This document shows, piece after piece, positions 1-42,528 of a stretch of DNA of 42,528 nt. Source of the DNA: Burkholderiales bacterium (lineage in GTDB: Bacteria; Pseudomonadota; Gammaproteobacteria; Burkholderiales; SG8-39); assembly GCA_014860355.1 (NCBI GenBank), contig JACZJV010000060.1, positions 1-42,528 on the forward strand, read 5' to 3'. The notes under the pieces are model-generated. The model made no database searches. It saw nothing but the letters and a program-made list of their open reading frames with translations, and was not told the origin of the DNA. The position numbers and the translations under genes are program-made. The first letter of the stretch is position 1; each line of letters starts with the position of its first letter.

Positions 1-1
1 C

Positions 2-181
2 CTGCGGCGCGCGGTCGACGATGCCGGAGGAGATCGCAGGTTGGCCGCACAGAGGCTGGGGATCGGGTTGTCGAGCCTGTACCGGAAGCTGGAGGAATTG
101 CAGCCTGGCAACCTGACGAGCGGCGATGCCCTGGCCGAGGCTAAGGCGGTGCAGGCGCCGGTGCCGGCGTCAAAAACCTGA
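2..181 (+). CDS. C-terminal fragment of a sigma-54-dependent (NtrC-type) regulator
   Basis: The frame is open from the window edge to a TGA at 179-181 and gives 59 residues. They contain a Fis-type helix-turn-helix: a run like GDRRLAAQRLGIGLSSLYRK, followed by LEEL. This arrangement is the usual DNA-binding end of sigma-54 enhancer-binding proteins. The receiver or sensor domain and the AAA+ domain lie outside the window, so the signal cannot be named. The last 20 or so residues are Ala/Pro-rich and look like an unstructured tail. Another Fis-like HTH protein is possible. Confidence 0.72.
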   Translation: MRRAVDDAGGDRRLAAQRLGIGLSSLYRKLEELQPGNLTSGDALAEAKAVQAPVPASKT

Positions 182-517
182 CGGCTCGCAGCCTTGAGTT
201 CGACCCTGACGCACATTGGCGCAGTGGCGGGTGCCGATTCTACGGCTTTGTGTAGGCATATTCCGGCTAATCCGACTACCCGCTCCATACTGCGGAAAAC
301 GATCGGCGGTCCGAGCTCTCCGACTGCGTCAACTCGTCAAAGCGGCAGCGGCCGCCACCGTGTACTATGAACCACTTTTTTCCCCGATTGTGAAATATTG
401 CACAGTCTCCCCGCCTGACGAAGTGTCAATCTGATTTCGGTAGGGATCGGGAGCGGAGGTGTTGCGCGCGACTCGGTCGCCCGCGATACCAAGTGCAATT
501 CATCACGGCCTGCAAAA
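182..517. other. Intergenic region without a convincing gene
   Basis: This 336-base stretch lies between the regulator fragment and the Vgb-like gene. A 72-codon open frame from 216 has no recognisable domain and an arginine-rich composition typical of a GC-rich shadow, so I do not call it. The only notable signal is the AT-rich CRP-like palindrome at 389-404. No terminator with a T-run was seen after the regulator stop. Confidence 0.5.
389..404. promoter_or_regulatory. CRP/FNR-family-like palindrome
   Basis: The sequence TGTGAAATATTGCACA matches the CRP consensus TGTGA-N6-TCACA at 9 of 10 positions. It lies about 115 bases before the start of the Vgb-like gene in an otherwise GC-rich spacer. 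Whether a CRP-like protein uses it is unknown; a single match of this quality can occur by chance. Confidence 0.3.
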
Positions 518-1501
518 TTGAAAGTCTGGATATCAGCCCTGCTTGTTTTTTTCGCATGCCAGTCCACGGCAGGCGGTTCCAACGGCGGCGTCACGCCGGG
601 GGCAAGGAACATTGCGGGAAAGATCTCCGAATGGCGCGTGCCAACACCCCAATATGTGCGTGATCCGGCCATAGGACCCGATGGCAAGGTGTATTTTGCA
701 GCGTGGGCGGGTGACAAGATTGCCAGCTTCGACCCGAAATCCAAGCGCTTTCACGAGTGGGATGTTCCCGCGGACATGCAGCCTCGTGGCGTGCTGGTCG
801 CACGCGACGGGAAAGTGCTGTTCAATGGCTCGGGCAACAACGCCGTCGGCGAATTGGATCCGTACAGCGGAAGGCTCACGTTGTTCGCGATACCGAGCAA
901 GGGCAGCGATCCGTACACGATGGTATCTGACGCGAAGGGAAACGTCTGGTTCACCGAACGCAAGATTGGCAGCGTGGCGATGCTCGAACGCGCCAGCGGC
1001 AGGATAGTCGAGTACGCGATCGGCGACAGCCCGTATTCGCTTACCCTGGACACGCGCGGTAACGTATGGATTACGCGCATGGCTGCCGACCGCATCGTCA
1101 AATTCGATCCCAGGACCGGCAAGGTAATCGAACTGTCGTTGCCGAAGGGGTCGCAGCCACGACGGACCTCGATCGCGCCGGACGGGATGCTCTGGGTCTC
1201 GCTCTACGGTACGGGCAAGCTTGTGAAAATCGACCCGCTGGCAATCTGGGTAGTGAAGGAATATGACCTGCCCGGCGGTCCGAATGCCGGTCCCTACGCC
1301 GTGAACGCGGATGCAAAGGGCCGGATCTGGGTAAGCGAGATCCAGACCGACAACGTGATCATGCTTGATCCGCACAAAGAAGCGTTCCGGGTATTCAAAT
1401 TGCCCACGAGAAACACCGGAATCCGCAAAGCTGCCATCGACGCCGAAGGGCGCTACTGGTACGTGGGCAGCCACGCCGGAACGCTCGGCGTCATCGAATG
1501 A
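518..1501 (+). CDS. Vgb-like (virginiamycin B lyase family) beta-propeller protein, probably exported
   Basis: The 327-residue protein is built of repeated blades of the type PDGKVYFAAW, ARDGKVLFNG, AKGNVWFTE, TRGNVWITR, PDGMLWVSL, AKGRIWVSE, AEGRYWYVG. This is the pattern of the Vgb/NHL-like six- to seven-bladed propellers, and the length fits. The N-terminus (KVWISALLVFFACQS) looks like a signal peptide, possibly with a lipoprotein cysteine, so an envelope location is likely. The only in-frame start near it is TTG at 518, with no good ribosome site, so the true start is uncertain. True virginiamycin lyase activity should not be assumed: many environmental members are of unknown function. 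Confidence 0.75.
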   Translation: MKVWISALLVFFACQSTAGGSNGGVTPGARNIAGKISEWRVPTPQYVRDPAIGPDGKVYFAAWAGDKIASFDPKSKRFHEWDVPADMQPRGVLVARDGKVLFNGSGNNAVGELDPYSGRLTLFAIPSKGSDPYTMVSDAKGNVWFTERKIGSVAMLERASGRIVEYAIGDSPYSLTLDTRGNVWITRMAADRIVKFDPRTGKVIELSLPKGSQPRRTSIAPDGMLWVSLYGTGKLVKIDPLAIWVVKEYDLPGGPNAGPYAVNADAKGRIWVSEIQTDNVIMLDPHKEAFRVFKLPTRNTGIRKAAIDAEGRYWYVGSHAGTLGVIE

Positions 1502-1665
1502 GCCTTGGAACACGCCCGATTGCGCTGTCTGGCCTGAGTCCGGTGGACTTGCGGAGCATGAACGCTTGCGCCAATGCCCGCAGGTACTTGTCGACGTGAA
1601 GAGTCGCGGTTGCGCTCGATCTGGTGCTCAGGATGGCGTACGCACCGACATCTGCGATATGGCCC

Positions 1666-1755
1666 TCAAGCGCGGACGATGCCTGATGCCGGCGCCGGTT
1701 TCTTGGGTTGCTTGGGTTTCTTCTGTTCCCTACGCTGTTTGTCGCGGTTTCCCAT
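1666..1755 (-). CDS. Small basic protein of 29 residues, function unknown
   Basis: An ATG at 1755 is preceded on the minus strand by AAGGAG at 8-base spacing. It opens a 29-codon frame ending in TGA at 1666-1668. The product begins MGNRDKQRREQKKPKQPKKP and is almost entirely Lys/Arg/Gln/Pro. I recall similar very short MGNR...KKPK proteins in proteobacterial genomes, but I cannot verify family membership here. The charge suggests nucleic-acid or ribosome contact, which is only inference. Apart from this gene, I see nothing in 1502-1893. Confidence 0.5.
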   Translation of the reverse strand: MGNRDKQRREQKKPKQPKKPAPASGIVRA

Positions 1756-1893
1756 GTGATTGCTCCTTACATTCGTGGTTGTCGACGCGGCTAGTGTACC
1801 GCGCTTGCCAGTCGTCAGGAACGGCGCGTTTTTTGCCGCCGGGGCATAGCAGAAGTCCCATCCGAATCAACCCGGGGGCAGGGGGATGCTTCC

Positions 1894-2457
1894 TTATGCG
1901 GGCAGCTTGGCAGCAGCGCGCGCCTGTATGCCGAGGCGATAGCCTTCGGCGAGGGCATCCATATTCAGATCAAGAAAGCTTTTCGGCGACTCCGCGCGCA
2001 CGACTTGTTCGAGCGCCTTGCGCTCGCAGATTTCGGACATTTCGCAGAGTGCTCCCAGCGCCACGATGTTGGTCACGCGTTCGCTGCCGAGTTCGATCGC
2101 GCTACGACTGAGCGGCAGGCGGTAGACGCGGCAATCGCCCTCGGGCAGATCGGGACACATGCGCGTGTCTGCGATCACCAGCGAGCCGCACCTGAGCAGC
2201 GGCCACGACGGATTCACCGCCATACGGTCCAGGAGCACCAGGCAGTCCAGCGCCGTGGCGAGCGGGTAATCGACTTCGCGATCGCAGATCACCAGGTCGG
2301 AATTGCAGTAGCCGCCGCGCGAGGTCGGTTCGTAGGTCTGCGACTGCGCCACGCGCCTGCCCGCTGCGCAAAGCGCATCGGCGAGCATTTTGGCGCACAG
2401 GATCAAGCCCTGGCCGCCGGTGCCGCCGATTCGAATCTCGACTCTGGCATCTCGCAT
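1894..2457 (-). CDS. 2-oxoacid:acceptor oxidoreductase, gamma subunit (split complex; candidate phenylglyoxylate oxidoreductase)
   Basis: This 187-residue protein is a stand-alone POR-gamma domain. The N-terminal GGTGGQG (residues 11-17), followed by a CAKMLADAL helix, is the typical nucleotide-like loop of the family. It is the last gene of a five-gene minus-strand operon. Its ATG (2457) overlaps the TGA of the beta gene in a TGATG junction, so translation is probably coupled. Together with the alpha and beta genes upstream it makes a KorABC-like thiamin-diphosphate enzyme that oxidatively decarboxylates a 2-oxoacid to its CoA thioester and passes electrons to ferredoxin. The substrate is inferred from context: phenylglyoxylate, because padBCD is nearby and padEFGHI is absent. 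2-Oxoglutarate or a branched-chain oxoacid remain possible. Confidence 0.85.
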   Translation of the reverse strand: MRDARVEIRIGGTGGQGLILCAKMLADALCAAGRRVAQSQTYEPTSRGGYCNSDLVICDREVDYPLATALDCLVLLDRMAVNPSWPLLRCGSLVIADTRMCPDLPEGDCRVYRLPLSRSAIELGSERVTNIVALGALCEMSEICERKALEQVVRAESPKSFLDLNMDALAEGYRLGIQARAAAKLPA

Positions 2458-3341
2458 CAGAACTCTCCCTTGCCAGTTCGTGCGCCGTCTTTCGCCGCGG
2501 CGTCGGCGCGCTGCGCGGCAGCGGCCTTGCGGTAGGCAGCGCCGTACTCGGGCCGGTCTCGCTTGGAGAGCACGCCGGTGGGGAGATCGTTCGAGCGGAA
2601 TGGCGTGTTCACCGTGTCGCGATATGCGCTGGGTCGCAGCTCGCTTTTCTGCCGCAGCACCATCTCGGCCGAAGAGCCCAGCTCGTTCTTGCGTCCGAAG
2701 ATTTCGGTGCAGTCCGACAGCACTTCGACAAAGGCGAAGCCCGGATGCGCCAGCCCTGCGCGTATGAGTTCCTTCAGTTTGGGCACGTGATGGGTGACTT
2801 CGCGGCCGACAAAGCTCGCGCCCGCCGCTGCGGCCAGCGCGCAGGCGTCGAAATTCGGCTCCGAATTTCCCAGCGGCGTGGTGGTCGTGAGCCGTGTCTC
2901 CGAGGTCGTCGGCGACACCTGACCCCCGGTCATGCCGTAGACCTCGTTGTTGAGCATGAGGCAGGTGAGCTTCAGATTGCGCCGGCAGGCGTGGATCAGA
3001 TGGTTGCCGCCGATCGCGAGACAGTCTCCATCGCCGGTGATCACTACCACGTGCAGGTCGGGCCGCGCGAGCGCGAGTCCCGTGGCGTAGGCGAGCGGCC
3101 GGCCGTGGGTCACATGAAAGGTATTGGCATCGATGTAGGCCGACAGCCGCCCGGCGCAGCCGATGCCGGAGACCACCGCGAGTTTGTCCTTGTCCATGCC
3201 CAGTTCGTGGACGGCCCAGAGCAGCGCACGCAGCGCGATGCCGTGGCCGCAGCCGGGGCAGAGGAAATGCGGCATCATTTCCTTGCGCAGATAATCGCGC
3301 ACGTCGAATTCGGCCGCCGAGTCTACGATGGTGCTGCTCAT
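2457..3341 (-). CDS. 2-oxoacid:acceptor oxidoreductase, beta (thiamin-diphosphate-binding) subunit
   Basis: The 294-residue protein carries the thiamin-diphosphate motif: GDGD at 103-106 and NNEVYGMTGG at 131-140. It also has cluster cysteines in a CPGC motif (C28, C31) and C62, as in KorB/PorB beta subunits. It binds the cofactor at the alpha/beta interface and probably one [4Fe-4S] cluster. Its ATG overlaps the TGA of the alpha gene by four bases (ATGA at 3338-3341), and its own stop overlaps the gamma start. A second, distinct beta subunit (KorB, 36534-37370) occurs in this window, so the two are not redundant in architecture. Substrate preference cannot be read from the sequence alone. 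Confidence 0.9.
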   Translation of the reverse strand: MSSTIVDSAAEFDVRDYLRKEMMPHFLCPGCGHGIALRALLWAVHELGMDKDKLAVVSGIGCAGRLSAYIDANTFHVTHGRPLAYATGLALARPDLHVVVITGDGDCLAIGGNHLIHACRRNLKLTCLMLNNEVYGMTGGQVSPTTSETRLTTTTPLGNSEPNFDACALAAAAGASFVGREVTHHVPKLKELIRAGLAHPGFAFVEVLSDCTEIFGRKNELGSSAEMVLRQKSELRPSAYRDTVNTPFRSNDLPTGVLSKRDRPEYGAAYRKAAAAQRADAAAKDGARTGKGEF

Positions 3342-4510
3342 ATTGCCGTCTCCTGGGCGAGCGCCTGGGCGCGCGCGGCGATGTCCGCCGGCGTGATGGG
3401 CTCGCCGTCATAGCGATGCATGGCGTACACGCGCTTGCCGCCGAGTATGCGCTGCACTTCCAGCTCGAGCTGGCCTGCATTCATTTCCGGCACCAGCACG
3501 GCGCGCGCTGTCTTTGCCGCCGCGCGCAAGGCGGTCTCAGGGAACGGCCACAGAGTGACCGGCCGGAACAGGCCCAGGCGCACGCCCTTTGCGCGGGCGG
3601 TTGCGAGCGCGCGTGTCGCGGCGCGGGCGCTGATGCCGATGGCGACGATCAGCACGTCGGCATCGTCGCAGTCCAGCGCCTGCCACGAGTCGATGACATC
3701 GCGGTGGCGCTCGAACTTGGTGAGCAGCCGGCCTAGGTTGCGCGCGACCGCCTCCGGGTTCTGCGTGGGGAAACCGCTTTCGGAATGCGTCAGCCCCGTG
3801 GTGTGCACGCGATAGCCGCCACCGGGGCGCGACATGGCCGGAATCCCGTCTTCGTTCGCCGCATACGGCTGGTAGGCCTCGCGCGGCCCGCTGGCCCATT
3901 TGCGTTCGGCGCGCGCGTCGTCCCCGATGTCGGGAAATTCGACTGTTTCGGTCAGCTGCGCGATCACCTGGTCGTAGAGCAGCACTACCGGCGTGCGGAA
4001 GGTCTCCGCAAGATCGAATGCGCGTACGGTCTCGGTATAGATTTCGCGCACCGAAGCCGGTGCGAGCACAATCATGGGGTAGTCGCCGTGGCTGCCCCAG
4101 CGCGTCTGCATGATGTCGGACTGCGACGGGCGCGTCGGCATGCCGGTGGAAGGGCCGCCGCGCATGACGTTGACGATCACGCAGGGGACTTCGGCGCCGG
4201 CGGCGTAGCCGATGTTTTCCTGCTTCAGCGAGAAGCCCGGCCCGCTGGTGGCGGTCAGCGCCTTGACCCCGCCCATCGAGGCGCCGATGACCGCGGCGAT
4301 CGAGGCGATTTCGTCTTCCATCTGCACGAACACCCCGCCCACCTGGGGCAGGAGGCGCGACAGGCGCTCCGCGATTTCCGATGAAGGCGTAATCGGATAG
4401 CCGGCGAAGAAGCGGCAGCCGGCCGCGACCGCGCCGAGCGCGCAGGCGTGGTTGCCCGAGACCAGGCGCAGCGCGGCGCCCGGCGCAGGCAGTTTGTCGA
4501 CGGCGTTCAT
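3338..4510 (-). CDS. 2-oxoacid:acceptor oxidoreductase, alpha subunit (no gamma fusion)
   Basis: The 390-residue protein contains YPITPSSE (38-45), the pyrimidine/substrate pocket motif of this family, and RGGPSTGMPT (117-126), the usual CoA-oxoacid region. The start is ATG 4510, overlapping the TGA of the iorB fusion gene (ATGA); upstream in-frame codons only read through iorB. Unlike KorA at 34792-36537, it lacks an N-terminal gamma domain, which is encoded separately at 1894-2457. No separate delta ferredoxin gene lies in the operon: the KorD-like domain is found at the C-terminus of the preceding IorB. PadG of the Aromatoleum phenylglyoxylate dehydrogenase is a plausible functional counterpart, but the FAD subunit PadH is missing here. 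Confidence 0.9.
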   Translation of the reverse strand: MNAVDKLPAPGAALRLVSGNHACALGAVAAGCRFFAGYPITPSSEIAERLSRLLPQVGGVFVQMEDEIASIAAVIGASMGGVKALTATSGPGFSLKQENIGYAAGAEVPCVIVNVMRGGPSTGMPTRPSQSDIMQTRWGSHGDYPMIVLAPASVREIYTETVRAFDLAETFRTPVVLLYDQVIAQLTETVEFPDIGDDARAERKWASGPREAYQPYAANEDGIPAMSRPGGGYRVHTTGLTHSESGFPTQNPEAVARNLGRLLTKFERHRDVIDSWQALDCDDADVLIVAIGISARAATRALATARAKGVRLGLFRPVTLWPFPETALRAAAKTARAVLVPEMNAGQLELEVQRILGGKRVYAMHRYDGEPITPADIAARAQALAQETAI

Positions 4511-5463
4511 GCCGGTGCTCCCCGCGCGGCCACGCGGTCCAGGTGCACGCGTATGGCAAAGTCCGGACACAGGAGTTCGCACAGGCGGCAGCCGGTGCAT
4601 TTATCCGGCTGCGCCAGTTCGACGATGCGCTCCGCATTCAGCCGCAGGCAGCGCTCGGGGCAGAGCTTTACGCAAATGTCGCAGCTCTTGCACCATTCCT
4701 GCGTGATCTCCAGCCGCACGCTGTAGGGCGATTCTGCCGGCACGGGAATACGCGTGGCCGGCGCCTCGGCTTCGATGACCCTGGTTCGCGCTTCCGCGAT
4801 CCAGCTGCGCCCGAGGCGGAAAGCGTCGAGGTTGACCGCGATGGTTTTCTTCGGCACGAACTGCGCCAGCGACTTTTCCCAGTCTTCGGCGGGGAAATCG
4901 AGCGCCGTGGACAGGGCGCCGATCAGGACCACGTTTGCGGCGCGCTCGTTGCCCAGTTCCTCGGCCATGCGCGTGGCGTCGATCGCATAGGCTTGCGCGA
5001 CATGCTCCCTGACTTCGGCCGGGGTTTCGCGCGAGTAGCGCAGCGGCGCGCCCGGGCGCCGGTTCAGACAGGCAAACGGCGGCACGATGCGCTTGGTGTC
5101 GCAGATAAAGATGCCGCTGTCCGGTTTGAGGTAGGCGAGCCAGCGCAGGCCCTCGGCCCACTCGAGCGCGACCAGGATGTCGGCTTCGCCCTTGGGGATG
5201 GTCGGAGACCATACCTGGGGGCCGAAGCGCACGTGGCTGAACACGGTGCCGCCGCGCTTGGCCATGCCGTGCACTTCGCTTTGCTTGACTTCGAAACCCT
5301 TGGACTGCGCCAGGGACGCCAGGGCCTTGGACACCATGATCACGCCCTGGCCGCCCACGCCCACGATGAGCACATTCATCGGCTCGCGGGCCTTGGCCGC
5401 CGCCGCGGTGGGCCGCAGTTCCTCGCTTACGGCGCTGCTGTTCGATGCGTTCGGGCGGCTCAT
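4507..5463 (-). CDS. iorB: Fusion of indolepyruvate oxidoreductase beta subunit (IorB) with a KorD-like 2x[4Fe-4S] ferredoxin domain
   Basis: The 318-residue product has a disordered N-terminus (1-28) and an IorB/POR-gamma domain starting MNVLIVGVGGQG at 29-40 and running to about 228. A Pro/Ala linker follows, and then a bacterial-type ferredoxin domain. Two perfect cluster motifs are visible: C258, C261, C264, C268 followed by Pro, and C289, C292, C295, C299 followed by Pro. The second ends CPDFAI, as in KorD/VorD delta subunits. Ordinary IorB is about 190-230 residues with no ferredoxin. Start ATG 5463 overlaps the iorA stop; the stop overlaps the next alpha start. The domain could serve IorA, the downstream alpha/beta/gamma complex, or both. 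The base run was read directly; absence of a sequencing frameshift is assumed. Confidence 0.9.
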   Translation of the reverse strand: MSRPNASNSSAVSEELRPTAAAAKAREPMNVLIVGVGGQGVIMVSKALASLAQSKGFEVKQSEVHGMAKRGGTVFSHVRFGPQVWSPTIPKGEADILVALEWAEGLRWLAYLKPDSGIFICDTKRIVPPFACLNRRPGAPLRYSRETPAEVREHVAQAYAIDATRMAEELGNERAANVVLIGALSTALDFPAEDWEKSLAQFVPKKTIAVNLDAFRLGRSWIAEARTRVIEAEAPATRIPVPAESPYSVRLEITQEWCKSCDICVKLCPERCLRLNAERIVELAQPDKCTGCRLCELLCPDFAIRVHLDRVAARGAPA

Positions 5464-7280
5464 TGTGTCACCGCCGCCGCAGGTCTTATGCAATCCACCG
5501 TGCACACCTGCGCGCACAGGGTGCAGCCGATACAGAGCGACTGATCGATTTTCACCTTGTGCCGGCCCTCGAAGGTATCCTCGCCCCAGGTCATGGCGGG
5601 GCAGCCGAGGTTCATGCACGACTGGCAGGCGTTGCACTGCGCGTTCACGATGGCGAGCGCGGGCCCCTTGATCTTGACCGGGTCGAGCACGCAGGGGCGG
5701 TTGGAGATGATCACCGATACGCCGCGGTGCGCGATCCCCTCGCGCAGCGTCTGGTACATCTGCGCCAGGTCGTAGGAATCCACGGTGCGCACCCATTTCA
5801 CGCCGATGGCGCGCACCAGCGCTTCGTAATCCACCTTCGGCGCGTCCTCGCCGCGCAGCGTCTTGCCCGTGCCCGGATGCTCCTGGCCGCCGGTCATCGC
5901 CGTGATGTGGTTGTCGAGCAGCAGCACGGTGATGTTCGCCTGGTTGTAGACCGCGTCGATCAAGCCGGGGATGCCGGCGTGCAGGAAGGTCGAATCGCCG
6001 ATGGTGGCCATCACCGGTTTGGTATCGCCGGCCTTGGACATGCCGATCGCGTTGCCGATCGACGAACCCATCGATACCGTGGTGTCCAGCCCGCGCAGCG
6101 GATCCAGGCAGGCCAGGGTGTAGCAGCCGATGTCACCGGCCACGCGCGCACCCGATGCCCTGACCGCCATGAAACTCGAGGTGTGCGGGCAGCCCGCGCA
6201 CAGCACCGGCGGGCGCACCAGCGGTTCGAGCGCCCAGCCGCCCGGCTTTGCGCGCGGTTCCAGCACGCCCGCCTGCTCGAAGCCGGCGCGCACCAATTCG
6301 GGCGAGAATTCGCCCATGCGCGGGAAAAACTGCTTGCCTTCGGCCTTGATGCCCAAGGCGCGCAGTTCCTTTTCGATCACCGGCTCCAGTTCCTCGACGA
6401 CGAACACGCGCCCGACCGACTCGCAATAGCGCCGCAGCAGGCCTTCGGGCAGGGGCCAGGAGGCGCCGAGCTTGAGCACGCTCGCGTTGGGCAGCACCTC
6501 GCGCACATAGGGATAGCAGGTACCGGCGGTGATCACGCCGAAACTCGCGTCGCCGGTTTCCCAGCGGTTGATCGTCGCAGTCTCCAGATAGTCCTTCAAT
6601 TTCGCCTCGCGCTCGAGCACCACCGCGTGGCGCCGCCGCGCATGCGCCGGAATCATCACGTTCTTCGCCGGATTCTCGATGAACGCTCGCTGCGGGACTT
6701 CCTTGCGCGGGCCTATGGCAACCGGGCTGCGCGTGTGCGACAGCCGCGTCGTGCCGCGCACGATGACCATGGTGTCGAACTGCTCCGAAATGTCGAACGC
6801 GAGCCGCGTATAGTCGAGCGCCTCCTGCGCGTCGCTGGGTTCGAGCACCGGTACCGTGGCCAGCTGGGCGTACAGGCGCGTGTCCTGCTCGTTCTGCGAG
6901 CTGTGGATGCCCGGATCGTCGCAAATCGCGAGAACCAGCCCGCCGTTGACCCCGATATAGGACTGGGACATGAACGCGTCGGCGGCAACGTTGAGCCCGA
7001 CGTGCTTCATCGAGGCCAGTGCCCGGCTGCCGGCAAAGGCCGCACCCATGGCCACATCGAGTGCGACCTTTTCGTTGGTCGACCATTGCGCGTGCAGGTC
7101 CTCGGCCGGGAATTCGGCGAGGGATTCCATGATCTCGGTGCTGGGTGTGCCCGGATAGGCGGCGGCGACGCGCACGCCGGCTTCCCACGCGCCGCGCGCG
7201 ATCGCCTCGTTTCCGGTGAGGGGTTTGACTTCCTGCTTCGGGTTTTGCGACTGTTCCACAGTCTCGGTCACTGCGTGCAT
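5460..7280 (-). CDS. iorA: Indolepyruvate (arylpyruvate):ferredoxin oxidoreductase, alpha subunit
   Basis: IorA oxidatively decarboxylates indolepyruvate or phenylpyruvate with CoA to the arylacetyl-CoA and reduces ferredoxin. The 606-residue length is normal for the family. The N-terminal pyrimidine domain has AYPGTPSTE, the middle has the thiamin-diphosphate region GDSTFLHAGI and LLLDNHITAMTGGQ, and the C-terminus has two cluster motifs (C549, C552, C555, C560 followed by Pro; C583, C586, C589, C593). In the second the usual Pro after the last Cys is Thr. ATG 7280 has GGGAGGA upstream. It heads the five-gene operon, behind an FNR-like box and a palindrome. In this window it would feed phenylacetyl-CoA from phenylalanine into PadBCD while supplying low-potential electrons for ring reduction. 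Confidence 0.94.
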   Translation of the reverse strand: MHAVTETVEQSQNPKQEVKPLTGNEAIARGAWEAGVRVAAAYPGTPSTEIMESLAEFPAEDLHAQWSTNEKVALDVAMGAAFAGSRALASMKHVGLNVAADAFMSQSYIGVNGGLVLAICDDPGIHSSQNEQDTRLYAQLATVPVLEPSDAQEALDYTRLAFDISEQFDTMVIVRGTTRLSHTRSPVAIGPRKEVPQRAFIENPAKNVMIPAHARRRHAVVLEREAKLKDYLETATINRWETGDASFGVITAGTCYPYVREVLPNASVLKLGASWPLPEGLLRRYCESVGRVFVVEELEPVIEKELRALGIKAEGKQFFPRMGEFSPELVRAGFEQAGVLEPRAKPGGWALEPLVRPPVLCAGCPHTSSFMAVRASGARVAGDIGCYTLACLDPLRGLDTTVSMGSSIGNAIGMSKAGDTKPVMATIGDSTFLHAGIPGLIDAVYNQANITVLLLDNHITAMTGGQEHPGTGKTLRGEDAPKVDYEALVRAIGVKWVRTVDSYDLAQMYQTLREGIAHRGVSVIISNRPCVLDPVKIKGPALAIVNAQCNACQSCMNLGCPAMTWGEDTFEGRHKVKIDQSLCIGCTLCAQVCTVDCIRPAAAVTQ

Positions 7281-7322
7281 GCGCTGATCCTCCCTCGCGG
7301 CAAAGTATGGTTTTCTTCTGGT

Positions 7323-7335
7323 TGATCCCGGATCA
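7323..7335. promoter_or_regulatory. Perfect palindrome upstream of iorA, candidate operator
   Basis: TGATCCCGGATCA is a perfect inverted repeat with one central base. It lies 43-55 bases before the iorA ATG and overlaps the position where the -10 (GATGAT on the minus strand) would fall if the FNR-like box at 7360-7373 acts as a class II activator. A repressor bound here would block initiation. The adjacent Rrf2 gene is an obvious but untested candidate. Confidence 0.4.
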
Positions 7336-7359
7336 TCCTCAAACCCTGCGGCGGATGTC

Positions 7360-7373
7360 TTGATCTAGATTAA
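7360..7373. promoter_or_regulatory. FNR/ANR-like box upstream of the iorA operon
   Basis: TTGATCTAGATTAA matches TTGAT-N4-ATCAA at 9 of 10 positions. Counting on the minus strand, a GATGAT -10 begins 22 bases after the box, so the centre-to-centre distance is 32, the geometry of class II FNR activation. FNR-type control of anaerobic aromatic genes is established (AadR, AcpR). Its use here is inference. Confidence 0.55.
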
Positions 7374-7427
7374 ATGCGCCCGACAAAACGGGGAAACCCG
7401 GCCGGAGCGGACCGGACCCGTCCGCGC

Positions 7428-7874
7428 CTAGGCCGCGGCAACGGTGCTTGCGAGCGCAAGCGCGCGGCGCTGGCGCTCGATCAGCTTGAGCATGGTGTCG
7501 ACGGTGATCGAACGGAAGGTGGCCTTGGCGATTTCATCGATCTCCGCCATTACCGCCCCCAGGGCGCGGCCGACCTCGCTCGATTCGTCGAACTCGTCGC
7601 TCTCACCGGTACGCGTGCTGATGTCCTCGAACAACTCGATTACGTCCATCAGCGTGAGCCGCTTGGCGTTGCCGCTGAAGCGGTAGCCGCCGCCGACGCC
7701 GCGCGCCGATTCGACCAGGCCGGCGCGCCCCAGCTCGCGCAGGACTTTGGCCAGGTGGTGGGTGGAGGCGCCGTATTTTTCGGCTATCTCGGCCGCCGAC
7801 AGCTGCCGCCCCGGATTGGCCGCGAATTCGAGCACGCTGTAGAGCGCCAGGCTGGTGCTTTTTTGAAGTTTCAT
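7428..7874 (-). CDS. Rrf2-family transcriptional regulator without cysteines (BadM-like)
   Basis: The 148-residue protein opens with the Rrf2 winged-helix (MKLQKSTSLALYSVLEFAAN, then LSAAEIAEKYGASTHHLAKVLREL and the wing GVGGGYRF). It contains no cysteine at all, so it cannot hold the Fe-S cluster used by IscR and NsrR. Within Rrf2, BadM of Rhodopseudomonas palustris controls benzoyl-CoA reductase genes and responds to small molecules. The downstream position of this gene next to a GNAT gene (19 bases between stop and start), the neighbouring ior operon and the benzoyl-CoA cluster make a BadM-like role likely. The long acidic segment SDEFDESSEVGRAL replaces the cysteine loop. Its targets are unknown; the palindrome at 7323-7335 is one candidate. 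Confidence 0.85.
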   Translation of the reverse strand: MKLQKSTSLALYSVLEFAANPGRQLSAAEIAEKYGASTHHLAKVLRELGRAGLVESARGVGGGYRFSGNAKRLTLMDVIELFEDISTRTGESDEFDESSEVGRALGAVMAEIDEIAKATFRSITVDTMLKLIERQRRALALASTVAAA

Positions 7875-7893
7875 AGGCGGCTAGCAAACACGA

Positions 7894-8361
7894 TCAGTCC
7901 AGATCCTTTTCCAGCGGAATGAAAGGCGCCGCCATCATGCCCTGGCTGCGGAAAAACGACAGCACCAGGCTGTTGTCGCGTGCGAGCAGGGTGCGCACCT
8001 TGTGCACGCCGGCGTGGCGAAAGCCCTCGCAGATCGCCTCCAGCATGCGCGCCCCGACCCCGGCCAGGCGGGCGTCGGTACGCACGCTCAGGCCGAATAC
8101 CCAGCCGCAGGGGGCGGAGCCGAACTCCCAATCGCGTATTTCGCCGATGATGAAACCCTGAATTACTTTGCCGGACTCGGCGACCAGAAACAGGCGCTGG
8201 CGGGTGCGCCCGCCGCCGTAGCGGTGGAACAGTTCATACCAGTAGTCCGTTTTCTCCAGCCCCGTCACCTCGGCGTCGATGGCGATCACCTCTCCGAGGT
8301 CCGCCGCCTCTGCCGGGCGCACGCGCCATTCCGGGGTGTCCTCGCTGCGAGCTTCGTTCAT
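7894..8361 (-). CDS. GNAT-family N-acetyltransferase, possible BadL-like partner of the Rrf2 regulator
   Basis: The 155-residue protein is a single GNAT domain. It starts WRVRPAEAADLGEVIAID; the acetyl-CoA loop is VRTDARLAGVGARML, followed by the typical late N-SLVLSFFRSQGM segment. The start is ATG 8361, with GGGGAA upstream; longer in-frame readings extend into a promoter-like AT-rich region. It is first in a two-gene operon with the Rrf2 gene. In Rhodopseudomonas palustris the GNAT BadL acetylates aminobenzoates, and the products relieve BadM repression. By analogy this enzyme could make or remove a regulatory ligand. Protein acetylation of CoA ligases is an alternative. It resembles both halves of the tandem GNAT at 24867-25892 (shared DL-x-V/I-x-x-ID pattern). 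Confidence 0.82.
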   Translation of the reverse strand: MNEARSEDTPEWRVRPAEAADLGEVIAIDAEVTGLEKTDYWYELFHRYGGGRTRQRLFLVAESGKVIQGFIIGEIRDWEFGSAPCGWVFGLSVRTDARLAGVGARMLEAICEGFRHAGVHKVRTLLARDNSLVLSFFRSQGMMAAPFIPLEKDLD

Positions 8362-8406
8362 ATGGTTTCCCCGGACCTCGGGGAGCCCGTGGTTTCGGCG
8401 AAAAGG

Positions 8407-8453
8407 CTGATCTGAATCAAAAAACGCATTTAAGTACGAGAATACCATATAAT
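8407..8453 (+). promoter_or_regulatory. FNR-like box and -10 element upstream of livK
   Basis: CTGATCTGAATCAA at 8407-8420 matches the FNR consensus at 9 of 10 positions. A TACCAT hexamer at 8443-8448 lies exactly 32 bases centre to centre from the box, as in class II FNR promoters. A perfect TATAAT at 8448-8453 overlaps it but has no good -35. The transporter transcript would then start near 8455-8460, leaving a leader of about 125 bases. The same region also precedes the GNAT gene on the other strand. Confidence 0.5.
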
Positions 8454-8584
8454 TCGGTTTCAAGGCATGCCAGGGTGCTGACCCTGTGCCGATAGAACTG
8501 AGTGCGGCCGCGCCGAAGGTGTTGCAACCAAGAAGAACCGGGCAGGCAGGCGGTGGCGCTTCCAACCAAACTTGAGGAGGTATG

Positions 8585-9751
8585 ATGAAATCCACGCGGG
8601 CAAAAGACAGTTTCAAGCGCGGCCTGGTTGCAGTCGCCGCGGCCTTCACCCTGATGGCCGGCACGGCCATCGCGGCCGAGCCGATCAAGATCGGTTCCTT
8701 CCTGTCGGTGACGGGCGGCGCGGCGTTCCTGGGCGATCCGGAGCAGAAAACGCTGGAACTCTACGTCGAGAAGATCAATGCGGGCGGCGGCGTGCTCGGC
8801 AGAAAGCTGGAGCTGGTCGCCTACGACTCGGCCGGCGACGCGGAAAAGGCGCGCACGTTCGTCAAGCGCCTGATCGAGCAGGACAAGGTCGACGTCATCG
8901 TCGGCGGATCCACCACCGGCGAAACCATGGCCGTGGTGCCCCTGGTTGAAGCTGCGCAGGTTCCGTTCATCTCCCTTGCGGGCGCGGTGGTCATCGTCGA
9001 GCCGGTGAAGAAATGGGTGTTCAAGACGCCGCATACCGACCGCATGGCCTGCGAGAAGATTTTCATCGACATGCAGTCGCGCAAGCTCTCCAAGATTGCG
9101 CTGATTTCCGGTCCCGGCGGCTTCGACAAGTCGATGCGCGGCCAGTGCCTGGGCGTGGCGAAAAAATACGGCGTGGACGTGATCGCAGACGAGACTTACG
9201 GCAAGGGCGATACCGACATGACGGCCCAGCTCACCAAGATCAAGAATACGGCCGGGGTGCAGGCCGTGCTCAATGCGGGCTTCGGAGAGGGGCCGGCGAT
9301 CGTGACCAAGAACTACCGCCAGATCGGCATCAGCGTGCCGCTGTACCAGTCGCACGGCGTCGCGTCCAAGGAGTTCATCAAGCTCGCAGGCGCGGCAGCC
9401 GAAGGCGTGCGCCTGCCGGCCGCTGCCTTGCTGGTCGCTGAATCCTTGCCTGCAAGCGACCCGCAGCGCCCGGTCGTGGTGGCCTACAAGAAAGAGTACG
9501 AGTCGCGCTTCAAATCGGAAGTATCGACCTTCGGCGGGCACGCCTACGATGGCCTGTATCTGGTGGTCGAAGCGATGAAAAAGGCGGGCGGCACCGACAA
9601 GGCCAAGGTGCGCGATGCGCTTGAAGGCGTGCGCGGTTTCATGGGCACGGCGGGCGTGTTCAATATGTCCGCCGGCGACCACATGGGCCTCGACCTGAGC
9701 GCCTTCCGCATGCTCGAAGTCAAGGGCGGCGACTGGACCCTAGTCAAGTAG
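8585..9751 (+). CDS. livK: Branched-chain-amino-acid-type ABC transporter, periplasmic substrate-binding protein
   Basis: A signal peptide (KRGLVAVAAAFTLMAGTAIA, cleavage before AEP) is followed by a type I periplasmic-binding fold beginning IKIGSFLSVTGGAAFLG, typical of LivK-like proteins; 388 residues is normal. Two adjacent ATGs follow GAGGAGGT; the second (8585) has better spacing and is chosen. It is the first gene of a livKHMGF set read toward padB. Such importers are common in aromatic-degradation clusters, and sequence cannot tell amino acids from aromatic acids. Phenylalanine, phenylacetate or benzoate are the contextual guesses. The FNR-like box upstream suggests expression without oxygen. 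Confidence 0.88.
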   Translation: MKSTRAKDSFKRGLVAVAAAFTLMAGTAIAAEPIKIGSFLSVTGGAAFLGDPEQKTLELYVEKINAGGGVLGRKLELVAYDSAGDAEKARTFVKRLIEQDKVDVIVGGSTTGETMAVVPLVEAAQVPFISLAGAVVIVEPVKKWVFKTPHTDRMACEKIFIDMQSRKLSKIALISGPGGFDKSMRGQCLGVAKKYGVDVIADETYGKGDTDMTAQLTKIKNTAGVQAVLNAGFGEGPAIVTKNYRQIGISVPLYQSHGVASKEFIKLAGAAAEGVRLPAAALLVAESLPASDPQRPVVVAYKKEYESRFKSEVSTFGGHAYDGLYLVVEAMKKAGGTDKAKVRDALEGVRGFMGTAGVFNMSAGDHMGLDLSAFRMLEVKGGDWTLVK

Positions 9752-9787
9752 GCCTTACCCGGTGCTGATGGGGGAGGCGGACGCGGC

Positions 9788-10663
9788 ATGAGCGCGCAGT
9801 TCATGCAGTATCTGCTCACCGGTCTTACGGTGGGCGCGATCTACGCACTGGTCGCGCTCGGCTTCTCCATCATTTTCAATGCCAGCCACGTGATCAACTT
9901 CGCCCAGGGCGAATTCGTCATGATAGGTGGCATGACAACCGTAACGCTCACCGCGGCGGGCTTGCCCTATCTGCTGGCGATCCCTCTGGCGATCGCGGCG
10001 GCGGCGCTGGTGGGACTGGCGCTGGAAAAGTTCGCGGTCGAACCGGCGCGCGGCGCTTCGGTGATCACGCTGATCATCATCACCATAGGCGCGTCGATAT
10101 TCCTGCGCGGTCTGGCGATGGTGATCTGGGACAAGCGGTTTCACGCGCTCAAGCCGTTCACGGGCGATACGCCCATAGCGATCGGGGGCGCCACCGTCCT
10201 GCCGCAAAGCCTGTGGGTGATCGGGGTCACGCTCGCGATCGTGCTGGCGCTGTCCTGGTTCTTCGGCCGTACCCTGCTGGGGAAGGCGATGCTCGCCACT
10301 TCCCACAACCGCCTAGCCGCACAGCTAGTGGGCATCAACGTGCGCATGGTGCTGTTTCTTTCGTTCGGCCTCTCGGCGGCCTTGGGTGCGGTTGCCGGCA
10401 TCCTGATCGCGCCGATCACGACCACCTCCTACGACGTGGGTGTGATGCTGGGCCTGAAGGGCTTCGCCTCCGCGATCCTGGGCGGCCTGGGCAGCGGTGT
10501 CGGGGCGGTGGTCGGCGGACTGGTGCTCGGCATCGCCGAGACCATGAGCGCCGGCTATATTTCCTCGGCCTACAAGGATGCGATCGCCTTTGTAATCATT
10601 CTTGCGGTGCTGTTTTTCATGCCGAGCGGACTGTTCGGCAAGCGCGGCAGCGAGCGCGTCTAG
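9788..10663 (+). CDS. livH: ABC transporter permease, LivH type
   Basis: This 291-residue integral membrane protein begins MSAQFMQYLLTGLTVGAIYALVALGF. It carries the conserved NFAQGEFVMIGG segment after the second membrane helix and the GLKGFASAILGGLGS coupling region near the end. About eight hydrophobic segments are visible. It forms the inner-membrane channel with LivM. A ribosome site (GGGGAGG) lies upstream, 36 bases after livK. Confidence 0.92.
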   Translation: MSAQFMQYLLTGLTVGAIYALVALGFSIIFNASHVINFAQGEFVMIGGMTTVTLTAAGLPYLLAIPLAIAAAALVGLALEKFAVEPARGASVITLIIITIGASIFLRGLAMVIWDKRFHALKPFTGDTPIAIGGATVLPQSLWVIGVTLAIVLALSWFFGRTLLGKAMLATSHNRLAAQLVGINVRMVLFLSFGLSAALGAVAGILIAPITTTSYDVGVMLGLKGFASAILGGLGSGVGAVVGGLVLGIAETMSAGYISSAYKDAIAFVIILAVLFFMPSGLFGKRGSERV

Positions 10664-10667
10664 CACG

Positions 10668-11641
10668 ATGCTCTCGCGTCTCGCCGCGCCGCGCACCGGA
10701 GGCATGCTCGCGCTTGCCGTTGTGATCGCGCTGTTGCCGCTGGTCTTGAGCAACAAGTATTTTTACGATATTGCGGTTCTTGTAGGGCTGAACGCCATCG
10801 TCTGCGTCGGCCTGAACCTGCTCATCGGCTACGCCGGACAGATCAGCCTCGGCCATGCCGGCTTCTTTGGCGCGGGCGCCTACGGATCGGCCATACTCGC
10901 ATCGCGCTACGGCTGGCCGCCGCTTGCGGCGATGCTCGCAACCACGCTCGCAGTCGCCGCGCTCGCCTTCCTCGTCGGGCGGCCCATCCTGCGCCTGAAA
11001 GGCCACTATCTCGCCATGGCCACGCTGGGCCTGGGGATCATCATTTTCATGGTCATCACCACCGAGGACAGATTTACCGGCGGTCCGGACGGGATCTCGG
11101 TGGTGCCGCTCAGCATCGGCGGCTTTGTGCTGCAGGGCGAACGCCTCTGGTACTGGGTCGTCGGCGCGCTGCTGCTCCTCGCGGTGTGGCTCGCGCTGAA
11201 CCTGATCGAGTCCCCGGCGGGGCGGGCGCTGCGCGCGCTGCATAGTTCCGAGGTCGGCGCCGAGGTGGTCGGGATCAATGCCGCCGAGCACAAGCTGATG
11301 GTGTTCGTGATCTCGGCCGTGTTCGCTTCCATCGCCGGCAGCCTGGCCGCGCACTACTCCGGTTTCGTTACGCCGGGCAAGGCTGCATTCCTGCATTCGA
11401 TCGAACTGGTTACCATGGTGGTTTTCGGCGGCATGGCCTCGACTTTCGGCGCGGTGGTCGGGGCGGCAGTGCTGACCACCCTGCCGCAGTTGCTGACGGT
11501 GTTCGAGGACTACGAAATGATGGTGTTCGGCGCGGTGATGATGGGCACCATGATCTTCCTGCCGCGCGGCGTGGTGCCCAGCGTTGCGCGGCTGTTCCGG
11601 GCACGCCGCAGGGAACCGGCTGACCACGCGGAGACAAGACG

Positions 11642-11645
<4 letters not shown>
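10668..11645 (+). CDS. livM: ABC transporter permease, LivM type
   Basis: The 325-residue protein starts at ATG 10668, four bases after the livH stop; the upstream in-frame extension lies inside livH. It shows the LivM signature GLNLLIGYAGQISLGHAGFFGAGAYG (read here in pieces), then LKGHYLAMATLGLG and the EVGAEVVGINAAEHKLMVF coupling loop. Up to ten membrane spans are predicted by eye. It pairs with LivH as the second transmembrane subunit. Confidence 0.92.
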
Positions 11646-12465
<820 letters not shown>

Positions 12466-12469
<4 letters not shown>

Positions 12470-13170
12470 TGCTCGAAGTCGAGGGACTGGACAGCCACTA
12501 CGGGCGCATACCGGCGCTGCGGGGCATAGACCTGCACGTGGGCGAGGGCGAACTGGTGGCGCTGGTGGGAGCCAACGGCGCGGGCAAGACGACGCTGCTG
12601 CGCGCGCTCTCGGGCGTGCAGCCGGTCAGCGCCGGGCGGGTGCGCTTCGAGGGCGCCGACATCACCGCCGCCGCTGCCGACAGGCGCGTGCAGCTCGGCA
12701 TCGTGCAGGTGCCGGAGGGGCGGCAGGTGTTCGGGCCGCTGTCGGTCGAGGACAACCTGCGCCTGGGCGCGTACCTGCGCAGCAGGGCGGAAGCCGCGCT
12801 GGGAATCGAGCGGGTGTACGCGATGTTCCCGGCGCTCAAGCAAAAGCGCAGGGAGCCTGCAGGGACGCTATCGGGAGGCCAGCAGCAGATGCTCGCCATG
12901 GGCAGGGGCCTGATGGCCCTGCCCAAGCTGCTGCTGCTCGATGAGCCGAGCATGGGACTCGCACCCAAACTGGTGGAAGAGATCTTCGCCTGCGTGCGTG
13001 CGCTGAAGACGGCCTCGACCACAATATTCCTGGTCGACCAGAATGCGCGTGCGGCCCTGGCCGTCGCCGACCGTGCCTACGTGCTCGAGACCGGCCGGGT
13101 GGTGCTCTCCGGCAGCGGTGCCGAACTGCTCGAAGACGAACAGGTGAAGGAGGCCTACCTTGGGCTTTAG
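12466..13170 (+). CDS. livF: ABC transporter ATP-binding protein, LivF type
   Basis: This 234-residue ATPase shows Walker A GANGAGKTT, the GIVQVPEGRQVFGPLSVEDNL motif characteristic of LivF, the signature LSGGQQQMLAMGRGLM, Walker B LLLLDEPSMGLAP and the switch residue region IFLVDQNARAALA. Here the usual EQN glutamate of the H-loop motif is an aspartate (DQN). The start overlaps the livG stop (ATGA). It is the last gene of the importer operon and converges with the Lrp gene. Confidence 0.93.
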
Positions 13171-13178
13171 GGTTCAAT

Positions 13179-13241
13179 GCAAAGCGAGGGGCCGTCTCAC
13201 TTCGCACTCCCCTGCATGCGCCGCTGCAGTATCCGCTTTGC
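13179..13241. repeat. Inverted repeat between converging livF and Lrp genes
   Basis: GCAAAGCG at 13179-13186 is perfectly repeated in reverse as CGCTTTGC at 13234-13241, with a nested GAGGGG/CCCCT pair. The spacer is long and there is no T-run, so it is at best a weak bidirectional transcription stop. The left arm overlaps the GCGAGGGG word that recurs in two other intergenic hairpins of the window. Confidence 0.35.
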
Positions 13242-13250
13242 AAGGGCTAC

Positions 13251-13730
13251 TCAGGCCAGGTGGCTCAAGGGCAGCGCCGTGGTGTCCTTCACACGCTCCA
13301 GCGCAAAGCTGGATTTCACTTCGGTGATGCCCGGATGCTTGAGCAGCGAATTCATGACAAAGCGCGAGTAATGCTCCAGGTCCTCCACATGCACCCGCAG
13401 CAGATAGTCGAGGTCGCCGGTCATGGAATAGCAGGCCACCACCTCCTGCCAGTTCTGCACCGCGCGCGCGAATGCCTTGACCGCGCCTTCCCCGCGCTTT
13501 TCGAGCTTCACCGAAACATAGGCGAGCAGACCGAGGCCGACCTTGAGCGAATCGATCAGCGCGACGTACTGGCGGATCACGCCGCTTTCCTCCAGGCGCT
13601 TGAGGCGGCGCAGGCAGGGCGAAGGCGAAAGTGCGACGCGTTCGGCGAGTTCGAGATTGCTCAGCCGCCCTTCTTTTTGCAGGATCTCGAGGATTTTCCG
13701 GTCCGTCCGGTCCAGCCGAAAATCTGGCAT
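13251..13730 (-). CDS. Lrp/AsnC-family transcriptional regulator
   Basis: The 159-residue protein has an AsnC-type HTH (LDRTDRKILEILQKEGRLSN, then LAERVALSPSPCLRRLKRLE) and a C-terminal RAM ligand domain (YVSVKLEKR, CYSMTGDLDYLLRVHVEDLE, ITEVKSSFALERVK). ATG 13730 has GAGGA at good spacing; a GTG twelve bases earlier is the alternative. Lrp members usually sense amino acids and control their uptake or breakdown. Placed between an amino-acid-type importer and the phenylacetyl-CoA genes, it could sense phenylalanine or another aromatic amino acid, but that is inference. A TATAAT lies on its strand about 30 bases upstream of the start. It is divergent from padB and shares that spacer. Confidence 0.9.
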   Translation of the reverse strand: MPDFRLDRTDRKILEILQKEGRLSNLELAERVALSPSPCLRRLKRLEESGVIRQYVALIDSLKVGLGLLAYVSVKLEKRGEGAVKAFARAVQNWQEVVACYSMTGDLDYLLRVHVEDLEHYSRFVMNSLLKHPGITEVKSSFALERVKDTTALPLSHLA

Positions 13731-13795
13731 TAAAATCCTCACATAGTCTGGCTCTGCGAAATTATATGCTAATCATGCCCGATAATAGGACGAAT

Positions 13796-13811
13796 TTGGC
13801 AAGCACTGTGC
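13796..13811 (+). promoter_or_regulatory. Possible sigma-54 promoter upstream of padB
   Basis: TTGGCAAGCACTGTGC keeps the essential GG-N10-GC spacing of -24/-12 promoters (GG 13798-13799, GC 13810-13811) and most of the TGGCA block; the -12 reads GTGC rather than TTGC. It would start transcription near 13823, about 95 bases before the leader peptide. A chance match is quite possible. Confidence 0.3.
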
Positions 13812-13916
13812 GCGCGGCGCGGTCTATGATTCGACCGGACTGAACCAGAATTCAGGCGGGGTCCCGCGCGGTCGCGGCGGGGCGTTCCCAAGCCGGTATC
13901 TACAGGAGAAGACGCA

Positions 13917-13985
13917 ATGCATTCAAGCCTGACCATAGGACTATGCGGGATCGGGGCCGCGGCGCGCAAGGCGGTGCCGCGATGA
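13917..13985 (+). CDS. 22-codon leader peptide overlapping padB
   Basis: ATG 13917 has a strong AGGAG ribosome site (13904-13908, spacing 8). It opens a frame of 22 codons, product MHSSLTIGLCGIGAAARKAV plus PR. Its TGA (13983-13985) overlaps the padB ATG (13982-13984) in an ATGA junction. padB itself has only a weak AAGG upstream, so its translation probably depends on ribosomes finishing this peptide. It could also be a misread N-terminus of padB, but the frames differ. No clear attenuator codon run is present. Confidence 0.5.
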   Translation: MHSSLTIGLCGIGAAARKAVPR

Positions 13986-16729
13986 ACGCGCCGGAGAAAA
14001 CCGCGGCGCTCGCGAAATCGGGCAAGCGCGCCACCTACTGCTACCAGTGCGTGGCCGGCCCGGACCTGCTGACGGTGAAAATCGTCGACGGTGTGGCCAC
14101 CGAGGTGGAGCCCAACTTCGCCGCATGCAGCGTGCATCCGGGCGGCGGCAAGGTGTGCGTAAAGGCCTACGGCCTGGTGCAGAAGACCTACAACCCGAAT
14201 CGCGTGCTCTCGCCGATGCGCCGTACCAACCCGAAGAAAGGGAGAAACGAAGATCCCGGCTTTGTCCCGATTTCCTGGGACGAAGCGCTCGATACCATTG
14301 CAGCCAAATTGCGTTCGATCATGCAGGCCGGCTTGCTGGACGAGTCCGGCTATCCCAAGGTCGCGGCGAATTTCGGCGGCGGCGGCACCCCGCAGTCCTA
14401 CATGGGCACCTTCCCCGCATTTCTCGCCGCCTGGGGTCCGGTAGACATGGGCTTCGGCTCGGGGCAGGGGGTGAAATGCACCCACTCCGAGCACTTGTAC
14501 GGCGAATTCTGGCACCGCGCTTTCACGGTCTGCCCCGATACGCCGATGTGCAATTACGTGATTTCCTGCGGCGCCAATGTGGAAGCCTCGGGCGGCGTGG
14601 TCGGCGTGTGGCGCCATGCCAACGCGCGCGAACGCGGCATGAAACGGGTGCAGGTCGAACCGCATTTGTCGGTCACCGGCGCCTGCTCGGCCGAATGGGT
14701 GCCGATCCGGCCCAAGACCGATCCCGCTTTTCTCTACGCGCTGGTGCACGTGCTGCTGCACGAGGCCGCGCGCGAAAGGCTGGACCTTCCGTTCCTGAAG
14801 GCGCATACGAATTCGCCCTATCTGGTCGGCGCGAATGGATTTTTCCTGCGCGATGCGGCCACGCGCAAGCCCTTGCTCTGGGATTTGAAGCGCAAGGCCG
14901 CAGTGGCTTTCGACACGCCCGGCTGCGATCCGGCGTTAGAAGGTACGTTTTCCTGCGATGCGGTGGAAATAGGCCCCGACGCCGAAGTTCTGGCGCAGGG
15001 CAGGCTCGAAGGCAGTCCGTCCTTCGCCAAACTGCTGGCGCACGTGCAGCCGTACTCGCCCGAGTGGGCGGCGGGCATCTGCGATGTGCCGGCAGCGACC
15101 ATGCGCCGCATCGCCAACGAATTTCTCGATCACGCGCAGGTCGGTGCGACCATCGAAATCGAGGGCAAGACCATGCCTTACCGTCCGGTGTCCGTCGCCC
15201 TGGGCAAGACGGTGAACAACGGCTGGGGCGGCTTCGAATGCGTATGGGCGCGCACCCTGCTCGCCGTCCTGGTGGGCGGCCTGGAAGTCCCCGGGGGCAC
15301 CCTGGGCACTACGGTCCGGCTCAACCGCCCGCTGGCGGAAAGGCTGGAGAGCGTGACGCCGGGGCCGGACGGCTTCATGCACTATCCGATGAATCCCACC
15401 GACCGCGAGAACTGGAGTCCGCGCCCGAATATACGCAACGCTTACCGCAGCATGGTGCCGCTGGCTGCCAACGGCCCGTGGAGCCAGGCGCTGGGACCCA
15501 CGCATTTTTCCTGGATGTTCCTCAAGGAAACCCCCAAGGGCCTGCCGACGGTGACCCTGCCCGAGGTATGGTTCGTGTACCGCACCAATCCGGCGATCTC
15601 GTTCTGGGACACCAAGGACGTGTCGGCGACCATGGCGCGCTTTCCTTTCGTGGTCGCGATGGCCTATACCCGCGACGAAACCAACCACATGGCGGACATC
15701 CTGCTGCCGGACGCGACCGACCTGGAGAGCCTGCAGCTGATACGCATCGGCGGCTCCAAGTATATCGAGCAGTTCTGGGAGCACGAGGGCTACGCCTTGC
15801 GCCAGCCGGTGGTGGAGGCCCAGGGCGAAGCGCGCGATTTCACAGATATCGCCACCGAACTCGCGCGCCGCACCGGTCTGCTGGAGAAGTACAACGCCTC
15901 GATCAACCACGGTTCGGCCGGTGTGCCGCTGAAGGGCGAGAACTGGGACTTTTCTCTGGAAACCGGGAGCGTGCACGGCCGCGACGCGATCTGGAACGCC
16001 GTGTGCAAGGCGGCTAGCGCCGAATTGACCGGCGGCAAGGAAGTGCACGACCTCGCCTGGTGGAAGGAGAACGGGCTGGCCACCAAACCGTTTCCGCATA
16101 CGGACTGGTATCTATTCCCCACCCTGGTGGAGCAGGGCCTGCGATTCGAGCTGCCGTATCAGGAGCGCCTTTACCGCATCGGCAAGGAACTGGGCAATCG
16201 GCTGCACGAAAATGACATGCAATGGTGGGACGAGCAACTCGCCGAGTATCAGACGCTGCCGGTGTGGAAGGATTTCCCCGGCCTGTGGGAAAAGTCCCTG
16301 CTGAGGATGGGCGGCAAGACCGCGGATTTTCCGTTCTGGCTGCTTACCTCGCGCAGCATGCAGTATTCCTGGGGCAACAACGTCGGCATCCAGCTGATCA
16401 AGGAAGTCGCCGACAATATTGCCGGCCATCGCGGCGTGATCGTCAACGCCGGCACCGCCGCCGAACTGGGCGTGGAAGATGGCGACACCGTCGAGATCGC
16501 GACGCCGCTGCACAGCGTGACTGCCCGGGCGGTGGTGCGCCAGGGCATACGGCCGGACACCCTGCTGCTGATCGGACAGTTCAGCCACTGGGTGACGCCC
16601 TTCGCCAAGGATTTCGGCGTGCCCAGCATGAATTCGCTGGTACCGATGTCGATGGCGCTGACCGATGCCACCGGTTCGGGGGCGGACGTCGTGCGTGTCA
16701 GCCTGAAACGCACAGGAGGTGAAAAATGA
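13982..16729 (+). CDS. padB: Phenylacetyl-CoA:acceptor oxidoreductase, molybdopterin catalytic subunit
   Basis: The 915-residue protein belongs to the DMSO-reductase family. An N-terminal Fe-S region (C20, C23, C49 or nearby, C59) is followed by the molybdopterin domains (FGGGGTPQSYMGTF; VISCGANVEASGG; TRDETNHMADILLPDATDLE). The C-terminal dinucleotide-binding domain begins near FWLLTSRSMQYSWGNN. In Thauera and Azoarcus PadBCD oxidises phenylacetyl-CoA to phenylglyoxylate and delivers electrons to quinone at the membrane. No Tat signal precedes the cluster cysteines, which fits the cytoplasmic-facing Pad enzyme. ATG 13982 is chosen because it overlaps the leader-peptide stop; ATG 13943 would add 13 residues with a poorly spaced site. 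The stop overlaps padC. Another molybdenum oxidoreductase is less likely given padCD, paaK and the bcr genes. Confidence 0.87.
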   Translation: MNAPEKTAALAKSGKRATYCYQCVAGPDLLTVKIVDGVATEVEPNFAACSVHPGGGKVCVKAYGLVQKTYNPNRVLSPMRRTNPKKGRNEDPGFVPISWDEALDTIAAKLRSIMQAGLLDESGYPKVAANFGGGGTPQSYMGTFPAFLAAWGPVDMGFGSGQGVKCTHSEHLYGEFWHRAFTVCPDTPMCNYVISCGANVEASGGVVGVWRHANARERGMKRVQVEPHLSVTGACSAEWVPIRPKTDPAFLYALVHVLLHEAARERLDLPFLKAHTNSPYLVGANGFFLRDAATRKPLLWDLKRKAAVAFDTPGCDPALEGTFSCDAVEIGPDAEVLAQGRLEGSPSFAKLLAHVQPYSPEWAAGICDVPAATMRRIANEFLDHAQVGATIEIEGKTMPYRPVSVALGKTVNNGWGGFECVWARTLLAVLVGGLEVPGGTLGTTVRLNRPLAERLESVTPGPDGFMHYPMNPTDRENWSPRPNIRNAYRSMVPLAANGPWSQALGPTHFSWMFLKETPKGLPTVTLPEVWFVYRTNPAISFWDTKDVSATMARFPFVVAMAYTRDETNHMADILLPDATDLESLQLIRIGGSKYIEQFWEHEGYALRQPVVEAQGEARDFTDIATELARRTGLLEKYNASINHGSAGVPLKGENWDFSLETGSVHGRDAIWNAVCKAASAELTGGKEVHDLAWWKENGLATKPFPHTDWYLFPTLVEQGLRFELPYQERLYRIGKELGNRLHENDMQWWDEQLAEYQTLPVWKDFPGLWEKSLLRMGGKTADFPFWLLTSRSMQYSWGNNVGIQLIKEVADNIAGHRGVIVNAGTAAELGVEDGDTVEIATPLHSVTARAVVRQGIRPDTLLLIGQFSHWVTPFAKDFGVPSMNSLVPMSMALTDATGSGADVVRVSLKRTGGEK

Positions 16730-17388
16730 CCCGCTGGGCGATGGTTGCCGATCTGCGCCGCTGCGTCGGCTGCCAGACCTGCACCGCCTCGTGCAGGCAG
16801 GCCAACGCGACGCCTCCCGGCGTGCAGTGGCGGCGCGTGCTCGACATGGAGGTGGGCGAATACCCGGCGGTGAAGCGCGCATTCGTGCCGGTGGGCTGCA
16901 TGCATTGCGACGATCCGCCGTGCATGCACGTGTGTCCGTCCACCGCCACCAAGAAGCGCGCTGACGGCATAGTCACCATCGACTACGACCTGTGCATAGG
17001 CTGCAGCTATTGTGCGGTCGCCTGCCCGTATCAGGCGCGCTACAAGACCGACCGCGCGAGCTTCGCCTACGGCAAGGCGACGGCGTCCGAGGAGCAGGGC
17101 TTCGACCCCAAGCGCCTGGCGGTGGCGACCAAGTGTACCTTCTGCGCAGACCGCATCGACGCCGGCCTGGCAAAAGGATTGAAGCCGGGCATCGATCCCG
17201 AGGCCACGCCTGCCTGCGTCAACAGCTGCATCACCCAGACGCTGAGCTTCGGCGACGTCGAGGATCCGCAAAGCAACGTGTCGCAACTGCTCGCCGAGAA
17301 TCAGACTTTCCGCATGCACGAAGAGCTGGGCACCGGTCCCGGGTTCTATTACATCTGGGACAAGAAAGTGGAGGAGACGCCATCATGA
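16726..17388 (+). CDS. padC: Phenylacetyl-CoA:acceptor oxidoreductase, four-cluster iron-sulfur subunit
   Basis: The 220-residue protein carries four [4Fe-4S] motifs in the order of DmsB-like subunits: C13, C16, C19, C23; C58, C61, C66, C70; C90, C93, C96, C100; and C137, C140, C164, C168. It relays electrons from the molybdenum centre of PadB to the membrane subunit PadD. The start overlaps the padB stop (ATGA) and the stop overlaps padD, so the three subunits are coupled. Confidence 0.92.
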   Translation: MTRWAMVADLRRCVGCQTCTASCRQANATPPGVQWRRVLDMEVGEYPAVKRAFVPVGCMHCDDPPCMHVCPSTATKKRADGIVTIDYDLCIGCSYCAVACPYQARYKTDRASFAYGKATASEEQGFDPKRLAVATKCTFCADRIDAGLAKGLKPGIDPEATPACVNSCITQTLSFGDVEDPQSNVSQLLAENQTFRMHEELGTGPGFYYIWDKKVEETPS

Positions 17389-18227
17389 AGGATAACTTCG
17401 GGGTCAATCCCTGGCACCAGACCAACTGGGACTTTCGCGCGGCCTTCAATTTCATGTTCGGCGGCGCCGGCTCCGGGCTGTTGCTGATCGCGGCGTTCTC
17501 CGGCATCGCCGGCAACGCGCTGCGCGCAGAACTGCTGCTGGGTATGGCGCTGATCGGCGCCGGATTGATTTCGGTCTGGTTCGAAATCGGACGGCCGCTG
17601 CGTGCGCTGAACGTCGGTTTCAACCCGCATACTTCGTGGATGACGCGCGAATCGTACGCCGCGGGCCTGGTTTTCGCGCTGGGCCTGGCCGCGGTGTGGC
17701 TCGCCAGCCAGCCGCTGGCGCAGGCGGCTGCCCTGGCCGTACTGATGTTCGCCTACTGCCAGGGCCGCCTGCTGCAGGCGGCCAAAGGCATACCGGCCTG
17801 GCGTGTCCCGGCGCTGACCTGGCTGGTGTTCACGACTGCGCTCGCCGAAGGCGCGGGCTTGTTCGTCGCGCTGGCCGCGCTGTTCGACACCCCGGCCAGG
17901 GGGGCGCTGGCGTATTTCTCGCTGGCGCTGATCGCGCGCGCTCTGGCCTGGTCCATATACCGCAGCGGCGTTTCGAAAACCGCGGTGCGCGCGGCGCTGG
18001 CGGTGCTGGAGCGCTCGGGCAAGATCCTGATCCAGTTCGGCACCATCGCGCCCCTGGCGTTGCTGCTGCTGGGCCTGCTCGCGCCCGATGTTGCGCGCAT
18101 CGCCTTGCTGCTCGCCGGCTTGGCCGCGCTGGCGACAGGATGGCAATTCAAGTTCGTCTTGATTACGCGTGCTGCCTACAACCAAGGCTTCGCGTTGCCG
18201 CATTTGCCGGTGCGCGGAACCCAGTAA
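17385..18227 (+). CDS. padD: Phenylacetyl-CoA:acceptor oxidoreductase, membrane anchor subunit
   Basis: ATG 17385 overlaps the padC TGA; the longer upstream reading is out of phase with padC and discarded. The 280-residue product is strongly hydrophobic, with about eight membrane helices. It begins MKDNFGVNPWHQTNWDFRAA, then FNFMFGGAGSG, and resembles DmsC/PadD anchors. It should hold the complex at the inner membrane and pass electrons to quinone. No haem-binding histidine pair is obvious to me. Confidence 0.88.
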   Translation: MKDNFGVNPWHQTNWDFRAAFNFMFGGAGSGLLLIAAFSGIAGNALRAELLLGMALIGAGLISVWFEIGRPLRALNVGFNPHTSWMTRESYAAGLVFALGLAAVWLASQPLAQAAALAVLMFAYCQGRLLQAAKGIPAWRVPALTWLVFTTALAEGAGLFVALAALFDTPARGALAYFSLALIARALAWSIYRSGVSKTAVRAALAVLERSGKILIQFGTIAPLALLLLGLLAPDVARIALLLAGLAALATGWQFKFVLITRAAYNQGFALPHLPVRGTQ

Positions 18228-18269
18228 CACCATTCGGGTCACTCGGCAGGAACGACGGGAGTCAGCAGT

Positions 18270-20363
18270 ATGAGCAAATCGCCAAAATCCAAATCCGATG
18301 CTGCGTCCATGAGCGCCGAGGCAGGGACTCTGTTCCGGCAGGCCTCGGCCGACGGCCGCGAAGCACTGGACAGTGCCGAGTTGGCCAGCCTGTTGTCGGG
18401 GCTTTCGATGGCATTCCAGGAAGACACCACACCGGAAGCGGCCGCGGTAGATCTGCGCATCAGCCTGAACAACACGCGCGAGTTCGGTATGGTGCTCAGC
18501 GCCGGTATGGGCGGGCTGGATGCGGAACTGGATGAAAGCAACTTCAGGAAAGACCGCGCCTCGGTCTATGCTGCAACAGAATTGACGGATGCCGGGGATT
18601 TTCTAGACCTGTTTCGCCGGACGCTTGCCTATCAACGGCTGGCGCGCGCGGGATTGCCGGCGCCTGACGCGCAGTTGAAAGCTTGCTTCGAACAACTGCT
18701 GATTTTGGCTCGCAGCTACGCCCCGGGTCAAGCGGACGCAGCTTTTGTACTAAGCAGCCTCGAACTGAATCCGATTCATGTGGGCAAGCAACCGGTGGTG
18801 CGTAGTGCGAGCTGCGAATTCGCCAAACCGGGCGCAAGCCGATTGCCGCGGCCGATACACAAGATCGACAAGCTGATTCATCCTGCCTCGATCGGTATTA
18901 TCGGCGTTTCGGCAAGCGGCATGAATTTCGGCCGCATCATCCTGCGCAACCTGATGGGCAGCGGCTACGGCAAGGAGCGCCTGACCATCATTCGCCCGGG
19001 CGAAGAGGAAATCGACGGGGTCAAGTGTGTCGAAAGCCTGAAAGCGCTGGAAGGGAAGCTCGATCTGCTGATCGTCGCGGTCGCCGCCAGCGCGGTCTAC
19101 GATCTGGTCGATGAAATCATCGAGACCGGCGCAGTGGAGTCGGTGATGCTGATACCGGGCAGCCTGGGCGAGACCAAAAAGAGCAGGGAACCAGCCGCTG
19201 CGCTGGCGGCGAGGATCAACGCCGCGCACGCCAAGCAGGACGGTGGCCCGATATTTCTGGGCGCCAACTGCCTGGGCGTGGTCTCGCACCCGGGTTCCTA
19301 TGACTCCTGGTTCATTCCGCTGGAACGGCTGCCCAAACCGCAGAAAAAACCCGAACGAAACTCGGTGATGCTGAGTCAGAGCGGTGCTTTCATGATCACC
19401 CGTCTGAGCCAGAACCCCTGGCTCGATCCGCGCTACATGCTGGCCCTGGGCAACCAGACCGACCTCACCCATGGCGATATGCTCAGCTACTTCGCCGAAC
19501 GGCCGGAGATCGAAACCATCGGTATTTACGTCGAAGGCTTCAAGGACCTGGACGGACTGGATTTCGCCAAGGCGGTGCGCAAGGCGGTGCTCAATGGCAA
19601 GCAGGTGGTGGTGTACAAATCCGGCAAGACCGCGCCGGGCGCGGGCGGGGTCATGGGCCACACCGCTTCCATCGCCGGCGGCGCGGTCCTGTTCGACTCG
19701 GTCGTGCGCCAGGCCGGCGCGATCGTGGCCGAGGACTTCAGCAGCTTCGATGACCTGTTTTACATCGCCGGGGCTTTCCACCGGAAGAAAATCCACGGAT
19801 CCAGACTGGGCGCGATCAGCGGCGCGGGCTTCGAGGCCGTGGGCATGGCCGACTCCATCGAGTCGGATAATTTCGCCATGGAAATAGGTGCCCTGGAAGC
19901 CGATACCGTCAAGCGCGTGGAGGAAATCCTGATCGCAAAGAAACTGGATGCGCTGGTCGAGGTCAGAAACCCCATCGACATCAATCCCGGCGCCGACGAC
20001 GAAGCACATTTGCAGATCACCGAAGCCTTCCTGCTGGATCCGAATATCGACGCGGTCGTGGTCGGGCTGGACCCGACAGCGCCTTCGGTGCGCGCGCTGG
20101 AGGAGAGCAAGCTGCGGCCCGGTTATGATCTCAAGGACGCGAAAAGCACGGTGCACCTGATGCCCCCCATCGTCGATCGCAACGACAAGCCCGTCGTCGG
20201 CATAGTCGATGGCGGCAAACTCTACGACGCGATGGCGGCGCAACTGATGGACAAGGGCGTGTGCGTATTCCGCAACAGCGGGCGCGGCACCAGGGCGCTG
20301 GTGCGCTACTGCGAGGCGCGCAGGTATGCTGAAAGCCTGCGTCAGCGCCAAGCCAAGATTTGA
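18270..20363 (+). CDS. ADP-forming acyl-CoA synthetase-like protein lacking most of the ATP-grasp N lobe
   Basis: The 697-residue protein is a paralogue of the next gene. From residue 68 on it follows the ADP-forming (NDP-forming) acyl-CoA synthetase family: NTREFGMVLSAGMGG (68-82), CoA-binding domain HPASIGIIGVSASG (204-217), and the phospho-histidine motif GHTASIAG with H464. Residues 20-48 align with the N-terminus of the neighbour, but about 85 residues in between are missing. The missing part includes the KIVSGSIAHKSDVGGV segment with the second histidine that passes phosphate to ADP. Alone it may therefore bind CoA and be phosphorylated but not make ATP. It could work with the second copy as a hetero-oligomer. 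It sits 42 bases after padD with a GGGAG site. Family assignment is firm; substrate is unknown. Confidence 0.85.
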   Translation: MSKSPKSKSDAASMSAEAGTLFRQASADGREALDSAELASLLSGLSMAFQEDTTPEAAAVDLRISLNNTREFGMVLSAGMGGLDAELDESNFRKDRASVYAATELTDAGDFLDLFRRTLAYQRLARAGLPAPDAQLKACFEQLLILARSYAPGQADAAFVLSSLELNPIHVGKQPVVRSASCEFAKPGASRLPRPIHKIDKLIHPASIGIIGVSASGMNFGRIILRNLMGSGYGKERLTIIRPGEEEIDGVKCVESLKALEGKLDLLIVAVAASAVYDLVDEIIETGAVESVMLIPGSLGETKKSREPAAALAARINAAHAKQDGGPIFLGANCLGVVSHPGSYDSWFIPLERLPKPQKKPERNSVMLSQSGAFMITRLSQNPWLDPRYMLALGNQTDLTHGDMLSYFAERPEIETIGIYVEGFKDLDGLDFAKAVRKAVLNGKQVVVYKSGKTAPGAGGVMGHTASIAGGAVLFDSVVRQAGAIVAEDFSSFDDLFYIAGAFHRKKIHGSRLGAISGAGFEAVGMADSIESDNFAMEIGALEADTVKRVEEILIAKKLDALVEVRNPIDINPGADDEAHLQITEAFLLDPNIDAVVVGLDPTAPSVRALEESKLRPGYDLKDAKSTVHLMPPIVDRNDKPVVGIVDGGKLYDAMAAQLMDKGVCVFRNSGRGTRALVRYCEARRYAESLRQRQAKI

Positions 20364-20397
20364 ACCGGAACCGACCGATACGACACGAGGAACCCGC

Positions 20398-22740
20398 ATG
20401 AGCGACACACAGCAAACCGAACTGACTGCAATGCGCCGCGTCGACAGCGACGCTATGGGTGCAGCGATCAAGGATATCTTCCGGGCGGCGTACAGCGAGG
20501 GCCGGAGCACGCTGTTCGAGCATGAAGTCTACCGGCTGCTCACTGCGGCAGGCATCGCCTCGACGCCGAGACACGAGCTGCTCACCGGCGGGGCCGAGCC
20601 GGCGGACGAACTCCTGGCATCTTTCCCCGGAAGCCGAGTTGTTGTGAAAATCGTCTCCGGCAGCATTGCCCACAAGTCGGACGTGGGCGGGGTCGCGATC
20701 GTGCCCAAGCAGCCGGCGGCGGTGCGCGCCGCCTGCAAAAGCATGCTCGCGGCGCTGTCGGAACGGGACGTCGCGGGGGTGATGCTAACGGAGTTCATCG
20801 AAGCGGACGCCGCGGGTTCTGGCAGCGAACTGCTGGTCGGCATCCGCAACACGCGCGAATTCGGCATGATCCTCAGCGCCGGGATTGGCGGCGTCGACAC
20901 CGAGCTCTATGCCGGAGGCTCCCGCCGGGGGCAGGCAGTGGTGTCGGCTTCGACCGCACTGACCACTGCCGAGGAATTTCTCGAGATCTTCAGACCGACG
21001 ATTGCCTACCGGAAGATCGCCGGACTGACGCGGGGGGGGCGCCAGCTGGTGTCGGACGAAACCCTCCTCCAGTGCTTTGGCGCTTTCATCCGCCTCGCGA
21101 ACAGCTGCTCGGTGGGGAACCCCGAGACGGATTTCGTCATCGAGGAGCTGGAAGTGAACCCCTTCACCTGCTCGGCCGGCGCGCTCGTCGCCCTCGACGG
21201 ATTGTGCCGCTTCGGCCGGCCGCAGAGCGTCCGCCCGCCGCGGCCTCAGGGCAAGATCGACAAGCTGCTGCACCCGGCTTCGATCGGCATCATCGGTGCA
21301 TCCGCCACGCGCATGAACTTCGGCCGGATCACCCTGAAGAACATCATCGCATCCGGTTATGACAAGTCGCGGCTGCGCGTCATCAATCCCGACGGCCAGG
21401 AAGTCGATGGCGTGCGCTGTGCGCCAAGCCTGGGGGCGCTGGAGCAGAAGCTGGATCTCTTGATCCTCGCGGTGACCGCCGATGTCGCCTTCGGCATCAT
21501 CGATGAGGTGATCAGGACCGATGCCGTGGAATCGGTGCTGCTGATCCCCGGTGGCATGGGGGAAACCGAGGCAAGCCGGGAGCCCGCCCGGCGGATGCTG
21601 GAGACGATCGACAACGCCCGGCGGGCGACAGGCCGCGGACCGGTATTCGTCGGCGCGAACTGCCTGGGTATCATCTCGCACCCGGGAAACTACGATTCCT
21701 GGTTCATTCCAGAGGAACGCCTGCCGAGAACTCAGAAGAAGGCGCAACGCACGTCGGCACTGATTAGCCAGAGCGGAGCCTTCCTGGTCACGCGGCTCAG
21801 CAAGAACGCGTGGCTGGACCCGGCGTACATGGTCGCCTTGGGCAACCAGAACGACATCACGCACGGCGACATGGTCGAGAACTTCGCAGCCAACCCGGAC
21901 ATCCACGTGATCGGGGCCTACGTCGAAGGATTCAAGGACCTCGACGGGCTGGCCCTGGCGCGGGCCGTGCGCAAGGCGACCCTCGCTGGCAAGCAGGTCG
22001 TCATTTACAAGGCCGGACAGTCCGTCGCGGGCAAGCAGGCCGCGATGGGCCACACGGCCTCGATCGCGGGCGACTACGAGGTATGCCTGTCCGTGCTCAC
22101 GCAGGCCGGCGCGCTGATCGCGACCGACGTCAGCGAGTTCAGCGACCTGTTCTACATCGCGGACTGCCTGAGCAAGAAGGTCGTCCGCGGCAAGCGACTC
22201 GGCGCCCTGGCCGGCGCGGGCTACGACACGGTTGCCATCGGCGACAGCATCCAGGTGGGCGACTTCTCCCTGTCTCTGGCCGCGATCGGACCATCGACCC
22301 GGGAACGGCTGGTAGCGATCCTGAAGTCCAAGAAGCTCGATGCGCTCATGGAAGTCAGGAACCCGTTCGACATCAACCCGGCGGCGGACGACGAGGTTCA
22401 TCTGCTTTGCACCGAGGCCATGGCAGCCGAGCCGGACGTCGACTCCGTCGTCGTCGGACTCGATCCGACCTCGCCCGTGGTCAGATCACTCAAGAAGAGC
22501 GCGCGGGAGGGCTACGACATCGACAGCCCGGAGAGCATTGTCCAGACGCTGCCGGGGCTCATCGCCTCCTGTCCGAAACCCGTCGTGGCCTTCATTGACG
22601 GTGGCCCGCTGTTCGACCCGATGGCCGACAAGCTGATGGAGCAGGGCGTCTGCATCTTCCGTTCAAGCGAGCGCGCAACGCGGGCGCTCGTGCGCTATAC
22701 CGAGGCGCGGCTCCACGCGGCGCGATTGCGTGGAGAGTAA
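20398..22740 (+). CDS. ADP-forming acyl-CoA synthetase, full length (aryl- or arylacetyl-CoA candidate)
   Basis: The 780-residue protein has a complete fused architecture. The ATP-grasp region comes first, with KIVSGSIAHKSDVGGV (84-99, H92), then NTREFGMILSAGIGG (151-165), LELNP-like EELEVNPF (249-256), the CoA-binding domain HPASIGIIGASAT (292-304) and the phospho-histidine motif GHTASIAG (H552). Such enzymes interconvert acyl-CoA + ADP + phosphate with acid + CoA + ATP. ATG 20398 has ACGAGGAA upstream; an earlier in-frame ATG lies inside the previous gene. Lying between padD and paaK, it could release or capture CoA thioester energy at phenylacetyl-CoA or phenylglyoxylyl-CoA. Alternatively it may activate another aromatic acid. 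Residues outside the ATP-grasp gap match the first copy closely, so the pair arose by duplication. Confidence 0.87.
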   Translation: MSDTQQTELTAMRRVDSDAMGAAIKDIFRAAYSEGRSTLFEHEVYRLLTAAGIASTPRHELLTGGAEPADELLASFPGSRVVVKIVSGSIAHKSDVGGVAIVPKQPAAVRAACKSMLAALSERDVAGVMLTEFIEADAAGSGSELLVGIRNTREFGMILSAGIGGVDTELYAGGSRRGQAVVSASTALTTAEEFLEIFRPTIAYRKIAGLTRGGRQLVSDETLLQCFGAFIRLANSCSVGNPETDFVIEELEVNPFTCSAGALVALDGLCRFGRPQSVRPPRPQGKIDKLLHPASIGIIGASATRMNFGRITLKNIIASGYDKSRLRVINPDGQEVDGVRCAPSLGALEQKLDLLILAVTADVAFGIIDEVIRTDAVESVLLIPGGMGETEASREPARRMLETIDNARRATGRGPVFVGANCLGIISHPGNYDSWFIPEERLPRTQKKAQRTSALISQSGAFLVTRLSKNAWLDPAYMVALGNQNDITHGDMVENFAANPDIHVIGAYVEGFKDLDGLALARAVRKATLAGKQVVIYKAGQSVAGKQAAMGHTASIAGDYEVCLSVLTQAGALIATDVSEFSDLFYIADCLSKKVVRGKRLGALAGAGYDTVAIGDSIQVGDFSLSLAAIGPSTRERLVAILKSKKLDALMEVRNPFDINPAADDEVHLLCTEAMAAEPDVDSVVVGLDPTSPVVRSLKKSAREGYDIDSPESIVQTLPGLIASCPKPVVAFIDGGPLFDPMADKLMEQGVCIFRSSERATRALVRYTEARLHAARLRGE

Positions 22741-22841
22741 TATTAGGCCTGTGACATGACAGATTGCCGCTAGCAGTCAATGCGGCGCGGCCAGGTTCGG
22801 GCGACCGGGTTTGACTAGCACTTGCACAATGAGGAGGCAGC

Positions 22842-24236
22842 ATGGGGGTTCCTACCAAGAAAAGCCGTAGCGCGGCAGCCAAGAAACCGAACGCGTTGCG
22901 CAAGGTCGCGCCCAGGCGCGCTGCGACGGCCTATAAGTTCGACGCTGCAGCGGAAACCATGCCGCGCGCGGAAATCGCGAAACTGCAGCTGCGGCGGCTC
23001 AAGACGAGCGTCAAGAATGCCTACGACAATGTGCCCTTTCATCGCAGGCGCATGAAGGCGATCGGTTTCGAACCCGGCGACCTCAAGAGCCTGGACGACC
23101 TGGCCGGCCTTCCGTTCACGCTCAAGACCGACCTGCGCGATCACTATCCCTTCGGCCTGTTCGCGCGCGCGCGGACCGAAGTGGTGCGCTTGCACGCGTC
23201 CTCCGGGACCACCGGCAAACCGACCGTGGTCGGTTACACCGCGAAGGACATATCCACCTGGGCCGATTTGATGGCGCGTTCCATGGCATGCGCCGGCAGC
23301 CGGCCGGGCGATGTCATCCACAACGCCTACGGCTATGGCCTGTTCACCGGCGGCCTCGGCGCGCACTACGGTGCAGAGCGCCTGGGCGCGACCGTCGTGC
23401 CCATGTCCGGCGGCAGCACCGAGCGCCAGATCGTGTTGATCACCGACTTCGGCGCGCGCGTGCTGTGCGCGACACCGTCCTACGCCCTGGCGATCGCCGA
23501 GGTGGCGGAGAAGGAGGGCGTGGACCTGCGCAGATCCAGGCTCGAAATCGGCATATTCGGCGCCGAACCCTGGAGCGAGGCCATGCGGCGCGAGGTCGAG
23601 GCGCGCCTGGGGCTGAAAGCGGTCGACATCTACGGCCTGTCGGAAATCATGGGGCCGGGCGTCGCCTGCGAATGCGTGGAGGCCCAGGCGGGATTGCACG
23701 GCTGGGAAGACCATTTCCTGTTCGAAGTGATCGATCCGGACAGCGGCAAGGCGGTCAAGGAGGGCGAGGCGGGCGAACTGGTGATCAGCACGCTCACCAA
23801 GGAGGCGCTGCCGATGATCCGCTACCGCACCCGCGACATAACCCGCTTGAGCACCGAGCGTTGCGCCTGCGGCCGCACGCACGTTCGCATCAAGCGCATT
23901 ACCGGCCGCAACGACGACATGCTGATCATCCGCGGCGTGAATGTCTACCCGTCGCAGATCGAGGCGGTGCTGGTGGGTCTGCCCGACGTTGCGCCCCACT
24001 ATCAGCTGGTGGTGGAGAGAAAGGGCACTCTGGATCACCTGAGCGTGGAAGTGGAAATCATGCCCAACATCGTGCCTACGCCGGAACTGCGCAAGGTCGT
24101 CGGCGAAGCGGTGCGCCACCACATCAAATCGATCATCGGTGTCACTGCCGATGTGCTGGTGAAGGAGCCGGGCGAAATCCCGCGCTCCATGGGCAAGGCG
24201 GTCAGGGTGCGCGACCTGCGGCCGAAGCTGGCCTGA
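22842..24236 (+). CDS. paaK: Phenylacetate-CoA ligase (AMP-forming)
   Basis: The enzyme activates phenylacetate to phenylacetyl-CoA with ATP to AMP and pyrophosphate. The ATP-binding motif SSGTTGKP lies at 120-127. YGLSEIMGPG and IRYRTRDITRL follow, and the C-terminal domain has GRNDDMLIIRGVNVYPSQIE; all are typical of PaaK/PadJ. At 464 residues it is about 30 longer than the usual 430-440. The surplus is a Lys/Arg/Ala-rich N-terminus (KKSRSAAAKKPNALRKVAPR) before the normal start region. AGGAGG precedes ATG 22842, so the tail seems to be translated. It lies about 100 bases after the synthetase pair. A benzoate- or other aryl-CoA ligase is less likely given the PaaK-type motifs. Confidence 0.92.
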   Translation: MGVPTKKSRSAAAKKPNALRKVAPRRAATAYKFDAAAETMPRAEIAKLQLRRLKTSVKNAYDNVPFHRRRMKAIGFEPGDLKSLDDLAGLPFTLKTDLRDHYPFGLFARARTEVVRLHASSGTTGKPTVVGYTAKDISTWADLMARSMACAGSRPGDVIHNAYGYGLFTGGLGAHYGAERLGATVVPMSGGSTERQIVLITDFGARVLCATPSYALAIAEVAEKEGVDLRRSRLEIGIFGAEPWSEAMRREVEARLGLKAVDIYGLSEIMGPGVACECVEAQAGLHGWEDHFLFEVIDPDSGKAVKEGEAGELVISTLTKEALPMIRYRTRDITRLSTERCACGRTHVRIKRITGRNDDMLIIRGVNVYPSQIEAVLVGLPDVAPHYQLVVERKGTLDHLSVEVEIMPNIVPTPELRKVVGEAVRHHIKSIIGVTADVLVKEPGEIPRSMGKAVRVRDLRPKLA

Positions 24237-24265
24237 GCAGCGGCGAAAAAAGGACGGTCCGGGAC

Positions 24266-24766
24266 ATGGATTTTCAGCGACAGACCAACAAGCGGCTATA
24301 TGAGGAGCACGTTGCGACGCTGCAGCTGCTCGCGCGCGTGGAGCGCGTTTTTGGCGGCCGCGCGGGCGCCTATCCGCCCGCGCCGGGCGACACCGAGTGG
24401 GCCGCGTTCGCGCGCGCCCTGCTCTCGGCGATCGAGGTCGAGGTTGCGCGCCACTTTGAATTCGAGGAACGCGACCTGTTTCCGCTGCTGGAGCAGGCCG
24501 GAGACGGCGATCTGGCAGAGCTGCTGATCGAAGAGCATGTCACCATACGTGCGGTGGCGCAGTCGATCGCAGGGCTATTGCGCGCGTCGATTGCCGGCGA
24601 ATTGCCGCCGCAACAGTGGCAGACGCTCAAGACGCTCGGGTTCGAATTCAGCGAGCGCCTCGGTTCGCATGCGCAGAAGGAAGATGGGGCGCTCCTGCCC
24701 GTGCTCGAGAATCTGCTGGACGAGGACAGGGATCGGGAATTGTTCGGCGCCTACGCGGCGGGGTAA
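24266..24766 (+). CDS. Hemerythrin-like diiron protein
   Basis: This 166-residue all-helical protein carries ligands in the hemerythrin order: H15, H63 with E67 (HFEFE), H91 (EEHV), H135 with E139 (HAQKE). The family binds O2 or senses oxygen, iron or nitric oxide stress. ATG 24266 follows paaK by 29 bases with AGGA upstream. Being in the pad transcript suggests protection of, or oxygen signalling to, the oxygen-sensitive enzymes. One of the usual five histidines is replaced or displaced, so binding strength is uncertain. Confidence 0.82.
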   Translation: MDFQRQTNKRLYEEHVATLQLLARVERVFGGRAGAYPPAPGDTEWAAFARALLSAIEVEVARHFEFEERDLFPLLEQAGDGDLAELLIEEHVTIRAVAQSIAGLLRASIAGELPPQQWQTLKTLGFEFSERLGSHAQKEDGALLPVLENLLDEDRDRELFGAYAAG

Positions 24767-24781
24767 GGCGCCGAATCGATG

Positions 24782-24801
24782 CGAGGGGACGGCTCCCCTC
24801 G
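24782..24801. repeat. Short perfect hairpin after the hemerythrin gene
   Basis: CGAGGGGA and TCCCCTCG form a perfect 8-bp stem with a CGGC loop. No T-run follows, so this is not a canonical terminator. The stem begins with the GCGAGGGG word also present at 13184-13191 and 25903-25910. Confidence 0.6.
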
Positions 24802-24866
24802 TGCTCCCGGGAATCGGACCGTGGCAAAATGGCCGTTGCCGCGGTTTCTAGGACAAGGAGACATCA

Positions 24867-25892
24867 ATGGCGGAACGTGCACAGGCGGGTCCCATATCCG
24901 GCGTCAAACTGCGCCGGCTCGCCCCGCAGGACCTGGATGCGGTGGTGGATATCGACGCGCAGATCACCGGCCGCTCGCGCCGGGTCTATTTCGAGCGCCG
25001 CCTGCAGGCGGCGCTGCGCGCACCCGAGATGCATACCCAGTTTGCGGCCGAGGAGGAAGGCGTACTCGAAGGCTATGTGCTCGCGCGCAGGCTCGAAGGG
25101 GAATTCGGCCGCGCCGAACCGGCGCTGCGACTGGAGGTGATCAGCGTGCGCCCGGGCGAACAGGGGCATGGATACGGCGATGCCTTGCTCGGCGCCCTGG
25201 AGGCCGAAGCGCGCAAGCATGGAATTCTGCAGCTGCGCACGCAAGCGGCCTGGAAAGACCACGCCATGCTGAGTTTTCTCGACCACGCCGGCTTTGCGCT
25301 GGGCGGCGGCCAGGTGATCGACTGCGAAGTCCTTGCGGGGCGCATCGGCAACGACGAGCAGCAAAGGGTGCTGGCGCCCGAGCACCATGGCCTGAGCGCC
25401 GAAATCGACCACAGCACGCCGCAGGCCAATGATTTCGACGCGCTCGCGCGCGACCGGGCCGATGTGCGTTCGCTGGAACGCGCCGATCTCGCGGATATCG
25501 CACGCATCGACCGGCGCAACATGGGCCGCGACCGCGGCGCTTATATCGGCCGCATGGTGGACGAAGCCCTGAACGAATCGGCCATACGCGTTTCGCTGGT
25601 GGCGCACCAGGATGGATCCGCGACCGGCTTTATCATGGCCGGCGTCGACTTCGGCGATTTCGGCCGCACCGAGCCCGTGGCGGTGATCGACCTCCTCGGC
25701 GTCGATCCGGGATTCACCGGCGCCGGAATCGGCTCCGCGCTGCTCTCGCAGTTGTTCGTCAACCTCGAGGCGCTGCGCGTCGAACGGGTCGCAACCGTGG
25801 TCGAGCGCGACAACTTCGGCCTGCTCCAGTTCTTTTACCGCGCCGGATTCGCTTCCAGCCAGCGGCTGTCCTTTCTCAAGCGGCTCGCCTGA
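24867..25892 (+). CDS. Tandem GNAT-domain acetyltransferase
   Basis: The 341-residue protein has two GNAT domains in a row. The first (about 12-150) starts VKLRRLAPQDLDAVVDID and has the acetyl-CoA loop RPGEQGHGYGDALL. The second (about 187-338) starts RSLERADLADIARID and has DPGFTGAGIGSALL. The halves resemble each other and the single-domain GNAT at 7894-8361. AAGGAGA precedes ATG 24867. It is the last gene of the pad-side plus strand. Possible roles are acetylation of CoA ligases such as PaaK (as Pat does for aromatic-acid ligases in Rhodopseudomonas) or of a small regulatory ligand. Substrate is unknown. Confidence 0.82.
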   Translation: MAERAQAGPISGVKLRRLAPQDLDAVVDIDAQITGRSRRVYFERRLQAALRAPEMHTQFAAEEEGVLEGYVLARRLEGEFGRAEPALRLEVISVRPGEQGHGYGDALLGALEAEARKHGILQLRTQAAWKDHAMLSFLDHAGFALGGGQVIDCEVLAGRIGNDEQQRVLAPEHHGLSAEIDHSTPQANDFDALARDRADVRSLERADLADIARIDRRNMGRDRGAYIGRMVDEALNESAIRVSLVAHQDGSATGFIMAGVDFGDFGRTEPVAVIDLLGVDPGFTGAGIGSALLSQLFVNLEALRVERVATVVERDNFGLLQFFYRAGFASSQRLSFLKRLA

Positions 25893-25906
25893 ATCCGCAA
25901 GAGCGA

Positions 25907-25922
25907 GGGGCGGCCTCGCCCC
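25907..25922. terminator. Hairpin between converging GNAT and hemolysin-III-like genes
   Basis: GGGGCG and CGCCCC pair around a GCCT loop just after the GNAT stop. The opposing gene ends at 25948. Position suggests a bidirectional stop, but neither side has a clear T-run. It again follows the GCGAGGGG word. Confidence 0.4.
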
Positions 25923-25947
25923 GACCGGCGCCTGGCCGGCGCCGTGC

Positions 25948-26565
25948 TCAAGCGACGTAGGCGGCAATCGCAACGAAATGCGCTGCACTGCCCCCGAGAA
26001 CGAACAGATGCCATACCCCGTGAAAATGGCGCACGCGTTCGTCGAGCAGATAAAAAGCGATGCCGCCGGTATAGAGCAGCCCGCCCGCGAGCAGCCACGC
26101 GAGCCCGGGCGTCCCCAGCCCTGCGGCGAGCGGTCGCAGCGCAGCCACGCCCATCCACCCCATGACGACATAGATCAGGATAGACAGGCGGCGCGCGCCT
26201 TTGCCGAACACGAATTCCTGGGCGATTCCCAGGGCGGCAAGTCCCCAGGCCAGGCCGAACAGGGTCCATCCCCAGGGCCCGCGCAGGGTGACCAGCGCGA
26301 ACGGCGTGTAGGTGCCCGCAATGAGCAGATAGATGGAACAGTGATCGAGTTTGCGCAGCACCGCCTTGGCCCTGCCGCGCAGGCTGTGGTAAAGCGTCGA
26401 AGATCCATAGAGCAGGAGCAGGGACAGGCCGTAGATGGCGCAGCCGGTGATTTTCCAGGCGTCGCCGCTGCGCGCGGCGAGTACCACCAGCATCGGCGCG
26501 CCGACAGCCGCGAGCACCGAGCCGGCGAGGTGGGTGTAGCTGTTGAGGCGTTCTCCGTAATACAA
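25948..26565 (-). CDS. Hemolysin III / PAQR-family membrane protein
   Basis: The 205-residue protein has about seven membrane helices and the family's conserved polar residues: ERLNSYTHLAGSVLA near the start, SSTLYHSL, KLDHCSIYLLIAGTYTPF, and a C-terminal HGVWHLFVLGGSAAHF. The histidines and aspartate of these motifs form the metal site in PAQR-type proteins. The start is TTG 26565; the nearby ATG is in another frame. It is the last gene of the minus-strand bcr transcript. Most bacterial members have no proven role; hemolytic activity should not be inferred. Confidence 0.85.
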   Translation of the reverse strand: MYYGERLNSYTHLAGSVLAAVGAPMLVVLAARSGDAWKITGCAIYGLSLLLLYGSSTLYHSLRGRAKAVLRKLDHCSIYLLIAGTYTPFALVTLRGPWGWTLFGLAWGLAALGIAQEFVFGKGARRLSILIYVVMGWMGVAALRPLAAGLGTPGLAWLLAGGLLYTGGIAFYLLDERVRHFHGVWHLFVLGGSAAHFVAIAAYVA

Positions 26566-26646
26566 GGCATGCCCGTTGTATCGGAGCCAGGGGCAGCGGA
26601 TGCGGCGCGCCAGGCGCGCCGCGGTCTCAAATGCGCAAGCGCAAAC

Positions 26647-26889
26647 TCAGCCGTGTATGCCGTGGTACTTGGCCATCATCTCATCCTTTCTTTCGCGAAC
26701 GTCCGGATTGGGGACGATGCAGTCGGCCGGGCACACCAGCATGCACTGCGGCTCGTCGTGCGCGCCCACGCACTCGGTGCACAGCGCCGGATCGATGACA
26801 TAAGGGGTCGCGGCCGTGATCGCCTTGTTCGGGCAGGATTCGACGCATGCGTCGCAGTCGGTGCAGTCGTCGTTGATGAGTAATGCCAT
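26647..26889 (-). CDS. fdx: 2x[4Fe-4S] ferredoxin of the benzoyl-CoA pathway
   Basis: The 80-residue protein has cluster ligands C9, C12, C15, C19 and C37, C40, C49, C53. The second motif has an eight-residue insertion between its second and third cysteines. There is also a C-terminal helix extension. This is the Allochromatium/Thauera type of low-potential ferredoxin that donates electrons to benzoyl-CoA reductase. AAAGGAAA precedes the ATG at 26889. It lies directly after bcrD, as in known bcr clusters, and is expected to be re-reduced by KorAB (34792-37370) or IorA. Confidence 0.92.
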   Translation of the reverse strand: MALLINDDCTDCDACVESCPNKAITAATPYVIDPALCTECVGAHDEPQCMLVCPADCIVPNPDVRERKDEMMAKYHGIHG

Positions 26890-26920
26890 ATCGATTTCCT
26901 TTCAACAGTCGGTTACGGAA

Positions 26921-27763
26921 TCAGGCTGCGGCGCGCTGCTGCAGTTCGCGCAGCTTGCCATGTCTGAACGCTCCCCACAAGGCCGCGCCTATCGCTCCGG
27001 CGCTGATCGAGTCGGGGTGGTTGACCACCGTCAGGCCGCTAATCTTCTCGTTGACCAGTTCTTCCTGCACCGCCTGCAGCAGGCCGGCGTCGAGCGCGAG
27101 GCCGCCGGTGAGCAGCACCGTGTCCTTCATGATGCCGGTCACCTTCAGCAGCTTCACCAGGCGCGAGGCCATCGAGAGGTGGATGCCCTTGAGTATGTCG
27201 GGCGTGGGAATGCCGCGTGAGACCATGTTGATGACGTCGGTCTCGGCCAGCACCGCGCAGATCGAGCTGATTTTCTCCGGGGTCTGCGCCGATTTGGACA
27301 GCGGCCCGATTTCCTCGACCGCGACGCCGAGATAGCGCGCGATGTTCTCGAGGAATTGTCCGGAGCCCGAAGCGCACTGGCTGGTCATCTTGTAGGCGAG
27401 CACCTTGCCGCGCTCATCCACATAGATCGCGCGGCCGTTGAGCGCGCCTATGTCCACCACGCCGCGCGCCTGCGGGTTGAGGAAAATGGCGCCGCGCGCG
27501 TGCGTGGTCATGGAATAGAAATGCCCGGTGGCGAACTTGACGTTCTCGCCCTCGCCGGTGGTGGCGACGTAATCGACGTCGGCGGGCTTGAGCCCCGCCT
27601 CCTCGAGCACCTCGTCGTATCCGGCCTTCGCCAGCTGCATATTGTCGCGCTTGCGTATGCGCTCCACGCGCCGCGCGAGCCACTCGCTCTTGCCGCCTTC
27701 GGTCCGGAACAGCGCAGTCTTGACCACGCCCGAGCCGATGTCGATACCAACGGATATGGTCAT
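26921..27763 (-). CDS. bcrD: Benzoyl-CoA reductase, delta subunit (ATPase module)
   Basis: This 280-residue protein of the ASKHA ATPase fold begins [16 protein letters not shown], with a second nucleotide motif [10 protein letters not shown]130 ([12 protein letters not shown]) and C169 ([11 protein letters not shown]) are the positions that, with BcrA, bridge one [4Fe-4S] cluster. It hydrolyses ATP together with BcrA to drive electrons to the ring-reducing BC module. Its size fits the 30 kDa Thauera-type delta subunit. The start overlaps the bcrA stop (ATGA at 27760-27763). Confidence 0.95.
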
Positions 27764-29100
27764 GTTCTCGCCTCCACGAGCTTGCCTTCCTCGATGACCG
27801 CGCGCCAGGCGAAAGTCGCGCCGCCGAGCGCCCCGGTGTAGATCGAGTCCGGATCGATGTTGAGCGTGACTTCACCGTAATTTTCGCGTACCAGGTCGTT
27901 CAGCGATTTCACCGCTGCTTCGTTCTTGGCGACGCCGCCGGTGAAGGTGAATTCGTCGCGCACGCCGCCCGAGCGCGCGAGGATGGACATGGCGCGCAGG
28001 ATGATGGCCCGGTGCAGCCCGAGCATGATGTCCTCGCGCTTTTCGCCGAGCGACAGCCGGTCGCGCAGCTCCGCGCCCGCAAATACGGTGCAGGTGGAAT
28101 TGATGCGCACGTTCTTGGTCGCCTTCATCGCGAGCGGCCCGAGTTCGTGCAGGCCCATGTTCATTTCGTCGGCGATGTAGCCGAGGTAGCGCCCGCAGCC
28201 CGCGGCGCAGCGGTCGTTCATCTGGAAGCTCTCGACGATGCCGTGCTTGTCCACCTGGATCGCCTTGGTGTCCTGGCCGCCGATGTCGAGCACCGTGGCC
28301 GTCTTCGGGTACATCACGTGCGCGCCCAGGCCGTGGCAGAGGATTTCGGAGCGGATGTGCTCCTTGGAAAACGGCAGGCGCGCGCGGCCGTAGCCGGTGC
28401 CGATCACATAGCTTTCCTCGAGTTCGGTATCGAGCACGCTCTTGATCGGCGCGCGGATGGCGTCTGCGCGCCCGGCCGTTTCAGGCATGCCCTTGAACGT
28501 GCGCTCCAGCGCGTTCATCAGGTTGGTGGTCATGGCATCGGCATAGACGCGATTCTCCACCTCGATGATCGAGCGGTCGAACACGTTGAGCACCATGTCG
28601 TAGCGTATGCCCATTTCCTTCGCCACCGTCTCGCCGATGGCGAGGTAGCGGCTGCCGGCGATGTCGCGGAAAAAATCCGACTTGCGCTTCGCGCCCGGCG
28701 CGAACAGCTCCGGCGCCTCCGCCTGCAGTCGTTTGAATACTTCGGTCAGTGCCGCGGTGACAGCCCCGGCATTGCTGCCGAAGCGCGTGCCTTCGGCGGC
28801 GCGGTGGCAAGTGGCCTCCAGGTCGGCGAGTTGTTCCAGGAACTGCTCCAGGCGAAAGTCGCGCTCGAGGTGGCCGAGAAAATCCTCCAGCGTGCCGTTG
28901 AGCGCCTGCGATTTCGACAGCGCGTTGCGAAACAGGTGAAAGCGCGTGTTCACGAGCGCCTCCTGCTTGGCGATGGCGGCAGCGGTGTCGTAATTCGAGC
29001 GCGAATTGGTGATCCCGCGGCCGAGGATGTTGCGATCCTCGTCGATCACCACCGCCTTGGTGGTGGTCGATCCGAGGTCGATTCCGATGAAGCAGCGCAT
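27760..29100 (-). CDS. bcrA: Benzoyl-CoA reductase, alpha subunit (ATPase module)
   Basis: The 446-residue protein begins with the phosphate-1 loop [13 protein letters not shown]. It carries a long insertion (about 60-245) absent from BcrD, then [13 protein letters not shown]. Cluster-binding cysteines lie in [13 protein letters not shown] (C298, with C302 nearby) and [12 protein letters not shown] (C337). The length matches the roughly 49 kDa alpha subunit of the Thauera enzyme rather than the shorter Azoarcus Bzd version. It works with BcrD to couple about two ATP per electron pair to ring reduction. ATG 29100 has GGGGA upstream; 24 bases separate it from bcrB. Confidence 0.95.
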
Positions 29101-29124
29101 GATGGTGTCCCCGTGTGCTGTTGT

Positions 29125-30456
29125 CTAGTGAACGGCGCCGGCGGCCGCCGTGCGTTTCTGCTTGATCATCTGGAAATAGCTCTCCAGCCGGTTCTTGATG
29201 TTGGCCGCGGAGAAGTAGCGCGGATCGACCAGGTCGGATTCGATGAACGCGGCCGGCTTGCCGGTGCGCTTCTCGACTTCGCGCAGGATCAGCAGCTGCC
29301 CGGCGGAGAAGCTGTTGCAGCTCTTGATCGAATTGATCAGGAGGCCGTCTGCCTGGTACTCGTCGATATACTTGCAGATCATGTCGATGCGCTGCGGCAG
29401 GTTGAGGTTGGTGTAGCAGCCCAGGCAGTACTCGGCCAGCGACTCGATCGGGTGGTCCGGGTCGTGGCGGAAGCCGAAGTCGTACACGCCGCCGACCTTG
29501 GCGTAGGTGGAGGTGACCACCACCGCGCCTTCCTCGTAGAACATCTTCCAGAATTCGCGGAAGCTGGTCCAGTTGGGCGGGCCTTCGACCACCAGGCGGT
29601 ATTTCTCCTCGCCCATTTCGCCATCCGGCGTGATCGGGCCCTTGCCCTCGCGCACGCGCTGCTCGATTTCCTGGCGCAGCACGCGGTAGTATTCGGTCGC
29701 TTCCCTGGTGCCGCGAAACGCGGTGAATATCGGCCCGATGTAATACACCGCGCCGAAGTAGCCGTCGATGGGGGAGGGGCGCCGCTTCGCCGACTGCAGC
29801 ACCTGCACCAGATCCTCCTCGGCCTTGGCCGATTCCTTCTTGTACTGGCGCAGGCGGTCGATGTCGAACTTGACGCCGGAGACGCGCTCGAGCGACGGAA
29901 TCACGTTTTCCTTGATCTGTTTGACCACGTAATCGCGCATGTTCTGCGAGATCTTGCCGTCGCCCTGGTAGGGCACGTGCAGCATGGTGGTTTCGCAGTT
30001 GTACTTTTGCCGGATCAGTTCGAACCACTTCATGAAGGTGAAGCAGCCGGTGTAGGACAAGAGCAGCAGGTCAGGACGCGGCAGCGGGTCGCCGGTCGGG
30101 CCGACCTCGCCGCCGAGCATCATGCCCAGGTCGGCCTTGACGTAGGTGCACACGTCCTCGGAGTGGCCGTCGCGCTCGGCGTCCATGATCATCTTGCCGG
30201 ATTTCTTGCGCATGCCGTTCTGCAGCGCGTTGGTTTCGGGCAGGCTGCGCGCGAAGTCGAAGCACATCACCAGCTCGTTCAGGTTGCCCGGCACGAAAGT
30301 GGCCGCGACCTTCTTCCCGTTCTGGTGCGCGGTGGCGAGTTCGAGGTAGTTGCGGTTGATCATCTCCTTTTGCAGCAGCATCGCGTCTTCCTTCTGCGCG
30401 ACCGGAACCGCCTTTTTCGAGGCCTGCGGCGGTGTCATCTGTATGGGTGTGCTCAT
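29125..30456 (-). CDS. bcrB: Benzoyl-CoA reductase, beta subunit (substrate-reducing module)
   Basis: This 443-residue HgdB/BcrB-fold protein with BcrC holds benzoyl-CoA and [4Fe-4S] clusters. Conserved stretches include LLLLSYTGCFTFMKWFELI, GCYTNLNLPQRIDM and LLINSIKSCNSFSAGQ, whose cysteines are likely cluster ligands, followed by AAFIESDLVDPRYFS. The start is ATG 30456, overlapping the bcrC TGA; longer readings run into bcrC in the wrong frame. Size matches the 48 kDa subunit. Confidence 0.94.
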   Translation of the reverse strand: MSTPIQMTPPQASKKAVPVAQKEDAMLLQKEMINRNYLELATAHQNGKKVAATFVPGNLNELVMCFDFARSLPETNALQNGMRKKSGKMIMDAERDGHSEDVCTYVKADLGMMLGGEVGPTGDPLPRPDLLLLSYTGCFTFMKWFELIRQKYNCETTMLHVPYQGDGKISQNMRDYVVKQIKENVIPSLERVSGVKFDIDRLRQYKKESAKAEEDLVQVLQSAKRRPSPIDGYFGAVYYIGPIFTAFRGTREATEYYRVLRQEIEQRVREGKGPITPDGEMGEEKYRLVVEGPPNWTSFREFWKMFYEEGAVVVTSTYAKVGGVYDFGFRHDPDHPIESLAEYCLGCYTNLNLPQRIDMICKYIDEYQADGLLINSIKSCNSFSAGQLLILREVEKRTGKPAAFIESDLVDPRYFSAANIKNRLESYFQMIKQKRTAAAGAVH

Positions 30457-31625
30457 GCTTCGCTCCACAACTTGATAGAATCGGCAAATGTGCCGGCCTG
30501 TTCGCGGATCGGTGCCATCTGGCCCGTGTTCTCGGCGTACTTGAACGCCGTGTACGGGATCTTGTGCTCGTTCAGCACCGACTGCAGCATCGGGCGCTCG
30601 AGCAGGGCCGGGTCGCAAAAGGACGGCGCCGCGAAGATCACGCCTTCGCCCGCGTTCAGCTTCATCGAATCGAGCAGGTACTTGCCCTTGTCCTTCTTGA
30701 ATTCGTCGTACTTCGACGAGGTCTGCGTCGAACGGTGCAGGAAGGATTTCGACAACTCATCCAGCGGGTCGCCGGTTTCGAGCACGTCGTCGATGAGCAT
30801 GCGCATGACCAGCATGAAGTCGTCGTCGACGATGTAGCAGCCGGCCATTTCGATCGACTTGATCAGGGAGAGGGGCGGCTGCTCGCAGAAGGCGCCGGTG
30901 AGCACGATGCGGGCGTTGTCGCGCATCGGCCGCGCCACCAGGTCGGTGGCAGCGATATATTCGCGCACCAGCTGCGTGTGTTCCTCGACCGGCAGCACCA
31001 TGCCCGCGCGCAGCACCAGGTACACTTCCGAGGTCGGCGCCTGCCAGGGCTTGGCCGCGCGGTACTTGTAGAGTTCCTGCACCGCGCGCCGGTTTTCGTT
31101 GTAGACCTTGATCGAGGCGCGCAGCGCGTCGTCGCCGATGGGCTTGCCCGCAATCCTGCCGAGGTCCTCGCGCAGCACCTGCATCTCGTGGATGTAGAAG
31201 GTGCCGCCGACGCCGTCCTGGTAGTTCTGCGGCACGTCGATGTATCTGACGTATTTGTCCTTGAACAGGATCTGCCACATGCCCGAGAGGTTGCGGATCA
31301 CGTCGCAGGTCGACGGAAACAGCATGCCGTCCAGGCTGTCGAGGCGCCCGGTGAGCCCCAACTCCAGGGTCGAGCGCGGAATTCGGCAGATGTAGCTCTG
31401 GTAATAGGCGTCGCCCTGGATCACTTCGAGCTGATCGCCCCCGCCCATGATGCCCACGGGCAGCATGCCGGCGGCATGGATGATTTCGCGCGGCACGTAG
31501 ACCGGCATGTAGCCTATGGCCTTGCGCCCTGGCACCGCGGCTTTCCACTCCTTCACGGCGCTGAAGTGCAGGTCGTCGAACAGCGTCTGACAACGATCGA
31601 CAATTTGTGCAACGGTTTGGCTCAT
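30453..31625 (-). CDS. bcrC: Benzoyl-CoA reductase, gamma subunit (substrate-reducing module)
   Basis: The 390-residue partner of BcrB contains AIGYMPVYVPREIIHAAGML near the N-terminus, then YICRIPRS (C80) and LFPSTCDVIRN (C107), which are probable cluster ligands. ATG 31625 overlaps the dch TGA (ATGA). The length fits the 44 kDa subunit of the Thauera-type enzyme. The gene order CBAD and the flanking dch and fdx also fit that type. Confidence 0.94.
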   Translation of the reverse strand: MSQTVAQIVDRCQTLFDDLHFSAVKEWKAAVPGRKAIGYMPVYVPREIIHAAGMLPVGIMGGGDQLEVIQGDAYYQSYICRIPRSTLELGLTGRLDSLDGMLFPSTCDVIRNLSGMWQILFKDKYVRYIDVPQNYQDGVGGTFYIHEMQVLREDLGRIAGKPIGDDALRASIKVYNENRRAVQELYKYRAAKPWQAPTSEVYLVLRAGMVLPVEEHTQLVREYIAATDLVARPMRDNARIVLTGAFCEQPPLSLIKSIEMAGCYIVDDDFMLVMRMLIDDVLETGDPLDELSKSFLHRSTQTSSKYDEFKKDKGKYLLDSMKLNAGEGVIFAAPSFCDPALLERPMLQSVLNEHKIPYTAFKYAENTGQMAPIREQAGTFADSIKLWSEA

Positions 31626-32395
31626 TTGTGCTCCCATTTTGGCGGACGCTTGGCGATGAATGCAGCCAGGCCCTCGTTCGCGTCGCGGGTTTGCATCAGG
31701 CGCTCGAGGTAGAGCCGTTCGACTTCGGCGATGCGCCGGCGCACGCGCAGGAGATAGCCGCCGCGCGCGGCGGCCACGGCGCAGGCGAGCGAACTTGCGC
31801 TCTTGCCCGCGAGGTGCTGGTCGAAATAGACGCGCGCCGCCGCTTCCGGGTCGGGCGTGACGGACTTCACCAGCCCCATGCGCAGCGCCTCGTCGGCGTC
31901 GATGGAGCGCCCGGAGAAGAGCAGGTCCTCGGCGGCCGCCTGGCCGATGCGCGGCGGCAGCAGGCAGGAGGCGGCCGGCGCGAACACTCCAAGCTGGATT
32001 TCGGGCTGGCCCAGCTTGGCGTCGCCGGCGGCGAATATGAGGCTGCCGCCCATGGCGAGTTCGAGGCCGCCGCCCAGGCACTGTCCCTTGACCGCGACTA
32101 GCACCGGCACCGGCCATTCGAGCATGGAAAGGAGCAGTGCGTGCAAACTCGCGAGCATGCCTGCGCAACGCTCAGCCAAATGCTCTTCCACGCTCGCGCC
32201 GAAGGAGAAATGCGGTCCTTCGGCATCCAGCAGCACGGCCAGAATTCCGCTGTTGCCGCGGTGCGCGTCGAACGCCGACTGCAGCGCTCCGATCATCGCC
32301 GCATCGACGATGTTCGCCTTGGGCCGCGCGAGGCGCAGCCGCAGCAGCGCGCCATCGCGCTCGATCCAGACTTTCAGCGGCGACTCGGTAGCCAT
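31622..32395 (-). CDS. dch: Cyclohexa-1,5-diene-1-carbonyl-CoA hydratase
   Basis: This 257-residue crotonase-fold protein adds water to the dienoyl-CoA made by benzoyl-CoA reductase. The oxyanion-hole region reads FSFGASVEEH and the second GQCLGGGLELAMGGSLIFA, followed by KLGQPEIQLGVFAPAAS. The start is ATG 32395, four bases from the oah stop; an earlier in-frame start lies within oah. Position between oah and bcrC, and the motif GASVEEHL found in Dch/BadK-type enzymes, separate it from ordinary enoyl-CoA hydratases. Confidence 0.9.
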   Translation of the reverse strand: MATESPLKVWIERDGALLRLRLARPKANIVDAAMIGALQSAFDAHRGNSGILAVLLDAEGPHFSFGASVEEHLAERCAGMLASLHALLLSMLEWPVPVLVAVKGQCLGGGLELAMGGSLIFAAGDAKLGQPEIQLGVFAPAASCLLPPRIGQAAAEDLLFSGRSIDADEALRMGLVKSVTPDPEAAARVYFDQHLAGKSASSLACAVAAARGGYLLRVRRRIAEVERLYLERLMQTRDANEGLAAFIAKRPPKWEHK

Positions 32396-32399
32396 GGTC

Positions 32400-33515
32400 T
32401 CAGGCCTTCGCCTTGTTCTTCGGCTGGATCGCGTCGTGCAATTCCTTGCCCCAGCCTTCGCCGCGCGCGAGGCGCTGGCGCAGGCCGATGAAGTCGACTT
32501 CGCGGTCTTCCTTGGTGCCTTCGTTGAAGGCGACAAAGCCGGCGCGTGCCTCGGTCATCATGTTGAGCGCGAGCCAGGCGCGCGAGTTTTCCTTGTTCGC
32601 GTTCCAGGCAATGAGCTTGGGCTTTCTCAGTTCCTCGATGGTCTTGGTGGTGCAATCGGGGAAGGTGAGCAGCATCTTGGCGCACAGCTCCTCCACCTTG
32701 GCGTCGAGCAGCGACAAGTCCACCGTGCCCTTGGCCAACAGCGCTTTGCCCTGTTTGGCCGCGTCGCCGGTCTTGAAGTCGCCGAACACGATGCGGCCGA
32801 ATTCGTCGGTCATCTTGCTCGTTTCGACCAGCGGATTGGCGACGAATTTGCCCTCTACCTTGAGCGCCGGGACCACGTCGGTGATCACGCCCATCTGATA
32901 GGCTTTGTGCGCCGAGAACGGTTCGCACAGCACGCAGGCCGCCATGGCGCGCTCTGCGCCGATCATCAGCGGAAGAAAGTCGGTGGCGCCGCCGATCGGA
33001 GCCGAGCCGTGCTTGGGACCGGCCTGGCCGAAGCGCGCCAGGTCCTGCGCCACGGTAAAGTCGCAGGCCATGCCGATCTCCTGGCCGCCGCCGATGCGCA
33101 TGCCGTTGACACGGCAGATCACCGGCTTGTCGCAGGCGAGTATCGCCGACACCATGTCGTTGAACAGGCGCATATAGGCGCGATATTCCTGCGGATGGCC
33201 GGCGTAGTATTCAGCGTATTCCTTGGTGTTGCCGCCGGTGCAGAAAGCCTTGTCGCCGGCGCCAGTGAACACTACGCAGTTCACATCGCGCGCATTCGAC
33301 GCGGCGCGAAACGCGAGAATCACGCCCTTCACCATGTCGGTGGTGTAGGAGTTGAACTGCCCCGGATTGTCGAGCCAGATCCAGGCGTTATACAGGCCCG
33401 GTACTTCCTTGCCCTCTGGCGTCCTGGCCGCTCGCTTTTCGTAGCGCACCCCCGGGCGCGCATAGTCCTCGTCGAGTTCGTGGTTCTTGAATTCCCGGGT
33501 TGCGGTCGTTGACAT
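32400..33515 (-). CDS. oah: 6-oxocyclohex-1-ene-1-carbonyl-CoA hydrolase (ring cleaving)
   Basis: This 371-residue crotonase-superfamily protein is much longer than a hydratase, as expected for Oah. Key regions are VVFTGAGDKAFCTGGNTKEYAEYYAG and RVNGMRIGGGQEIGMACDFTVA (read in parts), then FGQAGPKHGSAPIGGATDFLP. It adds water twice and opens the ring to 3-hydroxypimelyl-CoA. ATG 33515 has AAGGAG eight bases upstream; a TTG two codons earlier is rejected. It is co-transcribed with had, 20 bases upstream. Confidence 0.94.
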   Translation of the reverse strand: MSTTATREFKNHELDEDYARPGVRYEKRAARTPEGKEVPGLYNAWIWLDNPGQFNSYTTDMVKGVILAFRAASNARDVNCVVFTGAGDKAFCTGGNTKEYAEYYAGHPQEYRAYMRLFNDMVSAILACDKPVICRVNGMRIGGGQEIGMACDFTVAQDLARFGQAGPKHGSAPIGGATDFLPLMIGAERAMAACVLCEPFSAHKAYQMGVITDVVPALKVEGKFVANPLVETSKMTDEFGRIVFGDFKTGDAAKQGKALLAKGTVDLSLLDAKVEELCAKMLLTFPDCTTKTIEELRKPKLIAWNANKENSRAWLALNMMTEARAGFVAFNEGTKEDREVDFIGLRQRLARGEGWGKELHDAIQPKNKAKA

Positions 33516-33535
33516 GTTCAAATCTCCTTAGGGGT

Positions 33536-34603
33536 TTAGGGAACCAGGACGGCGCGGCGCTTGATTTCGCGATGGTGCGTCGCCTCGAATACGTGATTGA
33601 TGTCTGCGAGCGGGTGGATTTCCACGAAAGGTTTCACCTTTACCTTGCCCGCCAGCACCAGGTCGAGCGCGGCCGGATAGTGCTCGGGCGTGCAGCCCCA
33701 GTTGCCGATGGCGCGCGCATCGAAGGCCATCAGATTGGACAGCCGGACCTCGACCTTGTCCATGGTGAAGCCGACGACGCACAACGTGGCGCCGTGCACC
33801 AGCAGGCCGTAGGCGCTCAGCTGCCCGGCGGCGCTGCCGGAACACTCGAATATGAACCACTCGGTTGCGCGCAGGCCGTTGTCCTTGGCGAATTTGGAGA
33901 TTGCGCCCTTGAGTGCCTTGGGGTCGTGCTCCTTCGGGTTGAGGGTGAGCGCGGCGCCATGCTCCGAAATCGCGGCGAGCTTGGCCGGGTCGACGTCGAT
34001 GGCGACGACTTTGGCGCCAAAGGCGTGCGCCATCTGCACGCAATAGCCGCCGACACCGCCCGCGCCGATGACGATGGCGAGGCTGCCGGGCATCACGCCC
34101 GCGCGGTGCACCGCCTGGTAAGGCGTGGTGACCGCATCGGCCACGACCGAGACCTCAGCCAGCGCCAGGCCTGCGGCGGCGAGGCGCTGCTCGTCCACCG
34201 GGCACAGTCCGCGCGCCGGGACCGCTATATGGCTGGCGAAGCCGCCCTGGATGTCGTTGCCCGGCATTTTCTGGGCGCGGCAGATGGCGGCGCGGCCGCG
34301 CTTGCATAGATCGCATTCGCCGCAGGGGATGACCGCGGGCACGATCACCGCTTTGCCCAGCCAGCTTTCGGCGCCGCTGCCGGCGGCGACGACGCGGCCG
34401 CTGATCTCGTGGCCGAGCGTAAGGGGCAGGGCGTGATTGGTGCGCACGCCGTCGTAGAAATAGCCGAGGTCGGTGTGGCATACGCCGCAGCCGGCGACCT
34501 CGACCACCACCTCGGCCGCTTGCGGCGGGAACGGATTGAAGGCCGATCGGACCATCGCGACCTTGGGCGCGGTCATCATCCAGCTGTGTGCGTCTGTACT
34601 CAT
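33536..34603 (-). CDS. had: 6-hydroxycyclohex-1-ene-1-carbonyl-CoA dehydrogenase
   Basis: This 355-residue zinc alcohol dehydrogenase has catalytic-zinc motifs CGVCHTDLG and GHEISGRVV, structural-zinc cysteines [15 protein letters not shown] and the NAD fold [11 protein letters not shown]. In the benzoyl-CoA pathway Had oxidises the hydroxylated ring with NAD+. ATG 34603 has GGAGC upstream. It is the first gene of the bcr operon and divergent from korA. Other zinc dehydrogenases share these motifs; the context makes the call. Confidence 0.93.
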
Positions 34604-34659
34604 TCTAATAGCTCCAGTATGCGTGCTAGGATTGCAGTTTGTACCCGTATTTGCTTGCC

Positions 34660-34723
34660 GGCTTGACTTTTTTGTGTTTATTTACGTATTATGGTACTAG
34701 AATGCGTATTTAGAAGTCAAGCC
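34660..34723. promoter_or_regulatory. Symmetric divergent promoter region of had and korA
   Basis: GGCTTGACTT (34660-34669) and AAGTCAAGCC (34714-34723) are perfect 10-bp inverted repeats 44 bases apart, and each carries a TTGACT -35. Toward korA the -10 is TATTAT (34687-34692, 18-base spacer). Toward had a weaker TACCAT lies on the minus strand (34691-34696). The -10 regions therefore overlap back to back in an AT-rich core. GTATT words at 34647, 34686 and 34706 may add regulator contacts. Confidence 0.62.
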
Positions 34724-34754
34724 CTACATGCAGGTGGTCACGCGACATTGAAAA

Positions 34755-34773
34755 CCGGGCGTCGAAAGCCCGG
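34755..34773 (+). promoter_or_regulatory. Hairpin in the korA leader
   Basis: CCGGGC and GCCCGG form a perfect 6-bp stem with the loop GTCGAAA. It ends six bases before the GGAGGT ribosome site (34780-34785). It could stabilise the message or affect initiation. No T-run follows. Confidence 0.4.
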
Positions 34774-34791
34774 CAAGACGGAGGTAGCACC

Positions 34792-36537
34792 GTGTCAAAA
34801 CCCAATGAGAAGGCCAAGGAAAGCATTTCGATCGCGATCACGGGCAGCGGCGGCGCCGGTGTGATGACCGCGGGCACGCTGCTGCTCGAAGTCGCGGCGC
34901 AAGCCGGTTGGTACGGCTTGATGGTGCGCTCTAGCGGGCCGCAGATACGCGGCGGCGAGGCGGCGGCGCTGATGCGTTTTTCCAAGTCGCCGGTCGAATG
35001 CCTGGACGACCGCTTCGACGTACTGATCGGCATCGACTGGCAGAACATCCACCGCTTCGCCGACGAAATTCCGCTCGACGCGGCGAGCGTGATGATAGGC
35101 GATCCCGACCAGAGCGAACCGCCCGAGGTGTTCGTCAAACGCGGCGCGCGCTACACGCCCCTCGCGTTCAAGCAGATGGCGAAAGCGCTTCCCGGCAGCT
35201 GGCCGAACATGATCGCGCTGGGCTTGGCCGCAGGCCTGGCTGGCCTGCCGGCGGACTCGGTCAAAGCGGTGTTGCAGAAATCGCTGAAGAAAGGCGGCGG
35301 CGAGAAGATGGCGGCCAATATTGCCGCCGCCGAAGCCGGCTACGCCCATGCCGAAAAGGTCGCCGCGGCGCTGCGCCTGTCGGGCAGCGTCGCCGCCGCC
35401 GGCAGGGATGCGCGCTGGCTGATTACCGGCAACCAGGCGGCGGGCTACGGCGCGGTGCGCGGCGGGGTGCGCTTTTGCGCCGCCTATCCGATCACGCCCG
35501 CGACCGAAGTGCTCGAATGGCTGGCGCCCGCCCTGCCCAAGATCGGCGGCGCGCTGGTGCAGGCCGAGGACGAACTGGCCTCGATCAACATGATCGTCTG
35601 CTCCTCCTACGGCGGCGTCCCCTCGGTGACCGCCACCGCGGGCCCGGGCCTGTCGCTCATGACCGAAGCCATCGGTCTCGCGGTTGCAGCCGAAGTGCCG
35701 ATCGTGGTCATCGACGTGATGCGCGGCGGACCGTCCACCGGCATCCCTGCGAAAAGCGAGCAAAGCGACGTCAGCATCGCGGTCAACGGCCTGCACGGCG
35801 ATGCGCCGCGCATCGTGGTGGCGCCGAATTCGATCGCCGATTGCGTCTCGGCAACGCAGTGGGCGGTGTACCTCGCCGAGGCCATGCAGTCCCCGGCGAT
35901 CGTGCTGTCCGACCAGTATTTCGGCCAGACGCGTGCCGTGGTGGACCCGCCCGCCGACATCGGCCTCGCCACTGAACGCCTGACGCCGGCCGCAGGGGAG
36001 GAGGGCTACCTGCGCTACGCCCTTACCGACTCCGGCATTTCGCCGATGGCGATTCCGGGCAATCCGGGTACGGCCTACACGGCCGACGGTCTGGAGCACA
36101 ACGAGCGCGGCCTGCCTTCGAGCCAGTCGGGCGATCACATCAGGCAACTCGACAAGCGCGCCAAGAAGCTCGCGCAGTTCGATTACGGCGCGCGCTGGGC
36201 GGACATCGAAGGCGAGGGCGAGCTGGCCGTGGTCACTTTCGGCTCCTGCACCGGCGCCGCGCGCGAGGCGCTCGCACGGGCGGCCGCAGACGGTATCCAG
36301 GGACGCCTGGTGTCGCTGCGCCTGCTCAGTCCGTCGCGCCCCGGGCATATGGCGCAGGCGCTGGCCGGCGCGAAGCGGGTGCTGGTGGTGGAGCAGAATC
36401 ATACCGGACAGCTGTACCGTTACCTGCGCGCCGAATACGATCTGCCGGGCGCGGTGAAGAGCTACCGCCACCCCGGGCCGCTGCCCATGCGCCCGGGCGA
36501 AATCCACCAGCAAATCACCGAATGGAGCCGCTCATGA
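34792..36537 (+). CDS. korA: 2-oxoglutarate:ferredoxin oxidoreductase, fused gamma-alpha subunit
   Basis: The 581-residue protein combines a POR-gamma domain (TGSGGAG at 17-23, SSGPQIRGGE at 47-56) with an alpha domain (YPITPATE at 232-239, MRGGPSTGIPAKSEQSD). In Thauera-type clusters KorAB oxidises 2-oxoglutarate to succinyl-CoA and reduces the ferredoxin that feeds benzoyl-CoA reductase. The start is GTG 34792 after GGAGGT. It is divergent from had and shares the symmetric promoter. Compare the split alpha, beta and gamma genes at 1894-4510: the two systems have different architecture and presumably different substrates. Confidence 0.92.
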   Translation: MSKPNEKAKESISIAITGSGGAGVMTAGTLLLEVAAQAGWYGLMVRSSGPQIRGGEAAALMRFSKSPVECLDDRFDVLIGIDWQNIHRFADEIPLDAASVMIGDPDQSEPPEVFVKRGARYTPLAFKQMAKALPGSWPNMIALGLAAGLAGLPADSVKAVLQKSLKKGGGEKMAANIAAAEAGYAHAEKVAAALRLSGSVAAAGRDARWLITGNQAAGYGAVRGGVRFCAAYPITPATEVLEWLAPALPKIGGALVQAEDELASINMIVCSSYGGVPSVTATAGPGLSLMTEAIGLAVAAEVPIVVIDVMRGGPSTGIPAKSEQSDVSIAVNGLHGDAPRIVVAPNSIADCVSATQWAVYLAEAMQSPAIVLSDQYFGQTRAVVDPPADIGLATERLTPAAGEEGYLRYALTDSGISPMAIPGNPGTAYTADGLEHNERGLPSSQSGDHIRQLDKRAKKLAQFDYGARWADIEGEGELAVVTFGSCTGAAREALARAAADGIQGRLVSLRLLSPSRPGHMAQALAGAKRVLVVEQNHTGQLYRYLRAEYDLPGAVKSYRHPGPLPMRPGEIHQQITEWSRS

Positions 36538-37370
36538 ATACGCCCGCCCTTGCCGCGCCGGTCACGGCGCAGGGATTCAAATCAGACTACAAGCCGATAT
36601 GGTGCCCGGGTTGCGGCGACTATTCGGTGCTGTCCTCGTTCACCAAGGCGTTCGCCAAACTCGGACTGCGGCCGGAGAATGTCGCCGTGGTCTCGGGGAT
36701 CGGCTGCTCTTCGCGCATTCCCGCCTATACGACCTGCTACGGCTTTCACGGCGTGCACGGGCGCTCGCTCGCCGCGGCGGCCGGACTGAAACTGGCGCGC
36801 CCCGACCTTACGGTGGTGGTCGCGAGCGGCGACGGCGACGGCTACTCCATCGGCGGCAATCACTTTTTGCACGCCTGCCGGCGCAACGTCGATCTGACCT
36901 ATGTGGTCATGGACAACCATGTCTACGGCATGACCAAGGGCCAGCCTTCGCCGACCACCGAACCCGACTGGGATTCCAAACTGTCCCCCGGCGGCACCGG
37001 ACTGCGGACCTTCAATCCGCTGGTGATCGCGCTGGCCGCGGGCGCCAATTTCGTCGCGCGCGCTTTCGCGGGCGATCCCAACGGCACCGCCGAACTCATC
37101 GCCGAGGCGATACGCACGCCCGGGTTCTCCTTCGTCGAGATACTCAGCCCCTGCGTCACGTTCCGCCCGGAGCAGCGCGAGTGGAAGCAGATGGTGCGCC
37201 CGGCATCGGTCAAATCCACCGACGATGCGGCGCGCGCGGCGCGGCGCATCATGACCGACGACGGCATGAATATCGGCGTGCTGTACAAGGGCGAACGCAT
37301 GCCCTACCAGCCGCCGATCGGCAAAGGCAGGAAACGTCCATCCGACCTGGAAACGGAGTTCGCACTATGA
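36534..37370 (+). CDS. korB: 2-oxoglutarate:ferredoxin oxidoreductase, beta subunit
   Basis: The 278-residue protein has CPGCGDYSVL near the N-terminus (cluster cysteines), VVSGIGCSSR, GDGDGYSIGG and MDNHVYGMTKGQPSPTT for thiamin diphosphate, and FNPLVIALAAGA. ATG 36534 overlaps the korA TGA and has GGAG six bases upstream; the ATG twelve bases earlier is less likely. It completes the KorAB enzyme. Its stop overlaps the start of the next gene. Confidence 0.92.
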   Translation: MNTPALAAPVTAQGFKSDYKPIWCPGCGDYSVLSSFTKAFAKLGLRPENVAVVSGIGCSSRIPAYTTCYGFHGVHGRSLAAAAGLKLARPDLTVVVASGDGDGYSIGGNHFLHACRRNVDLTYVVMDNHVYGMTKGQPSPTTEPDWDSKLSPGGTGLRTFNPLVIALAAGANFVARAFAGDPNGTAELIAEAIRTPGFSFVEILSPCVTFRPEQREWKQMVRPASVKSTDDAARAARRIMTDDGMNIGVLYKGERMPYQPPIGKGRKRPSDLETEFAL

Positions 37371-38044
37371 GCACGAAAAAGAGCACGAAAAAGAGCACGA
37401 AGAAGAGCGTGAAGAAAAGCCTGAAGAAAAGCGTGAAGAAAAGCGCGAAGCAAAGCAGCAGGAAGAACACGGCGAAAGCCGCGGCCGCAGCGAAGCGCAA
37501 GGCCGTCAAGCCAGTCGCCAGGCCGAAGCGCGCAGCGGCGCCCGTTGCGAGCAATGCGGAGTTCATGGCGCACGCCTATGCCATGGAGACGGAGGCAGCG
37601 GAGCGCTATGCCGAATTCGCCGATTCGATGGAAATGCACAACAACCTCGAGGTGGCCGAATTGTTCCGCAAGCTCTCGCGCATCGAGCAGCTGCATGCCG
37701 ACCAGATTCTGGAGCAGATGGGCTGGAGGCAGTCGCCGATATCGGTGGCCAACGTACGCTGGGAGGGGACCGAAGGGCCCGAGACCGCCGATCCGACCGA
37801 GTTGCATTACCTGATGCAGCCTTACCATGCGCTGCAGATTGCCCTGGTCAACGAGAAGCGTGCGCGTGATTTCTTCGCCCACCTGGCCAAGGTGACCAGG
37901 GACGCCGGTGTGCGCAAGGGCGCGCGCGAGATGGAGGAGGACGAGGCCGAGCACGTGCGCCTGATCGAGGCCTGGCTCAAGCGTACGCCCAAGCCCGATG
38001 CCAACTGGAAAACAGATCAGGACCCCCCGGTGCTTTCGGACTGA
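37367..38044 (+). CDS. Rubrerythrin/ferritin-like protein with a lysine-rich KKS-repeat tail
   Basis: The 225-residue protein has two parts. Residues 1-60 are a histone-H1-like tail of KKS repeats followed by an Ala/Lys stretch. Residues 63-205 form a four-helix ferritin-like domain with helix-pair ligands E107-x-x-H110 (IEQLHADQ) and E193-x-x-H196 (EAEHVRLIE), plus glutamates at 74-78 and 163. The C-terminal rubredoxin domain of classical rubrerythrin is absent. Its ATG overlaps the korB TGA (ATGA), so it is made with KorAB. A role in oxygen or peroxide defence of the ferredoxin-linked enzymes is plausible. The tail may bind DNA, RNA or acidic proteins such as ferredoxin. Confidence 0.82.
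   Translation: MSTKKSTKKSTKKSVKKSLKKSVKKSAKQSSRKNTAKAAAAAKRKAVKPVARPKRAAAPVASNAEFMAHAYAMETEAAERYAEFADSMEMHNNLEVAELFRKLSRIEQLHADQILEQMGWRQSPISVANVRWEGTEGPETADPTELHYLMQPYHALQIALVNEKRARDFFAHLAKVTRDAGVRKGAREMEEDEAEHVRLIEAWLKRTPKPDANWKTDQDPPVLSD
37370..37453 (+). repeat. Seven 12-base tandem repeats encoding the KKS tail
   Basis: Units run as AGCACGAAAAAG, AGCACGAAAAAG, AGCACGAAGAAG, AGCGTGAAGAAA, AGCCTGAAGAAA, AGCGTGAAGAAA and AGCGCGAAGCAA. The first two are identical. Each unit gives S-(T/V/L/A)-K-K/Q. Copy number may vary by slippage in steps that keep the frame. Confidence 0.9.
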
Positions 38045-38105
38045 TGTATGCGTAATCCGGTCCGGGAGCTTGTTCCAGGATCGCCAAAGTTCTGAGGAAA
38101 CAGAG

Positions 38106-38504
38106 ATGGAAATACTTACACCACCGGGTTGGGCGCCGGCCATCGGCTACGCCAACGGCATAGCGGCGGCGCCGGGGCGCATCGTGTTCATCGCCGGACA
38201 GGTGGGCTGGGACGCGCAGCAGAAATTTCACTCCACCGAAATCGCGCCCCAGTTCGACCAGGCGCTGCAGAACATACTGGCGGTGCTGGCCGAGGCCGGC
38301 GGCCGTCCGGAACACATCTGCCGCATCACCGCATTCTGCTGCGACAAGCCGGCCTATCTTGCCGCGCGAGGGCAGCTCGGCGCGATCTGGAAGCGCCTGA
38401 TGGGGCGGCACTACCCGTGCATGAGCATGATTTTCGTCTCCGACCTGCTCGATAGTCCGGGCAAGATCGAACTCGAAGCGACTGCGGTGGTTCCCGCCGC
38501 CTGA
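38106..38504 (+). CDS. RidA (YjgF/YER057c)-like protein lacking the usual catalytic arginine
   Basis: The 132-residue protein has the RidA fold pattern: VFIAGQVGWDA, FDQALQNILAVLAEAGG, and the C-terminal KIELEATAVV strand. In enamine/imine deaminases of this family an arginine lies in the segment FPARS; the aligned segment here is YPCMS, so the deaminase arginine is missing. It probably belongs to one of the Rid subgroups of unknown activity found with catabolic genes. ATG 38106 follows GAGGAAACAGAG. It may be co-transcribed with korAB and the ferritin-like gene. Confidence 0.82.
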   Translation: MEILTPPGWAPAIGYANGIAAAPGRIVFIAGQVGWDAQQKFHSTEIAPQFDQALQNILAVLAEAGGRPEHICRITAFCCDKPAYLAARGQLGAIWKRLMGRHYPCMSMIFVSDLLDSPGKIELEATAVVPAA

Positions 38505-38643
38505 ACGGTCTCGGCGCCCGAGCGCCGCGTGAGCGCCGCCGGCACGACGGCGCTGCATGGCCCCGGTGACCATCCGGGCATGGGGTATCATCGAGCGGCC
38601 CCGGAACACGATGGGTGGAGCGGGGGAACCCGGTGCAGTGACG

Positions 38644-39945
38644 ATGCAGATCAACAGCGACGACAAGACGACACCGATGCCGCAGGGGGAAAGCGGCGCC
38701 GCCGTCGCCGCATCCGGGCCGACCGGGGGCGGGGCCTCGGCGAAGCTGCTGCGACTGTTTGCCACCCTGTCGGTGATCGCAGTGGTATCGATCCTGGCGC
38801 TCGCGGGTTACGGCATCTACCACGTATACAGCAGCGAAATGATCAAAATGGCGGAGGCGACTGCGGTCCACGTGGGCGAGTCGATTTTCGAGCAGGAGCG
38901 CGCCCGGCTATTGCAATGGGGCGGCGAGAGCACCGTCATCGCCGTGAGACCGGAGGAATTTGCGCAGCTGGACCTGCGCATGCGCAAATTCCTGCGTACC
39001 TTCGACATGCACAAGATCAAGGTCTTCTCCGCCGACAAGACCATCGTCTACAGCACCGACGCGCAGATCATCGGCAAGGTCGAGGCGGACAATCCCAAAC
39101 TCGACGAGGCGCTCGCGGACGGAGCCGTGGTGTCGCAGCTGGAGTACAAGGACACATTGCGCGACCTCAAGGGTGAAGACCGGTTTCGCGTCGATATGGT
39201 CGAGACCTACGTGCCGGTGCGTGCAGACAATTTCGTGGTCGGTGCGTTCGAGGTATATACCGACGTCAGCTCTGTGCGCAATCGCGTGTCGGACGCGTTG
39301 GCCTATACCCTGGCTGTGCTGGCGGTAGTGTTGATCGCGGTGTTTGCCTTGCTCTACCTGCCCATGCGCGCAGGTATGGTGCAACTCAGAAAGGCCGAGG
39401 ACAGGCTGCGCGAGCTGGCGTCGGTCGACGGGCTTACCGGTATTTTCAACCGCCGTCATGTTCTGGAGCGGGTGGGCAAGGAACGCGAACGCATGCGCCG
39501 GGTGCACGAGGGGACTGCGATGACCAGCATGGCCCTGCTCATGGTGGACATCGACCATTTCAAGAGAGTCAACGATACCCACGGCCATCAGGCCGGCGAC
39601 GAGGTGCTGCGGGCGACCTCATCGCGGCTCACTGCCGCGCTGCGCCCCTACGACTTTATCGGCCGCTACGGCGGCGAGGAATTCCTCGTGGTGCTGCCGC
39701 AGACCCGCCTGGCTGAAGCCCTGAAAGTGGCCGAGCGCGTGCGCGCCTGCGTATTCGAGCCGCCGGTACGCTGCGGCAAACTTGAATTGCAGGTGTCGGT
39801 GAGCATAGGCGTGGCAACGCCTGTAGACGCGGATGAGACGAACGAGCAGATTCTGAACCGCGCCGACCAGGGGCTGTACCAGGCCAAGGAGAACGGGCGC
39901 AACCGCGTTTGCAGCGTGCAGTCGCTGGAGACGGATCCCGTCTGA
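38644..39945 (+). CDS. Membrane-bound diguanylate cyclase (GGDEF)
   Basis: The 433-residue protein has two membrane helices (about 38-58 and 219-240) around a periplasmic sensor-like segment of 160 residues. A GGDEF domain follows (VDGLTGIFNRRH, LLMVDIDHFKRVNDTHGHQAGD read in parts). The active-site motif is intact, RYGGEEF with GGEEF at 343-347. A product-inhibition site RPYD (334-337) lies five residues before it. It should make cyclic di-GMP in the cytoplasm in response to an external signal. ATG 38644 is chosen; earlier in-frame starts at 38557 and 38614 lack good ribosome sites. Link to the aromatic genes is positional only. Confidence 0.88.
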   Translation: MQINSDDKTTPMPQGESGAAVAASGPTGGGASAKLLRLFATLSVIAVVSILALAGYGIYHVYSSEMIKMAEATAVHVGESIFEQERARLLQWGGESTVIAVRPEEFAQLDLRMRKFLRTFDMHKIKVFSADKTIVYSTDAQIIGKVEADNPKLDEALADGAVVSQLEYKDTLRDLKGEDRFRVDMVETYVPVRADNFVVGAFEVYTDVSSVRNRVSDALAYTLAVLAVVLIAVFALLYLPMRAGMVQLRKAEDRLRELASVDGLTGIFNRRHVLERVGKERERMRRVHEGTAMTSMALLMVDIDHFKRVNDTHGHQAGDEVLRATSSRLTAALRPYDFIGRYGGEEFLVVLPQTRLAEALKVAERVRACVFEPPVRCGKLELQVSVSIGVATPVDADETNEQILNRADQGLYQAKENGRNRVCSVQSLETDPV

Positions 39946-39962
39946 GCGACCGGCGCCCGCGC

Positions 39963-41183
39963 CTATTTTGCCGTGACGAAATCTCCCGGCTCGAGCAGCC
40001 TGGAGCACAGATAGCCGATCACCAGGCCCCAGAAGGGCGCGCCGATGTTGAAAATCGGCACGTTGGCCACGGTGACGACGAAGGTGATCATCGCGCCTAG
40101 GGTGTGCGTGCTGCGAAACGACGCGACGAACGCGTTCTGCAGCACACGCAGCATGGCGAGTCCGCCCAGCGCGGCGATGAAGGCTTTGGGCGTGGCGAGC
40201 ATCAGGTGGGTGAAGGTAGGCGCGAGCGCGCCGAAACCCAGCGCGAGTACGCCGACCAGGAGGCCGGCGGTGTACTGGCGCTGGCGCTCGCCCGATATCG
40301 AAAGGATGGCGTTCACCGGCCCGGTGAGGCAGGTCGATACGGCGCCCACCAGGGCGCAGAGTATCGAACCGCCACCGCAGGCGATGGTCACGGCATTGAC
40401 CGGTGGCTGGTGGCCGGCTGCGCCGAGCACCGCATAGCCCTGACCGTTCTGCACTGCGAGCACGGTGATGGCGAGCGGCACGACCAGCTCGATCATCGCG
40501 CGCCAGGAGAATACCGGCGCATACAGCGTCGGCTGGGCGAATCCGAATATCGCGCCGGACCCGGGCTGGAAGCGCTCGAGCGCGGCGATCGCGACTGCGC
40601 CGACGATGAGCGCGACGATCAGCGGCGGTAGCACGCGCGCGAGCCGCGGCAACGCGCTCACGGCGAGGAATCCCGCCACCATCGGTGCCGCGATCCACAG
40701 ATCGTCGCGCAGCGCGTACACCAGGTCCAGACCGAAGCGCAGGAACACCCCGGCCACCATGGCCATGACGATAGGCATCACCGCCGCCTGCATCGCGCGC
40801 CGCACCCAGCCGGAAGCGCCGAGCGCGAGCATCAGCAGCCCGGTGACGTGGTAGGCGCCGATGACCTCGGCGAAACTCAGGTGGCCCAGCGCCGGGCCGA
40901 TCAGCACCGCGCCCGGAATGCTCCAGAAAAATACCAGCGGCTGGCGGTAGATCCAGCAGTATGCGATGCTGATCAGGCCGTTGAGGAAGAAGGAGCCGAA
41001 CAGCCACGAGGACAGGTCGGATTCGGCGAGGCCGCCCTGGCGGGCGACCGCGAGTATGATGGCCACCGGACCCGTGGTCGCGAATATGAACGCCACCAGG
41101 GCATTGACGGCATACAGCCCGCCGAAATCCGCGGCGATCCGGCGCAGTCCTGGCGGTGTTTTGTCGGGCGCTTCGAACGGCAT
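39963..41183 (-). CDS. benE: BenE-family benzoate:proton symporter
   Basis: The 406-residue membrane protein has about twelve hydrophobic segments and BenE-type features: FATTGPVAIIL, FWSIPGAVLIGPAL, VLAVQNGQGYAVL, and a conserved GGGSILCALVGA-like central loop. The family imports benzoate with protons. Beside a benzoyl-CoA cluster this would add a secondary uptake route to the livKHMGF importer. ATG 41183 is the natural start. No benzoate-CoA ligase is present in the window, so imported benzoate would need a ligase encoded elsewhere. Confidence 0.88.
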   Translation of the reverse strand: MPFEAPDKTPPGLRRIAADFGGLYAVNALVAFIFATTGPVAIILAVARQGGLAESDLSSWLFGSFFLNGLISIAYCWIYRQPLVFFWSIPGAVLIGPALGHLSFAEVIGAYHVTGLLMLALGASGWVRRAMQAAVMPIVMAMVAGVFLRFGLDLVYALRDDLWIAAPMVAGFLAVSALPRLARVLPPLIVALIVGAVAIAALERFQPGSGAIFGFAQPTLYAPVFSWRAMIELVVPLAITVLAVQNGQGYAVLGAAGHQPPVNAVTIACGGGSILCALVGAVSTCLTGPVNAILSISGERQRQYTAGLLVGVLALGFGALAPTFTHLMLATPKAFIAALGGLAMLRVLQNAFVASFRSTHTLGAMITFVVTVANVPIFNIGAPFWGLVIGYLCSRLLEPGDFVTAK

Positions 41184-41347
41184 GCCGCAGTTTAGCCGAA
41201 TCCCGCCGGGCCAGGCGTGCCGCCGCGATCCGCGCGACGCTCAATCGATGCCCGCCAGCGACAGCTTGCCACGCTGCGGCGCGCAGGCTAACCTCGGCCT
41301 GTGACCTCGACTGGAAATCCGCTCGCCGACGGCGCGGGCAAGCTATC

Positions 41348-42016
41348 GTGCTGGTGCTGGAACAACTGAGCAAGACTTACGAGGGCGCGCGCCGGCGCAG
41401 CGTGTTGCGCGGCGTCAATCTCGTGCTGGGCGCGGGCGAGTACATCGCCGTGATGGGCGAGTCGGGCATCGGCAAGTCGACGCTGCTCAATCTGATCGCC
41501 GGACTGGACCGGCCCGACGCGGGCAGCATCCGCTTCGACGGCGTCGATCTGACCGGACTGGACGACGATGCGCTGACCGGGCTGCGCCGCGCGCACATGG
41601 GCTTCGTGTTCCAGGCGTTTCACATCCTGCCGTATCTGAGCCTGGCGCAGAATGTCGCGCTGCCGCTGCTCCTGAACCAGGTCGCCGAGCACGTAGCCGC
41701 GGCGCGCACGCGCGCGATGCTCGCCGCCGTCGGCCTCGAAGGCCGCGAGGCGAGCATGCCGCGCGAATTGTCGGGCGGCGAACTGCAGCGCGTCGCCATC
41801 GCGCGCGCACTGGTGCATAGCCCCAGGCTGCTCCTCGCCGACGAGCCTACCGGCAACCTCGATCCGGAGAGCGCCGCCCAGGTGCTGTCGCTGTTGCGCG
41901 AGCAGGTCAAGACCAGGAATGCCGCCTGCGTACTGGTGACGCATTCGCAGGCCGCGGCCGCGACCGCGGACCGCGTCGTGATACTCACCGCGCAGGGCCT
42001 GCGCGAGGGCCGCTGA
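41348..42016 (+). CDS. ABC exporter ATPase of the LolD/MacB type
   Basis: The 222-residue ATPase has Walker A GESGIGKST, Q-loop MGFVFQAFHILPYLSLAQN, signature LSGGELQRVAIARAL, Walker B LLLADEPTGNLD and switch region LVTHSQAAA. The Q-loop and DEPTGNLD wording place it with LolD/FtsE/MacB proteins. The start is probably GTG 41348 or 41354; upstream sequence is not conserved-looking. It overlaps the following permease gene (TGATG), so the two form one exporter or lipoprotein-release system. Confidence 0.87.
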   Translation: MLVLEQLSKTYEGARRRSVLRGVNLVLGAGEYIAVMGESGIGKSTLLNLIAGLDRPDAGSIRFDGVDLTGLDDDALTGLRRAHMGFVFQAFHILPYLSLAQNVALPLLLNQVAEHVAAARTRAMLAAVGLEGREASMPRELSGGELQRVAIARALVHSPRLLLADEPTGNLDPESAAQVLSLLREQVKTRNAACVLVTHSQAAAATADRVVILTAQGLREGR

Positions 42017-42528
42017 TGCCCTCGCCGCCCGCGCTCGCCTTGTCGCCTGCGGCGCTGTTCCTCGCGCCGCTGGCGCAGCACAAGGGCAGGCTCGCGGTGT
42101 CGGTGCTGGCGATCGCGCTGGGCGTGGCCCTGGGGTACGCGGTGCAGCTGATCAACAATGTGGCGCTGAACGAATTCTCGCAGGCGGTGCGCGCGCTCGC
42201 GGGAGAGGCCGATCTGGAGATCCGCGGTCCGCGCGCGGGCTTCGACGAAATGCTCTATGCGCGCATCGCGCGCCTGCCGCAGGTGGCCGTGGCGAGTCCG
42301 GTGCTGGAAGTCGATGCCAGGCTGCCCGGCAGGCGCGAATCGCTGCGCATCCTGGGGGTGGACGCATTCCGCGCGGCGCTGGTTCAACCCGGACTGATCG
42401 CCGGTGCGAGCGCGGACAGGCTCGAGCTGTTGCGTCAGGACGCGCTGTTCCTCAGCGCGGCCGCGGCCGACAGCCTGGGCCTGAAGACCGGCGACCGGCT
42501 CGCGCTGCAGGTCGGGCTGGCCGAGGTG
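42016..42528 (+). CDS. FtsX-like ABC permease, N-terminal part cut by the window end
   Basis: From ATG 42016, which overlaps the ATPase TGA, 171 codons are open to the window edge. After a short N-terminus a membrane helix (LAVSVLAIALGVALGYAVQL) is followed by a periplasmic MacB-type domain (GEADLEIRGPRAGFDEMLYA; LGLKTGDRLALQVG). This fits a FtsX/MacB-family permease, usually about 800 residues in the two-unit form. The remaining helices lie outside the window. Confidence 0.82.
   Translation, partial: MPSPPALALSPAALFLAPLAQHKGRLAVSVLAIALGVALGYAVQLINNVALNEFSQAVRALAGEADLEIRGPRAGFDEMLYARIARLPQVAVASPVLEVDARLPGRRESLRILGVDAFRAALVQPGLIAGASADRLELLRQDALFLSAAAADSLGLKTGDRLALQVGLAEV

Follow-up and report, generated by a model that had tools for sequence, protein, structure and literature searches.

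In the window (the whole stretch of 42,528 nucleotides that was analyzed), the iorB gene of a putative arylpyruvate oxidoreductase (IOR) runs on in the same frame into a dicluster ferredoxin domain. The fusion is real, and its product is one intact protein of 318 amino acids. The ferredoxin domain resembles the delta subunit (OorD/KorD) of a second 2-oxoacid:ferredoxin oxidoreductase (KOR), the genes of which follow directly. We consider it fairly probable that iorB has truly been fused with the oorD or korD gene of an adjoining oorDABC-type operon, by which the IOR would be linked to the KOR, electron sharing included.

The fusion protein and its operon

The fusion is the second of five genes on the minus strand of the window, iorA, iorB::ferredoxin, korA, korB, and korC, each of which overlaps the next (Table 1). 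The overlap is ATGA at the iorA/iorB, iorB/korA, and korA/korB junctions and TGATG between korB and korC. As the preliminary description had it, alpha, beta, and gamma genes lie downstream of the fusion without a delta gene of their own in the korA-korB-korC stretch (positions 1894 to 4510 of the window). The fused ferredoxin stands directly before these three genes, which is the place of oorD in oorDABC operons. An Rrf2-family gene is found upstream of iorA, as it also is in the genus loci L038 to L043 and L045, and its product is a possible regulator of the iorA-korC operon.

Table 1. Features of the operon and of its surroundings in the window
Feature	Position	Strand	Basis or remark
korC, gamma subunit	1894..2457	-	PF01558 2.6e-27; NF006323 1.5e-31, under its cut-off; scanned as 1894-2460
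korB, beta subunit, OorB-like	2457..3341	-	NF007207; 8ys5_C
korA, alpha subunit, OorA-like	3338..4510	-	NF006412; 1yd7_A, 8ys5_A
iorB::korD fusion, 318 aa	4507..5463	-	ATG at 5463, stop at 4507; one open frame
OorD/KorD-like dicluster ferredoxin domain, about residues 246-307	4543..4728	-	NF007205 match at 4546-4728; 8ys5_D match
Variable linker, about residues 223-245	4729..4797	-	poor conservation; pLDDT <50 at 232-242
IorB (POR/gamma) domain, about residues 28-219	4807..5382	-	PF01558 at 37-219; best NCBIfam IorB models from residue 28
iorA, IOR alpha, 606 aa	5460..7280	-	POR_N, TPP domain, and C-terminal dicluster ferredoxin; TIGR03336, Pfam
Rrf2-family regulator (possible), 148 bp upstream of iorA	7428..7874	-	PF02082 6.3e-25
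LIV-type transporter (presumed)	8582-13170		named from translations
Lrp-like regulator (presumed)	13251-13742		named from translation
Phenylacetate-CoA ligase-like protein	22842-24236		just under its cut-off
Small ferredoxin-like protein	26647-26889
Second OFOR, fused gamma-alpha plus beta type	34792-37370

Both parts of the fusion that had been read from the sequence at the outset, an IorB domain and two perfect [4Fe-4S] motifs, were recovered. Pfam placed POR at residues 37 to 219 (1.1e-40) and Fer4-type matches at residues 253 to 305, and the two cluster motifs are C258-x2-C261-x2-C264-x3-C268 and C289-x2-C292-x2-C295-x3-C299. All eight cysteines are invariant in an alignment of 46 rows (the query and 45 diverse homologues), from which loci with a cut or ambiguous fusion gene were left out. 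The homologue alignment shows a near-invariant ferredoxin domain next to a variable linker, and the domain is therefore under selection. Measured between two conserved Trp motifs, the linker spans 31 to 47 residues, with a median of 35 in 90 sequences. AlphaFold2, run with 46 aligned sequences, predicted two folded domains (mean pLDDT 79.7, pTM 0.68). Its low spots are linker residues 232 to 242, and the IorB domain is confident except for approximately residues 121 to 150.

It is scarcely conceivable that the fusion was made by an assembly error or a frameshift. The window contig does come from a fragmented genome of 202 contigs; however, the fusion is free of stops in all 15 genomes of the family with a full-length match, 14 of them other than that of the window. 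Moreover, the fused ferredoxin is intact, with its eight cysteines, in 91 of 94 loci (14 from the family and 80 named ones, with several genomes entered twice under different names), and the exceptions are two genes cut by contig ends and one with an ambiguous base at a motif cysteine. These findings rule out an artefact of either kind, and the read-level frameshift that the preliminary description had considered was not found.

The fused ferredoxin and its probable partner enzymes

The OorD model NF007205 matched the fused domain at 1.9e-13 with 50.3 to 52.6 bits, below its curated cut-off of 93 bits. A 2-oxoglutarate ferredoxin oxidoreductase delta model (6.8e-10) and 8ys5_D, chain D of the Helicobacter pylori OorDABC structure (5.7e-12), matched as well. 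In the genome of the window organism (5.09 Mb, 99.17% complete), the domain is the top match of the OorD model, with 52.6 bits against 26.2 for the runner-up, which is in line with the KorD type first proposed for it. With the runner-up at this score, the stand-alone korD elsewhere in the genome that the preliminary description had named as a counterargument was not found, although a small ferredoxin encoded elsewhere might still serve the KOR. The PorD/KorD model TIGR02179 gave 23 matches in the genome, none of them above its cut-off, the best at 45.4 bits and a few in small frames; it is a poor probe for korD, as the fused domain itself is absent from these 23 matches. In blastp comparisons within a tiny database, the domain matched stand-alone KorDs at 36 to 43% (1e-14 to 1e-15), whereas other ferredoxins gave 1e-7 to 1e-8 and the ferredoxin end of IorA approximately 1e-4. 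The comparisons support the assignment of the fused ferredoxin as OorD/KorD (delta)-like. Because of this homology and of its position, the domain would be the delta subunit of the KOR.

IorA passes the IOR_alpha model TIGR03336 with 696.1 bits against a cut-off of 650.9. Among the best 25 of the 56 NCBIfam families matched, the IorB half stays under the cut-offs of the IOR beta models, with 154.9 against 205.8 bits for TIGR03334 and 203.6 against 237 bits for NF005322, the best of them. The IorAB of Aromatoleum converts phenylpyruvate to phenylacetyl-CoA, as stated in the available part of PMC9765128, and family membership together with analogy to this enzyme suggests that the IorAB of the window is an arylpyruvate oxidoreductase. 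The C-terminal dicluster ferredoxin motif of IorA is present in 84 of 88 fused-clade IorAs; of the remaining four, two have all cysteines in place and the others are cut or terminate early. Since IorA keeps a dicluster ferredoxin of its own, the fused domain is not needed as the electron exit of the IOR. The IOR site is presumably served by it, which would leave the extra domain free for KorAB.

It could nevertheless be argued that the fused ferredoxin serves the IOR as its delta unit, and that KorABC is a separate enzyme, merely co-transcribed and using soluble ferredoxin. A chain of this kind exists in the oxalate oxidoreductase of Moorella thermoacetica (MtOOR), whose c subunit comprises domains III to V and thus joins gamma and ferredoxin within one enzyme, according to the available excerpt of PMC5020499. 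When the AlphaFold2 model of the fusion was compared with the PDB by Foldseek, chain 5c4i_E of MtOOR was the second-best match (5.9e-12, 332 columns, rmsd 15.4) after 8ys5_B of H. pylori OorDABC (3.9e-12); Campylobacter OorC (3g2e_C) also matched (1.2e-11). However, an intact dicluster ferredoxin is already present on IorA, the fused domain is OorD-like and unlike the IorA ferredoxin, and korABC accompanies the fusion and not unfused iorB in the loci examined. An IOR delta is therefore an unlikely role for the domain.

KorA scores above the cut-off of NF006412 (548.5 against 411 bits) and under the curated cut-off for OorA (425.5 against 579 bits). Its best structure match is 1yd7_A (1.9e-100), the alpha subunit of a 2-keto acid:ferredoxin oxidoreductase, and it also matches 8ys5_A (1.2e-90). 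KorB reaches 299.9 bits with NF007207, under the cut-off of 364, and matches 8ys5_C at 9.5e-75. GYPITP, with the YPITP motif, and RGGPSTG, with the Arg for the substrate carboxylate, are both found in KorA, and the roles of YPITP and of the carboxylate-binding Arg in OFORs are described in the available text of PMC5020499. The two motifs are general to OFORs and not specific to 2-oxoglutarate. Judging from the sequences of its subunits, the KOR most likely uses 2-oxoglutarate.

Distribution, unfused relatives, and pathway context

Full-length fusions occur in 15 of the 98 genomes of the family, and a korA ortholog (75% or more) is present in exactly those 15. The fusion is followed by korA and korB in all 15 family loci and by korC in 13; in the remaining two, the contig stops within korB. 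An even sample of 300 genomes of the order contained at least one fusion (only that of the window) and at least 11 plain IorBs, and a phylum sample of 397 genomes contained at least four fusions, the window's own included, and at least four plain IorBs; these counts are lower bounds, the first few candidates per genome having been scored. An alignment scan of one genome per species for 84,980 named species yielded 203 relatives. The best 80 of them were fetched, and one of the two search patterns lay in the ferredoxin domain, which biases this set toward fusions. By title these 80 belong mostly to Alpha-, Beta-, and Gammaproteobacteria, including Rhodopseudomonas, Bradyrhizobium, Afifella, Shimia, Emcibacter, Roseiarcus, Rhodospirillaceae, Ideonella, and Ramlibacter, and some are labeled only Proteobacteria or uncultured bacterium. 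Among plasmid records, 17 had a match, none of which covered 80% or more of the fusion.

The proposed check, whether the fused ferredoxin goes with a downstream korABC lacking korD, came out in favor of the association: korABC follows in the same order in all 74 fusion loci with at least 3 kb downstream, and it stands beside unfused iorB in none of 20 loci. The latter are plain IorB matches with E values up to 5.6e-29, weaker matches and the phylum loci L188 to L190 being left out, and 19 of them are informative, as L176 ends approximately 100 bp after iorB. The weaker plain-IorB matches lie mostly within long single-chain frames. The unfused locus L164 has a weak (26%) KorA-like match approximately 3 kb upstream of iorA.

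The fusion is retained at identities down to 56 to 58%, and no clear split version was seen among the 94 loci, which were selected by similarity to the fusion. This bears on another reading, in which the domain is indeed the KOR delta and the fusion only sets stoichiometry or co-translation, the two enzymes being independent and sharing no electrons. Each enzyme could in principle work with its own clusters, and the gene overlaps already couple translation. The covalent link, however, holds the enzymes together whatever its origin, and the persistence of the fusion over such divergence also argues against a role in dosage alone, which we regard as rather unlikely.

Unfused korABC operons were compared as well. 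A stand-alone korD lies directly upstream of korA in five of eight such loci. In L155 and L156, korABC adjoins the gene of a large protein that carries a ferredoxin domain at its C terminus and that we take to be GltD/PadH-like. L154 has no korD within 1.8 kb upstream, and its contig ends just after korC. The korABC genes of L154 and L156 without an upstream korD indicate that korD can be lacking without the fusion as well, which speaks against the linked complex to that extent.

In the IorB tree, which comprised 98 fused-clade rows, 24 unfused IorBs, and L157, the fused rows are all parted from the 24 unfused IorBs by a single branch of modest support (91/58). L157 was taken for a KorC-type outlier. 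The unfused IorBs have 192 to 219 amino acids. The KorA tree took in 31 of 91 fused-clade rows, and the alphas of the eight unfused KorABCs form a separate group in it (97/99).

The window also holds the benzoyl-CoA reductase genes bcrCBAD with the genes of 6-hydroxycyclohexenecarbonyl-CoA dehydrogenase and 6-oxocyclohexenecarbonyl-CoA hydratase. Besides these, there is a large molybdopterin oxidoreductase accompanied by an Fe-S subunit, presumably PadB/PadC-like, and there are two acyl-CoA synthetase-like genes, which we assume to be of the ADP-forming type. The available part of PMC13285125 uses the PF13607 label for the ADP-forming type. Near the operon in the 94 loci, PaaK-like genes were found 27 times and LivJ-like genes 26 times, which is in keeping with phenylacetyl-CoA metabolism. 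BcrB is present in 11 of the 15 fusion genomes of the family (one below the cut-off) compared with 28 of the 83 others (Fisher p 0.008, relatedness ignored). Of 20 fusion genomes outside the family, chosen among the 80 named loci, 13 encode aerobic PaaA. Inside the family, PaaA exceeds its cut-off in none of the fusion genomes, and G309 has a weaker match. The idea that the fusion is tied to benzoyl-CoA reductase alone is countered by the PaaA of these 13 genomes. As the IOR-KOR pair is constant and the fate of the product varies, direct coupling is more attractive than a supply line to benzoyl-CoA reductase.

An alternative that concerns only the substrate, and is compatible with a linked complex, is that KorABC and the fused delta form a phenylglyoxylate oxidoreductase replacing PadEFGHI, which belongs to the OFOR family and to the same pathway context. 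The IOR would then deliver phenylacetyl-CoA, PadBCD would convert it to phenylglyoxylate, and KorABC would form benzoyl-CoA. The window genome does have a PadB-like protein and a benzoyl-CoA reductase and no PadG at E values up to 1e-80; a PadB-like protein is found in 14 of the 15 fusion genomes compared with 40 of the 83 other family genomes, and PadB-like genes come after korC in L084 and L099. KorA, however, is far from PadG (74.3 bits with a model whose cut-off is 700), the five-gene operon has no PadH candidate, and PadG over the cut-off is also present in 6 of the 15 fusion genomes. The fusion genome G301 moreover has no PadB-like match at E values up to 1e-150, and the aerobic PaaA of the chosen genomes outside the family likewise speaks against this route. 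We regard phenylglyoxylate as an improbable substrate and 2-oxoglutarate as the preferred one.

A possible link between two oxidoreductases

To our knowledge, 2-oxoacid:ferredoxin oxidoreductases are separate enzymes that meet only via the soluble ferredoxin pool. In the linked complex that we favor, IorA and the IorB domain would act as an arylpyruvate (indolepyruvate/phenylpyruvate) oxidoreductase forming arylacetyl-CoA, and the C-terminal ferredoxin would dock on KorAB as its delta subunit, exchanging electrons with the [4Fe-4S] cluster of KorB. The flexible linker would tie the IOR to the KOR, and electrons might pass between the two or exit by way of the ferredoxin domain that they share. 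The preliminary description, in which the fused domain may be the electron exit of both enzymes and sends electrons straight to ferredoxin, is partly supported: the KorD/OorD-like identity and the association with korABC bear it out, and a common exit would be one option, as would transfer from enzyme to enzyme in place of delivery to free ferredoxin. The docking, the stability of the IOR-KOR complex, and the direction of electron flow are what we infer from the arrangement. Several points weigh against it. A korABC enzyme would not necessarily require a delta, because OFORs without an internal ferredoxin domain use free ferredoxin (available part of PMC5020499). The IorB, OorA, OorB, and OorD models all score under their curated cut-offs among the best 25 of 56 families, and the uniformity of the fusion in the 80 best-scoring loci is partly a matter of selection.

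A closed exchanger would be a further step. The electrons of the IOR (formally with CO2) would pass via the tethered ferredoxin to a KOR working in reverse, from succinyl-CoA to 2-oxoglutarate, or the whole would run backward and assimilate phenylacetyl-CoA. If this were true, the sum with a transaminase would be phenylalanine + succinyl-CoA = phenylacetyl-CoA + glutamate without free ferredoxin, which could explain why the operon also occurs alongside the oxygen-dependent PaaA route. We give this version only a slim chance.

The operon has likenesses to several known systems. It resembles IorAB of Pyrococcus furiosus and of Aromatoleum (available part of PMC9765128) in that the IOR_alpha model is passed, in the IorA-IorB order, and in its aromatic-degradation context. 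It differs from them in that IorB here consists of POR and a dicluster ferredoxin, whereas the IorB models cover approximately 175 to 203 positions with no ferredoxin part. With H. pylori OorDABC (8ys5) it shares the D-A-B-C order, an OorD-like ferredoxin, and OorA/B/C-like subunits; however, its D is fused to the gamma of another enzyme, it misses the Oor-specific cut-offs, and its substrate is only predicted. POR followed by a dicluster ferredoxin in one chain also occurs in the oxalate oxidoreductase of M. thermoacetica (5c4i), where gamma and ferredoxin are parts of a single enzyme. In the window, the gamma is that of the IOR and the ferredoxin most likely that of the KOR, and the fused ferredoxin is not the only one, IorA carrying another. 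HpdDEFG of Clostridium scatologenes, a hydroxyphenylpyruvate:ferredoxin oxidoreductase of four subunits that is related to VOR, likewise leads from an arylpyruvate to an arylacetyl-CoA and has a separate ferredoxin subunit. It is a single enzyme, and the available part of its description mentions no linked second OFOR (PMC13285125).

The preliminary description knew of no enzyme with such wiring. This stands in so far as we found no description of an IorB-ferredoxin fusion, of an IOR-KOR complex, or of a fusion between the gamma of one OFOR and the delta of another in the open-licence literature. It does not extend to gamma-ferredoxin fusions within one OFOR, which are already known from the Moorella oxalate oxidoreductase (available part of PMC5020499).

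If the linked complex is true, it would be a natural link between two OFORs in Alpha-, Beta-, and Gammaproteobacteria and would provide a direct channel between the breakdown of aromatic amino acids and a central 2-oxoacid. Two questions also become open to testing, namely, where aromatic degraders such as the window organism obtain their low-potential electrons and how aerobic phenylacetate degraders run an arylpyruvate:ferredoxin enzyme.

Annotation of the fused gene and split matches

Every IOR beta model among the matches listed has a curated cut-off higher than the score of the fused IorB, so this protein is probably poorly named by automatic annotation. In three of the relatives' loci, the KorA match (L102 and L134) or the IorA match (L139) lies in two pieces, which may represent frameshifts, gaps or assembly errors.

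Coordinates of the features discussed
Locus	Position	Feature
Window	4507-5463 (-)	iorB::korD fusion
Window	13943-17388	Molybdenum oxidoreductase
Window	18270-22740	Two acyl-CoA synthetase-like genes, side by side
Window	34792-37370	OFOR, fused gamma-alpha plus beta
L102	10933-12088	Split KorA match
L134	1215-2358	Split KorA match
L139	968-2724	Split IorA match
L155	27-4200	KorABC and the large ferredoxin-ended protein adjoining it
L156	5056-9371	KorABC and the large ferredoxin-ended protein adjoining it

Probable electron exit of unfused KorABC

In the unfused loci L155 and L156, KorABC adjoins not KorD but a large, presumably GltD/PadH-like protein, whose C-terminal ferredoxin domain would provide a different electron exit.

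Other oxidoreductases and synthetase-like genes in the window

We take the molybdenum oxidoreductase to be PadB/PadC-like. PadG, part of the phenylglyoxylate oxidoreductase PadEFGHI that would turn phenylglyoxylate into benzoyl-CoA, was not found in the 99% complete window genome at E up to 1e-80. Among the 98 family genomes, 54 have a PadB-like match and 15 have PadG above its cut-off. The synthetase-like pair is presumably of the ADP-forming type; by Pfam, only its second gene has an ATP-grasp domain. The PF13607 label in PMC13285125 also points to this type. The second OFOR adjoins the benzoyl-CoA reductase cluster, and korABC is therefore not the sole 2-oxoacid:ferredoxin enzyme in the window.
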